This document shows positions 1 to 64,000 of a stretch of 64,000 nucleotides of DNA, piece after piece. Made by a program: the position numbers and the translations under genes. Source of the DNA: Candidatus Poribacteria bacterium. Lineage in GTDB: Bacteria; Poribacteria; WGA-4E; WGA-3G. The notes beneath the pieces were generated by a model, which made no database searches, was not told the origin of the DNA, and saw nothing but the letters and a program-made list of their open reading frames with translations. Numbering within the stretch: position 1 is the first letter of the stretch; each line of letters starts with the position of its first letter. Where the stretch lies: positions 2,307,864-2,371,863 of the forward strand of contig OY282386.1 of assembly GCA_958295945.1 (NCBI GenBank). The letters are read 5' to 3'.

Positions 1-2
1 AG

Positions 3-908
3 TGTCTCCGACTTGAACCCAATAATATCAACGCATCACATAAACTCGCCCAAGCTTATGAAAAAACAGGAAATCAGATTCTTGCAATTGATCTGTTACA
101 GAACAAACTCGTTAGACCGGACAAACGGAAAACACAACAAGACAACGCCATAGCATACAACCATCTCGGTGTGCTCCACTATCGGCAAGGGGAAGTAGAC
201 AAAGCAATTCAGGCGTTTGAAAAAGCTTTAGAAATCTCACCTCACCACCAAGACACAAAACGAAACATGCATCAAATCTATCTTGAAAAAACACACCACG
301 CACTGAAAACCAAAGACTTTCCATCTGCTGAACAATATAGCAAAAAAGCAATTCAACTTGAACCTCAGAACCCCACAATCTATCAGTATTTAGCAAACGG
401 ATATTCCATAGATAGAAAGTTCACAAAAGCAATTGAGAACTACAAGAAAGCACTCAAAATCCAACCCACAGATATGTCAACACAACAAGAGTTTGCAAAA
501 TGTTATGTCGGTTATGGTGTATCATTGAAAGAGCAGAAAAAATGGGATGCAGCCATCGCTGCCTACAAGCAGGCACGCATATTAGACCCAAAACTTGAAA
601 TCGCAACCACGAACATGGTAGATGCTATCTGGCAGAAAGCAAATGCACGACGTGCTGAAGGCAACATAGATGCAGCGATTGAAGCATATCTTGAACTCAA
701 AAAATTCCATCCAGATGAACCGGATATTCACGCATTGCTCGGTGACTTATATCTCAAGAAAGGGCAATATCAATCAGCATTATCAGCGTTTCAAAAGGTA
801 TACAACCAAAAACAAGATGACGAACAGGCACAACATAACCTTATCGCAGTCTATCAACAATATGCACAACATCTGATAAACCAAAAAAAATTACACCACA
901 GCAGTTGA
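3..908 (+). CDS. TPR-repeat protein, first part (5' end outside window, frameshifted)
   Basis: The frame is open from the window edge, so the true start lies upstream; the GTG at 171 is an internal codon of the same repeat series. The protein is built of tandem 34-residue tetratricopeptide repeats with the usual small and aromatic residues (for example A-Y-NHLGVLHYRQGEVDKAIQ and IYQYLANGYSIDRKFTKAIE). TPR solenoids are protein-binding scaffolds, so no catalytic role is implied. The frame stops at 906-908 just after a run of eight A (883-890), while the same repeat pattern continues immediately in another frame. The two parts are one gene disrupted by a one-base change, or one read through by slippage on the A run. 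Confidence is high for TPR and low for cellular role. Confidence 0.85.
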   Translation, partial: CLRLEPNNINASHKLAQAYEKTGNQILAIDLLQNKLVRPDKRKTQQDNAIAYNHLGVLHYRQGEVDKAIQAFEKALEISPHHQDTKRNMHQIYLEKTHHALKTKDFPSAEQYSKKAIQLEPQNPTIYQYLANGYSIDRKFTKAIENYKKALKIQPTDMSTQQEFAKCYVGYGVSLKEQKKWDAAIAAYKQARILDPKLEIATTNMVDAIWQKANARRAEGNIDAAIEAYLELKKFHPDEPDIHALLGDLYLKKGQYQSALSAFQKVYNQKQDDEQAQHNLIAVYQQYAQHLINQKKLHHSS

Positions 909-1674
909 TCAACTTGAAAAAGCGGTAACACTGTTCCCAGAAGACATCAATCTCCGTCTGAATCTATCGCAAGCATATCAGCACACAAGCCAGTTTGACA
1001 AGGCAAAAACCCAATTGGAACAGATACTCACAAACCATCCTGATCACCCACAAGCAACAGCAGCCCTCTTTAACATGCAACTCAAACGTGGAAATGAACT
1101 CGTGCAGCAGAAGAAATACACTGTCGCTATTGAAGTCTTTGATAGCATCCCAGAATCCAAGAAGAGCACGAATATCCACAACATGATCGGTTATCTCTAT
1201 ACTATTAAGTCCGATTACTTGAAAGCAATAACTGCCTACGAAGCCACACTTGCCAAAGAACCTCGCAACGCTATAGCATATCAAAACATACGCGCAATTG
1301 AATCGCGTCTCATAGCAAGACTCACAAAATTAGCACCACCAAAGGAGGAAACAACAGAAGGTGAAGCAACAGAAGCACAGGAGGAGAAACCAGACACTCC
1401 CGAAATTATAGCAGTAAGGACGAAGTTGCTTCATACCCAATGTTCATTAGCAATCTGCTTAGTCAATCGCGGACAACCCAAAAATGCTCTATCAAAATAT
1501 GAACAGGCATTGAAGAACAAACTTGACAACCCCGAACTCCTGAAACGCCTAATTGACACAGGAAGAAAACTCGCCAACACATATCAATCCCGCAACGACA
1601 CCCAAAAACGCGATAAAATCATCCAGTTAGTAGAACCCTTGGACAGCAATTTCAAGCAATCCCTTGAAGAATAA
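889..1674 (+). CDS. TPR-repeat protein, second part after A8 frameshift
   Basis: Reading in the frame that begins at 889 gives NYTTAVDQLEKAVTLFPED and then further TPR units up to the stop at 1672-1674, so this is the C-terminal half of the gene that begins before the window. The first ATG in this frame is at 1015, inside a repeat, and has no evident ribosome binding site; independent translation is unlikely. Repeats continue to about 1310, followed by a Glu/Thr-rich linker (about 1330-1400) and two more TPR-like helical pairs. Deleting one A from the run at 883-890 joins both halves without loss. The protein ends 24 bases before a strong promoter for the next operon. Confidence 0.8.
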   Translation, partial: NYTTAVDQLEKAVTLFPEDINLRLNLSQAYQHTSQFDKAKTQLEQILTNHPDHPQATAALFNMQLKRGNELVQQKKYTVAIEVFDSIPESKKSTNIHNMIGYLYTIKSDYLKAITAYEATLAKEPRNAIAYQNIRAIESRLIARLTKLAPPKEETTEGEATEAQEEKPDTPEIIAVRTKLLHTQCSLAICLVNRGQPKNALSKYEQALKNKLDNPELLKRLIDTGRKLANTYQSRNDTQKRDKIIQLVEPLDSNFKQSLEE

Positions 1675-1697
1675 CCCACCCGATAGTTATCCGGTTG

Positions 1698-1726
1698 TTG
1701 ACATTATTTTGATATTTCCATATAAT
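1698..1726 (+). promoter_or_regulatory. Consensus sigma70 promoter of the helicase/methylase operon
   Basis: TTGACA at 1698-1703 and TATAAT at 1721-1726 are separated by exactly 17 bases, a full consensus match. Transcription would start near 1733, leaving a leader of about 38 nt before the ATG at 1771. No hairpin or operator repeat is obvious in the leader. The near-ideal promoter suggests constitutive expression of the operon. Confidence 0.85.
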
Positions 1727-1770
1727 ATCTTTACATCTAATAAACAAACATACCCCAAGAATTATACGCT

Positions 1771-4700
1771 ATGTCAAACAACTCACACATCCGAGATAAC
1801 AAGATGTACGGCACCGTCGCCGATTTTCTACGAGATAAAATCCAAGAAGATTCTTCCCTTTCCTTTGTCTCAGCCTATTTCACTATCTACGCCTTTCACC
1901 AACTCAAAGATGAACTCACAAACATAAAAGAACTCCGTTTTCTGTTTGGCGAACCGAGTTTTATTCAAGGTATGGATCCCAGCAAAACAGAAAGCAAAGT
2001 CTTTCGCCTCACGGAAGAAGGTTTAGAGTTAAAGAATTACCTACCCCAAAATGCCGTTGCGAAAGCCTGTCACGATTGGATTGAGGACAAAGTAGAAATC
2101 AAGTCTGTCGCAAAATCAAATTTCTTACACGGCAAGATGTATTATATGGAGAAGGACGGCACCACGGATGCAATACTCGGTAGTTCCAACTTTACAGTAC
2201 GAGGTCTGGGATTAAATGAAAAAGCAAGCAACATTGAACTAAACCTTGAAGTAGATAGCAAAGATGACTGTGCAGATCTAAAAGTATGGTTTGATAACCT
2301 CTGGGAATCAGATCAGGTGCAGGATGTAAAAGAAGCAGTTAAACGATATCTTGAAAACATATACACAGACAAAGACCCCGAATTCATCTATTTTAAGACG
2401 TTGTTCCATATCTTTGAAGACTTCTTGGAGAGTGCAACCGATGCGGATTTCGCTCAAGAAAATCCAAAGTTCCAGTCATCAGAAATCTGGAAAACACTAT
2501 ACGACTTTCAGAAGCACGGTGTTCAGGCATGTATCAAAAAACTCAGGGAATATAATGGTTGTATCATTGCCGATAGTGTCGGGTTAGGAAAGACCTACGA
2601 AGCACTCGCCATCATCAAATACTTTGAAATACGGGGGGCGAATGTGTTGGTGTTGTGCCCCAAAAAATTAGAACAGAACTGGACACTTTATTCATTAAAC
2701 TATAATAGAAAGAACAACACATTAAAAAAGGATAACTTTCACTACAACGTCAAGGCACACTCAGACTTGACAGACAGAGGAAGACCATCAGATTACGACT
2801 GGGAAAATTTCGACCTCGTCGTTATTGATGAATCACACAATTTCCGAAATAGACCCGCCGATAAATATGAGGAAGGTCAACTATTACGCAGAAGTAGATA
2901 TAATAAACTATTGGAAGAGATCATCATAAATGGGTGTCAAACACAAGTACTTATGTTATCCGCAACACCTGTGAACAACAACCTGCTAGACCTTGAAAAC
3001 CAGATACGACTCATCACTGAGGACAATGACAATGCTTTTCAAAGTACAGGTATAAATAGCGTTAGAGAAACTCTGAAAAACGCTCAAAATCGGTTTGAAG
3101 AATGGACAGAACAAAACAGCACGCTATCTGATCAAGCGCAAAGACAAGATAGTCTCGCTGAAAGCTTGAATACTACTTTTTTCAATCTATTAGATAGACT
3201 CACCATCGCACGATCCAGAGAACATATCCTTAAATTCTATAAGGATACTGACGGTTCACAAATCAAGTTCCCGCATAGGGAAAGACCTGTTCCTGTCTAT
3301 CCCGATATTGATACACAAGGTATATTTCCCAGTTTCCAAAACATTAGCACACAGATAGATGGATATAAACTTTCACTCTTCAACCCATCCTTTTATATCA
3401 AACCGGATTGTCTACACCATTATGAAGATAGAATTCTAAAGCATCGTGAGAGTAACCTTATCGGGATGATGAAAGTCAACTTCCTCAAACGTCTTGAGAG
3501 TAGTGTCCACTCCTTCGATTCAACATTAAAACGTACGATTGAAAAAATAAATGAACTTGCAATTGATATAGAAGATTTCATACAGGATGAGGCTGATACT
3601 GATGTCGATTACACTGCATTTGCAGAAACTGAAGAAGAATATGGAGAAGATGAAGATCTACTGAATGGCATAGAAGATGCAGAAAATGATCTATACCAGT
3701 ATGAGCACCTTGACCTTGAAGCATGGTTGGATGATCTACAGAAAGATAGAGAACAACTCACAAGATTACAACGCGCCGCAGCCAACATCACTCCTGACAG
3801 AGATGCTAAATTAGAGCAACTCAAGACGCTTATAAAGGAAAAGGTGCAGGAGCCAACAGAAAACAACGAAGGGAAAAAGAACCGAAAAGTCCTTGTCTTT
3901 ACTGCATTCGCTGATACCGCAAATTATCTCTATAACAACATACACGAATGGGCAAAAGAAACACTTGAAATTGAGTGTGCTGTCGTAACAGGTTCCGCAA
4001 ATAAAACCACCTATGGCACTGCAGAATTCAATGAGATTTTGACCAATTTCTCGCCTATCGCCAAAGAACGAACAACAGATGACACAGAAGAAGACACACC
4101 AGAAATTGACCTGCTCATTGGAACGGATTGTATATCTGAAGGACAAAACCTACAGGATTGTGATTATCTCATCAATTACGATATACACTGGAACCCTGTG
4201 CGTATTATACAACGATTCGGACGGATTGACCGTATCGGTAGTAAGAACCCAACAATCAGTATGGTCAACTTTTGGCCTACACCTGAACTTGACGAGTATA
4301 TCAACCTGAAAGTTCGGGTTGAGGCACGTATGGCTCTTGTCAACCTAACCGCTACTGGATATGACAACCCGCTCACACCTGAAAATAGAGATGAAAACTT
4401 AGAACGTGTCTGGTCCCATCGAGACGAACAACTCCGACGTATGCAAACCGAAAACCTTGACTTTGATGAATTAGACGAACAACTGAATCTCAATCAGTTC
4501 ACACTGGACGATTTCCGCGCACAACTCCTCAACTATTTACAGACCAGAGAGGACGAATTACGCCAAGCGGATATGGGTTTATATGCTGTAACCGAACCCC
4601 TAACACATGAAGGCGCACCAGTAGACATCAAACCGGGTGTTATCTTCTGTTTAAAACAGGTCTTGGAGGAAGAAGACAATAATGAAGGTCAAAAATTGAA

Positions 4701-5049
4701 TCCACTACATCCATATTATCTTGTCTATGTAACTGATGATGAAGTTGTTTCTATTGGATTCACCAATCCGAAACGTATATTAGAAAGGTTCAGCGCGCTC
4801 TGTGTTGGAAAATCTTCACCGAATACCGCACTGTGTGATACATTCAACGAAGATACCAACAATGGCAGTGATATGGACATATACCAAATACTGTCTGAAG
4901 CTGCGTTAGAATCAATTAGGAAGGAATATATTCGTAAGGTCAACGATCAACTGGATTCAAGTCCCGATGCACTGCTACCCACGGCAGATAGCCAGATAAC
5001 AGATGAAACTGAATTCCAACTTGTCACGTGGCTCGTGATCAGTCGGTAA
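1771..5049 (+). CDS. PLD-nuclease-like / SNF2-type helicase fusion protein
   Basis: A 1092-aa protein. Residues about 10-200 form a phospholipase D-like domain with H120-G-K122 followed by a GSSNFT motif, as in HKD nucleases; only one HKD half is obvious, so activity would need a dimer. Residues about 245-900 are a superfamily 2 helicase core of the SNF2/RapA type: Walker A GLGKT (K274), DESH (D353-E354), LMLSATP as motif III, and QRFGRIDRIG starting near residue 814 as motif VI. An acidic coiled insert (about 600-690) separates the two RecA lobes. Such PLD-helicases are often encoded beside Eco57I-type methylases and probably translocate on or remodel DNA during restriction. It is first in an operon with the 188-aa gene 18 bases downstream. 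No strong ribosome binding site precedes the ATG. Confidence 0.88.
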   Translation: MSNNSHIRDNKMYGTVADFLRDKIQEDSSLSFVSAYFTIYAFHQLKDELTNIKELRFLFGEPSFIQGMDPSKTESKVFRLTEEGLELKNYLPQNAVAKACHDWIEDKVEIKSVAKSNFLHGKMYYMEKDGTTDAILGSSNFTVRGLGLNEKASNIELNLEVDSKDDCADLKVWFDNLWESDQVQDVKEAVKRYLENIYTDKDPEFIYFKTLFHIFEDFLESATDADFAQENPKFQSSEIWKTLYDFQKHGVQACIKKLREYNGCIIADSVGLGKTYEALAIIKYFEIRGANVLVLCPKKLEQNWTLYSLNYNRKNNTLKKDNFHYNVKAHSDLTDRGRPSDYDWENFDLVVIDESHNFRNRPADKYEEGQLLRRSRYNKLLEEIIINGCQTQVLMLSATPVNNNLLDLENQIRLITEDNDNAFQSTGINSVRETLKNAQNRFEEWTEQNSTLSDQAQRQDSLAESLNTTFFNLLDRLTIARSREHILKFYKDTDGSQIKFPHRERPVPVYPDIDTQGIFPSFQNISTQIDGYKLSLFNPSFYIKPDCLHHYEDRILKHRESNLIGMMKVNFLKRLESSVHSFDSTLKRTIEKINELAIDIEDFIQDEADTDVDYTAFAETEEEYGEDEDLLNGIEDAENDLYQYEHLDLEAWLDDLQKDREQLTRLQRAAANITPDRDAKLEQLKTLIKEKVQEPTENNEGKKNRKVLVFTAFADTANYLYNNIHEWAKETLEIECAVVTGSANKTTYGTAEFNEILTNFSPIAKERTTDDTEEDTPEIDLLIGTDCISEGQNLQDCDYLINYDIHWNPVRIIQRFGRIDRIGSKNPTISMVNFWPTPELDEYINLKVRVEARMALVNLTATGYDNPLTPENRDENLERVWSHRDEQLRRMQTENLDFDELDEQLNLNQFTLDDFRAQLLNYLQTREDELRQADMGLYAVTEPLTHEGAPVDIKPGVIFCLKQVLEEEDNNEGQKLNPLHPYYLVYVTDDEVVSIGFTNPKRILERFSALCVGKSSPNTALCDTFNEDTNNGSDMDIYQILSEAALESIRKEYIRKVNDQLDSSPDALLPTADSQITDETEFQLVTWLVISR

Positions 5050-5067
5050 ATATATGAAGGTAAGACT

Positions 5068-5634
5068 ATGCAAACTTCACAAGAAACTCTAATAAATGAA
5101 ACTTCTGATTTACTGGATGAGATTATTCCAATATTAAACAAATACATCCATATGTTGAAAGATGACGTTAACCCGCAAGGTGGTGCGTTGCAATATCTCT
5201 TGAAGCAAGAAATTGAAACATTAGATAGTTTAATACAACGCACACAAGAAGTGAAAGAAAGTGTTAAACGTCATTTGAAGCCAGAAACACCCATAGAACC
5301 ACCGAGATCAACAGTACCAACAAGGCGACATGCTGGTGATCTGACCGTGATAATGGAGGATGGTCAAAAGATTTGTCATTCTCGTGTCTCCGAGACATTC
5401 GTTGAAGTTATTGAGAAAATAGGTGTAGAGAAAGTGAAAACTCTCGGTATAATAATAAACGCGCTTCCGCTCATTGACACATTCAAGCATCCCACATACA
5501 ATCAAGCACAGTCCGGCAGCTATTACATTATGACCAATTCCGACACTGATAAGAAAATAGAACAACTTAAGGAAATTAAACGTAGTTTAAATCTCAATTT
5601 TAAAGTAATTGATAATAGAAAAGGTAGACTATGA
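5068..5634 (+). CDS. Uncharacterised 188-aa protein of the helicase/methylase operon
   Basis: Starts at an ATG preceded by GAAGG, 18 bases after the helicase gene. Residues 1-75 are predicted helical and probably coiled-coil (LLDEIIPILNKYIHML, LKQEIETLDSLIQRTQEV). A Pro-rich linker (about 78-92) leads to a compact C-terminal domain (about 95-185) with VETFVEVIEKIG-like and SYYIMTN segments. I do not recognise a named family with certainty. Its stop overlaps an ATG in the pattern ATGA (5631-5634), and that ATG begins a copy of the methylase N-terminus, so the methylase was once translationally coupled to this gene. That places it in the same complex or pathway as the methylase and helicase, perhaps as a bridging or regulatory subunit (inference). 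Confidence 0.75.
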   Translation: MQTSQETLINETSDLLDEIIPILNKYIHMLKDDVNPQGGALQYLLKQEIETLDSLIQRTQEVKESVKRHLKPETPIEPPRSTVPTRRHAGDLTVIMEDGQKICHSRVSETFVEVIEKIGVEKVKTLGIIINALPLIDTFKHPTYNQAQSGSYYIMTNSDTDKKIEQLKEIKRSLNLNFKVIDNRKGRL

Positions 5635-5663
5635 ATTCAGAGATAACAGTTAAGTAAAACATT
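5617..5663 (+). repeat. Upstream copy of a 47-bp direct repeat flanking the REP/RAYT insertion (relic methylase start)
   Basis: Positions 5617-5641 are identical to 7053-7077, and 5642-5663 match 7078-7099 with about five differences. The shared segment holds the last codons of the 188-aa gene and the first codons of the methylase. In this copy the methylase reading reads MNSEITVK and then stops (TAA at 5655-5657). It therefore marks the ancestral junction of the two genes, duplicated when the intervening 1.4 kb arrived. Confidence 0.85.
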
Positions 5664-5666
5664 CTG

Positions 5667-6059
5667 TACCACAATCTGCCAGATTGTGTAACTTTTTACC
5701 ACAAACTGGCAGTTTGTGATACAAAAAACTTATACTGAACATGCGACCTGTACCACAATCTGCCAGATTGTGTAACTTTTTACCACAAACTGGCAGTTTG
5801 TGATACAAAAAACTTATACTGAACATGCGACCTGTACCACAATCTGCCAGATTGTGTAACTTTTTACCACAAACTGGCAGTTTGTGATACAAAAAACTTA
5901 TACTGAACATGCGACCTGTACCACAATCTGCCAGATTGTGTAACTTTTTACCACAAACTGGCAGTTTGTGATACAAAAAACTTATACTGAACATGCGACC
6001 TGTACCACAATCTGCCAGATTGTGTAACTTTTTACCACAAACTGGCAGTTTGTGATACA
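5667..6059 (+). repeat. 84-bp tandem array of paired REP palindromes
   Basis: Five units begin at 5667, 5751, 5835, 5919 and 6003 with a constant 84-base period; the fifth is partial and degenerates after 6059. Each unit carries two perfect hairpins with 8-bp stems and 3-base loops: CACAATCTGCCAGATTGTG and CACAAACTGGCAGTTTGTG. The repeats are virtually identical, so the amplification is recent. There are no variable spacers, so this is not a CRISPR. The arrangement is that of REP/BIME sequences beside a RAYT gene, which follows at 6160. Two more single hairpins occur at about 6068-6136. Confidence 0.93.
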
Positions 6060-6159
6060 CGGATGCATAGCAGTTTGTGATACAAAAAGACTTATACTGA
6101 ATTGTGTCTATTTGTACCACAATCTACCAGATTGTGCTACTATAATAGAAAAACCTAAA

Positions 6160-6846
6160 ATGAATCAATATCACTACAAACCATATTATCGTCGTAACTT
6201 ACCGCATATACAACCAATAGGTGCGACCTTCTTTATAACATTTAACCTGACAGGATCAATACCGAAACATATCTTACAACAGTACATTACAGAAAAGAGA
6301 AGATTTGAAGCAGCAGAACAGAATCAAGATAACCACGAAAAAAAACGCGAGTGGTTCCGAAAATTCGAAGAAACATTAGATCATGCACAACACGGACACG
6401 TATGGCTCAAAAACGAACAGATAGCTAAACTCGTAGCTGAGAGTCTTCACTACCGGGATGGAAAAGTATTTCATTTAAATGCATACTGTATCATGGCAAA
6501 CCATGTCCATACCGTGTTCGCGCCACTGATCAAGCAGCATTCTGATACAGACGAGAAGCAGACTAACAATATTAGTTATCATTCATTATCTTCCATTATG
6601 CATTCACTTAAAAGTTATACAGCACAAAAAGGAAATCAAATATTGGGACGAAGCGGTGCATTCTGGCAACATGAAAGTTATGACCATTGTATCCGTAATC
6701 CAGATGAACTACATCGGATTATCATGTATATCCTCAACAATCCAGTAAAAATAGGATTAGTCAAAGAATGGAAAGAATGGAAGTGGAACTATCTATCCAA
6801 AACATGCGACCTGTACCACAATCTGCCAGATTGTGTAGTTCTATAA
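6160..6846 (+). CDS. REP-associated tyrosine transposase (RAYT, Y1/HUH family)
   Basis: The ATG at 6160 begins a 228-aa protein with the family N-terminus (YYRRNLPHIQPIGATFFITF). It carries the HUH metal site H115-V-H117 in MANHVHTV and the catalytic Tyr candidate Y190 in MYILNNPVKIG, as in TnpA_REP single-strand transposases. Such enzymes cut and join single-stranded REP hairpins. An upstream in-frame ATG at 6052 lies in REP DNA and is less likely. The last 13 or so codons (ending LYHNLPDCVVL) are encoded by the first downstream REP hairpin, so the coding region runs into its own substrate. REP hairpins flank it on both sides. The operon around it was interrupted by its arrival. Confidence 0.92.
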   Translation: MNQYHYKPYYRRNLPHIQPIGATFFITFNLTGSIPKHILQQYITEKRRFEAAEQNQDNHEKKREWFRKFEETLDHAQHGHVWLKNEQIAKLVAESLHYRDGKVFHLNAYCIMANHVHTVFAPLIKQHSDTDEKQTNNISYHSLSSIMHSLKSYTAQKGNQILGRSGAFWQHESYDHCIRNPDELHRIIMYILNNPVKIGLVKEWKEWKWNYLSKTCDLYHNLPDCVVL

Positions 6847-7046
6847 CACAAACGGTTTGTACCACAATCTGCCAGATTGTGTAGTTCTATAACACAAACG
6901 GTTTGTACCACAATCTGTCAGATTGTGTAGTTCTATAACACAAACTGCCAGTTTGTGGTACATAAGGCAGTGTTCTATAACACAAACTGCCAGTTTGTGG
7001 TACATAAGGCAGTGTTCTATAACACAAACTGGCAGTTTGTGCTACA
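6813..7046 (+). repeat. Downstream REP cluster (46-bp and 42-bp tandem units)
   Basis: Three units at 6813, 6859 and 6905 (period 46) carry the CACAATCTGCCAGATTGTG hairpin, the third with one base changed in the loop region. Units of period 42 (TTCTAT at 6931, 6973 and 7015) then carry the CACAAACTGCCAGTTTGTG hairpin; the last one at about 7023-7041 is in the opposite orientation. Together with the 84-bp array upstream they bracket the RAYT gene. Confidence 0.9.
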
Positions 7047-7052
7047 AACTAC

Positions 7053-7099
7053 AGAAAAGGTAGACTATGAATTCAGATTTACAAGTTAAGAAAAACATT
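7053..7099 (+). repeat. Downstream copy of the 47-bp direct repeat (used methylase start)
   Basis: This copy matches 5617-5663 and contains the functional methylase start: AAAGG, a seven-base gap and the ATG at 7067. It has no stop codon in the methylase frame, unlike the upstream copy. It is the boundary of the inserted REP/RAYT segment (about 5664-7052). Confidence 0.85.
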
Positions 7100-8220
7100 G
7101 AGAACGCCCTAAATAACTTCCTTGATGAAGAACAGTCGCTTAGGGAAGTCACTACATCATTCTTAAACGCCCTCGGGTACTACAGTAGGCGTGTCGGCCG
7201 TGAAGATATAGATAACGAGAGATTTGAACGGCTCAAAGCTGCAGCAGGAAAAACCACTAATCAAGACAGAAAACTCTGCGTTGACGATTGGCAATCTTTT
7301 GCCCAAATTATGCAAGTCGCTGACGAGGAGGTTAACCAGCAGCTTAAACCTAAACAAACAACATTATTTGAGAGTACCGAAATAGACTATGGACTCAGGA
7401 CTTCCTACATGTTTGATACGATTCGACTTAAGGGAGACACATACACGAGAACACAGCTTGCTAACATCACCCGCTTTGTCAGTATGCAGATTCCGCAGTC
7501 GTTCATGCTCATATTCAGATATGGTGATGTTCTGACCCTTGCTATAATTAACCGTCGGGAAAATCTACGGGATCCATCAAAACAGGTTTTGGAGAAGGTA
7601 ACACTTATCAAGGACATTAATCTACAGTCACCCAACCGGGCACATATTGATATTATTTCTGAACTTCATTTGCAACGACTCATTGAAAATGAAGGTATTA
7701 ACAACTTTGATACGCTTCACAATGCGTGGGAAAGTATTCTCAATACCGAACCTCTCAACCGTAAGTTCTATAAAGAGTTATACAAGTGGTATCAATGGGC
7801 GGTGGCAGAATGCAAATTTCCTGACGATGACAATGATATGCAGGTCATCCGAATAATAACTCGCCTTCTTTTTATTTGGTTTCTCAAAGAGAAGAAACTT
7901 GTTCCTGAAGATCTATTTAAGGAAAAAGACATGCAAATTTACCTAAAACATCATGATCCGGAGACATCTAATTACTATCAAGTTATATTACAGAATCTGT
8001 TTTTTGCAACACTCAATACACCTATAAATGAACGTGCTTTTAGCACTCGCGATCAACGCAACCATCGTGACAGCAGTAAATATAGATATAAAGATCTTAT
8101 GCAAGATCCGGATAGATTTTTGGAACATCTTAGACAAGTGCCATTTGTTAACGGTGGTTTGTTTGACTCTCTTGATACGTTTAAGGGGCAGAAGGCTGGT
8201 GGTAAACGCATTGATTGCTA
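7067..8220 (+). pseudogene. Eco57I-type methylase/restriction enzyme, N-terminal part (interrupted by an IS)
   Basis: The ATG at 7067 has an AAAGG ribosome binding site and begins 384 codons that end at a stop created in the IS end (8219-8221). The region corresponds to the N-terminal domain of type IIG/ISP-like enzymes, where an endonuclease-like fold often lies, but I see no clear PD-(D/E)XK triad. Removing 8221-9088 and one TA joins GGKRIDC to YTDWKPHRQ in frame, giving one 1254-codon gene to 11701. The rest of the protein is undamaged, so the insertion is probably young. As it stands only a truncated N-terminal product can be made. Confidence 0.88.
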
Positions 8221-8228
8221 GGTAGTGT

Positions 8229-8693
8229 TTACATTTTTTTAGCAGTGATAAGTATAGATGCAAAATAGACGAATCCGAGGTATCTGACTGCGTATTTGTC
8301 GTAGCGTGTGGCAACTCGGCGATACTGTTTCAACCGATGAAAAAAACGTTCTACGACATTGCGAAGTTTATAGATGACTTTATCATAAGGACGATCTTCA
8401 ACACGGTTCTTGCGAGGACGGATAACAGCCTCGGCATCCTGTGCTGTGATCTCTAATCGAAACGCATCGGAGTCGTAGGCAGCATCAGCAATAACATATT
8501 CACACGAGTAGTCAGCAATCAACGCCGAAGCTTGTGTGATATCATGACATTGCCCCGCTGTTAAGGTGAAACGTAAGGGGGTAAACTCCGCACTCACAGC
8601 GACATTAAGTTTTGTGGTAAAACCACCCACACTACGACCGAGAGCCTCCATCTCTTGACCGCCGTTTTTTTTTTCGGTGCACCTGCGGCACAA
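8229..8693 (-). CDS. IS5/IS427-type transposase, downstream frame
   Basis: This frame supplies the C-terminal half: GRSVGGFTTKLNV, the second catalytic Asp in VIADAAYDSDAF and the catalytic Glu in RNVVERFFHRLKQYRR, the conserved DDE context of IS5 transposases. It overlaps the upstream frame at the A10 run and has no convincing start of its own, so it is made by frameshifting. Confidence 0.88.
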   Translation of the reverse strand: MCRRCTEKKNGGQEMEALGRSVGGFTTKLNVAVSAEFTPLRFTLTAGQCHDITQASALIADYSCEYVIADAAYDSDAFRLEITAQDAEAVIRPRKNRVEDRPYDKVIYKLRNVVERFFHRLKQYRRVATRYDKYAVRYLGFVYFASILITAKKM

Positions 8694-9028
8694 GAATGTG
8701 CACGCACGATAGAGGAATCAACGAGGAGTACTGATATTTCACCCGCTTCATGGAAATGTTCATGAAGTTTTTCAAAGACCTTGGCATCACACCATCTGCC
8801 GAAACGCCGATAGATGGTATTCCAATACCCATAGACTTCAGGTATGGCACGCCAGGTAGCTCCCTCTTTAGTTATCCAAAGGAGAGCAGAGAGGAAGCGT
8901 CTGCAGTCTTCTGGATCACCAATATAGACGTTTGGACACGCTTGCAGAAACGGTAAAATACTTTCCCATGCCACATCACTGATAGAATGGGGAAGTTCTT
9001 TGGATTTATCTGTTTTTTTAGTTTTCAT
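8594..9028 (-). CDS. IS5/IS427-type transposase, upstream frame
   Basis: The ATG at 9028 gives MKTKKTDKSKELPHSISDVAW, then the IS5-type helix-turn-helix/DUF4096-like segment (WRAIPEVYGYWNTIYRRFGRW) and the first catalytic Asp in LLVDSSIVRAH. The frame passes through AAAAAAAAAA (plus-strand T10 at 8664-8673) and soon ends. Full-length transposase requires a -1 shift at that run into the other frame, the usual device in this subgroup. Confidence 0.88.
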   Translation of the reverse strand: MKTKKTDKSKELPHSISDVAWESILPFLQACPNVYIGDPEDCRRFLSALLWITKEGATWRAIPEVYGYWNTIYRRFGRWCDAKVFEKLHEHFHEAGEISVLLVDSSIVRAHSCAAGAPKKKTAVKRWRLSVVVWVVLPQNLMSL

Positions 9029-9090
9029 AAACAATAGAATACAAAAATATATGTTAAATGTCAATACTTTTTAAATGTAAACACAACCTA

Positions 9091-11701
9091 TACAGATTGG
9101 AAACCTCACAGACAAAAACTGCATGTACCCGCTAAACTCTTTTTTCAAAAGATAGAAGGTATTTTTGAGATTTTTTCACGTTATAAGTTTACCATTGAAG
9201 AAAACACACCTGTTGAACAAGAAGTTGCATTAGACCCAGAATTACTCGGACAAGTATTTGAGAATTTACTTGGGATATATAATCCCGAAACGCAATCTAC
9301 GGTACGCAGATCAACAGGTTCTTATTACACACCTCGCCAGATAGTAGATTATATGGTTGACGAAGCACTTGTCGCTTATTTCCTGCAGAAAATAGTTCCT
9401 TATGATGAAGATCGTAAGTTTTTTGAAGAACGACTACGTGAAGATCTTCTTGCATACGATAAACTTGGTGAAGAAAATAAGTCCAATGAACATCTTCTAT
9501 ACGATTCTGAGGTCAAACCACTTATTGATGCAATAAACGAGCTCAAAATCATTGATCCTGCTGTTGGCACTGGTGCGTTTCCGATGGGGATTCTTAATAA
9601 AATAGTCCTAATTCTGCGTAAATTGGATCCGCAGAATGAACGCTGGAAACAGCGACAACTTGAGCAAGCCGAAAACATTGATGATCCTGAAAGTAAAAGA
9701 AAAGCTATAGATGCAATTGACGAAGTCTTTTCTGAAAGTAATCGTTTCAATAATTATAGTAGGAAAGTTTACCTCATACAGAACTGCATCTACGGCGTGG
9801 ACATCCAACCAGTTGCCAAGCTGCGCTTTTTTATTTCACTTATTATTGAGCAACAGACTAATAGCAATCAGAATGAAAACTATGGTATTCGTCCCCTTCC
9901 TAACTTAGAAACGAAATTTGTCGCAGCCAATACACTGATTGGTTTAAGAGATCTGATGGAACCCGAGTGCAAAATATTTCTTGAAAACGAAGAGATCCTG
10001 CAGCTTAGACAGGAAATTGCACAACTGAGAAGTAAACACTATAATGCCAATACCCGACAAAAAAAGTTAAGATATATTAAACAAGAGAAAAAATCTCGAG
10101 ACCAGTTAGCAAAAACGTTAGTAGCAAAACACACAGAGTGGCACGAGCAGATACAAAATAGGATAGAAGATCAAGTAAACAATGCCCAACTATCACAAGC
10201 ACGTGCGCAACAACTCCGGGAAGAGTTACAGGAAGAATATGCTGTCCACGAGGAAATACTCACAGCAGGACTTGAAGAGGCAAAACGAATTGCTCACTGG
10301 GATGCGTACGACCAGAACACGGTCGCCGAGTTCTTTGATGCCGGGTGGATGTTTGGCATAAAAGATGGTTTTGACATTGCAATCGGTAATCCACCTTATA
10401 TCCGACATGAGAAAACTCAACACCTTAAATCAGCACTACAAATGTACTTCAGAGACTTCTATGTGAGTTCAGCAGATATTAGTGTTTACTTCTACAAGCG
10501 CGCTGCAGAACTTCTATGCGATGATGGAATATTAACATATATCTGCACCAACAAGTTTTTACGAAGTGATTACGGTGAAAATCTTCGACAATTCCTAACA
10601 ACAGAAATGAAGCCTTCAATACTATTAGATTTAGGAAATGTGCCAGTATTTAAGGCAGTAGTGGATACCTGTATTACTCTAATGAAAAGAAGTATACCAA
10701 CCGAGAATGATTCACTCCGAGCTATAACAGTCAGAAAAACGTCAAGCAATTTTGATGTTCGCAATGCTTTTCAAAAACAGTCATTCCCGATAAAACTTAA
10801 CAACTTATCTTCAGATGTATGGGCAATAGCATCACCAGTTGCCCAAACTTTGTTGAAAAAACTTAAAATCACTGGCAGATCATTTGGGAAAGCGATACAA
10901 GGCGAATTCTATTTTGGTATTAAAACGGGGTATAATGAGGCGTTTATCATAGATGCTGACACACGGGTACGCCTAAATGATGGGAATACTGGTAGTGACG
11001 AAATCATAAAACCACTGTTTAGAGGAAAAAACCTAAGTAGATGGAAATCGAAACGATCCAACGAATATCTCATAACGATAGCAAGTAGTGCTAACAGAGT
11101 GTGGGAATGGTCGGGTTCAGCAGATGTTACATCAGCTGAACTGATTTTTGAAAGAGCATATCCTACAATCTTTGAGTATCTAAAAGAATATAAAGAACAA
11201 CTTGTAAAACGTGCAGATCAAGGAATGTTTTATTGGGAACTTCGCTCCTGTACCTATTACTCAATTTTCAAGAAGTCCAAATTTATTTATCCGGATATCA
11301 GTTCTAATATGCGCGCTTGCTATGATACTGAAGGAATCTTTGGTGAAGCGACAACATTTTGCATTCCCTCAACTGATCTATCTTTGCTTGCCTTAATAAA
11401 CAGTAGAGTTTTTGATTGGTATGCGAGATATAAATTTCAAACGCTTAACGACCCTTGGAGTGGTGGCAGTTTACGTTACAAAATTACCTACATGAAGCAT
11501 GTCCCAATAGCAGATAGAACACCAGAACAGAAAGCAGAACTCTCTGAGTTGGTAGAACAGATATTAGATGATCCAGAAGGTGAAAATGTCCGCGACCTTG
11601 AGAAGCAGATTGACGACATGGTTTATCGGTTGTATGGACTATCAAGGTCAGAGATTGCGTTAATCAAGCAAACTTACCGGGATGCTGGGATGGATGCGTA
11701 A
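9091..11701 (+). pseudogene. Eco57I-type methylase/restriction enzyme, C-terminal part
   Basis: The frame runs on from the IS end (YTDWKPHRQKLHVPAKLF); an ATG at 9353 is internal. Recognisable features are STGSYYTPRQIVDYMV, the S-adenosylmethionine site DPAVGTGAF (reconstructed residue about 540) and the catalytic N6-adenine motif NPPYI (about 818). Between them is a long charged coiled-coil insert (nucleotides about 10000-10280). The C-terminal third resembles a TaqI/Eco57I target-recognition domain (IQGEFYFGIKTGYNEAF, PLFRGKNLSRW). It would methylate adenine in a specific site and possibly cleave. Separated from its start by the IS, it is probably silent unless the IS excises or an internal start is used. 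Confidence 0.87.
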
Positions 11702-12250
11702 TCTTTCTTAAAAGTAACCATTTTCTCCACCCAACAACCCTCCTCACTCTCAATAGTCTCCAATCCTGCAAATCCCGCTTCACATGCAAACCCACATGCA
11801 ATCCCATTAGAAATCCATTGTCTGCAACACCCAAAAAACCCAAATCCAACAATCACATAAGTTATAATTGAACTCAAACACATGACACAAAAGGATAGAA
11901 AACCAAAATGATACAAGGACAAATTACAGACCACCGCTGCAATATACATACTCAATGCTATTACCACAAATCAAACAAAAACTGTCCAAAAAATGAACAA
12001 ATATAAAAAAATATACCCTATTTACTTGTTTTTTAAAATTATGTTAAAACAGAAAACCGCCATAAACCTATATCACAACAGAATCGATATCAATACGCAC
12101 AAAAAACCAAAAAACAAGTAAAAATAAATTTTAGAAGGACTTTCCTATCCCCAAATCCGATTATTCCGTGAATATTCGAGAAGCAGAAGGAACTCAAGAT
12201 TCAAAAAACAAACCATTAGATTATTGTTATTAACCGTCGATCGTTGTATA
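11702..12250. other. AT-rich intergenic stretch after the methylase
   Basis: No convincing gene. A 97-codon minus-strand frame overlaps the methylase end but lacks a ribosome binding site and known motifs. A 14-base inverted repeat (TTTACTTGTTTTTT at 12021-12034, its complement at 12109-12122) could be a degenerate mobile element or a hairpin. No clear terminator was found. Confidence 0.5.
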
Positions 12251-12364
12251 ATACCATTTCTAATAGAAAACGCCCCATTATTGTACCACAAACTGCCAGT
12301 TTGTGCTGCCATTCAAGAGATTCTTAACAAATGTTAATGGGATAAACATTTATAGAAATGGTAT
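12251..12364 (+). mobile_element. 114-bp MITE-like element carrying a REP hairpin, copy 1
   Basis: Terminal inverted repeats begin ATACCATTTCTA. Inside is the hairpin CACAAACTGCCAGTTTGTG, the same as in the RAYT-flanking arrays. A second copy of identical length lies inverted at 53086-53199. The element has no coding capacity. The right end plus flanking AAT makes an extended -10 box. Confidence 0.85.
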
Positions 12365-12367
12365 AAT
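12359..12367 (+). promoter_or_regulatory. Extended -10 promoter formed at the MITE edge
   Basis: TGGTATAAT (TG-N-TATAAT) spans the element end and its flank, 42 bases before the GTG start of the sensor/phosphatase gene. No good -35 box is seen, which is usual for extended -10 promoters. The link to the gene is inferred from position. Confidence 0.45.
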
Positions 12368-12409
12368 ATAGAACATAATAACAACCTTACACATCAAAAC
12401 GAATCTACT

Positions 12410-15400
12410 GTGAACAACCATAGAAAGCAATATCTCATCATAATCCTCATCTTCACTTTTGCCCTAATTCAAAATGCCATAGCATTTCAGCAGGTGAAGA
12501 CCTACACTATAGCAGATGGACTATTAGATGCAGTTGTTCCCGTGATATTCCAAGATAGTCGAGGAATGCTATGGTTCGGTTCAGAACAGGGAGGCGTAAG
12601 TCGTTTTGATGGAAAAACCATAACTGCCTACGGAGCAATATCAGAGAACTTCTACGGCAGAACGCAAAACATCGTTGAAGATAAGTGGGGACATATCTGG
12701 TTCCTAAACAAAAGGCAATCGCAAGACACAGGAGTTCTCATCAGATACAACGGCATCACATTTGAATACATTTCTGATGGAAACTGCCTTATAGCGGATA
12801 AAGCCGGGGATATCTGGGTCGGCAACAAGAATGTATTAACGCGATACACAGCAACAAATAGCCAAGAAATACCGAAGGCACTCCAAATCAACGTCGGCGG
12901 TGACTCAGGGGCAAGTATAAACACCATATTCCAAAGCAGAGATGGAACAATTTGGATTGGTGGATCCGATGGACAAGGTGTGCTTATTCTCCGACTTAAA
13001 GGAGAAATAAACATCGGACAGACAGTCAACCTAAGTAGATTTAACAACCTGCCAAACCTTCCCCAATATCGCTCAATTCAGTCTATCGCACAAGATACAG
13101 AGGATAATCTCTGGTTCGGTGGAAAATCACTCTTACTGCGATATGATGGTTCACAGTTTGAACAGTTTATAGATTCATCCATAAAAACCCAATCACAAAA
13201 CGGTGCATTTCAAAAACCGATTATTCTAAACAGAGACTTCGTTTCTGTAAAAAGCGATACACAAGGAAGAATCTGGTATAGTGACAACAAACAATTGCGA
13301 TGGTGTGATGGTAATAATCTCCACAGACTCGGAACATTAAGTGTGGAAGCAAACCAAGAAATCTACTTACAAGGCACTTATGGAATTGAAGATGCACTTG
13401 GAAGACTCTGGTTTGCGACTGAAACAGGTGTCCACCTCTACGAAAACAACGATAACAGAGAAGAGAGCATAAGTAATACCCAGTTGAAATCTACACTTGC
13501 AGGCACCACAGAACTCAGACACAAAGTCTTTCAAGTGAACGATGGACTCGGAAGTGATAACATCCTCACTATCTTTGAAGCAATAGATGGCACAATATGG
13601 TTCGGTCATGACAACGGAGTCACTGCACTACAACCGCAACCCGCAATCGTACAATACGGCACACGTTCTATATTAGGAAGCAGTAGCGTTAAACTGATGT
13701 TCCCTGACAGCACGGCAACACTATGGCTCAGCATTCCGGGTGGTGTCGCACGATACGTCCCACAAGATGATGAACTTTATAAATACCCATTACCAAACCT
13801 AACGTTGGAACAGAATGGAAACCTAAAAGTTGATAGACCTACAGAGATAGTTGAGATGTTTGAGATAGATGGAGACCTATGGTTTTTAGATAAACCAATT
13901 CAACATCAAAACGGATTTACACACCACCGAATCTTTCGCTATACAAACGGAGTATTTTACAAACTTTCAATACAAATCCGTGCTAAAATCGGACAAAATG
14001 GAGAACCGATATTCAGCGATCCAAAACTAATCGTTTCTTCAAACACTGATCCATGGTTCGCATTGAGTGGATGGCTATTCCTACCGACAAAAATCGGATT
14101 ATATCGCATCTTACAGGACAACAACACAGAAAGAATAACTTTTGATACAATTGAAAACCTACCCCCGTCTCCTGATAATATAATAGCACTCCATACAGAC
14201 AGTCAAAACCAATTATGGTGTCATTTAGATACTGGCGAAGTAAAACGGTATACACATATCCGTAGTGGAAACAATCAGACAGTTGGAAAAATACAAGAGG
14301 CAAAACTAACACTAAATTCAGTTATCCCTATACCTGTTGTGCCTGAAAACAAGTCCACAAAATGGTATTACAATACTAAAAGGGATAGCTTAATGTATTG
14401 GACAAACGCGCTAGTTGAAATATCCAATACATCTGGAAAGCCACAGCTATTAGTTGTCCATACTTCACTTGCTTCCCCAGAATCAGAGCAGAACACCAGC
14501 ACAGAAAACACAAACAATGAATTAGCAACTATTGTTTTTAAGAACAACATCAAGACGTATCAAGGCACTGAATTGATACATGAATCATCCGTTGAAATAG
14601 ATAAGATCACCAACGCGCTTGTCGCATCTGATGGTGATATTTGGTTAGCTACCACACACGGAGCAATCCGCTATAACCGTAAAGAAACTACCACTTACAC
14701 AAAAGCGGACGGTTTCATCGTTGATGATTTGCGTGATGTCAAGGAAGATAAGTGGGGTAATATATGGTTCGCAACATGGGGTGGTGGTTTATTACGTTAC
14801 AATGGTGACACGTTTGAATCTATTACCACAAAAGACGGTCTCATTCATAACAATGTGTCAAGTATCCATGTATCAGACCAAGAAGACCTATGGTTTGGAA
14901 CCGAAGGTGGTGCAACGCAATATCGGGTAAGTCGAGGTGCGCTGCCATTCTGTCGTATCATATCCGTCAATACCGGAAAAGCCACTACAGACACTCTACG
15001 CACTGAATCTGCGAAACACACCATGACAGAAATAACAGAATTAATACCTGCCCGAAACAAATATTTGACGATCCAATTTCAAGGCATAAATCCACTGGGT
15101 GATGATGTTGCATATAAATTTAGATTAATCGGAATAGATAACAACGCATGGACAACCGTATATCCTAACAATCCGCAAGATTACATAACAACGTTTAATG
15201 GTAGGATTCACCAATACTTTCTACCACAAACAATTGGAACATCACAGGATTTTCCTCGAATCCGATATCAAGGTTTGAAACCAGGAAATTACACCTTTCT
15301 TATCAAGGCATATCGTGAAGGTTGGCACTACACACAACAACCCTCCGTTCTAAATTTCACTATAGATAAACCCCTCTGGACACGATGGCGAACATATTTA

Positions 15401-16261
15401 CCTTCTCTCATTGTCTTTGTCGTTGTAAGCACTCTCCTATTTAGACTGATTGTCAACCGAAGGCGCACAGCACAGCTGCGGCAAGAAATGAGGCGGAAAG
15501 AAGAGGCAGAAATCCAACGCATCCGTGACGAGTTAAACGAAGCACAAAATATACAAATGGCACTCCTCCCTACTGAACCACCACAAACACAATCTTATGA
15601 CATCGCAGGTAAATCAATTCCCGCTACACAGGTCGGTGGCGACTTTTTCGATTACCTGACTGTTGCAAACGGACGTACTGCTATCGCTGTAGCTGACGCA
15701 GCTGGCAAAGGCATCAGAGGAGCAATGAATGCTGTGCTTACAAATGGAATGTTAAATGAAATTGCTCATATCAAGTCTGACGCAAATGTTATCCTACGCG
15801 ATCTAAATATCGGATTAGCACCACGAATGTATGGACACAACTTTATTGCACTCAATTTGGCAATCCTTGACGAAAACGGGACATCCATTGACTACGCAAA
15901 CGGAGGACAACCTTATCCCATCCTCAAAAGAGGCACAGAAATAATTGAATTTACAAACAGTGATTTACCGCTCGGAAGTATGAAAAAGGTAGAATATGAA
16001 TCTGTTACTTATGATTTTGAAGATGGAGATATTCTTATCATTCATTCGGATGGGTTGATCGAGGCACTAAACCCAGACCAGGAAATGTACGAAACTGAAC
16101 GACTAATAAACCTAACTTCCAAAATTCCAAACGATTTTACTGCTGAAGAAGTCGTTCAACACATCGTTGATGATGTGCAAGCATTCGTTGAAGATGCAGA
16201 GCAATATGATGATTTAACACTTGTCGTGGTCAAGTGTACTACTGCATCTAAGCAGGAATAA
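12410..16261 (+). CDS. Membrane sensor: two-component-type propeller, YYY domain and PP2C/SpoIIE phosphatase
   Basis: A 1283-aa protein starting at GTG with a signal sequence (YLIIILIFTFALIQNAIAF). Residues about 30-870 are repeated regulator-propeller blades of the type IFQDSRGMLWFGSEQGGVS, followed by a YYY-like Ig domain (about 880-985), one membrane helix (about 998-1016), a short coiled coil and a C-terminal RsbU/SpoIIE-type PP2C phosphatase. Phosphatase motifs VGGDFFDY (about 1074), VADAAGKG, IIHSDGLIEA and YDDLTLVVV carry the expected metal-binding aspartates. The outside propeller would sense a ligand, often polysaccharide-derived in related hybrid sensors, and control an inside phosphatase that dephosphorylates an anti-sigma antagonist. 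No partner kinase or antagonist gene is adjacent. No ribosome binding site is obvious at the GTG. Confidence 0.9.
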   Translation: MNNHRKQYLIIILIFTFALIQNAIAFQQVKTYTIADGLLDAVVPVIFQDSRGMLWFGSEQGGVSRFDGKTITAYGAISENFYGRTQNIVEDKWGHIWFLNKRQSQDTGVLIRYNGITFEYISDGNCLIADKAGDIWVGNKNVLTRYTATNSQEIPKALQINVGGDSGASINTIFQSRDGTIWIGGSDGQGVLILRLKGEINIGQTVNLSRFNNLPNLPQYRSIQSIAQDTEDNLWFGGKSLLLRYDGSQFEQFIDSSIKTQSQNGAFQKPIILNRDFVSVKSDTQGRIWYSDNKQLRWCDGNNLHRLGTLSVEANQEIYLQGTYGIEDALGRLWFATETGVHLYENNDNREESISNTQLKSTLAGTTELRHKVFQVNDGLGSDNILTIFEAIDGTIWFGHDNGVTALQPQPAIVQYGTRSILGSSSVKLMFPDSTATLWLSIPGGVARYVPQDDELYKYPLPNLTLEQNGNLKVDRPTEIVEMFEIDGDLWFLDKPIQHQNGFTHHRIFRYTNGVFYKLSIQIRAKIGQNGEPIFSDPKLIVSSNTDPWFALSGWLFLPTKIGLYRILQDNNTERITFDTIENLPPSPDNIIALHTDSQNQLWCHLDTGEVKRYTHIRSGNNQTVGKIQEAKLTLNSVIPIPVVPENKSTKWYYNTKRDSLMYWTNALVEISNTSGKPQLLVVHTSLASPESEQNTSTENTNNELATIVFKNNIKTYQGTELIHESSVEIDKITNALVASDGDIWLATTHGAIRYNRKETTTYTKADGFIVDDLRDVKEDKWGNIWFATWGGGLLRYNGDTFESITTKDGLIHNNVSSIHVSDQEDLWFGTEGGATQYRVSRGALPFCRIISVNTGKATTDTLRTESAKHTMTEITELIPARNKYLTIQFQGINPLGDDVAYKFRLIGIDNNAWTTVYPNNPQDYITTFNGRIHQYFLPQTIGTSQDFPRIRYQGLKPGNYTFLIKAYREGWHYTQQPSVLNFTIDKPLWTRWRTYLPSLIVFVVVSTLLFRLIVNRRRTAQLRQEMRRKEEAEIQRIRDELNEAQNIQMALLPTEPPQTQSYDIAGKSIPATQVGGDFFDYLTVANGRTAIAVADAAGKGIRGAMNAVLTNGMLNEIAHIKSDANVILRDLNIGLAPRMYGHNFIALNLAILDENGTSIDYANGGQPYPILKRGTEIIEFTNSDLPLGSMKKVEYESVTYDFEDGDILIIHSDGLIEALNPDQEMYETERLINLTSKIPNDFTAEEVVQHIVDDVQAFVEDAEQYDDLTLVVVKCTTASKQE

Positions 16262-16272
16262 TGGCAACAAAA

Positions 16273-16295
16273 AGGTCGGGTGAAACACCCGACCT
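16273..16295 (+). terminator. Hairpin after the sensor/phosphatase gene
   Basis: AGGTCGGGTG and CACCCGACCT pair perfectly around an AAA loop just after the stop. No U-run follows, so termination may be weak or factor-assisted. Confidence 0.55.
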
Positions 16296-16360
16296 AATTC
16301 GCTGATAGAACTTACCTATAAACAATAGACACTTAGCAAGCGCGCTGAATTTTCTTTACA

Positions 16361-16993
16361 CTACTGAGTAGGACGTTGACCGCGTTGTCCACCTTGTCCG
16401 CCTTGTCCACCGCGTTGCTGTCCACCACGGAACCTATTACGCTGTTCTTGCTGTTGAATCTGTCGATCTTTCGTTAATTTATTGAGGTGTGTCAAATCCT
16501 CTTTAGATAACACCTTTTTCAGTTCCGTTTGAAACTCTTTGCCGCTGTTACTTAGCAAAACACTTACATCCTTCTCCATCTCTTCCCGAATTGTCCGAGC
16601 AGTCTGAAATGCAGCTCGCTGGTCACCAGCTGCAAACGCCTCTTTCATCTTCGGTTCATATTTTCCACGTAATTCCTTCATTTTCATCTCAAATTTGTCG
16701 AGAGTTGCCTGATAGATAGGGCGTGCATTCACGAGTGCCTCATCATCTACTCCTACTTTAAACGACAAATCGGTCCAAGAATTTTCAACGATAGATACTG
16801 GATTGATAGGCAGATTGAGCATCTCCCTGATTCCCCTATTACTTCTGTCTCCACCAGGACGCTCACCCCGTTGATTTTGTCCTGGTTGTGCGTTTCTATC
16901 TGGACGTTGTGCGTCTGTCACATGTTCAAATATGAATAAACTAACTACTGTCATAAGAGCGATTGTGCCGATTGCGAAAAATTTCTGTCTCAT
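16361..16993 (-). CDS. Spy/CpxP-like periplasmic protein with Gly/Gln/Arg-rich tails
   Basis: A 210-aa protein with AGGAGA before its ATG. Residues 1-28 are a signal peptide (FAIGTIALMTVVSLFIF). A low-complexity Arg/Gly/Gln/Asn stretch (about 29-55) precedes a helical core (about 60-180) with charged amphipathic helices such as ALVNARPIYQATLDKFEMKMKE and LTHLNKLTKDRQIQQ. The layout resembles Spy/CpxP/LTXXQ-type periplasmic chaperones, but the diagnostic LTxxQ is only approximate (LTHLNK). The tail (RFRGGQQRGGQGGQGG) is disordered. It stands alone between the sensor gene and a palindromic element. Function remains open. Confidence 0.7.
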   Translation of the reverse strand: MRQKFFAIGTIALMTVVSLFIFEHVTDAQRPDRNAQPGQNQRGERPGGDRSNRGIREMLNLPINPVSIVENSWTDLSFKVGVDDEALVNARPIYQATLDKFEMKMKELRGKYEPKMKEAFAAGDQRAAFQTARTIREEMEKDVSVLLSNSGKEFQTELKKVLSKEDLTHLNKLTKDRQIQQQEQRNRFRGGQQRGGQGGQGGQRGQRPTQ

Positions 16994-17226
16994 TTCATTC
17001 TCCTAAATTTATTGTCAAAGATTAGTTCAAAATTACAGTCAATGTGAAACACTCGATTGAATATCAATAGCATTGCTGAAAGAGTGTTCAATATCATTTC
17101 GTTTGTTTAGTCAAGTCTATTCAAAAAATGTTCGTTTTAAATCCAAACACTACGTGTGCTGTCCACCTAACAAGAAGTTACGGTACACAGAGTGTGCCTA
17201 CTACTATGCATCGCTACAATCCAAAC

Positions 17227-17371
17227 CTAGTAGACTGTCCACACTAATTTTGCGGGTAAATATCGCGATTCGGAGATCGCTCCTACTGAATATAGCTCTG
17301 TCATTGTAGGAGGGAACTCCGATTCCCGATTTATTTTGCGATCCACAATTTTAGTGTGGACAGTCTACTAG
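17227..17371. mobile_element. 145-bp palindromic MITE with perfect 21-bp terminal repeats
   Basis: CTAGTAGACTGTCCACACTA starts at 17227 and its exact complement ends at 17371 (21 bp paired in all). Inside is a second imperfect hairpin pairing GATTCGGAGATCGCTCCTAC with GTAGGAGGGAACTCCGATTC. There is no coding frame. A relative of the inner hairpin without the outer repeats lies at 35143-35208. The CTAG ends could include a TA target duplication. Confidence 0.85.
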
Positions 17372-17412
17372 CTCTTAGTAAAACTAAATAGCACTGATAT
17401 AAATAAAAAAAG

Positions 17413-17441
17413 TTGACAACCCCCTCTATATTGTGTATACT
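17413..17441 (+). promoter_or_regulatory. Consensus promoter of the tRNA-Leu/tRNA-fMet unit
   Basis: TTGACA at 17413-17418 and TATACT at 17436-17441 with a 17-base gap. The tRNA-Leu 5' end is 16 bases beyond the -10 box. Confidence 0.9.
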
Positions 17442-17457
17442 ATTATATCATCCATGA

Positions 17458-17544
17458 GGTCGAGTGGTGGAATCGGTAGACACAATGGACTTAAAATCCA
17501 TCGCTTTTAACACAAGCGTGAGGGTTCAAGTCCCTCCTCGACCA
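17458..17544 (+). tRNA. tRNA-Leu (TAA)
   Basis: The acceptor stem GGTCGAG pairs with CTCGACC. The anticodon arm ATGGA-CTTAAAA-TCCAT reads TAA. A long variable arm (CGCTTTTAACACAAGCG) and the T arm GAGGG-TTCAAGT-CCCTC confirm a class II leucine tRNA. The discriminator base is A and CCA is not encoded. Confidence 0.96.
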
Positions 17545-17557
17545 TGTTTTTTCCTTG

Positions 17558-17632
<75 letters not shown>

Positions 17633-17720
17633 TCTTTTTTCACTCCCTTATTTACCCGCAGAAATTAGCAAATCGTCTGGATCAGGATTCTCAGAATCTT
17701 GGTTTAGATAATTAACTTTG

Positions 17721-18785
17721 TTAGTGTAAGATGGAAATGTCATCGGCAGGATGCACAGGGTACGGACTTATGTCGTAGTCACCATCAAGTGAAATGTCGT
17801 CAACCATTACGATCTTCTCTGTCAAAGCGGATTGGTGCAGTGCGAAAATAGTTTGGATGATGTGGAGGTTGCTGCGTCCGTCTGTAAGTGGTTTTCTGCC
17901 TGATTGTAAGCATTCAATGAAATGCACCATAGAATTACCGAAAGCATCAGGAAACCAAACACCGTTTATCTCCGGTTTAATTTCACTTGTATTGGGTTCT
18001 GTGAGGTGAACTGTCATATCAGCACTATTACCGTAGATTGCCCCTTTTGTGCCTTGAATACGAATCTCTTCGTGCGGATGTTGAAGGTTGTGTCCTGAAT
18101 TTGCAAGGAATGACCAGTTACATGAAAGTAGTCCTTTTATACCACTACGACATTTGAAAAGCGCAACAGACATCGTTTCACCTGTCTCAACGGAACGGTT
18201 GTGTCCGTGTGCTTGGCAGTAGACACTCTCAAATCCTCCGAACCATTTGTGGATAAGACTGATATGGTGCACTTGCATAACTGGAATGAGATGTTTCCCT
18301 GGATACGCAGTATAAAACCCGTTACAGGTAATAGATACATGATAGATTTCACCGAGATGATCGGTGTTAATGAAGGGGTCAATGGCGAGGAAACCGGGAG
18401 CAAAGCATGAGTTTTGGTTGACCATGAGTTGCACATTGTATCTCTCACAGATTTCTACCATCTCAATCGCTTGTGCCATTGTCATGGAAAAGGGTTTTTG
18501 ACAGAAGATGTGCTTTCCTGCTTGTGCGGCGGCATTTACGATGGGTGAACGTATCCATGGATGGACGGCCATGTCAACAATATCAACATCGGAATCATCT
18601 ATCAGATCGACAATGTGAGTATACCTTTTGTTGATGGCAAATCTATCACCAACATTGTGTAATCGTTCTTCATCTTTATCGCAAATTGCAGCGACACGTA
18701 AGTCTTTGCTTTGGTAACCGCGAAGGTGCTGCTGCCCGATGCCTAATCCTATTAGACCAATTCCGATGTCTTGTAGTGTTGCCAT
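17721..18785 (-). CDS. Gfo/Idh/MocA-family NAD(P)-dependent oxidoreductase
   Basis: A 354-aa protein with an N-terminal Rossmann fold (IGLIGLGIGQQHLRGY) and the family C-terminal alpha/beta domain. The usual EKP motif is replaced by QKP (96-98, in FCQKPFS), so the hydride-transfer site is altered although the Lys is kept. Members oxidise or reduce sugars, inositols and related polyols. It is last in a minus-strand operon, 27 bases after another member of the family. No close relation to a named enzyme can be claimed from sequence alone. Confidence 0.9.
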   Translation of the reverse strand: MATLQDIGIGLIGLGIGQQHLRGYQSKDLRVAAICDKDEERLHNVGDRFAINKRYTHIVDLIDDSDVDIVDMAVHPWIRSPIVNAAAQAGKHIFCQKPFSMTMAQAIEMVEICERYNVQLMVNQNSCFAPGFLAIDPFINTDHLGEIYHVSITCNGFYTAYPGKHLIPVMQVHHISLIHKWFGGFESVYCQAHGHNRSVETGETMSVALFKCRSGIKGLLSCNWSFLANSGHNLQHPHEEIRIQGTKGAIYGNSADMTVHLTEPNTSEIKPEINGVWFPDAFGNSMVHFIECLQSGRKPLTDGRSNLHIIQTIFALHQSALTEKIVMVDDISLDGDYDISPYPVHPADDISILH

Positions 18786-18812
18786 TGTTGTGAAAAAGAA
18801 ATCTGAGAAACG

Positions 18813-20075
18813 CTAAATGCCTAACCCATCGTCAATCTCACGTTGATAGGTATTAATCGTTTCGTCTAACATTTTGTCAATGTGAACGATCTGACCGGTT
18901 GCACCGGATTCAAGCATAGCATAAGAGATCGCAACGGAACGGGTTCCCTGAAGTGCATCAACTTCAATGGGATGGTTGCCCGCGATAGCCTCAGCAAAAT
19001 CACCGTATTCAATAGCGATAATCTTCGCGTCTGTATCAACGAACTGGGAATCATACTGCCAGAGCCGATTCCCGCCGAATAAGTCAGTGGTAACTGCATC
19101 AAGTTCAAAATCTGGCACTAAATCTAACAGTTTCTCATCGTTTATAGTTCCGTGCCCATCAATTTGTAAGGAGATAACACCCCCACTCCGGTCACCGGGG
19201 AGGGTCATAGAACCTTGTGAACCGTGGATTTTTCGGAGCCAACTTCCTTGTCCCCATGCACCGTGATCTTCAATATACTGTCCAACGACTCCGTTCTTGA
19301 AAGTCAAGGTTGCGTAAGCTGCATCTTCCGCAGTTGCCTCAAATTCTGCCGGCATTTTTCGTTGCCACTCTGTATAGACACCAGCAGGATTTGAACCTGA
19401 TTCACCTGTTACTGCAGCGGGATTATGTCGTATCGTTTCATGAAGTCGTGTCTTGGCAAAAACGGTTTCCACTTCACCAAGTAGATACTCAATCATATCT
19501 GCATAATGAACGCCGACATCAAGCAGAACCCCGCTTTGATCTTTCTGATGCCGCCAGACAGAGATAAGCATTCGGTTTGATCCACCTATTGCATGATGGA
19601 TGAGAAACCGCGGTTTGCCAATAACTTCAGCATCAAGGAGTGCCTTTGCAAGACGATTTATAGGGTCACGCCTATAGTTTTCTGCAACACTAAGAACGGC
19701 ATCTGTATTATCTGCAGCATGACAGATGAGGTTGCATGCGCGGACGGTTAACCCCATCGGTTTTTCAACCATCGTGTGCCATCCCCGTTCAAGTGTCTCA
19801 ACAGCAACGGTGTGATGATAAAGAGGTGTCGTTGTGACATCAACAGCATCAACGCCGATTTTAGCGAGTTCTTCAAGGTTTGTGACAACGGTAGGTTTTT
19901 TACCGAAACGTTCTTCAGTTTTTTCTGCAAGAGATTCAGCGTTTTCAACAACAGGGTCGCACGCGCCGACCAGATCAAACCTTTTCCATCCTACCCTATG
20001 AAGTTCTGCTAACCCATACATGTGGCGATGTCCCATACCACCACATCCAACGATTGCAAGACGAATTGTTTCCAT
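18813..20075 (-). CDS. Gfo/Idh/MocA-family NAD(P)-dependent oxidoreductase
   Basis: A 420-aa protein with AAGGAT before its ATG. The Rossmann motif is LAIVGCGGMGHRHMYG and the catalytic EKP is intact at 104-106 (MVEKPMG). The C-terminal half has the GVLLDVGVHYADMIEYLLG segment found in sugar dehydrogenases of this family. It starts nine bases after the stop of the transglycosylase-fusion gene and is followed by its paralogue. Pairs of these enzymes commonly act on successive or related sugar-acid substrates; here none can be named. Confidence 0.92.
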   Translation of the reverse strand: METIRLAIVGCGGMGHRHMYGLAELHRVGWKRFDLVGACDPVVENAESLAEKTEERFGKKPTVVTNLEELAKIGVDAVDVTTTPLYHHTVAVETLERGWHTMVEKPMGLTVRACNLICHAADNTDAVLSVAENYRRDPINRLAKALLDAEVIGKPRFLIHHAIGGSNRMLISVWRHQKDQSGVLLDVGVHYADMIEYLLGEVETVFAKTRLHETIRHNPAAVTGESGSNPAGVYTEWQRKMPAEFEATAEDAAYATLTFKNGVVGQYIEDHGAWGQGSWLRKIHGSQGSMTLPGDRSGGVISLQIDGHGTINDEKLLDLVPDFELDAVTTDLFGGNRLWQYDSQFVDTDAKIIAIEYGDFAEAIAGNHPIEVDALQGTRSVAISYAMLESGATGQIVHIDKMLDETINTYQREIDDGLGI

Positions 20076-20084
20076 ATCCTTTTC

Positions 20085-21659
20085 CTACTTATTAAGAATT
20101 ATCTCTAATCTTTTTAGGTCATTTGCCAACAGGTTAGCATTCTGACGATAAAGGTCCCTACGATCTATCACCGAATTCGCATAAGCTTTACCTCTGCTTA
20201 TTAGCGGTCCGCCAATCCTAACTCGACCAGGCCCAACATTATATGCCCCCAGTGCTAATGTTAAGTTATTTTGATATTTTCTCAGAAGTTGGTTGAAATA
20301 AATCAACCCGATCTCAAGATTTTTTGCCGCATCAAATCGTTCATCAACATTACCATCAAGACTCGGTTTAAGTTTATTTGAGTACTTTGGCACCTTCAGA
20401 CCAAGCTCCCTTGCGGTTGTAGGGACCATTTGCATCAAACCACCTGCACCTGTCGGTGATACCGCAACCGGATTAAATTTGGATTCAACATAGATGATTG
20501 CAAGCATGAGTTCTATTGAGACATTGTGTTTATTGGCAATTTGGGTGCTATTCTTTATCGTAGGTGGTGTAATGTGTAAGGTATTGTCTCTAATGTCAGA
20601 TTTAGTTCCATTAGGTGTATCTGATGTCTTTGGTGTAACCTTTGAAGTTGTGCTGTTAGATTCAGATTTTACTTTATGGTATTTAGCCTCTTCAACCGAC
20701 TTTTGTGCTCCACCAAAAGTGATGCCGAATGAAATAAGGTGCTTATATTGGTTGTTGTCTTCATTCAAGAAAGTATAATAGGTTTGCTTTCCCCATTTAT
20801 TTAAAGAGAGTCCTAAACTCCAAGTTTGAGTAGGTGTACTGGGATCAGAAGAGAAGAAGGAACCTATATTTGCGGAAAACGGACCGGTAACGAATTCAAC
20901 ACTGGTGCCGAAACTCAATGGGGCAACATTTAAGCATGAATGCCATCTGATAGATGGATGTGGTGTAAATGTGCTTCCGACAACGAACTGTGGATCGTAG
21001 GTTTGTAACAGAATATTGGTATCGTCATGAATAGAAACACCGGTAATATCGCGAAAGTGCATGCCTATGACCACGTTATGCGGCAGTGCCATTAACGCAC
21101 CAATATCATAGTTTGGTGCCCAAAGACTGTTCACATACGGTGCGCGACTATATCCTGTGCTTGCCCCGAGTTGTAATCGTCCGAAATTCCTTGCATAAGA
21201 GAATAATGCCTGATTAGAACCGTATTCAAATGTCCCAATAGGATTGGAAGCGTTGTGGACGAGAAAACGATCAGATGCATTTAGATCAAGTATGTTAATA
21301 CCAAATGTTCCTATATGTTTTATAGGATATGCAACGGAGAACGCCCCTTGTGAGAAATCGTAGATCAGATTTGCATTTTCAAGAGATGCAAGTCCTGCGG
21401 GATTCCATAGTGGACTGGTGGCATCGTCTGTACTACTCACATAAGCGCGACTTAATCCGATACCACGCGTACCCACTGCAGGTCTGTGCTGATGTGTTTC
21501 TTTGTTTTGTTGATTGTTGGGTGTATCTGAAAGTGTTATCTTACCACAAAGAACACACGCTAAAATGACAAGAAAGATGTTTTTAAGCAACTTTCTGCGT
21601 TTAGCGGAGTTCAAGGTAACGAGCTGGGTTTTCACTTTTGCCTTTGTATCTGACTTCAA
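20085..21659 (-). CDS. PorV/PorQ-like outer-membrane domain fused to a lytic transglycosylase
   Basis: A 524-aa frame. Residues about 70-330 resemble the PorV/UPF0164 barrel family (TRGIGLSRAYVSSTDDATSPLWNPAGLASL). After a Ser/Thr-rich linker comes a Slt-type transglycosylase domain (about 375-510) with catalytic Glu E392 in YVESKFNPVAVS, GAGGLMQMVP and LALGAYNVGPG. It should cleave the glycan strands of peptidoglycan while tied to the outer membrane. The only ATG (21659) overlaps the upstream M23 gene by 59 bases. A TTG at 21590, ten bases after that gene's stop, would begin directly with the signal sequence (LLKNIFLVILACVLCG) and may be the real start. The fusion is unusual. Confidence 0.85.
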   Translation of the reverse strand: MKSDTKAKVKTQLVTLNSAKRRKLLKNIFLVILACVLCGKITLSDTPNNQQNKETHQHRPAVGTRGIGLSRAYVSSTDDATSPLWNPAGLASLENANLIYDFSQGAFSVAYPIKHIGTFGINILDLNASDRFLVHNASNPIGTFEYGSNQALFSYARNFGRLQLGASTGYSRAPYVNSLWAPNYDIGALMALPHNVVIGMHFRDITGVSIHDDTNILLQTYDPQFVVGSTFTPHPSIRWHSCLNVAPLSFGTSVEFVTGPFSANIGSFFSSDPSTPTQTWSLGLSLNKWGKQTYYTFLNEDNNQYKHLISFGITFGGAQKSVEEAKYHKVKSESNSTTSKVTPKTSDTPNGTKSDIRDNTLHITPPTIKNSTQIANKHNVSIELMLAIIYVESKFNPVAVSPTGAGGLMQMVPTTARELGLKVPKYSNKLKPSLDGNVDERFDAAKNLEIGLIYFNQLLRKYQNNLTLALGAYNVGPGRVRIGGPLISRGKAYANSVIDRRDLYRQNANLLANDLKRLEIILNK

Positions 21660-22413
21660 AATGGAGGTGGGGACCTGTTGAATGTCCAGAATTTCCTGTT
21701 AATCCGATAATTTGACCTTGACGGACGAAATCCCCGACAGAAACATAAATCCTTGACAAGTGTCCATAAGTAGTGCTGAAATCATCTTCGTGTTGGATGT
21801 TTATAGTCTTACCATAGCCTCCTTTTCTTGCTGCGTAGGTAATCGTTCCGGTTTTTGATGCATAAACTCGTGTGCCAGTTGCTGCCCGAAAATCTATACC
21901 TTCGTGCAGACGGTAACGTCCACTTATAGGATGATTGCGGTAACCGTATTTTGAAGTCACATACACTTTAGTTCGTAGAGGTTTTATGAAACCGATATCC
22001 CCTTCACCAGGGAGAAATATTCTATCACCGGGTCTTATCCGTTTTGGATTAGAGATTCCATTTATCTGCTGCAGTTTTTTCCAATCTTCAATATTTTGTT
22101 TTCGTGCAATACCATATAATGAGTCACCAGGTTTAACGATGTACCAAGATCCTCCAGCATTCTCATTAGCATTTCCCGGTTTAGAAGCAACTGGTATTAA
22201 TAACTTTTCTCCGATTTGTAATCTGTCATAAGATGCGATGCTATTGGTTTGGGCAATACGTTTCATCGGCACATCATATATTCTTGCAATTTCCGATAAC
22301 GTCTCCCCCTTCTTAACCTGATGTAATTCTCCAATACATGATGATGTCCGAGATGCAGAAATTAATAGCATCAAGAAAACAGATAAAACTAAATGTATAT
22401 TTACTTTCTTCAT
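21601..22413 (-). CDS. LysM-M23 murein endopeptidase (NlpD/EnvC-like)
   Basis: A 270-aa secreted protein: signal sequence (VLSVFLMLLISASRTSSC), two LysM modules (HQVKKGETLSEIARIY and YIVKPGDSLYGIARK), then an M23 peptidase domain with zinc ligands in RLHEGIDF and HLHFEV. It binds peptidoglycan and cleaves peptide cross-links or activates amidases. It is first in the operon and overlaps the transglycosylase-fusion gene, so two wall-cutting activities are coexpressed. AGGAAC precedes the ATG. Confidence 0.93.
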   Translation of the reverse strand: MKKVNIHLVLSVFLMLLISASRTSSCIGELHQVKKGETLSEIARIYDVPMKRIAQTNSIASYDRLQIGEKLLIPVASKPGNANENAGGSWYIVKPGDSLYGIARKQNIEDWKKLQQINGISNPKRIRPGDRIFLPGEGDIGFIKPLRTKVYVTSKYGYRNHPISGRYRLHEGIDFRAATGTRVYASKTGTITYAARKGGYGKTINIQHEDDFSTTYGHLSRIYVSVGDFVRQGQIIGLTGNSGHSTGPHLHFEVRYKGKSENPARYLELR

Positions 22414-22816
22414 TTCGTTCCTAATATATTATGTATGCGAGTACCTATCCTATGAATAAATAAAAACAGACCCTTGCATTTGGTTTGAAAAATGAATCCT
22501 CGTTATAGAAAATAAAGTATTACTATATTTGGACAAATAAATTATTGTAAAGTTTAGACAATTTTATTTTTTTGGCTGTACAACATTTTTAGATATATTA
22601 TTTGTTGATTTGGACATCACGTTAGCGTGTGTGAGGAGGAAACCACTATAAAATACACAAACATCTTAATTGATTTGTATGTGAAGTCTATTTTAGTAAG
22701 TCAAATCCTATTTAATAATAATATATATTGAAATGATGTACAGTATATTATATGTATTTGAAATTTTTTGTCAATAAATAAATCTCAGTATTTTATGTAT
22801 TTAGCAATTTATTTTT
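22414..22816. other. Very AT-rich intergenic region
   Basis: About 400 bases upstream of the M23 gene, mostly A/T with no open frame of note, no clear hairpin and no recognised element. It probably contains the promoter of the minus-strand wall operon. Confidence 0.5.
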
Positions 22817-23335
22817 TCAATCACTGACTACTTGTAGTAAAATCTCTTTCGTATCAGATAGAATTTGTGTATCAGTTTTTATGCCAGAAGTACCGACCGA
22901 AACGACTTCACTAATCACAGTCACAACCAGTTGTAGAACCTCAACCCGGGTATTATCATCACCTAATGTATCTGGTGCTGTCCAAGTAACACGTGTTTCG
23001 TTAGTTGCGGAAAGTGTCCCATATCCTGTGATATTAAGCCAATTTATTACAACGTTTGTTCCGAGAACCCCTTCCAACGTTGCTGTTAACTCAACTTGTT
23101 CACCCGGCTTCACAGTTTTTCTTGTTACGGTAACTGACACATCAAGTTCACCTGTTTGCTCAGAGACAGCATTTTCGCTATCTCCTAATTCAACGATGTC
23201 ATCGTCGGTTTCATCCGTTTGATCGGTGTCAGAAACAGGATTATTGAGATTGCTGCCACCACATCCTAAGAAACAGAGGACCGAGCAGACTAAAAAGATA
23301 TAACAGAATAACCCAAGAAATCGAGATGTCCTCAT
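22817..23335 (-). CDS. Small lipoprotein with an Ig-like domain
   Basis: The ATG at 23335 follows GGAGGAAGTC, so it is preferred over the in-frame GTG at 23347 that contains that ribosome binding site. It encodes 172 aa with a lipoprotein signal (FLVCSVLCFLGC, lipid on Cys25), an acidic linker (about 35-65) and a beta-rich Ig/CARDB-like region (about 68-172: LDVSVTVTRKTVKPGEQVELTATL). Such modules usually mediate surface binding. It stands alone. Confidence 0.75.
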   Translation of the reverse strand: MRTSRFLGLFCYIFLVCSVLCFLGCGGSNLNNPVSDTDQTDETDDDIVELGDSENAVSEQTGELDVSVTVTRKTVKPGEQVELTATLEGVLGTNVVINWLNITGYGTLSATNETRVTWTAPDTLGDDNTRVEVLQLVVTVISEVVSVGTSGIKTDTQILSDTKEILLQVVSD

Positions 23336-23573
23336 GACTTCCTCCACTTTAGTTTATATTGGTAATGGCACGCAAACACACAATCACCAAGAAAGACTTA
23401 TCTTCTTAGACAAAGACTTCCAGTTCTAATTACCAATTTGACATCGTATTTGGAAAACTTGTCTTGATACGACAACACAGTAACTAAAACGGATAAAGCG
23501 GAAGCCGGTTACAAACGAAGATCGAGAATATTAGAATTTGGCAGGAAAGTATTATCCCTGCCAAATTTGATTG

Positions 23574-24356
23574 TTATCTTGCAGTAGCTTCCATCTGCTC
23601 GCGTAGAAATGCGAGAATATCAGCTATATCTTGATCGCTGAGGATATCAGAGGCATAGAAGGGCATAAGTGATCCGCCACCTCGTATTTTCGTTGCCCAC
23701 CGAGTCATAGTTGTATCTATATTCCGGGGTGCTCTACTTCTAACGAGTTGGGTGCCGATGCCGGCTTTTTTCGGTGTAGGGTGGCAAACGGCGCAGGCGC
23801 GTCCAAATAGCTGCCATCCATTTTTGGTATCACCTTTCATAGCAGCAATTTTTTCCCCTGCAGCTGCTTTTCCATCATCATCTAACATCTGGATTTCAAA
23901 CTGAGGACCTTCTTTGTCTCCAGTTATAGCTTCAAAATACGCCATAAGTGCTTCAGCATGTTCTTCTGGAATTGCTGTTGGCTTAACGTCTGCTGGAGCA
24001 ACCCTTTGTAGGAAATGCTCATAACAGAACCCGCCGCCGCCAGCGGCACGGGCGAAATTAGCACCTGAAATCATCCCACCTTTTGCGGAACCTCGCTTTG
24101 GAACACCGATGACACTATGTCCAGCACGGATTAAGCCGTCCGGTTTTTCAGTTTCATCAAAATCTGCATGGCAATTGGCACAAGAAAGACCAGTTGCCGC
24201 TTTTTTTCCATCCGGACTTAGTGTTCCTTTAAAGGTCGGATCGTGGAATAGTTCGCGTCCAAGTTGCGCTTTGTCTGACATCTGCTGTGCTTGTGTAAAA
24301 AACACTATCACTGCAATCAGCATGATAGCAACCGAAAACGAAACAATTTTACGCAT
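23574..24356 (-). CDS. Secreted diheme cytochrome c
   Basis: The ATG at 24356 follows AAGGAGAATTTTG; an in-frame TTG just before it is rejected. The 260-aa protein has a signal sequence and two heme sites, C59-ANC-H63 and C188-AVC-H192. Opening residues QLGRELFHDPTFKG resemble cytochrome c peroxidase/MauG-type and c6/c555-like carriers, but the second domain (SLMPFYASDILSDQDIADILAFL) is a plain cytochrome c fold with Met ligand. It is probably a periplasmic electron carrier. No partner oxidase is adjacent. Confidence 0.88.
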   Translation of the reverse strand: MRKIVSFSVAIMLIAVIVFFTQAQQMSDKAQLGRELFHDPTFKGTLSPDGKKAATGLSCANCHADFDETEKPDGLIRAGHSVIGVPKRGSAKGGMISGANFARAAGGGGFCYEHFLQRVAPADVKPTAIPEEHAEALMAYFEAITGDKEGPQFEIQMLDDDGKAAAGEKIAAMKGDTKNGWQLFGRACAVCHPTPKKAGIGTQLVRSRAPRNIDTTMTRWATKIRGGGSLMPFYASDILSDQDIADILAFLREQMEATAR

Positions 24357-24491
24357 CAAAATTCTCCTTCCTGAATTAATATGCTTTTACCTCATGAAAG
24401 TTTAGCAAATTACTACTCTGTTGTCAAGGAAAAATGTCTGTATTTTGAAAAAGTTTTGATTCCAAAATATGTACTATACTTCGTTTGAATT

Positions 24492-25043
24492 TTAGGATGT
24501 GTTTTCATCAGTTGATTCTATTACGGCAATGTATGGTAAATTCCTATACTTCTGACTATAATCAAGACCGTAACCTACTACAAACACATTTGGAATCTCA
24601 AAACCGATATAATCAACAGAAACAGAAAATTGACGGCGAGAGGGTTTATCAAGAAGTGTGCAAATCTTGATAGTTTTTGGTTCTAATGATTGTAGATGCT
24701 TGATAAGAAATTCCAGTGTCTGTCCTGTGTCAATGATGTCTTCTACAATAAGGACATGCTTCTGTTTAACATAATTGCTTCCCTCTCGAATAAACTCAAT
24801 GTTCTTAGAAGGTTCAGTACTATCGTTGTAGCTTGAAGTTTGTAGAAATTCAAACCTCAATGGCAGAGAGATTTCTCGAACAAGATCTGCAAAGAAGATT
24901 GTTGCTCCTCTCAGTACACAGATAAGGACAAGTTCTTGGTTTTCATAGTCTTGTGTTATTTGATTGCCGAGTTCTTGAATCCTATTCCGAATCTGTGATT
25001 CAGAAATTAGGATAGAATTAGGAATTGGTTTTTCTATTTTCAT
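24492..25043 (-). CDS. hpt: Hypoxanthine phosphoribosyltransferase
   Basis: A 183-aa type I phosphoribosyltransferase with the PRPP-binding loop VLIVEDIIDTGQT, the family segment LICVLRGATIFFADLV and the C-terminal purine-contact region VDYIGFEIPNVFVVGYGLDY. It salvages hypoxanthine and guanine to IMP and GMP. Its ATG lies 26 bases inside the end of tilS, so the two are translationally coupled. The tilS-hpt pairing is common in bacteria. Confidence 0.95.
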   Translation of the reverse strand: MKIEKPIPNSILISESQIRNRIQELGNQITQDYENQELVLICVLRGATIFFADLVREISLPLRFEFLQTSSYNDSTEPSKNIEFIREGSNYVKQKHVLIVEDIIDTGQTLEFLIKHLQSLEPKTIKICTLLDKPSRRQFSVSVDYIGFEIPNVFVVGYGLDYSQKYRNLPYIAVIESTDENTS

Positions 25044-26433
25044 AATTTAACTGAAGAACTCTCTGCGTTTGATGGAGGATTTTGTATTTTTCATGGGTTG
25101 TAAAACCGATAACCCAAATAATGTCATTCCCACTTATAACCATCGGAATGCGGTCTCGTTCACTCAGTGGGACTTTTACATCCATTAGATAATCTTTAAT
25201 CTTTTTAGTTCCTTCCATCCCATAAGGTTGGAATCTATCGCCTTTCTGCCGATTTCGGACGGTCAAAGGCAATTGGATTGTATCAAAATCAAAGATTGCC
25301 TCATAAGTTCCATCAGGCACGGTAGAAATATCTCCTTGTGGAATGTCATATAAGTCTGCTTGAATTTCTACATCTAACTCCGAAATATATGTATCACCCG
25401 GTATGTTAAGCAAACAATTATAATCTTGTGGATGGGCAGGTGTGCTTTCAAAAATGAGTTGCTGATATGCACGTCTAAAATTCAGACCGTTTGGTAATGT
25501 AATCGCTGCATTCGGTTTGTCCCCATTGATGATAGTGAGGATAGCGGTGTAATGATCAAAAGAGAAATCACTGATATGTCCAATTGATTCGGCGATGCTA
25601 TGTCTAATAAGCCTTCTTTGCAGAACAGTGTGATTGTGTAGAAATCTTGTCCTGTCTAACATTATGTCTTTTGACTGAGGCACCCTAAGTTTGCAGGCTT
25701 CATAAGCTTCAAAAGTTATTTCATCTAGATATGCCGATTCAGCACTAATAATCTCTGCTGTCCTGTATAATCCTGTTTTGATATTTGGATTATATTTCTG
25801 TTCAAGAAGAGGGATCAACTCATGACGGATTCTGTTGCGCAGAAATTGTGTGTCTTTGTTCGTTGGATCGTGTCTTGGTACAACGTCTATTTTCGTAAGA
25901 TAGGTTTCAATTTCTGTGCGGTTGAACTGCAAAAGTGGACGGACAAACTTCCCATCTCTAACGGGTTCAATGCCTTTTAAACCGTTAGACCCGGCACCTC
26001 GAATTAAGTTCATTAAAACCGTTTCGGCAGAATCGTCCTGATGATGTCCAAGTGCAACTTTAGTCGCACCTGTCTGTGCACAGACAGATTCGTATAATTC
26101 GTAACGCGCTTTGCGTCCTGCAGCTTCAACAGATAGTTTCCACTGTTTGTTCAAACTATGTAAGTCTACAGTGTGTCCTGTAAAAGGTAGACCTAACCGT
26201 TTGGCGTGTTCGTGGACAAATTCAGCGTCAGCAGCAGAATCTTCACGAAGACCGTGATTTAGGTGAACGACATGTAGGTGGCAGTTTAGATGTATCCGTA
26301 GGGCATGTAATCCGTAAAGCAATGCAAGGGAATCTGCACCGCCAGAGACTGCAACGAGTACGGTTTCTCCATCCTCAATCATCGTGTGCTGTGAAATGAA
26401 GCGATGCATCTCTCGCACAAAACGGGTTTCCAT
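25018..26433 (-). CDS. tilS: tRNA(Ile)-lysidine synthase
   Basis: The ATG at 26433 follows GAAGG; the upstream in-frame TTG at 26448 is rejected. The 471-aa protein has the PP-loop ATP pyrophosphatase motif VSGGADSLALLYGL near its N-terminus, the lysidine-synthase core (HLNHGLREDSAADAEF, LGHHQDDSAETVLMNLIRG) and the C-terminal TilS domain (LTVRNRQKGDRFQPYG). It changes C34 of tRNA-Ile(CAT) to lysidine so that AUA is read as Ile. A tRNA with anticodon CAT lies directly upstream in the same transcript. Confidence 0.95.
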   Translation of the reverse strand: METRFVREMHRFISQHTMIEDGETVLVAVSGGADSLALLYGLHALRIHLNCHLHVVHLNHGLREDSAADAEFVHEHAKRLGLPFTGHTVDLHSLNKQWKLSVEAAGRKARYELYESVCAQTGATKVALGHHQDDSAETVLMNLIRGAGSNGLKGIEPVRDGKFVRPLLQFNRTEIETYLTKIDVVPRHDPTNKDTQFLRNRIRHELIPLLEQKYNPNIKTGLYRTAEIISAESAYLDEITFEAYEACKLRVPQSKDIMLDRTRFLHNHTVLQRRLIRHSIAESIGHISDFSFDHYTAILTIINGDKPNAAITLPNGLNFRRAYQQLIFESTPAHPQDYNCLLNIPGDTYISELDVEIQADLYDIPQGDISTVPDGTYEAIFDFDTIQLPLTVRNRQKGDRFQPYGMEGTKKIKDYLMDVKVPLSERDRIPMVISGNDIIWVIGFTTHEKYKILHQTQRVLQLNYENRKTNS

Positions 26434-26455
26434 GAGGTGAGCCTTCAAAGAACAA

Positions 26456-26527
26456 TGCCGGTGCGGAGAGTCGAACTCCGGACAGCACGATTATGAGTCG
26501 TGTGCTCTACCACTGAGCTACACCGGC
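26456..26527 (-). tRNA. tRNA with anticodon CAT (elongator Met or Ile2)
   Basis: The sequence folds as GCCGGTG/CACCGGC, D arm GCTC/GAGC, anticodon arm CACGA-CTCATAA-TCGTG, T arm CGGAG-TTCGACT-CTCCG, discriminator A; 72 nt with CCA not encoded. G1-C72 pairs, so it is not the initiator. Anticodon CAT is shared by elongator tRNA-Met and the tilS substrate tRNA-Ile2. The CGA/TCG pairs beside the loop resemble E. coli Ile2, but the acceptor differs. Position just before tilS is suggestive only. Confidence 0.93.
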
Positions 26528-26539
26528 ACGTTATAGTCA

Positions 26540-27427
26540 TTAATTAAGTATAACACATGAATTTAGGTGTGTCAAACATATTTTTTGTATAGGGTGTGTA
26601 AAGTTTTTGTCACTAAAACATCCTGCGGCTATTGTGTCTGGATACCAGTCCTTTTCCCAAGTTTTGTTCTTTATCGGACATCTCAACTGAAGGATAGCAT
26701 TAAGCCCTTCATCTGTCCATCTCATAGATGCGCGTCTACACCTTTGTGCCACAACATGTTGGCCGGCACTCTCAATCACGCTACTGGTAATCTGATACCC
26801 TTTTTCTCTAAATGTTTTGGACTGCGGACGCTTGGCATGTTTTTGAAAATAGTCTGCTTCTCTTTCAAAGTTTTTTCTCTCTTCAGGATTTTCTGTCTCA
26901 AGCGCGCGGATGTGCGATACCACTTCAGGGATCCTCCCCTCAAAAAGAAGCGGTTCCACCTTTTGTGTCCACGCCTCTACCTTTTCAGTCGCAGGCTCTC
27001 CAAGTGCATATTTTGCAGCAGCGTCCAGATGCGATTTTGCGTGCATATAATCCACAATCTCAACCGCATTCGGAAAGGACTCATCCGAGTTGTTCCATAT
27101 CCATGGAGCACCATCACCGATAGACACAACTTCTTGCTTCATAATATCTTCTTGATAGATACCGCTACGGGGTGCTAACGCATATAAATCCTTCCCAGAT
27201 TGAGCGGCATTCTGACGATTGGCAGTCCAACGAGGACTTTCAGGACGCGCTCTGGAAGGACTATTCGGTCCCAGTTGTGGATAATCTCTATAAGGACAAC
27301 TGACTTTTGTTTCCTTCCACCCCTCTGGTGAGTTCGTCCGACATCCATCTGTGCTCACATACCACCGCTCATTGGCACCGAGGGTTGACATTCCACTTGT
27401 TCCAACACACGCAAATCTTTTGACCAT
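26540..27427 (-). CDS. ISKra4-type transposase, downstream frame
   Basis: Contains the conserved ISKra4 blocks RWYVSTDGCRTNSPEGWKE, VVSIGDGAPWIWN and EIVDYMHAKSHL, and QITSSVIESAGQHVV with the final acidic residue, giving the presumed DDE set. The frame lacks a stop before the terminal repeat and runs about 50 bases into flanking DNA, so the natural end has been lost or a -1/+1 reading provides it. Together with the split frame this suggests a decayed copy. Confidence 0.85.
   Translation of the reverse strand: MVKRFACVGTSGMSTLGANERWYVSTDGCRTNSPEGWKETKVSCPYRDYPQLGPNSPSRARPESPRWTANRQNAAQSGKDLYALAPRSGIYQEDIMKQEVVSIGDGAPWIWNNSDESFPNAVEIVDYMHAKSHLDAAAKYALGEPATEKVEAWTQKVEPLLFEGRIPEVVSHIRALETENPEERKNFEREADYFQKHAKRPQSKTFREKGYQITSSVIESAGQHVVAQRCRRASMRWTDEGLNAILQLRCPIKNKTWEKDWYPDTIAAGCFSDKNFTHPIQKICLTHLNSCVILN
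26547..26575 (-). promoter_or_regulatory. Consensus promoter of the tRNA(CAT)-tilS-hpt operon
   Basis: On the minus strand TTGACA (26575-26570), a 17-base gap and TATACT (26552-26547) precede the tRNA by about 19 bases. The ISKra4-type element ends only 16 bases beyond the -35 box, so the promoter is spared. Confidence 0.9.
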
Positions 27428-28047
27428 TCACGCACTTTCTTATGAACGGTCTTGTGGCTCACTATAACTCCCTGACGAGATAACTCCTCAGCGGCACTCC
27501 TAAAGTCAAAGTGTGCCGCAAAACGACACATCATTTCCGCAACACGATGCATGTATTTACCTTTCAACTGCTGCTTCGTATCCCAAGGTCTATGGTAGTG
27601 TTTCGCATCACAATGATACACCCAACGCGCAACACGAATAACACCACAGAGGGTCGTCCTCTGTCGTTCTCTCGGACGCCACGAACGACACGCTTTTTCA
27701 CACTTTGGACACGACACCGGCTCCGTCTCTTTTGCCGAAGCTTGATCGGACGCATGCAACGCTAACAACTTTTGTCCTAAGGCACGAGTGCCTTCTAAAA
27801 TATGTTGTTCTGCTTCAGAAAACGACAGAGAAGAATCACTGCCAAGATCTCCAACTAAATCGTGCATCTCGTCCACTAAGTTCTGTGCTGCTTCCGGATT
27901 TTCTTTGACTTCACAACTTGATAATGATGTCCTAAACATTGGTATCCTCTCTGATAAAAAAGGTATTTTAAGAAGGATACCATTTTTCTTAATACCAAGC
28001 AAGATCTGTATTCAGTTCATTATAGGGACAAAAACTTTACACACCCT
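26591..28047 (-). mobile_element. ISKra4-family insertion sequence, about 1457 bp
   Basis: Perfect 21-bp inverted repeats: AGGGTGTGTAAAGTTTTTGT begins at 26591 and its complement ends at 28047. The interior codes on the minus strand for an ISKra4-type transposase in two overlapping frames. No target duplication is visible in the flanks. Confidence 0.9.
27355..27939 (-). CDS. ISKra4-type transposase, upstream frame
   Basis: The ATG at 27939 follows GAGAGGATACCA; the longer frame from a TTG at 28002 is less likely. It has the family's N-terminal region with a Cys pair (SCPKCEKACRSW) and a helix-turn-helix segment (AAEELSRQGVIVSHKTVHKK). The frame ends at 27355 where the catalytic half continues in the next frame. 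It is either a programmed shift or a disabling mutation. Confidence 0.85.
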   Translation of the reverse strand: MFRTSLSSCEVKENPEAAQNLVDEMHDLVGDLGSDSSLSFSEAEQHILEGTRALGQKLLALHASDQASAKETEPVSCPKCEKACRSWRPRERQRTTLCGVIRVARWVYHCDAKHYHRPWDTKQQLKGKYMHRVAEMMCRFAAHFDFRSAAEELSRQGVIVSHKTVHKKVREWSKDLRVLEQVECQPSVPMSGGM

Positions 28048-28141
28048 CAGGTAGGTTTATTTAGTTTTCGGTTTTTCTTGCGTTTTTTTCACAAATGCTA
28101 AATAACCATGGTAGGTTGTGAAAACATCTTGAAATTAGATG

Positions 28142-28179
28142 CATAATATGTCATACTATTCATAATATGTCATACTATT
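28142..28179 (+). repeat. Two exact 19-bp tandem copies upstream of a lipoprotein gene
   Basis: CATAATATGTCATACTATT is repeated head to tail at 28142-28160 and 28161-28179, 80 bases before the next gene. It may be a duplicated -10/operator region (TATGTCATACT contains TATACT-like boxes). Confidence 0.8.
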
Positions 28180-28258
28180 AAAATCCATTCAACGCTAAAT
28201 TACACAAATAATAAGCATAGAATCACAATACCAACACAATTTTACTATGGAGGTTACA

Positions 28259-28750
28259 ATGAAGCTTCAAGGATTTTTGGCAATGACATGTATTGTCATT
28301 TTTGTATGTGCATTGAGCATCGGTTGTGAGCAAGCGTTTGGACCATTGATGTTTTCAATTGATGACACACTCATTCCAGATGATGTAGACAAGAACCTAC
28401 CTGAAATATCACCTGTAAGTAATTTTGAACACACGAGATACCGAATGCGAGTGGCAAGAGCTGTTTCTGATGACTCTAAACTAATAGAATTAAGAAGTTT
28501 TATCGGGGATCATGGTGAACGCGTAACAGTGAAAGTATACCTAAATCCTGCTCCGTTATCTAAGGCAGCAGATGGTATGTCCATTACGGGTTACAAAATA
28601 CTCAATGATGCGATCATTCTTGATGTCGTTGTAGTGAAAATCACAAAGGTCATAAATGAGACAACCACTTTATTAGAATATGAGGGGTTCATTGAAAAGA
28701 ATCTATCTCGTCCTGAAGTGGAGATCGTTTATCCTGATGAAGGTGCGTAG
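28259..28750 (+). CDS. Small predicted lipoprotein
   Basis: The ATG at 28259 follows GGAGGTTACA; an in-frame ATG at 28247 overlaps that ribosome binding site and is rejected. It encodes 163 aa with a lipoprotein signal (IVIFVCALSIGC, lipid on Cys23). The remainder is beta-rich (GDHGERVTVKVYLN, DAIILDVVVVKITKV) with no family I recognise. It is monocistronic. Confidence 0.72.
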   Translation: MKLQGFLAMTCIVIFVCALSIGCEQAFGPLMFSIDDTLIPDDVDKNLPEISPVSNFEHTRYRMRVARAVSDDSKLIELRSFIGDHGERVTVKVYLNPAPLSKAADGMSITGYKILNDAIILDVVVVKITKVINETTTLLEYEGFIEKNLSRPEVEIVYPDEGA

Positions 28751-29250
28751 AAAGGTTTAGTCAGTGGATGTAGATTGGACAGATTACGCGGATTTTTGAG
28801 TTTGATTTCCATAATTCCGTCACGAAGATTTAGGTTTTATCTTTGAATACGACCTAAAAACGTTTATTCTTAAAATCCATGTAATCCGTGATTCAGACGA
28901 ATAACGGTCGCTCTTACAAATGAAGATTAGGAAATAATTTGGGTAATTTGACTCCAAAGTCCAGCGCGCTTACAAAGCGCCAAATCAACGGTATGAATGC
29001 CTTTTGGCATTCCCCGCCTACAGGGTTTGTGAAATTTACAGTTGTCCGTTTAAGAAGTTAATCTTCATCGTGGATTGTCGGCGTTGAAAACCTCGCCTAC
29101 AAGTTTTGGGGTGATTAAGATTACCCGTTTAATAAATTAATCTTCACATGTAAGAGACGCAAGAAATTGCGCGACTACAAACATGGTTGGAATAATCGTG
29201 TTTACAAAACCCTCCAACAAGAGAGTATTAGAAACAGCAATATTTCTGTA
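28751..29250. other. Repeat-rich intergenic region
   Basis: No gene is supported. It contains fragments of dispersed repeats: CCGTTTAAGAAGTTAATCTTCA at about 29047 recurs with two changes at about 29138, alternating with segments such as CGCCTACA and ACAAAGCG. This looks like accumulated remnants of small palindromic elements. No terminator with a T run was found. Confidence 0.55.
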
Positions 29251-30660
29251 TCATCTTGATTTCCAATCTCCAGTGACTTCCTCAAATGGCGCGACTGGTT
29301 CAAATGCCTCGTCGTAATCACCACCATTGTGACTAACCTTACAAGAGCGGAGCCATTCGCGAAGGTTCTTGCGGGTTTGTCCCATACGTTCGCTTTGTTC
29401 GTTTGCCAAGTTAGTCGTTTCTGACCGGTCTTTAATCATATCAAAACACAAATCTTCGCCGCCATCACTCGATAGGTTCGTCAAGCATTTATAACGGTTG
29501 TCCATCATTGCGATGGTCGGTGCGTCGAACATTGCGTTTTTTCCACTGTTGAACCGATACGGAATCGGAGCAGGTCGTTCTGTCATGTTTCCTTTTATGG
29601 TCGGTAACAGACTGATGCCGTCAATCGGACGATTGTCTGGCATTTCATATTCCATTATCTCGGCGATTGTCGGGAAGTAATCCAACGTGCTACACGGCAT
29701 TTCGACCACACGTCCAGGGTCTGCATGACCTTGCCAGTGCAAGAATGCGGGTACACCTACACCACCGTCAAACAAAGATCGTTTTCGTCCGCGCAAACCA
29801 CCTGTTGATCCTCGGCTGCGTCCATTTCGACCTGCGCGACCTTCGGGACCGTTATCCGAACAGAACCATATCATAGTGTTTTGGGATACACCCCATGCTG
29901 CCAATGTGTGATATAATCGTCCCACCTGATCATCTATGGCAGTAATACAGCCGTAATAGTGTTGCTCATCTTCGCTGTAATCAGAATACATTGCGCGATA
30001 ATCAGGTCCGGCAACGACCGGAGTATGAGGTGCATGAAACCAGATTGTTGCAAAGAACGGTTCAACATCTTCAACTGCTTGTTCAATAAATGGGATCGCG
30101 CGGTCCATCAAGACCCGGGAATCACATCCATCCAGATTTTCCGTTGCCAGTTTTCCATTTTCGTAATACGGTGATGCCCAGGGACGGTCTAAACGCTTTC
30201 CGTTCCCTTGTATACCTACAGCGGGATCCCAAGTGGGAACTGCATACTCCGTAGCAAAAGACGTATCATAATCCCGCTCCCACGGCGGAGCGTAATTGCG
30301 TTTTGGATTACGATTCGGTTTCCCCGAATAATTCGTGTCTAGTGTGCCCAGATGCCATTTGCCAAAATGTCCGGTTGTATAGCCATAAGATTTTAACATT
30401 CGCGCCAGTGTAATTTCTTGTGCGGGTAAGTGTCCACGATTAGCATGTGTTACGCCATATCGAAAATAATGTCGTCCAGTTAAACACGTGCCTCGCGTTG
30501 GCGAGCACACCGGTCCTCCCGCATAAAATCGCGTAAATCGGATTCCATTGTTAGCCAGACGGTCCAAATTTGGAGTTTTGATTACTTCATTTCCGTTAAA
30601 TCCCACATCGCCATATCCGAGGTCGTCACACATCATTAATATTATATTAGGTGCTTTCAT
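29251..30660 (-). CDS. Sulfatase (formylglycine-dependent arylsulfatase family)
   Basis: A 469-aa protein of the alkaline-phosphatase-like fold. Metal ligands are in IILMMCDDLGYGD, and C52-S-P-T-R56 within VCSPTRGTCLTGR is the signature whose Cys is turned into formylglycine. WHLG and FCSDNGPEGR segments complete the active site. No signal peptide is seen, so it is cytoplasmic or uses another route. It is divergent from the ThuA-LamG gene, with which it may process sulfated polysaccharide. Confidence 0.93.
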   Translation of the reverse strand: MKAPNIILMMCDDLGYGDVGFNGNEVIKTPNLDRLANNGIRFTRFYAGGPVCSPTRGTCLTGRHYFRYGVTHANRGHLPAQEITLARMLKSYGYTTGHFGKWHLGTLDTNYSGKPNRNPKRNYAPPWERDYDTSFATEYAVPTWDPAVGIQGNGKRLDRPWASPYYENGKLATENLDGCDSRVLMDRAIPFIEQAVEDVEPFFATIWFHAPHTPVVAGPDYRAMYSDYSEDEQHYYGCITAIDDQVGRLYHTLAAWGVSQNTMIWFCSDNGPEGRAGRNGRSRGSTGGLRGRKRSLFDGGVGVPAFLHWQGHADPGRVVEMPCSTLDYFPTIAEIMEYEMPDNRPIDGISLLPTIKGNMTERPAPIPYRFNSGKNAMFDAPTIAMMDNRYKCLTNLSSDGGEDLCFDMIKDRSETTNLANEQSERMGQTRKNLREWLRSCKVSHNGGDYDEAFEPVAPFEEVTGDWKSR

Positions 30661-30842
30661 TTATAGTCTCCGTTTCTGTCCACTGTTCAGCATTCAGGTT
30701 CTATCTATATTCATGGTCAATTTAATGTTGATCGACAGGCAATTTGTAAAGCGTTTGCTATGATAGATATAATCTACACGAAACCTGAATTAATGTCAAA
30801 CCTCTTTATGTATGAACCAGAGGCATTCGGTCTGTCTTTGTA

Positions 30843-30871
30843 TTGACATTTTTTCTTAGACCTTTTATACT
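30843..30871 (+). promoter_or_regulatory. Consensus promoter of the ThuA-LamG gene
   Basis: TTGACA at 30843-30848 and TATACT at 30866-30871 with a 17-base gap. The leader to the ATG at 30955 is about 75 nt, with GGGAGAAAC as the ribosome binding region. Confidence 0.85.
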
Positions 30872-30954
30872 CTTGCTAACCGAACATTTGTCTGAAGGCA
30901 GCTTCATTAACACAACATAGCAAACCTAATCTATTCATTCGGGAGAAACAATAT

Positions 30955-33900
30955 ATGACAAGACCACACTTCTCAATTAACGTTTCGTGGCATTTTCCGA
31001 GGCGAGTCTCAATTTATTTACTGGGCATTCTGATTGCACTCGCTTTGTCGGCATCCATCGTTTATGCACAACCCCATCTCGTCTTCGTGGTGGGTGAAGG
31101 TGAGTATCGTTCCGAAGTAACGATGCCTGCGTTAGCGCAGGTATTGAAAGAACACTACGGTTTCCGGACTACAGTTCTCATAGATAATGAACTTCATGGC
31201 GGTGATGGGAACAACATTGATGGACTTGAAGTCCTTGAAACCGCTGACCTACTCGTTTTGTATCTGCGCTTCCGTCAACTCCCTGATGATCAACTTACGT
31301 CGCTGCAAAAATACATTGACCGTGGTGGTCCCATTGTAGCTTTCCGCACAACAACGCACGCCTTTGCTTACGATGGAGATGATCCGCGATCGGAGTTGTG
31401 GAACAGTTTTGGTGCCCGCGAACTCGGTGCGCCGTGGATATATCATTACGGACACGGTGCGAGTACCGATGCTACAACCGTTGGTGAACATCCAATACTT
31501 GCAGGTGTGCGTCCTGAATTCCATGTCCGATCTTGGACTTACCATGTGCGTCCCGATTATCCACCGAAAGATGCTAAAATCTTGGTGCAAGGACGACCTG
31601 TACTTCCCGAAGGGGAACGCGGTGGGGATGAGACGGTCAATCCTATCGCTTGGACGCATACACACTCAGGAGGCGGACGTGTGTTCACAACGACGATGGG
31701 ACATCCAGAGGACTTCAGTGTGAGCGATTTTCGTCGGTTGATTGTCAACGGAGTCTATTGGTGTCTTGAAAGCGAAGCACCGCAACGATATGCTCCTGGT
31801 TGGCGTACTAAAACCGGAGAACGGTGGCGAGATATGGATTATGGACCATTCATCTCCACTGCCGTTGCCGCGAATGACAATAACCTTACCTACAAAGGGC
31901 TTGTTATTCCACTTACTCCTGATCATACTGGTGGTGCAGTAGCGTTTGACACTGACCTGTTACGCTATTCCGCAGGTTGGATAGATGGACTGATCGACTT
32001 CGCAGATGTTGAATTTAACGGTTGGCATCAGAGTTATCCATCTATAGAAGGAAAACTACTATGGGAAAATAAGGTGGGACCTGGCTGGGCAAAGGAGGAC
32101 AGTTTTGAGGATACACGTCCCGTTCTCTTTGGTCCATTACCCAGAGATTGGGCACATTGGAAGGGATTATATCTTCATGAGGATAAGGTTATTCTGTCTT
32201 ATACGGTTGGAACTCGCTCGGTGCTGGAAACGCCCTCACTTGAAAGCGGAGAAAAAGCGGACGCTTTTGCCAGAACTTTCCATCTCGGTCCATCCACATC
32301 AAGGACACTTGTTCGTATTGCAACAATGACTGAAGGCACAACAATTCTTTTACCCAAATTGTCACGTGGTGCTGCCATCGCTCTGTGTCCACAGGGTACA
32401 GAAGCTGGTGCCCCCGGCAGTCTTCTCGCTGCGTTGGTTGACGCACCAAAAGAAACACATTTGGAGATAGTGAATGAGGAAATACGCGTTAGGTTCCCGG
32501 CATCTCAAGAATCCATTTCAGCTAAAATTCTGATCACCTCAGCAGTCCATGGGACACTTGACATAGACGCATGGAAAGAATTTGTTGAAACTTCCCTTCC
32601 TGTAATAGACCTAACGACATTGATCAAAGGTGGACCGCAACGCTGGACAGAGAAATTAAATACGACAGGACACACCGATGTCCAGCAAAGACTTAGACTG
32701 GAAACGCGAAAAATAGACCCCGGAACAACGACTTTGAGACTTGAAATAGATGGATACATCCCAAAAGTGCTTTCAATGGATGACCTCTCTCCTGCTCCCG
32801 GTGCTGTTGCCAATGCAGATCAGTACTTCGCTGTCTTGGTCCCATCTTCCAGCACTAACAAGTCCGCGTCTGCATTGGAACATAAAGATGATCCGACTTT
32901 GGTTGGACACTGGCGTTTTGACGAGGGTGAAGGTTCACAAACCGTAAGTGCCGCTCAGGAGAAGCAAACAATCTCCCTAGATGGTGTTCACTGGGAAGAT
33001 GGACCGCAGGACAAATGCCTTGTATTTAGTGGTGATGCGGAAGCTCGTTTTGACCAAGACTTTGCACTTGATTTTGATACTACCGACCTGAGCTTTTCTG
33101 CATGGATTAACACAGCGGATGATGGCACAATCTTCGCTGAAACACTTGATGAACCAGAGTGGGTACCGAACGGCAAAACCTTTTTTATTCGAGGTGGACA
33201 ATTAGCATTTGATATCGGTTGGGTCGGTGTCATCACAAGTAATACAGGAGAGGGTAAATCAGTCGTTGATGGTATTTGGCATCATGTCGGATTGACGTGG
33301 CAACATCAAACTGGCAAAGTGAAGTTGTTTTTGGACGGAGAAATTGTTGCCGAAGGTGCACTCAAGCCAGAAGATGAATTGGAAGATGACATATTACGAC
33401 TCGGATTCACTGCAGAAAATTTCCCAGAATCTCCTCGGTTAGAAGGGAAACTTGATGAACTGCATCTCTACAACCGCGTCCTCTCTTATGACGAGATGCA
33501 CAAACTTTATCAAAGTCTTCAAGAATCACCTCTGATTGCTGCGGCTCTGTTAGAACCGATTGAGGGTGCGAAATGGACACTCAACTCTGACAGTGTCACC
33601 CTACATCTATCAACAGACACTACTGCATCGGTTCTAACCTGGGATGGCAATGAACAGACGCTTCCAGATTTTGCCAAGATAGCGGTAAATGATGGACGCG
33701 ATCCTTACCAACCGTTCGCTGTTGATAAGATAGATTGGCCTGAACAGAATCCGTGGGATTCGTGGATACGTTTCGGAGGGTTTGACTTCTTCCCAGATGG
33801 TAATCGTGCTGCACTTTCTACTTGGAACGGAGATGTCTGGACAGTTACAGGACTGAACGATGCTTCGGATACGCTCACTTGGCAACGAATCGCTACTGGA

Positions 33901-35064
33901 CTGAATCAACCGCTCGGTCTTAAAATAGTTGATGAACAAATTTATGTTGCCGGACGGGATCAGATAACACGTCTCATTGATCTCAACGGAGACGGTGAAA
34001 CTGATTTCTACGAGAACTTCAACAACGATGTTTACAACAGTGAACACTTCCACGAACAGGTTATGGACTTACAGACTGATGAAGCTGGCAACTTCTACTT
34101 CATGAAATCTGCACGGCATGGATTACCCGCTCAACACCCACATCACGGTACACTTGTTAGAGTATCGTCAGATGGAAAGAAATCCGACGTACTCGCCTAC
34201 GGATTTCGTGCATCAAATGGACTTGGGATTAGTCCTGGACCTACATTCTACGGCACAGATCAGGAAGGTTTCTGGATGCCTGCCAACAGACTGAACCGTA
34301 TCACTGACCACGGTAAATTCTACGGAAATCTATGGGGATGGCACCCACCCGGTGGTCCACCTGATAGTTATGAACCGCCTCTCTGTTGGGTGGCTCCTTT
34401 TGTTGACCGTTCTCCCGCAACATTAGTCTGGGTTCCCACTGATATGTGGGGTGACATGGGTGATTCTCTACTCTCAGTCAGTTATGGCACGGGGAAAGTA
34501 TACGCGGTTCTTCAGCAAGAGATAGGGGAAACTGTACAAGGTGCTCTCACCGAAATGGGTTTGGAATTCCCCACAGGTGTGATGCGCGGTCGATTCCATC
34601 CGATTAGTGGCGACCTTTATATTGCGGGTCTATTCGGTTGGTCGTCAGAAAAACAGAAAGACACTGGTTTCTACCGAATACGCATGACAGGTGCTCCACT
34701 GCGTACCCCCAAATCGTTCCGCGCTGTCAAAGATGGTCTAATCATTGATTTCTACACTCCACTTGAGGAAGAATCCGTAGCAAATTTAGAAAACTGGCGG
34801 GTACAGAGTTGGGAGTATCGTTGGTCTAAGAACTACGGTTCACCACAGTTGAAACGTTCTGGTGAGGAAGGAAGAGACGAACACCCAGTCCAATCTGCAA
34901 CACTCTCTGAGGATGGAAAGACTGTTTTTCTCAAAGTCCCGACACTTACACCTACCATGCAGTTTCATGTTGATATTAAGGGTAACTTTGCTGATGGTGT
35001 GCCTTTGGATTGTTATTTACATGGGACAATACTGGTGCTGGAAGAGGAGCATGACACTGAGTGA
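30955..35064 (+). CDS. Secreted ThuA / DUF6797-like / LamG / propeller multidomain protein
   Basis: A 1369-aa exported protein (signal segment SIYLLGILIALALSASIVYA). Residues about 35-275 are a ThuA-like class I glutamine-amidotransferase fold (HLVFVVGEGEYRSEVTMPAL). About 290-530 resemble DUF6797 (YSAGWIDGLIDFADVEFNGW). About 645-855 are a LamG/concanavalin lectin domain (LVGHWRFDEGEG, WHHVGLTW, LDELHLYNR). About 930-1260 form a six-blade sugar-dehydrogenase-like propeller (GLNQPLGLKI, RASNGLGISPGPTFYGTDQEG). This order is typical of large planctomycete-type proteins for carbohydrate degradation. Its substrate is unknown; the sulfatase next door suggests sulfated glycan. Confidence 0.85.
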   Translation: MTRPHFSINVSWHFPRRVSIYLLGILIALALSASIVYAQPHLVFVVGEGEYRSEVTMPALAQVLKEHYGFRTTVLIDNELHGGDGNNIDGLEVLETADLLVLYLRFRQLPDDQLTSLQKYIDRGGPIVAFRTTTHAFAYDGDDPRSELWNSFGARELGAPWIYHYGHGASTDATTVGEHPILAGVRPEFHVRSWTYHVRPDYPPKDAKILVQGRPVLPEGERGGDETVNPIAWTHTHSGGGRVFTTTMGHPEDFSVSDFRRLIVNGVYWCLESEAPQRYAPGWRTKTGERWRDMDYGPFISTAVAANDNNLTYKGLVIPLTPDHTGGAVAFDTDLLRYSAGWIDGLIDFADVEFNGWHQSYPSIEGKLLWENKVGPGWAKEDSFEDTRPVLFGPLPRDWAHWKGLYLHEDKVILSYTVGTRSVLETPSLESGEKADAFARTFHLGPSTSRTLVRIATMTEGTTILLPKLSRGAAIALCPQGTEAGAPGSLLAALVDAPKETHLEIVNEEIRVRFPASQESISAKILITSAVHGTLDIDAWKEFVETSLPVIDLTTLIKGGPQRWTEKLNTTGHTDVQQRLRLETRKIDPGTTTLRLEIDGYIPKVLSMDDLSPAPGAVANADQYFAVLVPSSSTNKSASALEHKDDPTLVGHWRFDEGEGSQTVSAAQEKQTISLDGVHWEDGPQDKCLVFSGDAEARFDQDFALDFDTTDLSFSAWINTADDGTIFAETLDEPEWVPNGKTFFIRGGQLAFDIGWVGVITSNTGEGKSVVDGIWHHVGLTWQHQTGKVKLFLDGEIVAEGALKPEDELEDDILRLGFTAENFPESPRLEGKLDELHLYNRVLSYDEMHKLYQSLQESPLIAAALLEPIEGAKWTLNSDSVTLHLSTDTTASVLTWDGNEQTLPDFAKIAVNDGRDPYQPFAVDKIDWPEQNPWDSWIRFGGFDFFPDGNRAALSTWNGDVWTVTGLNDASDTLTWQRIATGLNQPLGLKIVDEQIYVAGRDQITRLIDLNGDGETDFYENFNNDVYNSEHFHEQVMDLQTDEAGNFYFMKSARHGLPAQHPHHGTLVRVSSDGKKSDVLAYGFRASNGLGISPGPTFYGTDQEGFWMPANRLNRITDHGKFYGNLWGWHPPGGPPDSYEPPLCWVAPFVDRSPATLVWVPTDMWGDMGDSLLSVSYGTGKVYAVLQQEIGETVQGALTEMGLEFPTGVMRGRFHPISGDLYIAGLFGWSSEKQKDTGFYRIRMTGAPLRTPKSFRAVKDGLIIDFYTPLEEESVANLENWRVQSWEYRWSKNYGSPQLKRSGEEGRDEHPVQSATLSEDGKTVFLKVPTLTPTMQFHVDIKGNFADGVPLDCYLHGTILVLEEEHDTE

Positions 35065-35142
35065 ACTCAGCGCGAACGATTTTCAGTACGGTTAGAAAAC
35101 CAAATCATTTACGTAGATTTATAGTGAATTATACATGCTCAC

Positions 35143-35208
35143 TGTAGGAGTGAGGTCCGAATCGCTATTAAGTCCAATGTTAGTCAGAAATCGGAGTTCC
35201 CTTCTACA
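35143..35208. repeat. Imperfect hairpin related to the core of the 145-bp MITE
   Basis: TGTAGGAGTGAGGTCCGAAT pairs imperfectly with AAATCGGAGTTCCCTTCTACA at the other end. The arms match the inner hairpin of the element at 17227-17371, but the outer repeats are absent. It lies in the 289-base gap after the ThuA-LamG gene. Confidence 0.6.
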
Positions 35209-35353
35209 ATCCAACAATGTAGAATAAATTGTAAAACCTACTACGGCACTCAATCGTCTGTATAAGAAACGTATTGACAAATCCACTCATATGTTTTACA
35301 TTTTAACAAACAATCAGACTGAAACATGATGAAGATTGAAGGAGGATAAATCC

Positions 35354-35761
35354 ATGAATGGCATTGAAAAAGTCGTAAAACACTTGGAAATGACACAAGC
35401 CATTATAAACCGTTTAGGACGAAACAGTGTCCTCTTAAAAAGCTGGAGTATGACAATTCTCGTTGCAGCAATGGTCTTAATCGCCAGAGAAGACTTACAA
35501 AATCCATTTCTTGTATTGGTTCTATTCTTTCCTATCACTGGGTTTTGGATTTTGGACGGTTACTTTCTCTGGCAGGAGCGTTTGTGCCGACAAGTCTATG
35601 ACGATATCCGAGAGCAAACTGACACCGATTTCAAGATGGATCTTGGTAAACACAATAATAAACCAAAGTGTAATTGGATCTCAGCGATTTTTTCAGTTAC
35701 ACTCATTATTTTTTATCTGATAGAGGTACTATTTGTCGGTGCAATTGCGTATTTCTTCTAA
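35354..35761 (+). CDS. Small membrane protein of unknown function
   Basis: The ATG at 35354 follows AGGAGGATAAATCC; the upstream ATG at 35336 overlaps this site. It encodes 135 aa with a short helical N-terminus (IEKVVKHLEMTQAIINRLG), two adjacent membrane helices (about 30-70, SMTILVAAMVLIA and VLVLFFPITGFWILDG), a charged inside segment and a third helix (IFSVTLIIFYLIEVLFVGAIAYFF). Similar small proteins occur widely, but I know no proven function. A TTGACA at 35274 with a weak -10 near 35297 could be its promoter. Confidence 0.75.
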   Translation: MNGIEKVVKHLEMTQAIINRLGRNSVLLKSWSMTILVAAMVLIAREDLQNPFLVLVLFFPITGFWILDGYFLWQERLCRQVYDDIREQTDTDFKMDLGKHNNKPKCNWISAIFSVTLIIFYLIEVLFVGAIAYFF

Positions 35762-35799
35762 TTGATAAATTGTTATGAGACATGCATTTATCAATTTTG
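35760..35799 (+). terminator. AT-rich hairpin after the small membrane protein gene
   Basis: AATTGATAAAT pairs exactly with ATTTATCAATT, followed by TTT. All-A/T stems terminate weakly, so the role is uncertain. Confidence 0.45.
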
Positions 35800-36042
35800 A
35801 TTGGGATAATATTTTGCGCGTTAATCAAGGTCGCAATAACTGGGTTGCTTAAGGTAGTTATCCAGCAGCACGTTTCGTTGATAGTGCCTAAAATCCACGC
35901 CATTTATGTCATCCACCCTGATATTTAGAGATATTAAACTGGGATTTCTCACAATGTTTTTTATACTACTAACAATCAATATTTAGAAGGGATAGTGTTA
36001 TGAAATGCGATTTGATTTTTTAGATTTTTCTTGACTTTTCGG
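35800..36042. other. Intergenic region before the IS4-like transposase
   Basis: Nothing coding. It presumably includes one end of the insertion sequence, but I could not identify terminal inverted repeats or a target duplication on either side of the transposase gene. Confidence 0.4.
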
Positions 36043-36104
36043 ACATGAGATAGCATCCTAATTGTAATATAAGTTTTTTCATAGATTAGGAGGCTATCTC
36101 ATGT
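36043..36104 (+). promoter_or_regulatory. 20-bp hairpin that would hide the transposase ribosome binding site and start codon
   Basis: ACATGAGATAGCATCCTAAT (36043-36062) is complementary, with one mismatch, to ATTAGGAGGCTATCTCATGT (36085-36104). The right arm contains AGGAGG (36088-36093) and the ATG at 36101. RNA reading in from outside would fold and block translation, whereas RNA starting inside the left arm would not. Confidence 0.8.
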
Positions 36105-37258
36105 GTCAATATCTTATCAAATCTACGATGTCCTTTCAAACACTTCTCTACTCTCATTTTGGGAAAAAGTCTTTGCAATTGCGAGAAACGCTACTTTTAC
36201 TTTCAATGGGTCATATGTTTGCACTTTTTAATCCGAATCAGGTAGCACAATCGTTATCTATTCCGGTAGCGAACCTTTATAGGCATCTAAAAGGCTTCTC
36301 GCTCTATCGATGGAAGTGTCTATTTGTTCGCGTCGGGTGTTCGATCGCACTCCAAGAGGGACGAGATACCGAATCCAAAAGTGATGCTACAAAATCTCGT
36401 CGTCGCCCTACAATAAGTGTGGATGGGACAAATGACCCGCGCTATGGTAAACTCCTGTCCTACTGCTTCAGTTGGTGGTCAAAAAAACACAATACCTCTA
36501 TCCGAGGCAGAAATGTGTTAGCTATCACGATCAAGATTGGCTCTATGATTATCCCTCTCAATATTCGCATTGTTAGCAAACAAGGCAGAGGGAACACAGA
36601 TAAACCTTCCTATTTTATTGCGATGCTCAAAGAGATATTAGATTTCTTTGACACATCGGGTGTGGATTTGAGAAAATATCCGATCACTTTTGATTCGTGG
36701 TATGGCAGTCAACAACTACTCCAAATCCTGTCTGATATGGGATTTGATACCAAACTCGTGCACGGGAAAAGCAACTATGTGATGGATATTGAGAACGAGA
36801 ACGTTAAACTCTCACAACACAAAAAACGGATAGAACTACATCCAGCAAGATGGGGATGCGATAAACCACACTATCGCACCCACGCAACTAGTAAGACATT
36901 TGTATCACTTGTGCTCCTCTTCTTTTTAGATATGGGCAAGACCCGAACAATGATGGTTTTTGGAAAATCCGGACGATCTTGTGAAATACTCAAGATTTGG
37001 TCTCAACACCATGGTATAGAACAATTTTGGAGATACCTAAAAACAGATTTGAAACTTTCAAAAATGAGTTTAGCGGGTAGACAAGGTGCGTATGCGAGCT
37101 TGGGTGTCAAAGTGATGAGCTCTCTCTTAGGACAGCATTTGAGCCGTTTGACACATAAAACATTCTATCAGGGACAACTTGAACTTTCTGGACAAAGACA
37201 CATCCTGTTTACTCTTATAGAGCATTTTCATGAACAAATACCAACGAAACGCCTATAG
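36101..37258 (+). CDS. IS4-like DDE transposase
   Basis: A 385-aa protein with AGGAGG before its ATG. Candidate catalytic residues are Asp in ISVDGTNDPRYG, Asp in ITFDSWYGSQQL and Glu in HHGIEQFWRYLKTDLKL, the last in the Y-(2)-R-(3)-E-(6)-K-like context of IS4/IS701 transposases. The N-terminus resembles a DNA-binding region (SIPVANLYRHLKGFSLYRW). The frame is intact, so the element may be active. Translation is probably controlled by the hairpin over the start. Confidence 0.83.
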   Translation: MCQYLIKSTMSFQTLLYSHFGKKSLQLRETLLLLSMGHMFALFNPNQVAQSLSIPVANLYRHLKGFSLYRWKCLFVRVGCSIALQEGRDTESKSDATKSRRRPTISVDGTNDPRYGKLLSYCFSWWSKKHNTSIRGRNVLAITIKIGSMIIPLNIRIVSKQGRGNTDKPSYFIAMLKEILDFFDTSGVDLRKYPITFDSWYGSQQLLQILSDMGFDTKLVHGKSNYVMDIENENVKLSQHKKRIELHPARWGCDKPHYRTHATSKTFVSLVLLFFLDMGKTRTMMVFGKSGRSCEILKIWSQHHGIEQFWRYLKTDLKLSKMSLAGRQGAYASLGVKVMSSLLGQHLSRLTHKTFYQGQLELSGQRHILFTLIEHFHEQIPTKRL

Positions 37259-37293
37259 ACATTGAAATCCACAGCAATTTGATAAATACCAGA

Positions 37294-37441
37294 TTAACCT
37301 AAGTTGCTACCTACTGAATATTAATCATGAAATTACTTTATCAAACGAAGAAACAAATGAATTCTGCATATTTTAGTGCCACGTCTTATAAATCGGGGTT
37401 ACAAACCCCTCCAACAATTGATAGGTGGCAACTTAGGTTAA
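37294..37441. mobile_element. MITE of the TAACCTAAGTT family, copy 1
   Basis: The ends TTAACCTAAGTTGCTACCTA and, inverted, the stretch finishing AGGTGGCAACTTAGGTTAA form terminal repeats with one or two mismatches. Internal text AATCGGGGTTACAAACCCCTCC forms a second hairpin. A copy lies at 51893-52034. The two copies bracket the WD40 array. Confidence 0.82.
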
Positions 37442-37536
37442 ATTAATCTTCATTAGGAACGATATGTGTGTCCTATAAACCTAGTATATGTAAAAAATTT
37501 GAAAACAAATAATTAACTGGTACAAGTCGTATCATT

Positions 37537-39345
37537 TTATACTTCTGGAACATTCCACAACTTCACCGTGCTATCCCATCCAGCAGTTGCAAGTGTTCGT
37601 CCATCTGGAGAATAGGACAGAAACCATATTTCTTGAATATTTTCATGGGTAAATGCTTCTATTACTACACCGGTGTGAGCATCACAAAAACAGATCTGAT
37701 CTCCTTCAAAAATTGCATACGCGAAAGTCTCTCCATTTGGAGAAAAGGCTATTTCACTTGCCATTTTATCAATTTCAAAAGACTTTATAGGTTTTTCACC
37801 ATCTATTTTCCAATATTGAATTTCACCTTGCCTTAAACATAGAAGAGTATGTGAATCTGGTGAAGATGCGACAAAGCGTCCAGATATTTTTTTGACGGTT
37901 TCTTCAGTAGTTAAATCCCAAAATCTTATCTCTCCACCAGCCGCACCGACAAGTAATTGTCCGTCAGGCAAAAATACAAGGTTTCTTATATCCTGCGATT
38001 TGGATTCAAGTTTCTTCGTGTTTTTGCCAGAAGTAACATCCCACAGATAAACGTTACCATGTTCATCGCCGCCTGCAAGCGTCTTTCCATCAACAGAAAA
38101 CGCAACGGATGTAATGTCATTCAGATCTCCTTCAAAAACTTGTTCCTTTTCCCCTGTTTCAGTATTCAAAATATAAACCCAGTTGTTTCTATCATCGCCA
38201 CAAGCCAATCTTATTCCATCTGGTGCAAAAGCACAACAAGTAACTATATGTGGATGTATATAGATATTTTTCATAAGTTTAAATGTCTTTGTATCCCACA
38301 AATGGAGTCTGGCGAAACCACACAGTACAGCGAGAACATCTTCAACCGGTGAATATGTCATACACCTAAATATCTCTGCGTATCCATCAATTGCACGTAG
38401 TTGTGAACCCTTTGCAACATCCCAAAATCGAATTGGGCCGTCGTCACTGTCTGTAGTAGCTAATGTTTTTCCATCAGGGGAAAAAACGACATGGTATGTG
38501 GAATCTTGTGGACTTTGGATGGATTTTAATCGTTCTGCTTTAGTAACATCCCAGAACTGAATCACATCGTCACGCAAGTTGTTACTGACAAGTATATTCT
38601 CTGTTGGACTAAACAAAACTGTATTCACCCAATCGTCATTTGTGGTAGCAGCTATTGTATTAAGTAAGTTGCCTGTATCGGTATCCCAAATCCTGATTTT
38701 TCCACCACGTTCTCCAATTGCGAACATTTTACTATCCGCAGAAAAGGAAATGGCAGAAATATAATCTTGATTACCTTTAAGTGTACGGATATATTCGCCT
38801 ATGTGTGCGTTCCAAAGATGGACCATATTATCACCGCCATAACTTGCAAGTAACTCACCATGTGGTGAAAACATCACTTCAGATACATAGCCAGCATGTC
38901 CGGCAATAGTAAGAACCTGCTGACCTGTCGGAATATCCCAAAAACGAATTAATTCGTCATTTCCACCACTGATAAGTTTCTGTCCATCATGACTAAAAGT
39001 TACAGATGCGACTCCATCAGTATGTTCTGAGAGTATCATCTTAAGGTTTCCCGATTGGATATCCCATAATCTGATTGTTTTGTCGCTGCTCCCACTTGCC
39101 AAAAGTGAATTATCCGGACTAAAAGCAACACTGTGTACCCCAGCCGTGTGTCCCAAGAACAGATTGAGTTCCTTGCAAGTATGTGTATCATAAAGCCATA
39201 TACCGTAAGTGCCACACGTAGCAAACAGTGAACCATCTTTGGAATATACCATATCAAAAGTACAACCTTTTCCGAGACGTGCTTTTGCACCATCAGGCAA
39301 TTTCCAACCTGTAACATCTTGTGATTGTAAAGATTCTGCTGTCAT
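37537..39345 (-). CDS. WD40 propeller protein (stand-alone, sigma domain lost)
   Basis: A 602-aa protein made of WD40 repeats (for example GHTAGVHSVAFSPDNSLLAS and TLATAGWDSTVKLWNV at the end). It begins with the family signature WKLPDGAKARLGKG. It is a close duplicate of the propeller half of the sigma-WD40 fusion at 41904-44300. AGGAGAAGTT precedes the ATG exactly as at the fusion's internal junction. Upstream, about 20 codons still resemble the end of the sigma factor (RLR...FEVETERGEV) and then the resemblance stops, so the sigma part was deleted. WD40 rings bind proteins; no enzyme function is implied. Confidence 0.9.
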   Translation of the reverse strand: MTAESLQSQDVTGWKLPDGAKARLGKGCTFDMVYSKDGSLFATCGTYGIWLYDTHTCKELNLFLGHTAGVHSVAFSPDNSLLASGSSDKTIRLWDIQSGNLKMILSEHTDGVASVTFSHDGQKLISGGNDELIRFWDIPTGQQVLTIAGHAGYVSEVMFSPHGELLASYGGDNMVHLWNAHIGEYIRTLKGNQDYISAISFSADSKMFAIGERGGKIRIWDTDTGNLLNTIAATTNDDWVNTVLFSPTENILVSNNLRDDVIQFWDVTKAERLKSIQSPQDSTYHVVFSPDGKTLATTDSDDGPIRFWDVAKGSQLRAIDGYAEIFRCMTYSPVEDVLAVLCGFARLHLWDTKTFKLMKNIYIHPHIVTCCAFAPDGIRLACGDDRNNWVYILNTETGEKEQVFEGDLNDITSVAFSVDGKTLAGGDEHGNVYLWDVTSGKNTKKLESKSQDIRNLVFLPDGQLLVGAAGGEIRFWDLTTEETVKKISGRFVASSPDSHTLLCLRQGEIQYWKIDGEKPIKSFEIDKMASEIAFSPNGETFAYAIFEGDQICFCDAHTGVVIEAFTHENIQEIWFLSYSPDGRTLATAGWDSTVKLWNVPEV

Positions 39346-39867
39346 AACTTCTCCTCTTTCTGTTTCTACTTCAAATCCGGTAGGTTCCCTCGTTGTTCGT
39401 AGTCGCTCAATTCATTGCGCATCTTGCATTAATGGAGAGGTCTCAATCCTCAAGTGCATAGTAGTAGGCACACTCCGTGTGCCGTTCCTTCTCTTGTTGG
39501 AGGGTTTCCAATTTTGTTAGATAAGAGCGGTGCCGCAAGGACGCGCCAGACGTTCCTTCTCTTGTTGGAGGGGTTCCAACCCCAATAGATACCATAAGCG
39601 TCATCAGTGTTGATTTGGATTGATTGTTTTGCCAACATCGGTGCAGCTAATCATATCAATAGCACGCTGAAACTTCAGACTCATAATCCTGAAAATCTCA
39701 TAATCCTGAAAATCCTGGTTCAGACAAAAATGAATTACACAAACTTGACATCAATTGTGCGGTTAGGAAACCGCACATAGACATCAATTTAGTGGTTTAT
39801 AGTTTGCAGGCTTTCTTTAGTCCCGTAGGTACTGAGGACACGCTTAGAATCGCATTTATTAATATGC
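39346..39867. other. Intergenic region with sigma-factor remnant and short repeats
   Basis: Positions 39346 to about 39405, read on the minus strand, retain a degenerate sigma-factor end. Beyond it are two copies of CGTTCCTTCTCTTGTTGGAG (39483 and 39551) and a 17-bp tandem pair CTCATAATCCTGAAAAT (39680-39713). These match the style of dispersed small elements in this genome. No gene is supported. Confidence 0.6.
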
Positions 39868-41706
39868 CTAAAGCTTACTTACATCCCATAAAAGAACTGT
39901 CCCATCAGAACTCACACTTGCAACTGTTTCCCCATCCGTAGAAAACGCAACATCATTGATGCTTTGTGTATGTCCAGTAAACGTCTGTAGAAGTTCTCCA
40001 GTGTGTGCATCCCAAATGTGTACAACTTTTTCATTCTCAGAAATATTCGCAAGCAACCTGCCATCAGGAGAACATGCCAGATGCGTTACAACTCCTGCAT
40101 CTGATATCGATGGACATGTCAACTCACCTGTGGCAACATCCCAAAAACGGATTGTTCCATCCGCACTACCACTTACAACCGTGTTCCCATCAGAAGAAAA
40201 CACCACGTTATTAACTTCCTTTTCGTGTCCCGTTAACGTTGTAAGGAGAGTCTGACTGTCAACATCCCATATCATGATTGTTTTGTCATTGCTACCACTT
40301 GCAAGCTTTCTTCCATCAGGAGAAAACGCAACTGAATTGACTTCATCTGTATGTTCATTGAAAGTCATCAAGCAATCTCCAATCAGATAAAGTTGCCCCT
40401 TACAAATCTCCCATATACATACTTTGTTATCTCTGGTACCCGTCGCGAGCATACATCCATCAGGTGAAATTGCTATAGAAGAAAAAGAAAACTTTGCGTC
40501 ATCTCCTCTGAAACTTCCGAGAAACCGACCAGTTGCTACATCCCACAAACGTGCTTTGTTAGAAGAATCTCTTGTCACAAGCATGTTTCCATCTCTTGAA
40601 AATTTGATTGAATGGACATCCGATTGCCGAACAAAGGTAGTATTTATCTGTTTGCTATTTTGTAAATCCCACCACTGGACTTCGTTTTCTCCACCACAAG
40701 TCAACGTTTTCCCGTCAGGAGAAAATGTTACAGAATAGAGTTCCATTGGTCTGTGATCGAGTATGGTAATTCTTAATTCACCTGTGTTTGCATCCCACAT
40801 GCGGACCGTGCCATCATCACTCCCACTGGCAATTGTCTCTCCATCAGGTGAATAAGACACCGAAAGCACCTCGTCTCCATGTGCCATACTATTCAATAGT
40901 TCTGCTGTATCAACATCCCAAACATCGACTCTGTCCCAACGGCTGCCTGTCACAAGTCTGCTTCCATCCGGTGAAAACTCCATTGACTGAAACTCACCTA
41001 CCCACTCTGTATTATTACTGAGTCGTTTACCAGTTTCTAACTCCCAAAACTGCAAAGGACCATCTTCTGTAGCAAGAATTTTCTGATCAGGTGAAATGGC
41101 AGCAGCATTAAAGTTAGTTTCAAGGGACATCTCTTTGACAATTTCATAGTCCTGTGTATCCCAATATGCAATTTGTGACTCCTTATTAGCGGTATTGCCT
41201 ACGGTAAGAAGATGTATACTATCAGAAGTATATGTCATAATTGCATCTGATGCAAAATCTGTTAAACAAGATTTTAAAAGCTCACAGGTACCAACATCCC
41301 ATACCATGATTTCACCATCTGTACTTGCAAGTTTATCTCCTCTCACATTGAATGTTAAATACTCAACATCATTTTTATGTCCAACACAAGTACCTTTTAG
41401 CCGACACGTCTTTGCATCCCAAATATGGATTGCTTTGTTTTCACCACTCGTAGCGAAGAATTTTCCATCTGCGCTGAAGGCAATAGTCGTAGCAGGTGTA
41501 GTATCCTCTGTCAGTAAGTCAAGAGCTTCTCCTGTTTCTGCATCATAGACCCAGACACCGATGGATGAAGCGACAGCCAATCGTTTTCCATCAGGAAAAA
41601 ATGTGACTTGATTTATTTTTCCTTTCCCAAGACGGGTTATTGCCCCATCTGGTAATCCAACCTGAGCATTTTTATGTGTGAAAGTAGCACCTTCGTTTAT
41701 TTCCAT
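39868..41706 (-). CDS. WD40 propeller protein (stand-alone)
   Basis: A 612-aa protein with about 13 WD40 repeats, probably two seven-bladed rings (VNSVAFSPDGRKLASGSNDK, VASVSSDGTVLLWDVSKL). Signature near the N-terminus: GLPDGAITRLGKGKINQVTF. AAGGAGATTCTAATAG lies before the ATG. It is more divergent from the neighbouring propellers than they are from each other in pairs. No sigma remnant is seen upstream; a MITE occupies the 197-base gap to the next gene. It probably binds a protein partner, perhaps one shared with its neighbours. Confidence 0.9.
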   Translation of the reverse strand: MEINEGATFTHKNAQVGLPDGAITRLGKGKINQVTFFPDGKRLAVASSIGVWVYDAETGEALDLLTEDTTPATTIAFSADGKFFATSGENKAIHIWDAKTCRLKGTCVGHKNDVEYLTFNVRGDKLASTDGEIMVWDVGTCELLKSCLTDFASDAIMTYTSDSIHLLTVGNTANKESQIAYWDTQDYEIVKEMSLETNFNAAAISPDQKILATEDGPLQFWELETGKRLSNNTEWVGEFQSMEFSPDGSRLVTGSRWDRVDVWDVDTAELLNSMAHGDEVLSVSYSPDGETIASGSDDGTVRMWDANTGELRITILDHRPMELYSVTFSPDGKTLTCGGENEVQWWDLQNSKQINTTFVRQSDVHSIKFSRDGNMLVTRDSSNKARLWDVATGRFLGSFRGDDAKFSFSSIAISPDGCMLATGTRDNKVCIWEICKGQLYLIGDCLMTFNEHTDEVNSVAFSPDGRKLASGSNDKTIMIWDVDSQTLLTTLTGHEKEVNNVVFSSDGNTVVSGSADGTIRFWDVATGELTCPSISDAGVVTHLACSPDGRLLANISENEKVVHIWDAHTGELLQTFTGHTQSINDVAFSTDGETVASVSSDGTVLLWDVSKL

Positions 41707-41755
41707 CTATTAGAATCTCCTTTTTGTAGTTTGAATATTAGTCGTGTGTTGGTGT

Positions 41756-41865
41756 CTTTAGTCCCGTAGGAACGATATGTTAATTGTACTGTGTCGTTCC
41801 TACGGAACTCAAAGTTGTTGGGGACAAATATATCCTATAGACATATCGTTCCTACGAGACTAAAG
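41756..41865. mobile_element. 110-bp MITE with CTTTAGTC terminal repeats
   Basis: CTTTAGTCCCGTAGGAACGA begins at 41756 and its near-complement ends at 41865. Internal CGTTCCTACGG repeats the arm. It has no coding capacity. It lies between two WD40 genes and a half-copy (CTTTAGTCCCGTAGG) occurs near 39815. Confidence 0.78.
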
Positions 41866-41903
41866 AGTGTTTTCAGACCAAAATTGCTTATACCTAACTC
41901 ACG

Positions 41904-44300
41904 TTATATTACATCATATTCTACTTCTGGAACATTCCACAACTTCACCGTACTATCCCATCCAGCAGTCGCAAGTGTGCGTCCATCTGGAGAATAGGAC
42001 AGAAACCATATTCCTTCAATATGTCCATGCGTATAAGAAGCAATTACTTTACCAGTATTTGCATCACAAAAACAGATCTGATCCTTTTCCCAATGTGTAT
42101 AAGTGAATGTTTCTCCATTAGGAGAATAGGCTACATTACTCGCTTTCTTATCAATTGTGTTTATCGGTTCATCACCATCAACATTCCAAAATTGAAGTTC
42201 AAAGTTTTTAATACATAGAAAAGTTTGGAAATCTGGAGAAGGTGCAACCGTGTGTCCCTGAGCCTTTTTGATGGTTTCTCCGGTAGTTAAATCCCAAAAT
42301 CGAATTTCTCCATCAGTTGAACTGATAAGTACTTGATCGTCCTGCCAAAATACAAGGTCTTTTATTTCGTCTGATTCGGATTCAAGTATCTTCGTGTTTT
42401 TGCCAGAAGTAACATCCCAGAGATAAATGTTCCCATGTTCATCGCCGCCTGCAAGCGTCTTTCCATCAACGGAAAACGCAACAGATGTTATATAATTCAG
42501 ATGTCCTACAAGAGTCTGTTCAATCTCATTTTTTTCAGGATTTAGAATATTTATAACGTTCTTTCTATCATCTTCATACGCTAATCTTATCCCATCTGGT
42601 GCAAAAGCTATACACCCAACTCTCTGTTTATATAGATGAATTGTATTCAAGTGCTCACACGTTTGTGTATCCCACAAACGGAGTCTACGGGCACCATCCA
42701 ATACTGCAAGCGTGTTGGAAACAGGTGAATGCGTCATTCGCACAAACATCTCTGCGTATCCATCAAGTGTCCTTGTAGGTGAACCTGATGCAACATCCCA
42801 AAATCTGATAGTCCCGTCCCTGTGTGTATTTAGCAAAGTGTTTCCATCTCGAGAAAATATGACAAAGTAAGTTGTATCTGGTGGACTTTGTATAGTTTTT
42901 ATTCGTTCTCCTTTAGTAAAATCCCAAAACTGAATCACATCATCATTATAGTTGTTGCTAACGAGTGTTTTCCCATCTGGACTGAAAACAACTGTATTTA
43001 CTCCATCGGCATCCGTAGTAGCAGTGATTGTATTGAGTATGTTTCCAGTATCAGTATCCCAAAATCTGATCTTACCATCCTGATTTCCACTTGCAAGCAT
43101 TTTACTATCAGGTGAAAAAGAAATTGATGAAACTGAACCTGTATGTCCTTTAAGTGTGTGCAGGAATTCTCCTGTCCGTGCGTTCCATAAGTGTATCATT
43201 TTATCCGTACCATAACTTGCAAGTAACTCTCCGTTTGGTGAACACATCACTTCGGATAAATTACCAGCATGTCCAGCAATAGTCAAAATCTGTTTACCTG
43301 ATGCAACGTCCCAAAAACGAATTAATTCGTCATTTCCACCGCTAATAAGTATCTGCCCGTCTTGACTAAAAGTTACTGATCTGACAGCATCAGTATGTCC
43401 TGAGAGTGTCAACTGATGTTCGCCTGTTTGGACATCCCATATTATTATTGAGTTATCATTACTTCCACTTGCCAGGAGCGAATTATCTGGACTAATAGCA
43501 ACGCTACTCACACCATCCGTATGACCTAAAAACAGATTGAGTTCTTTCCCAGTATGTGCATCATAAAGCCAAACACCGATAGTGCTACCCACTGCAAATA
43601 GCGAACCATCTTTAGAATATGTAATATCAAAAGGATAACCTTTTCCGAGACGCGCTTTTGCACCATCAGGTAATTTCCAACTTGTAACATCTTGTGATTG
43701 TAAAGATTCTGCTGTCATAACTTCTCCTCTTTCTGTTTCTACGCCAAACTCCTGTCGTAGCAGTGTGCGAATATCTCTTAATCTACTCTTAACTGTACCG
43801 GCAGGCATCTTGAATTTTTCAGCAATTTCTCTGATATTCCATAATTCCAAATAGTATAATTCCGCAACAGAACGCACTTTCTTTGGCAGTTGATGTATCG
43901 CTTCTTTAACATCGGTGATTAGTTGCGTATTGTAATATCGGTCTGTAGCGTCTTGATCAATATGTTCCACCAATACGGACTCCTGATGAGGTATTTCGTC
44001 ATATCTATGCTGTGTAGTTTTATAATACCGTTTACATGCGTTGAGTGCGATGCGATGTAGCCACGGTCCAAAACTATCAACCTTTTTCAATCCAGTTATG
44101 TTTTGCCACACAGACATCCAAATGTCGTTACTAATCTCTTCGGCATCTTGCAGATGTCTTGAATTAGCGACTATGACACGCCATATCCGAGGTTTATAAC
44201 GGGACATGAGTTCTGCAAAAGCTGCTTCATCCCTGTCTTGAACGAGTTGAATCAGTTCTGCATCTGCAAGGTCGCTGAACACCAGAAACTCATTGGTCAT
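41904..44300 (-). CDS. ECF sigma factor-WD40 fusion protein
   Basis: A 798-aa protein. Residues 1-194 are an ECF sigma70-family factor: region 2 with RYKPRIWRVIVANSRHLQDA and WLHRIALNACKRYY, region 4 with LPKKVRSVAELYYLELWNIR and IREIAEKFKMPAGTVKSRLR. From residue 195 a WD40 double ring follows, opening with WKLPDGAKARLGKG and ending TLATAGWDSTVKLWNV. Met195 is preceded by a good internal ribosome binding site, so a free 604-aa propeller may also be made. The sigma half is nearly identical to that of 44346-47033, and the propeller half to 37537-39345. It should recruit RNA polymerase under control of the propeller. No membrane anti-sigma gene is nearby. Confidence 0.92.
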   Translation of the reverse strand: MTNEFLVFSDLADAELIQLVQDRDEAAFAELMSRYKPRIWRVIVANSRHLQDAEEISNDIWMSVWQNITGLKKVDSFGPWLHRIALNACKRYYKTTQHRYDEIPHQESVLVEHIDQDATDRYYNTQLITDVKEAIHQLPKKVRSVAELYYLELWNIREIAEKFKMPAGTVKSRLRDIRTLLRQEFGVETERGEVMTAESLQSQDVTSWKLPDGAKARLGKGYPFDITYSKDGSLFAVGSTIGVWLYDAHTGKELNLFLGHTDGVSSVAISPDNSLLASGSNDNSIIIWDVQTGEHQLTLSGHTDAVRSVTFSQDGQILISGGNDELIRFWDVASGKQILTIAGHAGNLSEVMCSPNGELLASYGTDKMIHLWNARTGEFLHTLKGHTGSVSSISFSPDSKMLASGNQDGKIRFWDTDTGNILNTITATTDADGVNTVVFSPDGKTLVSNNYNDDVIQFWDFTKGERIKTIQSPPDTTYFVIFSRDGNTLLNTHRDGTIRFWDVASGSPTRTLDGYAEMFVRMTHSPVSNTLAVLDGARRLRLWDTQTCEHLNTIHLYKQRVGCIAFAPDGIRLAYEDDRKNVINILNPEKNEIEQTLVGHLNYITSVAFSVDGKTLAGGDEHGNIYLWDVTSGKNTKILESESDEIKDLVFWQDDQVLISSTDGEIRFWDLTTGETIKKAQGHTVAPSPDFQTFLCIKNFELQFWNVDGDEPINTIDKKASNVAYSPNGETFTYTHWEKDQICFCDANTGKVIASYTHGHIEGIWFLSYSPDGRTLATAGWDSTVKLWNVPEVEYDVI
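43716..43730 (-). promoter_or_regulatory. Internal ribosome binding site and ATG at a sigma/WD40 junction
   Basis: AGAGGAGAAGTT precedes ATG (43718-43716) with a five-base gap from AGGAG. It lies in frame exactly where the sigma factor ends and the propeller begins (residue 195). The stand-alone copy at 39345 starts with the same sequence. Confidence 0.7.
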
Positions 44301-44345
44301 AAACAGATATCCAATTGGACAAATAATGTAATTTGAGAAGGATGA

Positions 44346-47033
44346 CTATAGATACGGTTTACAATCCCATACAAGAATTGTACCGTTCCTACAACCTGTA
44401 GCAAGCATTGCACCATCTGGTGAGAAAGCCATTGATTGCACGAACGAATTATGTCCATTAAATGCATGAATTTGTTCACCTGAGGGGACATCCCATATCT
44501 GTATAGCCAGATTCTCCCAGCCCTTATTCCACCAAGTTGCTCCTGCGAGATACTTACTGCACGCTGAAAATACTAACGGACATGTCCTTCGGTAGACTTC
44601 ATTTTGAGGAATTGTGCGAACAGTTGTAAAATCATTAGCACTCCACAAACGGATTTCTTGGTTTAATTCACCGGCAATCAGATTACCGCATGGAGAAAAG
44701 ACAATATCTAATGGATCGCTTGGTGTTTCCATAGCTAATTCTGCAATCTCCTTACCCAAATCAACATCCCATACTCTTGCAGTGTTATCCTTTGATCCAC
44801 TCGCTATTCGTTTCCCATCAGGTGAAAATGCTAATGACAATATTTCATCAGTATGACCAGTAAAATGCATCGGACTCTCAGGATTTTCAAAATGCCACAC
44901 ATACACTGCGCCATTTTTGCCTCCAACCGCGAGTTGATCTCCATACGGTGCAAAAACCTTAGGATGATGCCATTCTGTCGGTACAGATGTTGTTGTTATC
45001 TTTACCTTAAGTTCTTCTGGCTTATTGACATCCCATATCTTCGTCTCATCATCATAATCCATTGCAAGTATCTCTCCAGAAGGTAAAACAGTGAAATGAT
45101 GTATCCATTCTTTTTCTAATAATGGATCCTTCCTACATTTATCTTTAGTATCCCATAACATAATTCCGTTATTGATAATTGTGCTTGCCAGTGTGTTATC
45201 ATCAACCCACATCACTTTTGGTGAAGGCCATGGGAATTCTGGCTCACGTACTATAGAGAAAGATGGAATTCCATCCTCTGTATGTTTAATGCATGAAGAA
45301 TCGGTCAATTGCTTTTTATAAGCAATTGCTATAGATTTTGCAAAACCATATCGTCCAATACCCACTGATATCTCAAGCAACTTATCTCTATCTTCAACAT
45401 CCCATACTTCAATTGTGTTGGTGGAACTAAGATAAACTAATGCCAACAATCTGCCATCTTCTGTGTAAAACGGGTCGTCATAATTTGGAAATTCCATTTT
45501 CTGTGTTCCTGATGCGAGAACCCATACCCGTAATGTTCCATCACTGGATGCAACGAATTGTCCACACGGTGAAAATGCAACAGCATCTACCCAATCCTCA
45601 TGTCCTGAAAAATGTGCTATTTGTTCTCCGGATGTTATATCCCACACTGACACACATCGGTCAACGCGTTTGTCATCTTTCAAAGTTTCGTCGGCAGCTG
45701 CTCCAGCTATCAGACGACTATCTGAAGAAAAAACAAATTCCCTACCCGCAAATTTGATAATTTGTTTACCCGTTTTGGGATCCCAGACATAAATTTGCGT
45801 TCCCTCTGTATCAGGATTCAGGCAGACATCATCGTCATTATACACTTTTGAATTTCCAGCAGTCGCTGCGAGTAAGTTGCCATCGGGTGAAAACTCAAGT
45901 TGCCATATATCATTTGATCTCCATTCATAATTTCCGCGATCCATCTGTGCGATATGTGTCCCATTTTGAATATTTAAAACTGTAACAATACCGTCCATTT
46001 CAGCAGCAGCAACCCATTTACCATTAGATGAACAAGCAAGTTCACCGTAGGCATCTTGCTCCTCAAATTGCATAACGCACTCTCCACTCTCAACATCATA
46101 TACCTTGAGGATGTCATCTACAGTATCTGCCACAATCCATTTGCCATCATGAGAAAACGCAGTAGAACCGATACTGTGTTGTGGTTCCCATAAAGAAATC
46201 GGTAACATTGTAGACGTATCATACCACCACAATCCCATACCTGAACCAACGGCAAAACACGTTCCATCGGGTGAAAGTTTGATATCCTGTATGTCACCTT
46301 TTCCAAATCGGACAATAACATCCTTTTGTAGTGCCCAAGTATTTCCTGATGGATCATCTACGATTGCGTTTAACACTTTTGGTCTTATGTTATTTGTCGC
46401 TCTGTCATTTAACTTAATTGATTGATGTGTATGATCGGTATTTTTTACCATTTTTCCTCCTCTTGATGGGTCTACGCCAAATTCCTTTCGCAAGAGTTCA
46501 CGAGTTTCCCTTAATTTCGTTTTCACTGTGCCTTCGGTCAGTGTGAACTCAGCTGCAATGTCCTTAACACTCCACGACTCTAAGTAATACAATTCTGCCA
46601 CTGAACGCACCTTTTGTGGAAGGTGATGAACAGCTTCTTTTGCATCAGCAATTAACTGCATGTTTCTAAACCGTGCAGTAGCTGCTTGATCTATATGTTC
46701 AATTATCTCAGAATGTAGATGTGGGATTTCACTTCGTGATTGTCTTGCCAAGGTGTAATAACGTTTACATGCGTTGAGTGCGATGCGGTGTAGCCACGGT
46801 CCAAAACTATCAACATTTCTCAATCCAGTGATGTTTTGCCAAACGGATATCCAGATGTCAGCATGTATTTCTTCGGCATCTTGCAGATGTCTTGAATTAG
46901 CGACTATGACACGCCATATCCGAGGTTTATAACGGGACATGAGTTCTGCAAAGGCTGCTTCATTTCTATTCTGTACAAGCTGAATGAGTTCTGCATCTGT
47001 TAGGTCACTCAAAGCAAGAAAATTGTTGTACAT
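44346..47033 (-). CDS. ECF sigma factor-WD40 fusion protein
   Basis: An 895-aa protein. Residues 1-194 are an ECF sigma factor closely related to its downstream neighbour (same AFAELMSRYKPRIWRVIVAN block; region 4 LPQKVRSVAELYYLESWSVK). A junction Met195 with its own ribosome binding site begins a 701-aa propeller part with the signature WALQKDVIVRFGKG and C-terminal LATGCRNGTILVWDCK. WD40 blades are less regular in the middle (about 480-640). The gene lies 45 bases upstream of the next fusion gene and 96 bases downstream of a stand-alone propeller gene, so it is likely part of one long transcript. Confidence 0.92.
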   Translation of the reverse strand: MYNNFLALSDLTDAELIQLVQNRNEAAFAELMSRYKPRIWRVIVANSRHLQDAEEIHADIWISVWQNITGLRNVDSFGPWLHRIALNACKRYYTLARQSRSEIPHLHSEIIEHIDQAATARFRNMQLIADAKEAVHHLPQKVRSVAELYYLESWSVKDIAAEFTLTEGTVKTKLRETRELLRKEFGVDPSRGGKMVKNTDHTHQSIKLNDRATNNIRPKVLNAIVDDPSGNTWALQKDVIVRFGKGDIQDIKLSPDGTCFAVGSGMGLWWYDTSTMLPISLWEPQHSIGSTAFSHDGKWIVADTVDDILKVYDVESGECVMQFEEQDAYGELACSSNGKWVAAAEMDGIVTVLNIQNGTHIAQMDRGNYEWRSNDIWQLEFSPDGNLLAATAGNSKVYNDDDVCLNPDTEGTQIYVWDPKTGKQIIKFAGREFVFSSDSRLIAGAAADETLKDDKRVDRCVSVWDITSGEQIAHFSGHEDWVDAVAFSPCGQFVASSDGTLRVWVLASGTQKMEFPNYDDPFYTEDGRLLALVYLSSTNTIEVWDVEDRDKLLEISVGIGRYGFAKSIAIAYKKQLTDSSCIKHTEDGIPSFSIVREPEFPWPSPKVMWVDDNTLASTIINNGIMLWDTKDKCRKDPLLEKEWIHHFTVLPSGEILAMDYDDETKIWDVNKPEELKVKITTTSVPTEWHHPKVFAPYGDQLAVGGKNGAVYVWHFENPESPMHFTGHTDEILSLAFSPDGKRIASGSKDNTARVWDVDLGKEIAELAMETPSDPLDIVFSPCGNLIAGELNQEIRLWSANDFTTVRTIPQNEVYRRTCPLVFSACSKYLAGATWWNKGWENLAIQIWDVPSGEQIHAFNGHNSFVQSMAFSPDGAMLATGCRNGTILVWDCKPYL
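46449..46464 (-). promoter_or_regulatory. Internal ribosome binding site and ATG at a sigma/WD40 junction
   Basis: AAGAGGAGGAAAA precedes ATG (46451-46449), a full AGGAGG with a four-base gap. It falls at residue 195 of the fusion, the same position as in the neighbouring fusion gene. Confidence 0.72.
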
Positions 47034-47129
47034 AAAAACAGATTCCTGAGCCAGTTTTAATGTATAGAGGAGGGTTTTATAGTAAAAGGTTTAAAAAAAT
47101 AGAAGTCGGACTTTGTGATTTTATGACAA

Positions 47130-49172
47130 TCACAGATATGGTGTTAGGTCCCAAAGCAGGATAGTGCCATCATAACTTGAACTGGCTAAGAGTTTGTTGT
47201 CGGGAGAGAAGGCGAGTGCGTGTACATCTGTTGTATGTCCACTAAATGTAACAATTTGTTTGCCGGTTTCAACATTCCATAAACAGATGACCATTTTCTC
47301 CATGCCTTCTCGCCACCATGTCCCAGCAGCAAAATATTTCCCACACATGGAAAAGTTAGCAGCCCAAAACATATCTTCTAACCCTTGCGGTAGGGACAAC
47401 CGAGCAAGGTAGGCATCCTCTTGCACATCATACAAATATGTGTCATCACCAATGGAAGATAAATACTTTCCATCATGAGAAATGTGCGTGACCTCACGAG
47501 ATCTTGGTTTCAAATGTCTCAAGACGAGTCTTCCAAGGATTCGTGTAATAACATTATCATTCAGAGAATTATCAATATCTTCACCAAGTTCCATGTCCCA
47601 CGAAATGACATGCGCGTGAGGATAATTTGATTCACTTGCAAGTATTTTTCCGTCAAAACTGAATTGTAAATCACAAATTGTTTCATCGTCCTCGTTATCA
47701 TTTGACGCCACTGTGTGTTTCAGTTCATAGAGTTGATTTCTACTTTGTACATCCCACACCTTGAGGTTACCATCTTTATCAGCATAGGCAAATAACTTGC
47801 CTGTTGGTGATAATGCAGGAAATGCACTCCAATACTCACGACCTGTCCCTTCAATAAGAGGGATACCATTCCCATCAGCTTCCCAGAGTGTAACATTATC
47901 ATTTTTGATGCTGGCAACATAGAGTTGTCCATCATTGGTTTTATATAGAAACTGATTTTTACCTGCTGATTCCGCTTTAACTGCAGGACGTGAGCGTTTA
48001 CTCTCAATATCCCATAACATAACACCTTCATGATGATGTTTTACTGCTAACATTTTACCATCATCCGAAAACAATGCAGTAGGAAACGAAACAGACGTAC
48101 GTTCATAAGCCGGAAACGAAATAGGCGAATGTATAAACTGTCGCTTATATGGGTGTTCAGGTGTCCATACGTTGATAAAATCATGTCTGCTTTCGTAAGC
48201 AAGTTGCGAACCGTTTGAAAACGCGATGGTATTGCCCCAATCATCTTCATCGGAAAATTGGACAGTATTGCCCCAAACTTGATCATTATAAAGTTCCTCC
48301 TCACTCTCAAGGTCGCGGACTGAGATTGTGGCAGGACCGGTATCGTCATAATGGACAATCACTGCACGTAGTATTCCATCTGGTGTCCAAGCCGGAATTA
48401 TACGATACACTTTACCATAGTCGGAATATGATTGCACTCTTTGCCATGTATTCACATCCCATACTTGGACGGTGCCATCTTCACCACCAGAAGCGAGGAA
48501 CTTCCCACAAGGTGAAAAGCAGAGCGTTGAGATGCAATCGGTGTGTACTGATAGGCATGCGATTTGTTTGCCGCTTTCCATATCCCACACGATTATTGAC
48601 TCTGCATCGTCAGTGGTAGTGGTGCCGCATGTAAACACTACCAGGCGAGTATCAGGTGAGAAACTAATTGGACTATCATAACTTTCTTCTTCAGTGTCTG
48701 CAGTGAATTGTGCAACCGGTTTAGCGGTTTCAGCATGCCATACTTCAGCAGTAGGAGCATTTGCATAAACGACTGCAAGATATTGACTATCATTTGAAAA
48801 AGTCAAATTTGTAATATATTCATCTAATTTTACTTGTGATAAGCATGCGCCATTTTGGATATCCAATACCTTTAGAATCTCATCTGAATTGCAGACAGCA
48901 ATCCACTTTCCATTGGGTGAAAAGGCAATGTGAAATATCATTCCGCGTTCTGTCTCCCATAGCGCGATAGGAGATAAGGTCTCCAAGTCATACACCCAAA
49001 GACCTATTGTGTTTCCTACTGCAAGATATTGTCCATCTGGTGAAAAAGCAAAGTCAGGATTACACCCGCGCCCCAATCGTGTAATCGAACCTTCCGGCAG
49101 GGCCCAGGTTGTTACATCAACATTATCAATGTGTTCTGGTGTGGATACTGTAGATTTGTCTTTTTTCAACAT
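47130..49172 (-). CDS. WD40 propeller protein (stand-alone)
   Basis: The ATG at 49172 follows AAGGAGGAATT; a longer frame from 49211 overlaps the previous gene and is rejected. It encodes 680 aa: signature WALPEGSITRLGRG, blades such as ISTLCFSPCGKFLASGGEDG, ending LASSSYDGTILLWDLTPYL. It starts 14 bases after the stop of the sigma-WD40 gene 49187-51796 and is a close paralogue of that gene's propeller (shared QFLYKTNDG, YVASI, PLIEGTGREYWS). The last 75 bases or so are nearly identical in both. It is probably cotranscribed and may compete with the fused propeller for the same ligand. Confidence 0.91.
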   Translation of the reverse strand: MLKKDKSTVSTPEHIDNVDVTTWALPEGSITRLGRGCNPDFAFSPDGQYLAVGNTIGLWVYDLETLSPIALWETERGMIFHIAFSPNGKWIAVCNSDEILKVLDIQNGACLSQVKLDEYITNLTFSNDSQYLAVVYANAPTAEVWHAETAKPVAQFTADTEEESYDSPISFSPDTRLVVFTCGTTTTDDAESIIVWDMESGKQIACLSVHTDCISTLCFSPCGKFLASGGEDGTVQVWDVNTWQRVQSYSDYGKVYRIIPAWTPDGILRAVIVHYDDTGPATISVRDLESEEELYNDQVWGNTVQFSDEDDWGNTIAFSNGSQLAYESRHDFINVWTPEHPYKRQFIHSPISFPAYERTSVSFPTALFSDDGKMLAVKHHHEGVMLWDIESKRSRPAVKAESAGKNQFLYKTNDGQLYVASIKNDNVTLWEADGNGIPLIEGTGREYWSAFPALSPTGKLFAYADKDGNLKVWDVQSRNQLYELKHTVASNDNEDDETICDLQFSFDGKILASESNYPHAHVISWDMELGEDIDNSLNDNVITRILGRLVLRHLKPRSREVTHISHDGKYLSSIGDDTYLYDVQEDAYLARLSLPQGLEDMFWAANFSMCGKYFAAGTWWREGMEKMVICLWNVETGKQIVTFSGHTTDVHALAFSPDNKLLASSSYDGTILLWDLTPYL

Positions 49173-49186
49173 AATTCCTCCTTGTT

Positions 49187-51796
49187 CTAAAGATAAGGTG
49201 TTAGATCCCAAAGCAGGATAGTGCCATCATAACTTGAACTGGCTAAGAGTTTGTTATCGGGAGAGAAGGCGATTTCTTCCAAAATATCTGTCGGTCCCCT
49301 AAAGGTGACAAGATGTTTTCCACTCGTAACATCCCATAGGTCGATAGGATAACTCTTCAAATCCTTATGCGATGTTTCTATTGCCATGTACTGACCACAC
49401 ACAGAATATGCTCCTAGACCCTCAAATTGTTCAAATTCTGGTGGATAGGACAACTTTTTTACTATTTCTGTCCATGTAGGGTTACACAAGCAGGTTACAT
49501 CTTCGCAGTATTCCTGTTGGGTGATATCCCAATATTGCTTTCCTTCTTTTCCTAAGTAAGCATGGTACAGTCCACATCTGCAAAATCGGACACCCTTGAT
49601 TTCATCACCTGGCAACGTTTCTATCTCTTCACCAAGTTCCATGTCCCACAGTTTAACATTCCGAGATTTTGATGTACTTACGAGCAATTTTCCATCCTGA
49701 CTGAATTCCAAGTCATGAACATGATCATCTTCATCCTCATCATCGTCATTAGGTGGTTCAAGAGGATGAGTGAATTCATGAAGTTTCTCTCCATTTTGTA
49801 CATCCAACACTTGTACGGTGCCATCCTCGCCAGCATAAGCGAATAACGTACCTGTTGGTGCTAATGCCGGAGGTGCGCTCCAATATTCACGTCCAGTTCC
49901 TTCAATAAGAGGGATACCATTCCCATCAGCTTCCCATAGTGTTACGGTCTCATTTATGATACTTGCGACATAGAGTCGTCCATCATTGGTTTTATATAGA
50001 AACTGATTTTTTCCCGCAGATACCTCTTTGATTGCAGGACGCGAACGTTTACTTTCAATGTCCCATAACACGACACCTTCTTGAAAGTGTTCAGCAGCTA
50101 ATGTTTTACCATCCTGGGAGAATACAATCGATCTCGGCCACGAGATAGGTGAATGTGTAAATTGACGTTTGTTTGGATTGTCAAGAGTCCACACGTTGAT
50201 ATATTCATGTCGGCATTCATAGGCAAGTTGTGATCCGTTAGAAAACAGGACATTGTTCCCCCAATCACCAATGGATGCAAATTCTATATTATTGCCCCAA
50301 ACTTGATCACTATAAAGTTGCTCATTGCTTTCAAGGTCCCGGACAGAGATAGTAGCTGGACCGGTCTCCTCATAATTCATGATCACTGCGAGTAAAATTC
50401 CATCTGGTGTATACGAGGGGACAACAATACTATATGGGTGTCCATAATCGGTATATTCTCGTATCTGTTGCCAAGTATTAACATCCCAGACGAACACTGT
50501 GCCATCTTTACTACCAGATGTGAGAAACTTTCCACAAGGTGAAAAGCAGAGAGTCGTTACCCAATATTTATGTGCTGATAGGCACGCAATTAGTTCACGG
50601 CTTTTCATATCCCACACTAATATTGATCCTGCCTCATCTGAGTTAGCGGACATACACGTTGACACAATCAGTCGAGTACCAGGTGAGAAACTAATAGGTT
50701 GGTAATGTCCTGCTCTTTCATCGTCTGCCGTGAATTTTGCATACAACTTGCCGGTTTCTGCATGATGGACAACAACAACAGGAGTACCACCATAGTCAGA
50801 AGAATTAACTGCAATATACTTATTGTCATGGGAAAAAGTTGTACTTTCTACGAAAGTCTCAAATTTAACTTGTGTCAAACAAGTGCCATTCTGAACATCC
50901 AAAATCTTAAGTATTCGTCCTGAAAAACTGGCGACTATCCATTTACCGTTAGGTGAAAAGGCGACATCGTAAGCCACCCCTTGCTCTGCCTCCCAAAGTG
51001 AGATAGGAGAAAGCGTTGCGAGGTCATATATCCATAGTCCTATGCAGGTGCCAATAGCAAGGGACTGTCCATCAGGTGAGAACGTCATTTTAGGTTCACT
51101 TCCGCGCCCTAAACGCGCAATCGCACTTTCGGGAAGTGCCCAAGTTGTTACATCACCTTGAAATAAACCTACCGGCACGGGAGTTGAGGTGTCTTGGTTT
51201 TCCATAAAATTATCTCCTTGTCCTTGATATATGTCATCTTGGAATATAGGTTCTTCTTGTACTAAGCGATTTCTTGCTCGGCTGAGCCGACTTTTTACTG
51301 TGTTCAGAGGGACACCTAAAGCCTCACTAATCGCTTTACAGGACATTTCTCCGAGATAGTGGAGGATCATCGTTGTGCGTTCTGTCCCCGGCAACATTTC
51401 CAGAAGGTTATAAACGATTTCGCTACGACGTTCTGCGGATGCTATTTCACGTTGTTCTGCTACATAAGAGGCATAAGCAGATTTTTCCAGTATTTCCTCA
51501 CTTGTTGAATCCAGGGATTGCATCACAATCCTTTTCTTACGAAGCCGTGCTAAACACTGCCGATGTGCAATCGTATAGAGCCATCCAGAAAACCGATTCG
51601 GATCTTGTAGGGTTGGTAGCTTTTTGTATACTTGAAGGAAGGTATCCTGAGTTATTTCCTCAGCAATATGATAATCACCGATTTTACGCCATGCAAACGA
51701 ATGTACACTCTTACGATATTTGTTAACCAACTCGCTAAATGCCCCTTCATCACCTGACAATATGTCATAAATCAATTGAACGTCATCTTTTACCAT
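49187..51796 (-). CDS. ECF sigma factor-WD40 fusion protein (second sigma type)
   Basis: An 869-aa protein, first gene of the array. Residues 1-197 are an ECF sigma factor of a different subtype from the other two: LIYDILSGDEGAFSELVNKY, DYHIAEEITQDTFLQVYKKL, WLYTIAHRQCLARLRKKR, and region 4 LPGTERTTMILHYLGEMSCK then ALGVPLNTVKSRLSRARNRL. At residue 198 a Met with its own ribosome binding site begins a 672-aa propeller with the signature WALPESAIARLGRG and the end LASSSYDGTILLWDLTPYL. TAGGAG precedes the gene start. A possible ECF-type promoter lies just upstream, suggesting self-control. Confidence 0.92.
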   Translation of the reverse strand: MVKDDVQLIYDILSGDEGAFSELVNKYRKSVHSFAWRKIGDYHIAEEITQDTFLQVYKKLPTLQDPNRFSGWLYTIAHRQCLARLRKKRIVMQSLDSTSEEILEKSAYASYVAEQREIASAERRSEIVYNLLEMLPGTERTTMILHYLGEMSCKAISEALGVPLNTVKSRLSRARNRLVQEEPIFQDDIYQGQGDNFMENQDTSTPVPVGLFQGDVTTWALPESAIARLGRGSEPKMTFSPDGQSLAIGTCIGLWIYDLATLSPISLWEAEQGVAYDVAFSPNGKWIVASFSGRILKILDVQNGTCLTQVKFETFVESTTFSHDNKYIAVNSSDYGGTPVVVVHHAETGKLYAKFTADDERAGHYQPISFSPGTRLIVSTCMSANSDEAGSILVWDMKSRELIACLSAHKYWVTTLCFSPCGKFLTSGSKDGTVFVWDVNTWQQIREYTDYGHPYSIVVPSYTPDGILLAVIMNYEETGPATISVRDLESNEQLYSDQVWGNNIEFASIGDWGNNVLFSNGSQLAYECRHEYINVWTLDNPNKRQFTHSPISWPRSIVFSQDGKTLAAEHFQEGVVLWDIESKRSRPAIKEVSAGKNQFLYKTNDGRLYVASIINETVTLWEADGNGIPLIEGTGREYWSAPPALAPTGTLFAYAGEDGTVQVLDVQNGEKLHEFTHPLEPPNDDDEDEDDHVHDLEFSQDGKLLVSTSKSRNVKLWDMELGEEIETLPGDEIKGVRFCRCGLYHAYLGKEGKQYWDITQQEYCEDVTCLCNPTWTEIVKKLSYPPEFEQFEGLGAYSVCGQYMAIETSHKDLKSYPIDLWDVTSGKHLVTFRGPTDILEEIAFSPDNKLLASSSYDGTILLWDLTPYL
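51203..51219 (-). promoter_or_regulatory. Internal ribosome binding site and ATG at a sigma/WD40 junction
   Basis: AAGGAGATAATTTT precedes ATG (51205-51203), an eight-base gap from AAGGAG. It lies in frame at residue 198, where this unrelated sigma type meets its propeller. Confidence 0.68.
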
Positions 51797-51832
51797 CAGA
51801 GACTCCTAATACAATCTATTTACTAATATATC

Positions 51833-51860
51833 ATGACGCGATTATTTCTTGGAAAGGTTG
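51833..51860 (-). promoter_or_regulatory. Candidate ECF-type promoter of the array
   Basis: On the minus strand TGCAACCT (core CAACCT, 51860-51855), a 16-base gap and CGTCAT (51838-51833) match the AAC/CGTC pattern of ECF promoters. They lie about 37 bases before the first gene. No equivalent is seen before the other sigma fusions. Confidence 0.4.
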
Positions 51861-51892
51861 CAGAGTTGACAGGTATTCGAAAATTATTATAC

Positions 51893-52034
51893 TAACCTAA
51901 GTTGCTACCTACAATATTTTTCAAATTACAACTATTTTTAGAGCAAAAACAAGGATGTTTTTGCTGATTCAGGAAATATTATGGTATAAATCGGGGTTAG
52001 AAACCCCTCCTACAATAGGTAGTAACTTAGGTTA
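51893..52034. mobile_element. MITE of the TAACCTAAGTT family, copy 2
   Basis: TAACCTAAGTTGCTACCTAC at the left and, inverted, AGGTAGTAACTTAGGTTA at the right. It shares ends and the internal AATCGGGGTTAGAAACCCCTCC hairpin with 37294-37441; the middle differs. The rest of the gap 51797-52233 holds nothing recognised except the candidate promoter. Confidence 0.82.
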
Positions 52035-52233
52035 GGTTATACGAATAACACTATTGTAGAGATTGTATTAATACAACAGAATTAAACACTCAATGGATGG
52101 ATAGGCACAACTGTATTAGGAATAAGGAGAATTTGAAATATTAAATGCTACTATAGAGGATATCAATTGAACCACATAAAAAACAATTGTATTCTCGTCT
52201 TATTGAGAGTTTACAAGATATGCTGGTCACTGA

Positions 52234-52773
52234 CTAAATTATATACCACATACCGATCTCAGCAGTAATGATACCCAGAAGTGCACCTGCAAGAACATCT
52301 GTAGGATAGTGTACCCCGAGATAGACACGGGCTACGCCTACCATAGATGCCCAGACAAATGCTCCAACTTGAATGACTGGCACCTGAAAGAAACTTGAAA
52401 GGAGAGTCATTATGAGAAATGCAGAGGTAGTGTGACCTGATGGAAAACTGAACTCATCTGGTGGTCGGACACGGAAGTGAACATCATCAATTTTATTATA
52501 GGGTCGGTCGCGCTTCAATGATTGTTTCAGAAGATGGTATAGACACCTTTCGATAGGAAATGCTACAAGGGCAGAAAACAAAAAGGGTTTACTCAGTGTG
52601 CTTTCAAAAGTCAAATAGATATATAAAACAATAAATGGATAAAGGTATCCATTTGCACTCCAAGATATTATTCGTAAAGAACGATTAAGTAACCTTTTAT
52701 CTCCCCAACCAAAGATACGGTTGAATAACACTGTATCCCAACGGGTAACATTATTTGTAATTGCTTTTAACAT
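52234..52773 (-). CDS. PAP2-family membrane phosphatase
   Basis: A 179-aa membrane protein with the phosphatase motifs in order: KRDRPYNK, FSFPSGHTTSAF and VARVYLGVHYPTDVLAG, including the conserved Arg, the two His and Asp. Four or five hydrophobic helices surround them. Members remove phosphate from lipids such as phosphatidic acid or undecaprenyl diphosphate. Being near pbpC, a role in undecaprenyl carrier recycling is plausible but unproven. Confidence 0.9.
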   Translation of the reverse strand: MLKAITNNVTRWDTVLFNRIFGWGDKRLLNRSLRIISWSANGYLYPFIVLYIYLTFESTLSKPFLFSALVAFPIERCLYHLLKQSLKRDRPYNKIDDVHFRVRPPDEFSFPSGHTTSAFLIMTLLSSFFQVPVIQVGAFVWASMVGVARVYLGVHYPTDVLAGALLGIITAEIGMWYII

Positions 52774-53384
52774 AGATTATTGATTCTTATATGCTTTATC
52801 AAAAGCATATTACATTTTCAGTCCATTCAACCAAGAAGTGTGGTTAAGGATGTTAATGTACATTTCCTCCCAAAACATTTCATTGTAAATCACCATGTGT
52901 AAAACTGCATGATAACAAGCAGGTAAATATTATACAACATTCAAAGGGTTTTTTCAAGAATAATTCTTTCTTGTGCAGGTTCATTTAGTTTCAAATTCTC
53001 TTGTAAATATTATCACTAATACCAACTCTTGGAGGGAGCGGTTTCCTAATCAATAGCGTCGAATTAGTTCCTCACTGCATATATCATACCATTTCTATAA
53101 ATGTTCATCCCATTAACATTTGTTAAGAATATCTTGAAGGACAGCACAAACTGGAAGTTTGTGCTACAAAAATGCGAAGTTTTCTATTAGAAATGGTATC
53201 AGTAATAAGACGTACTGCACATCTGTTCTGTATAGGAGTTAATATCTTTGGTTCATTCATATCAATAGAGGAATATGCCTCTTTGCCAAGGGTAAGTCTA
53301 CGAAGGAATAGGAATCAGTAGAATATGGAATTTCATTCTACCATTCGATTGGCTGTTGGACCAGACTGGTGTTACAGGCAATTT
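52774..53384. other. Intergenic region between PAP2 and pbpC
   Basis: About 610 bases without a supported gene. It contains the 114-bp MITE copy at 53086-53199. The remainder is AT-rich. Confidence 0.55.
53086..53199 (-). mobile_element. 114-bp MITE-like element carrying a REP hairpin, copy 2
   Basis: Reverse complement of 12251-12364: same length, same ATACCATTTCTA ends and the shared block TTCTTAACAAATGTTAATGG. The inner hairpin loop differs by one base from copy 1 (CACAAACTGGAAGTTTGTG). Confidence 0.85.
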
Positions 53385-55907
53385 CTATTCCAATGCTTCA
53401 ATGTTAAGTGGGAGGGTTGTTGATCTACCTGCACCATCAATGCATGTCAATTCATGCTTTCCAATGATAGGTGTTAGGAAGGTGGGTTCAACTGCTTTTC
53501 CATTGAAGACAAGTTCCCCATTTAGGAACCAGAAGATGTCTTGTGTATCCCCCGAAACCGATGCAGATAATCGAATTCTCTGATACTCCAATGGAATGCT
53601 TGGACGGATATGATACACCGTATCTTGAGATGGGGACAGGACAATAGGTTTTGTTCCCGCAAGTAGACGTGTGCAGTTTTCATTATGGTCAGGAAGTTTC
53701 GGTACTGCAAATCCGTTTACATTCAGCCATGTTGCCACCTCTGCAGGAAACACAGCAATTTTCTCTTGACGATAACTTCTCCCAAAGCGGCAAGATGAGC
53801 AGAGACGTGCACCCGTATCAACATCTATTTGAACGGTTTTATGTGTATCGCACTCACGCGCAGAGGATATGCCAGGGATATAGACATCTGTGATAGAAGT
53901 TGGACAGTGTAATGAGAGTGGTTGTCCAGTTAAAGCACACACGAGACGCGTTCTGAGTGTTGCTGGTTTGTTAAACCACTGGATTTTCTTTTCACCTGAA
54001 AGTGCAGTGAAGAGTGCAAAAAGCACTGGCGCAGCTGCTTCAGCTCCACTCAGAATTGGTGCACCTGTTCCGTTGAAATTTCCAAGCCATACACCGATAG
54101 TCAGTTCTGGCGAATAACCTATACTCCATGCATCTCTGTGTCCATAAGAAGTTCCTGTTTTCCATGCCACCTTGGGCATGGTACCGGTTAGGTCAAATGT
54201 TCGTGGAAAATCAGGACGTTTTAATGTTGTCAGCATATCTGTGACAATCCAACATGTCTCTGGTCTCAATAGACGTTGTTCAGAAAATCCTGAAGATGGA
54301 TGGGTAGTTGCATTCTTTGTTTGTGTTTTGACCTTTTTTGTATCAAATATATATTGATATGGTGCAAACTCACCCATATTTGCCAAACCTGCATAAAGGT
54401 TTGACAATTCAAGAAGATTGATTCCACACCCACCGAGTACTAGAGATAGTCCATACTCTTCGGAATTATTCAGTGTGGAGATACCTGCATGTCTTAGAAA
54501 TCCGTGGAGTTGGTCCTTTTCCATATTCGCATAGAGATTAACCGCAGGAACATTAAGTGACCGTGCCAGTGCATCACTTGCTGTTACATATCCTGTAAAC
54601 TTTCCATCAAAATTCACAGGTGAATAACCAACATAATCTACAGGGACATCATATAGCAATGTTTTCGGTGTGATATGTCCTTTATCAATGGCAAGGGCAT
54701 AGATAAATGGTTTCAACGTTGATCCTGGAGAACGTAGTGCAAGTGTGCCATTTACTTGTCCATCAGATTCTTTATCAAAAAAATCGTGCGAACCGACCAA
54801 TGCAAGAACTTCTCGACTTTTCGTATCAAGAATGACAACTGCCCCAGTGGTAACACCTTGATCTTGTAGTGGACGCAAACGTTCACGCAATATTTGTTCA
54901 GCTACGTTTTGATATCGACGGTCTATTGTAGTATGTATACGGTTATCTGTGCTATCCTGTGGCGTATGAGACGACTTTCTATTTGCAAGAAGACGTGCCA
55001 AATGGGGTGCTTTGAAAGGAATAGAATATCGTTCTAAGGGTATAGGTTCTTGTAATGCTTCATTTAGCCGCTTCTCAGATATTCTTCCTGCATCTTTCAT
55101 CCGATGCAATACCTTTTCTCTTGCCCTATACGCACGTTCAGGAAACCTGTCAGGACGCAGATATTCTGGTGAATTTGGAATTGCAGCCAATAGTGCCGCT
55201 TCACCAAGACTGAGAGCACTTTGTGGTTTGTTGAAGTATAGACGTGCGGCCGCTCCTGAACCAACTATGTTCCCTCCGTAAGGAAGCATATTAAAGTAAA
55301 ATGTCAAAATCTCAGGTTTTGAGTATGTCAGTTCCAGTTGAAATGCACGAAACATCTCAATAAACTTGTTAGGCAGTGTACGTTCCTTCGGTTCCATCAA
55401 CCTTGCTAATTGCATTGTAATTGTCGATCCACCACGAACAATCTTCCCTGCTTTAAAGTTATCAATAGCTGCACAAGCGATTGAAACCGGATTAATACCC
55501 CAGTGGTGATAAAACCATTTATCTTCATACGTTAACATTGCAGATTGGAATAGTGGAGAAATCTCATCAAGCGAAGATTCAGGAAAACGCCACATGTCAT
55601 CTTCAGTAGTGAACGCACGCAGCCATTCTCCTGACCTATCTAACACAATGGTTGACGATGAAGGTTGGAGTTTTTCCTTTGGTAGCGGAAAACAAAAATG
55701 CAGAATTGCAAATATGCAGATGGGTGTTATCAGGGAAGCGAGTAGATACCATCTATTCTTTCCACTTGTTACAAATTTTAGCAGAGATCTATGAAAGTGT
55801 TGAATATTTATTCTTTTCAATTTCATGGTTATGATAAATATAGAAGAGGGGAGGGAAGAGGTTAAACCCTCCATCTCTTCGTTATTTTGCCCTATGAATT
55901 TGGGCAT
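53385..55907 (-). CDS. pbpC: Penicillin-binding protein 1C
   Basis: An 840-aa bifunctional wall synthase: one N-terminal membrane helix (YLLASLITPICIFAILHF), a GT51 glycosyltransferase with MLTYEDKWFYHHWGI and RGGSTITMQLARL, a transpeptidase with S396-TLK (in SPGSTLKPF), SLN and KTGTSYG (about 583), and the C-terminal BiPBP domain. It follows the alpha-2-macroglobulin gene by 28 bases. The first ATG (55907) has no clear ribosome binding site; Met28 at 55826 would start just before the membrane helix and is an alternative. PbpC repairs wall damage in partnership with the macroglobulin. Confidence 0.94.
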   Translation of the reverse strand: MPKFIGQNNEEMEGLTSSLPSSIFIITMKLKRINIQHFHRSLLKFVTSGKNRWYLLASLITPICIFAILHFCFPLPKEKLQPSSSTIVLDRSGEWLRAFTTEDDMWRFPESSLDEISPLFQSAMLTYEDKWFYHHWGINPVSIACAAIDNFKAGKIVRGGSTITMQLARLMEPKERTLPNKFIEMFRAFQLELTYSKPEILTFYFNMLPYGGNIVGSGAAARLYFNKPQSALSLGEAALLAAIPNSPEYLRPDRFPERAYRAREKVLHRMKDAGRISEKRLNEALQEPIPLERYSIPFKAPHLARLLANRKSSHTPQDSTDNRIHTTIDRRYQNVAEQILRERLRPLQDQGVTTGAVVILDTKSREVLALVGSHDFFDKESDGQVNGTLALRSPGSTLKPFIYALAIDKGHITPKTLLYDVPVDYVGYSPVNFDGKFTGYVTASDALARSLNVPAVNLYANMEKDQLHGFLRHAGISTLNNSEEYGLSLVLGGCGINLLELSNLYAGLANMGEFAPYQYIFDTKKVKTQTKNATTHPSSGFSEQRLLRPETCWIVTDMLTTLKRPDFPRTFDLTGTMPKVAWKTGTSYGHRDAWSIGYSPELTIGVWLGNFNGTGAPILSGAEAAAPVLFALFTALSGEKKIQWFNKPATLRTRLVCALTGQPLSLHCPTSITDVYIPGISSARECDTHKTVQIDVDTGARLCSSCRFGRSYRQEKIAVFPAEVATWLNVNGFAVPKLPDHNENCTRLLAGTKPIVLSPSQDTVYHIRPSIPLEYQRIRLSASVSGDTQDIFWFLNGELVFNGKAVEPTFLTPIIGKHELTCIDGAGRSTTLPLNIEALE

Positions 55908-55935
55908 AGCATGAATCTATAGATTGTAAAATGAA

Positions 55936-58900
55936 TTACTCAACAATCCTTATCTTACCACTACCAGCGACAGAAGAATTGGCAGGATCATACATCGCTT
56001 CTGCAGAAATAGGTGGCAAATTGAATTCACCACGAGTCACTGCACGTAAGGCGTAATGGAATTTACGTTCACGTTGTCTGGGAAATGCTCCGAAGAAAAT
56101 TAGACGATCGTCACGGATATCAACATAATCTGGTTTGAAGTCTTGTGTTTTCAACCAAGGAATTCCTGCACGTGAAGCTAACCTTGCGTTTTCGATTTCA
56201 AAACCAGCAGGTAACATATCTACCACGACAACATTTTCAAGGTTCCAATTTAAAGCCTTTACCGAAATTTCAGCTATCACCAAATCCCCATGATTAAATT
56301 CGCTATCATAGGGTTCGCCATCTTTGTTGAGATAACGACGGCGCACCTGGATATCACGATCATATTCCTCAATGAAGGAATCCTGTCGGATACCAAATGC
56401 GGACCAATAGTAATAACAACTGCCTTCACCTTCTATTGTGATTTTCACTTGCGCACCATCCCAATCTTTATTTGAAAATCGGATGGAAGGGGTTGTTGAA
56501 TCAAAATCAGCAAGATGTGTATCATTGATGGTTATTTTACCCGTATATTGACCATCCATTTTCTTCTTCATAATTTTGCCGATTGCCAGAAAGGCAAATG
56601 CATTCTCTTGAGTTGTTCCCCAACGTTTTCTTTTTGAGGCAGCGTCACTCAAGTTTTTAACCAACATTGGAATAGATGGGTGATTTTCGTTGACTTCTGC
56701 CAGAACATCCAAGATGATGGCTTGTGCACGAATTGGTGAATTGAAATTGCTACCGGATTCTCTTTGTTCACCGTTGAATTGACCCACTGAAACAGGCAAC
56801 ATGGAGAGTGCAGTTTCTAAATCGCCGCTGAGCGCAAACGCACCAGCCAATTGGAATTGACTATAGAGATTCAGACCACTGAGCAGGTTATTTTTGAAAT
56901 AGTTCATTACACTTTTTTCCGGTTCTCCTGCTGCAGCTAACACATAACTGGCATAGACTGCACGTTGCACCTTGTGAATTCTAGGCTTTACATCACCTTG
57001 AATGCTTGAGATCTGTTTTGCTTGATCCCTCAATCCATCCAGCATGCCTGTATAGACACGGTCGGAGACCTCGTAACCTGCTTTACGTGCTTCCACCATA
57101 AAATGAGACGCATATATACTACTCCAGTAACTTATGTAACTTCCACCGGGCCAATATGCAAAATGGTTCTGTGGTGTGAACATACTTTCAAGTCTACTAA
57201 TTCCTGCATTGATAAAGTAATCTGCACGTTCATCTGAAGCAAGCTCTGGTTCAACTGCACTTGCAATATCTCTGAATGAGAGTAATGGGAAGACCCGACT
57301 CGTAGTTTGTTCAATACATCCATAGGGATACTTGAGTAGGTAACTAATTCCACCAGCAAACTCAATTGTGGGGAATGGAGATACAGTAAGAGTGAACTCA
57401 GAGGAATCTGTTATGAAATTAGATGGGAAAATTAACTCACCAGGTTGCTCTACACTGACTACCCCGTTTCCTGTATCTGTTACAGGAGGGGCAGCAGAAC
57501 GTAACGGGAGTTCTACAGTCATCTGTGAACTTTCATCATTACCAAATGCAGACACTGTGAAAGATGCTTTATCTATTGAATCGTGAGCAAGCAGTTCAAA
57601 AATGAACTGTTCTTCACCACCTGATGGAATTTGTGCCTGTTTTTGAGCAATATTCTGACCTAACATTTCGGATGCAGTAGTTCTCGGTAGGAAACGAACT
57701 TCACCTTGTGCTTGCACTTCTACGCGAAATACGCCGTCAGCACCTGTACCGTTATGAACACTGATGGGGAATTGAATGTGATCCCCTCCAGATAGAAACC
57801 GTGGGAAAGTAGGTGTTAACACGACAGGTTCGCGCACAGTCATAAACTTCTCAGCAGAACCGAAATGTGCTCCTGAAAATGCAACCGCCATCAGTCGTAA
57901 TGAACCGTTAAACTGTGGCACATGAAAACTTGCTTCGCCTCTTCCGTATCGATCCGTTTTCAGGATACCTGACCAGAGCGAAACTGGTTTTACACGCATC
58001 ACACTTGCAGTGTTAAGCCGTTTTGCACGTCCTTGCGAAAGCATGCCATCCCCACCTGGACTGGATTCATTTAGGATCGTATCAATTTCAGGTAGAATTG
58101 CAGAATACAGATCATACACATCTGTTTTCAAACCGCGTTGACGGAAAAAATAATTGTGTGGATCTGGAGATTGAAAGTTTGTTAACTGTAAAATACCTTC
58201 ATCAATGGCAGCAATAGTAACATGAGAATTTGCACCTTGATTTCCACGGACACGAAACTTGACTGCGACATCAGTATTTGGACGAATTTCCTCAGGAGCA
58301 TCCAATTCAATAGAGAGTCGGTTCTGTTTAGTATCTATTTTCAATGGAACAACTCCGAAAGCCCTTGCAGTAGCATGTTCCTTCAAAGATTTCGTAGGTC
58401 GAATCAATGTGCCAGATATATATATATTCGGTTTATAGTTATACCTGACAGGAATATTCAAACTTGCAGTATTTCCCTTGAGATTCACTGTTCGGTAACT
58501 CAATATCTTTTCACGTTCAATTGTCAACAGTAATTTTCCTGGGAATGGTGCTTTAATTTGAAGCTTAGCAATCTCTCCGAGTTGATAAGTCTGTTTATCC
58601 AAAGACATCTCAAGCAGACTTGGATTCTTCATAGATGACGGCGCAGAACCCCACCCGGAAGTTTCAACTTTTAGCTCAGTTGTTGACCCTGTGGCTATAT
58701 CGTCAAGTTGTAGACGGTATTCGCCGTATTCTGTTGGCGTAAAGGTGAATGTACCCATCTCCGTTGTAGAAATCAAATTGTGTGAATCTAAAGATGTAAT
58801 TTGGTTGTCAGATATATACTCATAACGACCACGACCGTTGCGACGAAGTATGCTATTCCAATGTACTTTCTTGACTGTAATCAATAATTGTCTATCGGCG

Positions 58901-61371
58901 ACGGCATTTCCATTTTTGTCAACAGCAATATAGTTGATGGAAACATCTTCATTAGGCTTAGGCATGCCTGTACTTGCTCTTTTGATGCCAACATAATGTG
59001 AATATGGATGTATGATAACCCGATGTGTGTCAGTTACTGCTCTACCTCCAGGTTCACTCACAGTAGCAGTTAGTACTCCATTTAACTGTGATGGTGCTTT
59101 AATCGTTTCTGGCAGCTTAAATTTGTATTCTGCTTTTCCATCAGCATCTGTCTTGCTCTCCTGCAAAGTAGTACGTTGTCTCTCAAAAGATTTAGTACTT
59201 GCGAAATGGAAGGCTCTCCACTTTTCACTGGGAACAAATGGAACAGCTTCAATGGTATAAGATGCAGTTACTTTACGATCTGTAGCGGGTGGACCGAACA
59301 AACTGACAGCAGAGATATTCATTGACACCTCGGATCCCAAGTCATACGCCGACTTGTCTGCGTTAACAGTGACTTTCATTCTGTCTGGCATGAATTCCTC
59401 AACCTGGAATTGTTTCCGTCCAATTTCTTTGCCTGCAACATTCATCTTAGCAATGTAACTACCTGTCTGAGCATGCGGAGCAATAGTAATTGTCGCATCA
59501 CATCCGCCACGTCTGTCAGTATTTTTACTTAATTCATGTACAATTCGACCATCAGGTGCAATAACTTCAATATGCGTTGGCAGTGGTGGTGGGGTCGTAT
59601 TTTGTTTTCCACGAACTATTGCTGCAAAGTCCACTTTCTCTCCTGGACGGTACACACCTCGACTTGTGTAAATAAAAGCCTCATAACCTTTTTCAAGGTA
59701 TGGTGGACCACCAACATTAAAATCACCGGTAGATAGTTGGTGTCGATTCAATTGAATAAAAGACAAATCCTCACCCTTTTCAGCGGTCAACATAAAGGGA
59801 GAAGAATCCCCAATTTTTTCATCAACAGATGTAAATTTGACCAATCCTTCCCAATTTGTTTTTCCAGTTAAGAGGGCTTGGTTATTGTCACTGATAAGTT
59901 TAACTGTTGTATTTGAAACAGGTTTTAAGGTGGCAAGAGAATTTACCCATACCCATAGTTCATCTCCTGCTTTCTTTGAAATGATACCAAGGTCCGTCAA
60001 CAATACCCATTGTGTTGCACGCACCCAACTCTTGTCAGTATCACTGATAGTGACTTTATAGATGCCTGCATTCTTATCGTCAAGGTATTCTGCTAAATTC
60101 AGGGTCGTGTTAATCTCTTCATTTAACTTTGCAGAAATAGAAATAGTATCAGAATGGAGAGGTTTGGCTAAATCTTCTGCCCAATATCTCCAATTTCCAA
60201 CCCGTGAAACATAGATAAGGTTATTGCTGAAGACTTTCTCTATTCGTAAATTCACTTTATCTATATTCGTCGTAACCATACCAAGATTCATTTTCTGGTT
60301 TCGAGTGAGGAAAAAACCATTTCCCATAAAACGTAATTGTGAAGGAACATCTGGTATTCTAAGCTTTACAGAATAAGGTTTTCTCAACACGGAGCTGTCT
60401 GGTGCTGTTAATCCTTGATCCACAGTAATTACATAACGTTCACGTCTCTTAAAATCGCCATGGATTTCAATCTCACCATATCTGGTGATAATCTGTGTAT
60501 CTATATTTGGATTAATCTTTATATAGGGCTGCACAGTGTCAACAGGAATACGAGAACTAAAACGAAGTGCGATGTGTGGTCTACCAGAATATTCCTGGAC
60601 ATTAGCGTAAGTTACACTTAAAGTCCCATGTCCTGTCAGAGACATCGATTTAACAAAAGATTCCTTTAAACCGATTTTTCCACCAGTGCATTTAAATCCT
60701 TTTTCAATTTTTACTTTGAGGGATTGATCACCCAGTAAACGTGGTATTTCTTCAGTTGAAACCTTTACTTCTCTGGCAATTCCATTTTGAGGTTGTAATG
60801 TATACGGAATTTCAACATCTTCTTGAAGTCTCATTGACATATTTGCACGCAAATCAGCAATATTGACTGGATAATTGAAGTTGATGTTACCATCAACTTT
60901 AGCGTGAGTCTTAGTATATTTGAACTCAAGACGATCCGATTGTATGCGAAATTGTTCTGTTGCAAAGGTGAATTTACGATCTCCCGTTATGACAAAACCG
61001 AGAGAACTTTGACGTAACTTTGGTGAAAGTTCTACGGTATAACTTGCGGATGGAGCTAAGGCACTTTCAAGAAAAAAACGAATAGTATCACGAGCAATCC
61101 AACGTGCGGCACCTTGCGTTGTAGGTGTAAACTGAATTGCCCGATTAGGAAGTTCAGTGTTAATTAATGAATTATCTACTACTGGTTCAGAAAAGGCAAA
61201 TGTGAAATCAACCCATTGCGGAACCTTTTCTCCTTCAGGTGTTATCATTTTAACAGTGACACGTGTTTTTGCATCAGATGTCGTCAAACTATTTATGTAG
61301 AGAGCACCAATAATCACTATGAACAAAGAAAGGAACAGAACTGCCCCGATTAGAAACTTTTTGTTAATCAT
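55936..61371 (-). CDS. Bacterial alpha-2-macroglobulin with thioester
   Basis: An 1811-aa envelope protein with an N-terminal membrane anchor (FLIGAVLFLSLFIVIIGALY), MG domains, and the thioester C1352-I-E-Q in YPYGCIEQTTSRVF. Attacking proteases expose the thioester and become covalently trapped. The form next to pbpC is the ECAM type, which protects the periplasm where wall is broken. The anchor is a membrane helix rather than a lipobox. AGGAGA precedes the ATG. A C-terminal stretch (NLENVVVVDMLPAGFEIENARL) is usual for the family. Confidence 0.94.
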   Translation of the reverse strand: MINKKFLIGAVLFLSLFIVIIGALYINSLTTSDAKTRVTVKMITPEGEKVPQWVDFTFAFSEPVVDNSLINTELPNRAIQFTPTTQGAARWIARDTIRFFLESALAPSASYTVELSPKLRQSSLGFVITGDRKFTFATEQFRIQSDRLEFKYTKTHAKVDGNINFNYPVNIADLRANMSMRLQEDVEIPYTLQPQNGIAREVKVSTEEIPRLLGDQSLKVKIEKGFKCTGGKIGLKESFVKSMSLTGHGTLSVTYANVQEYSGRPHIALRFSSRIPVDTVQPYIKINPNIDTQIITRYGEIEIHGDFKRRERYVITVDQGLTAPDSSVLRKPYSVKLRIPDVPSQLRFMGNGFFLTRNQKMNLGMVTTNIDKVNLRIEKVFSNNLIYVSRVGNWRYWAEDLAKPLHSDTISISAKLNEEINTTLNLAEYLDDKNAGIYKVTISDTDKSWVRATQWVLLTDLGIISKKAGDELWVWVNSLATLKPVSNTTVKLISDNNQALLTGKTNWEGLVKFTSVDEKIGDSSPFMLTAEKGEDLSFIQLNRHQLSTGDFNVGGPPYLEKGYEAFIYTSRGVYRPGEKVDFAAIVRGKQNTTPPPLPTHIEVIAPDGRIVHELSKNTDRRGGCDATITIAPHAQTGSYIAKMNVAGKEIGRKQFQVEEFMPDRMKVTVNADKSAYDLGSEVSMNISAVSLFGPPATDRKVTASYTIEAVPFVPSEKWRAFHFASTKSFERQRTTLQESKTDADGKAEYKFKLPETIKAPSQLNGVLTATVSEPGGRAVTDTHRVIIHPYSHYVGIKRASTGMPKPNEDVSINYIAVDKNGNAVADRQLLITVKKVHWNSILRRNGRGRYEYISDNQITSLDSHNLISTTEMGTFTFTPTEYGEYRLQLDDIATGSTTELKVETSGWGSAPSSMKNPSLLEMSLDKQTYQLGEIAKLQIKAPFPGKLLLTIEREKILSYRTVNLKGNTASLNIPVRYNYKPNIYISGTLIRPTKSLKEHATARAFGVVPLKIDTKQNRLSIELDAPEEIRPNTDVAVKFRVRGNQGANSHVTIAAIDEGILQLTNFQSPDPHNYFFRQRGLKTDVYDLYSAILPEIDTILNESSPGGDGMLSQGRAKRLNTASVMRVKPVSLWSGILKTDRYGRGEASFHVPQFNGSLRLMAVAFSGAHFGSAEKFMTVREPVVLTPTFPRFLSGGDHIQFPISVHNGTGADGVFRVEVQAQGEVRFLPRTTASEMLGQNIAQKQAQIPSGGEEQFIFELLAHDSIDKASFTVSAFGNDESSQMTVELPLRSAAPPVTDTGNGVVSVEQPGELIFPSNFITDSSEFTLTVSPFPTIEFAGGISYLLKYPYGCIEQTTSRVFPLLSFRDIASAVEPELASDERADYFINAGISRLESMFTPQNHFAYWPGGSYISYWSSIYASHFMVEARKAGYEVSDRVYTGMLDGLRDQAKQISSIQGDVKPRIHKVQRAVYASYVLAAAGEPEKSVMNYFKNNLLSGLNLYSQFQLAGAFALSGDLETALSMLPVSVGQFNGEQRESGSNFNSPIRAQAIILDVLAEVNENHPSIPMLVKNLSDAASKRKRWGTTQENAFAFLAIGKIMKKKMDGQYTGKITINDTHLADFDSTTPSIRFSNKDWDGAQVKITIEGEGSCYYYWSAFGIRQDSFIEEYDRDIQVRRRYLNKDGEPYDSEFNHGDLVIAEISVKALNWNLENVVVVDMLPAGFEIENARLASRAGIPWLKTQDFKPDYVDIRDDRLIFFGAFPRQRERKFHYALRAVTRGEFNLPPISAEAMYDPANSSVAGSGKIRIVE

Positions 61372-61934
61372 CGCTTTTCTCCTGAATCATATTCGCGTCT
61401 TTAATATATAACAGTGTAAAAAAGTTATTATTGTTAATGTTTTTACTATTTACTTGCAAAAATAACAGTCAATTTCTCTTTGATAATCCTAACATAAGCA
61501 ATATTCGTGCCAATTCTTTATTTTCTTTGTTTATATTACAGAAATTGTCTACTTTATCCATAGAGTAAGACAATTGTGTAAGTCGTAAATAAATACTACA
61601 AATCAATTTATTACGAGATTGCCATATTAAGACATATAAAAATGGAATAAATAACTCAAAAGAAACAACACCGATTGCGTTTAGTTACAATCGGTGTTGA
61701 ATGCCAATTTATGTATTTTATTATAAATTTACATTGTAGATTTCAATTACAAATTAATATCGTTCAGATTATTCCATACTACTATATTGAAAACTATAAA
61801 ATCTAAACAACAAATTATTCGACTATAGACCATTTGTTTATCAAAATATACTTTGACCTATCAGATGAAGGGAATATCTACCATGTGTTAAATAAACCAC
61901 ACCATTAATTTATTCTCACAATTTTTCAGTCAGA
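61372..61934. other. AT-rich intergenic region upstream of the macroglobulin gene
   Basis: About 560 bases with no gene. It holds one terminator hairpin (61666-61699) for the upstream minus-strand operon and presumably the promoter of the macroglobulin-pbpC pair. Confidence 0.6.
61656..61699 (-). terminator. Rho-independent terminator of the cytochrome-porin operon
   Basis: On the minus strand CAACACCGATTG and CAATCGGTGTTG form a perfect 12-bp stem with a ten-base loop, followed by TTTCTTTT. It lies about 235 bases after the porin stop. Confidence 0.88.
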
Positions 61935-63152
61935 CTAAAACCAGAATCGTGACATCAAGATAATCTGATCTGATCCTTGTAGTTGTCTTAACACACTTTT
62001 ATTACTGATTTTATCATCAGGTAGTCTGTCATCGTTAGGTAGATTTGCCCAATAGAAAAGCGATATTGCGCCGTTCTCAATGAAGTTATACTGTGCAATG
62101 AATGTGATGCGCCTTGCGGCATCACCTAAGACTGACCTATCGGGATCAAATAAACCATACCTTCCTGCTACTGATAACTGCGGTAAAACACGATATTTTG
62201 CCCCAACATAATATCCTTTTGAGTCAACTTCTTCTGATGAAAATGAGCCAACCTCACCACTATTACCAAAGTTGAATTCACCTTCTAAACTTAACCCAGC
62301 ATAAGACGCAGTTACAAATGCCCCAATAAGTCGTTCCCAATCTTCATCTGGATTCTCAAATTTGCCAGAGAGACCAGTACGAATTGGACCGAATTGGCCT
62401 CCAATAGTTCCAAGCACTCCATTTGCCTGTGTGTTTCCGGCGTTAAATAAAGCCCCATTATAGAAGACTTTCCCGTAGCTGCCGCCGAGTTCAACTCCAA
62501 CATCCCGTTTATTTGATCCGAGATCGTAACCTTCACGAACAAGTATATTATGATCTTTTTGCTTGATTCCAAACGGCAAACGGAATTGTCCTACTTTCAA
62601 GTATAGATGTTTTGGTATTGCCTCCACCGTCGCGAAAGCATTTAAGATAGAACCAAGATTATTAGACAGAGTTAACCCAACATGATCTGAAGCCTGTGCA
62701 TTAAAAGTAACTTCAGCCTGCATCAGAAAGAACCTGTCAACTGATGAATGGCAGGAATTACATCCAGCAACTGCACCACCCTCTACATCTTCGTGTATGT
62801 TGTTAATATAAGCAGTCTGCAAATCCAGAGATGTAGTAAGCTGCTTAACTACTTCCATTGATTCTTCCGAGACTGCTTCCATATCAAAATCTTCAGGGAA
62901 TTCAAAGTAGTTTTCTTCAAAAATCTCTCCGACTCGATTTCGTGGACCGCCTCCAGCTGGATCAATGTGGCAGAAAGTACAATCCTTGTTCAGTTCAGCT
63001 GCAAACTCTGGTCGTGCTTCTACAGACATAGACCCGAAAGAAAAAATTGAGGTATAAGTGATGAAAGTATATACAATCAAACTTTGTATTGATTTAGGTA
63101 GAATAATTTTATAGAATAGTCGAAACCCATTTCTATAATATGGTATTTTCAT
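61935..63152 (-). CDS. Diheme cytochrome c fused to an outer-membrane porin-like barrel
   Basis: The ATG at 63152 follows AAGGAGATTGCTT; the in-frame TTG before it is rejected. The 405-aa protein has a signal segment (IVYTFITYTSIFSFGSMSVEA), two heme-binding sites C58-TFC-H62 and C131-NSC-H135, then a beta-barrel of alternating polar and hydrophobic strands ending in Phe (MSRFWF), the usual outer-membrane insertion signal. The plan of heme domain before barrel recalls Cyc2 iron oxidases, which have one heme; here there are two. It would move electrons across the outer membrane. It is second in an operon with the P460-like lipoprotein. Confidence 0.87.
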   Translation of the reverse strand: MKIPYYRNGFRLFYKIILPKSIQSLIVYTFITYTSIFSFGSMSVEARPEFAAELNKDCTFCHIDPAGGGPRNRVGEIFEENYFEFPEDFDMEAVSEESMEVVKQLTTSLDLQTAYINNIHEDVEGGAVAGCNSCHSSVDRFFLMQAEVTFNAQASDHVGLTLSNNLGSILNAFATVEAIPKHLYLKVGQFRLPFGIKQKDHNILVREGYDLGSNKRDVGVELGGSYGKVFYNGALFNAGNTQANGVLGTIGGQFGPIRTGLSGKFENPDEDWERLIGAFVTASYAGLSLEGEFNFGNSGEVGSFSSEEVDSKGYYVGAKYRVLPQLSVAGRYGLFDPDRSVLGDAARRITFIAQYNFIENGAISLFYWANLPNDDRLPDDKISNKSVLRQLQGSDQIILMSRFWF

Positions 63153-63205
63153 AAGCAATCTCCTTTATAACCTATAGTGTGTGTTGCAGATACCTGCGAT
63201 AATTA

Positions 63206-63787
63206 CTAATCAAGTAAGGTAAAGACATAATCTTTATCTTCAACTCTGGCATGGCACCCCCAGCATGTCGCACCTGATGCGAGAACACTAAAGTCATCAT
63301 CTGGAGTATTTCGGGTATATTCAATGAATTCCCAATCGTTGTGATCTGGATCACTCCCTGCTTTCTTCCGCATGATTGCGATGAGTCCGATATAATCCTT
63401 ATTGGGGCGAGATGCTTCTTTAACGACAATGCTGCCATCAGGATATGGAAATTGTTGTTCACCATCTGGGGCGATATTATCCCGCTCCTGGTTGACGTAT
63501 ACATTCTTTGTGCCGTTATGTGGATCACCACCTGCGACAGGAGGAATCGGTTCTGCGTTTAATTTTAACCATTTGTCATATCCTGCGGTATCATCAGGAA
63601 GGCCAGGAAGTGCAGCTGCGGGTTCATCTGTACCCTGTTGAGAATCATCTTTCTCTTCAGTTTGTTGAACGATATCGTCTAACTGCTTTTCTTCTACACA
63701 AGAAGTGATTACAAAAGATGGAATCAACATAATAGCAACGACGAAAAGATAACGTAGGTTGATTTGGTCTAATTTTTTGATATACAT
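63206..63787 (-). CDS. Cytochrome P460-like heme lipoprotein
   Basis: A 193-aa protein with AGGAGA before the ATG, a lipoprotein signal (LIPSFVITSC, lipid on Cys30), an acidic linker and a P460-type domain (VYVNQERDNIAPDGEQQF) closing with the heme site C175-WGC-H179. P460 cytochromes act on hydroxylamine or similar small nitrogen compounds, but the cross-linking Lys cannot be confirmed here. It lies 53 bases before the cytochrome-porin and probably hands electrons to or from it. Confidence 0.85.
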   Translation of the reverse strand: MYIKKLDQINLRYLFVVAIMLIPSFVITSCVEEKQLDDIVQQTEEKDDSQQGTDEPAAALPGLPDDTAGYDKWLKLNAEPIPPVAGGDPHNGTKNVYVNQERDNIAPDGEQQFPYPDGSIVVKEASRPNKDYIGLIAIMRKKAGSDPDHNDWEFIEYTRNTPDDDFSVLASGATCWGCHARVEDKDYVFTLLD

Positions 63788-63816
63788 TGTTAATCTCCTA
63801 ATTCTAATCTGTCTTT

Positions 63817-63845
63817 AGTATAAACTATTAAGACAATGTTAGCAA
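63817..63845 (-). promoter_or_regulatory. Promoter of the P460/cytochrome-porin operon
   Basis: On the minus strand TTGCTA (63845-63840), a 17-base gap and TATACT (63822-63817), 30 bases before the ATG. The -35 box matches consensus at four of six bases. Confidence 0.6.
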
Positions 63846-64000
63846 TTTATTAATCAAATTCACTTTATAGAATGTTAACGTTTAAATCAAAAAATATCTT
63901 ACAATGAACAATAATGTCTGATTCTGAAATTACTAAATTCCTTTTTTGTTGTCTTTCAAACTTCGTTACTGTATTATATGATATGCAATCATTCATACCA

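Follow-up and report, generated by a model that had tools for sequence, protein, structure and literature searches.

Why would a sigma factor share one reading frame with a WD40 propeller, in the midst of genes that encode such propellers on their own? A stretch of 64,000 nt from Candidatus Poribacteria, analysed as a whole and referred to here as the window, raises this question: it holds six neighbouring WD40 genes, three of which begin with an ECF sigma factor. The genome it comes from (the home genome) is a single contig of 5.34 Mb. All coordinates are positions within the window unless they are assigned to the home genome. Poribacteria proteomes have been described as rich in WD40 proteins, in a text on this same phylum that mentions neither sigma nor ECF (PMC3909097). 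ECF sigmas with C-terminal WD40 repeats are published from Planctomycetes, as a first-pass annotation of the window had noted, and regulation by protein interaction is proposed for the ECF57/planctomycete group (PMC8999054, PMC8567305, PMC11032199). What the fused sigma does at the present locus, and whether the fusion protein is the only product of its gene, was examined by sequence comparison and structure prediction.

Organisation of the WD40 gene array

Six minus-strand WD40 open reading frames fill positions 37537 to 51796 and follow each other in the transcription order g6, g5, g4, g3, g2, g1 (Table 1). All six lie where the first-pass annotation had placed them, and each matches Pfam WD40, with E values from 5e-37 to 8e-90. 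The N-terminal signature attributed to the whole set is exact in only half of it (g1, g3 and g5); the W is missing from g2, the g4 sequence is W-A-LQ...RFGKG, and in g6 an S replaces the G. The TTG start given for g5 (ORF 47130-49211) is wrong, the real start being the ATG at 49172. With this correction, g6 and g5 are 14 bases apart, g5 and g4 96 bases, and g4 and g3 45 bases. The longer gaps g3/g2 (197 bases) and g2/g1 (522 bases) both contain a repeated element. Between the free propeller genes (39815-39833 and 41756-41865) the repeat, CGTTCCTACGGGACTAAAG, is present four times, against 0.01 expected, and in either orientation. A DDE transposase-like gene (36101-37258) adjoins the array end downstream of g1 and is a possible agent of rearrangement.

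Table 1. Genes and predicted elements of the array (window coordinates; SD duplex energies in kcal/mol).
Feature	Position	Strand	Description
g6	49187..51796	(-)	ECF sigma (type B)-WD40 fusion gene, 869 aa
g5	47130..49172	(-)	free WD40 propeller, 680 aa from corrected start
g4	44346..47033	(-)	ECF sigma (type A)-WD40 fusion gene, 895 aa
g3	41904..44300	(-)	ECF sigma (type A)-WD40 fusion gene, 798 aa
g2	39868..41706	(-)	free WD40 propeller, 612 aa; SD AAGGAGA
g1	37537..39345	(-)	free WD40 propeller, 602 aa; 5' end nearly identical to g3 propeller
Sigma half of g6	51206..51796	(-)	197 aa; Pfam Sigma70_r2/r4_2; SigW 5wuq E 1e-23
Sigma half of g4	46452..47033	(-)	194 codons
Sigma half of g3	43719..44300	(-)	194 codons
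Predicted g6 ECF promoter	51835..51862	(-)	TGCAACC-N15-CGCGTC; type-B element
Predicted g4 autoregulatory promoter	47063..47096	(-)	TTTTAAACC-N18-CTCTATA; full-pattern match
Weaker g3 promoter core	44335..44360	(-)	AAACC-N18-CTC; overlaps 3' end of g4
Intragenic SD of g6	51213..51219	(-)	AAGGAGA-7-ATG; duplex -8.5
Internal ATG of g6 (Met198)	51203..51205	(-)	predicted free-propeller start
Intragenic SD of g4	46455..46461	(-)	AGGAGGA-3-ATG; duplex -12.0
Internal ATG of g4 (Met195)	46449..46451	(-)	predicted free-propeller start
Intragenic SD of g3	43723..43728	(-)	AGGAGA-4-ATG; duplex -9.1
Internal ATG of g3 (Met195)	43716..43718	(-)	predicted free-propeller start
SD of g5	49176-49183	(-)	AAGGAGGA; precedes ATG 49172
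Sigma C-terminus remnant, g1 ribosome-binding region	39346..39375	(-)	28/30 nt identical to g3 junction

Two types of ECF sigma half

The N-terminal parts of g3, g4 and g6 are complete ECF sigma factors, as had been claimed, with regions 2 and 4 both present. They score 66.7 to 92.2 bits against TIGR02937 (NCBIfam; cut-off 42.9), and those of g3 and g6 align with the solved SigW, RpoE and SigH over ~170 residues that include both regions. In having sigma regions 2 and 4 only, within about 160-200 residues, all three halves agree with ECF factors in size and domain content. Two types are represented: type A in g3 and g4 (71% identity between the two) and type B, another ECF family, in g6. In most homologues the type-A half spans 194 codons, whichever cargo comes after. 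The sigma halves are under purifying selection (dN/dS 0.04-0.28), and their alignment conserves the region-2 motif DAEE..DIW..VW and the region-4 helix-turn-helix GTVK. The core- and DNA-binding elements, whose loss the first-pass annotation had named as fatal to its proposal, thus appear intact.

The g3/g4 family has one conserved cysteine (Cys89, 19/19), and g6 has Cys81 and Cys153. In ECF57 two cysteines are conserved, through which sigma2 and sigma4 could be linked, in contrast to the single one of g3 and g4; ECF57 membership is not claimed, since the second cysteine is absent from type A. Almost every genome searched in the GTDB family of the host has the type-A sigma family, which gave no strong match beyond that GTDB family; every named relative is a Candidatus Poribacteria MAG. 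The sigma-only relatives G022:C6 and G023:C59 were considered as an ancestral two-gene state and rejected: with 44-47% identity to g3, both stop short of the junction, and unrelated genes or too little sequence follow.

A candidate translation start at the junction

Where the sigma half meets the propeller, g3, g4 and g6 each contain an ATG in frame, preceded by a strong SD sequence (Table 1), a feature missed when the array was described as plain fusions and free propellers. Translation from these codons would yield proteins beginning with MTAESLQSQDVTSWK... (Met195) or MENQDTSTPVPV... (Met198). Taking the best-scoring start within a 14-codon window as the candidate, we found a start codon at the junction in 73/73 type-A fusions from relatives (71 ATG, 2 GTG), with an SD duplex of -6 kcal/mol or below in 72 of them (98.6%) versus 4.7% of the 933 remaining in-frame ATGs of these ORFs; being related by descent, these homologues do not give independent counts. 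The median SD duplex was -8.9 kcal/mol at the junction, -4.2 at the outer sigma start and -1.6 at other in-frame ATGs. In an overlapping set of named loci, 83 of 84 ORFs have a junction start, and the exception, L207 (7080-7755), listed as a sigma without such a start, is an ordinary ECF of another family.

Synonymous recoding of the same amino acids gave a mean SD of -6.1 versus -9.3 observed. The RG-rich linker residues alone thus supply part of the signal, and the argument accordingly rests on codon choice and persistence. Arginine near the junction is encoded by AGR (AGA/AGG) in 57/57 cases as against 1033/3061 elsewhere (34%), and glycine by GGR in 75/80 as against 1807/3733 (48%). The SD core occupies all three codon phases (36/19/18), the residues that spell it vary (RGE, RGG, KEN, RRN, QGD), and both SD and start codon are kept across sigma halves only 46-79% identical to g3. 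The junction is also the least structured 60-nt window tested (mean MFE -5.4 vs -10.1 kcal/mol, p 1e-23). Together these observations point to selection on the nucleotide sequence of the junction as a translation initiation region. The fusion, the internal start signals and their conservation are read directly from the sequence; from it we infer that both products exist, each fusion gene probably making a sigma-propeller protein and a free propeller.

One alternative is a plain one-protein ECF sigma whose C-terminal WD40 part acts as sensor or inhibitor in cis, in the manner of ECF57, the internal start being a disused leftover of the fusion. For ECF57, sigmas with WD40 tails are on record together with a proposal that they work through protein interaction (PMC8999054), and ECF-TM-WD40 genes stand in the same arrays without a junction start, so cis sensing alone can suffice. 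However, a leftover would decay, and here SD and start persist over the whole range of sigma identity given above and across a change of cargo; the synonymous codon bias and the low RNA structure at the junction also speak against disuse. We therefore regard this account as unlikely.

The array-type membrane-anchored ECF-TM-WD40 genes, used as a negative control, have an ATG or GTG with a strong SD near the junction in 0/10 cases. The home genome contains many ECF sigmas that continue into a transmembrane segment and a long C-terminal part (e.g. L006, L008, L013, L017, L022, L026). Several ECF-TM genes carry an SD-like AAGGAGGAA before a Met or Val where sigma region 4 ends, and eight of those in the home genome have SD-like KEE(x) before M/V.

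Sigma-less genes that begin at the junction

Two kinds of free propeller gene serve as natural experiments. The first, g1, starts at a methionine equivalent to Met195 of g3 and is preceded by a remnant of the sigma C-terminus (Table 1), upstream of which the likeness of its leader to g3 ends. This pattern marks g1 as a former fusion gene that has lost its sigma and kept the junction start region; if expressed, g1 would depend on the former internal start. The second kind comprises free type-B-like genes in relatives, which start with MENQ, MENH, MENK or MDN in alignment with the internal Met of g6 and whose leaders, e.g. ACAAGGAGATAATTT, match intragenic sequence of g6. The broader idea that free propellers are generally fusion remnants was rejected; a sigma remnant is found in g1 only, and 54 other free array genes have none.

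Propeller structure and arrays in relatives

An AlphaFold model of g3 (24-sequence alignment, pLDDT 82, pTM 0.69) consists of an ECF fold, a disordered linker (188-202) that holds Met195, and a C-terminal WD40 part predicted to be mostly WD-type beta strands and matching solved double propellers. PF00400 in 6/6 genes, together with the match of the g3 model to double propellers, identifies the array products as probable WD40 beta-propellers, a fold in which the repeats close into seven-bladed rings.

Co-oriented arrays that mix sigma fusions and free WD40 genes were present in 8/8 relatives mapped, with 4 to about 17 genes each. Chance is thereby excluded, and the array is a family trait of variable size and composition. 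The co-occurrence of fused and free propellers, which the first-pass annotation had suggested surveying, is thus general among the mapped relatives; as for the conserved order on which it had staked its proposal, mixed arrays recur throughout, but the genes do not keep to one exact order. In relatives, many free propellers start with a hydrophobic, signal-peptide-like stretch, and the window's free propellers do not. A defence role of the array was considered and set aside, PADLOC giving only a generic WD-repeat match (HEAT-ARM_XIII).

Other cargo on the same sigma half

Besides WD40, type-A sigma halves are followed in frame by an FtsZ-like protein, FtsZ-like plus DnaE, DnaE alone, or DnaN (L326). 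The FtsZ-like cargo measures about 200 or 390 aa, with an invariant GGGTG motif. ECF sigma, FtsZ-like GTPase and DNA polymerase III alpha (PHP, polymerase, finger and HHH) occupy one frame of about 1340-1440 aa at L098:1895-6217 (G004:C121), L099, L104, L109, L111, L112, L114, L115, L125 and L127, and frames of the same length with a DnaE match are also found in the single-contig genomes G082 and G083. One non-WD40 type-A gene is present in the home genome, an ECF-FtsZ fusion at 2181528 (L142:3502-5292), which ends in a remnant of the DnaE PHP domain and has promoter and junction start as in g4; normal ftsZ, dnaN and dnaE are located elsewhere in the same genome. In the predicted structure of one ECF-FtsZ member of the family, the linker is disordered as in g3 (188-205).

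In a separate ECF family the cargo is a DnaN-like sliding clamp; the home genome has this fusion at 2524435 (2524006-2524986 (-), L143), where the junction TNGGIG-M with GGAGG places an SD start at the join; similar ECF-DnaN genes occur in at least six relatives. The junction-start architecture is also present in type-B and ECF-DnaN fusions. In a tree of sigma halves, WD40 bearers and FtsZ/DnaE bearers lie on opposite sides of one branch (support 99/97), so junction start and promoter are shared across the change of cargo. Since the cassette also bears FtsZ, DnaE and DnaN paralogues, a "WD40 sensor" is only one case of it. The home genome further contains two other tandem dnaN-like genes (5169142 and 5170358) and a free 224-aa FtsZ-like gene (2462843-2463319 (+), L147) directly upstream of an ECF-repeat-like fusion (L020); further ECF genes lie beside this FtsZ-like gene.

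The range of cargo bears on a second alternative, in which the propeller is a soluble anti-sigma, as the first-pass annotation had proposed, and acts in trans: free product from the internal starts and from g1, g2 and g5 would inhibit the sigma halves until a ligand releases them. No anti-sigma domain was found among the window ORFs scanned, in agreement with the earlier remark that an anti-sigma gene is absent, and the SD strengths predict more free product than fusion; both points favour such a role. An anti-sigma must match the sigma surface, however, and here FtsZ-like, DnaE and DnaN proteins replace WD40 next to the same sigma and promoter. The disordered linker predicted between sigma and propeller in g3 also argues against it, and we consider inhibition in trans improbable.

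Predicted promoters of the fusion genes

The element TTTTTTAAACC-N18-CTCTWTA is located upstream of 66/70 type-A genes of all cargo types, usually 33-35 bases before the ATG, with a spacer of 18 in every case in an open 13-19 scan. Type-A genes thus have conserved -35 and -10 elements at fixed spacing before the sigma gene (AAACC-N18-CTC, 66/70), as is characteristic of ECF factors. The full pattern has exactly two copies in the home genome, before g4 and before ECF-FtsZ, and this confinement to two sigma fusions implies autoregulation. Across 58 genomes of the family the pattern is frequent, as against a single match of the reversed control, and in seven genomes of 1-3 contigs 15/16 copies precede type-A sigma-fusion genes. 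The type-B counterpart, TGCAACC-N15-CGCGTC, has three copies in the home genome, all upstream of ECF genes, and a similar element lies upstream of most type-B genes among those listed in relatives. As the sigma is the sole part common to all these genes, we infer that each sigma drives its own gene's promoter, type-A sigma using the type-A promoter.

In another genus of the family, the type-A promoter also stands before MacB/FtsX-like ABC permeases and secreted WD40 genes, so the regulon is not always self-only. Genes behind it at L310-L324 encode a MacB/FtsX-like ABC permease, another ABC permease and WD40 proteins that have the same ALPPGAVARFGRG motif and probably a signal peptide.

A third alternative would limit the sigma to guaranteeing expression: promoter, sigma and internal ribosome site would form a self-sustaining module, and the tether would have no regulatory role. 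This agrees with a motif found almost only before the cassette's own genes and with cargo that is interchangeable at depth, but leaves unexplained why the frame is fused without a stop codon in practically every member; we hold it to be quite improbable. That separate sigma and WD40 genes were joined by assembly or sequencing errors can be dismissed, for although the sources are MAGs and in one relative (G004:C1:30465) the frame breaks downstream of the junction, the identical in-frame architecture recurs in dozens of genomes and the fusion is in frame in the single-chromosome assemblies OX639973.1, OX638316.1, OX639992.1 and OY282374.1.

Discussion

The explanation that we favour, with a probability of roughly 0.6, is that the fusions are nested dual-output genes, autoregulated and supplying a sigma-tagged minor subunit. 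One promoter and one mRNA per fusion gene would give two products, a sigma-propeller protein from the weak outer start and a free double propeller from the strong junction start. The fused ECF sigma (type A in g3 and g4, type B in g6) would recognise the promoter of its own gene, placing the array under autoregulation, and g1, g2 and g5 would contribute further free propeller. The sigma-tagged form would then be a minority subunit, doped into the more abundant untagged form of the same propeller. As long as the propellers are bound to a partner or assembly, the tethered sigma would be kept away from RNA polymerase; with propellers unoccupied, the tagged form would activate its own operon and more propeller would be made, a product-feedback switch. 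This last step, in which a doped sigma-tagged subunit senses occupancy or assembly, is drawn from the architecture of the genes, and we put it forward tentatively. We prefer it because it also fits FtsZ-like and clamp cargo, unlike a fixed anti-sigma surface.

It is likewise conceivable, though we would not wager on it, that a portable self-control cassette of autopromoter, ECF sigma and intragenic ribosome-binding site fronts WD40, FtsZ, DnaE and DnaN paralogues in frame, its minor sigma-tagged form reporting the assembly state of the cargo (polymerised, bound or attacked) as transcription of its own gene. Such a one-gene sensor-actuator would not have been described before.

Among known systems, the ECF57/planctomycete ECF-WD40 proteins resemble the fusions in having a sigma half and then a WD40-type C-terminal extension; however, no internal start, free isoform, change of cargo or autopromoter was found in the accessible text of the papers that describe them (PMC8999054, PMC8567305, PMC11032199). 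ECF42 (TPR tail) and ECF41 (SnoaL-like tail) likewise have a regulatory C-terminal extension in place of a separate anti-sigma factor, but the extension is different and, in the accessible text, they are not reported as dual-product genes (PMC8999054). The nearest parallel for the predicted translation is found in phage endolysins, where an internal start in one frame gives the full-length protein and a shorter C-terminal polypeptide that can co-assemble, at 1:5 in one case (PMC9430671). The candidate junction starts resemble these in being internal and in frame with an SD of their own, but endolysins are phage cell-wall enzymes rather than transcription factors, and the parallel is an analogy only (PMC9430671). 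A search of the open-access literature found no paper on a sigma fused to FtsZ or DNA polymerase III, and the nested start, interchangeable cargo and autopromoter appear to be undescribed in the searchable literature.

If the dual-output explanation is correct, a class of apparent fusion proteins would be dual-product genes, and ECF factors annotated with "C-terminal extensions" would need re-reading for hidden starts. The fusions would represent a minimal one-gene feedback architecture: a minority of a protein's copies would bear its own sigma. They would also connect transcription with proteins of division and replication (paralogues of FtsZ, DnaE and DnaN) in a phylum of sponge symbionts that is uncultured. 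The predicted promoter and internal starts are testable in E. coli without culture of the host.

Other features of the window

Two further regions of the window lie apart from the array. Positions 1771-11701 encode an SNF2/Helicase_C protein with a PLD-like domain and an Eco57I-type restriction-modification methylase, a probable defence-related cluster. A 1283-aa protein encoded at 12410-16261 combines two-component regulator propeller repeats with a SpoIIE phosphatase domain and is a possible partner-switching regulator.
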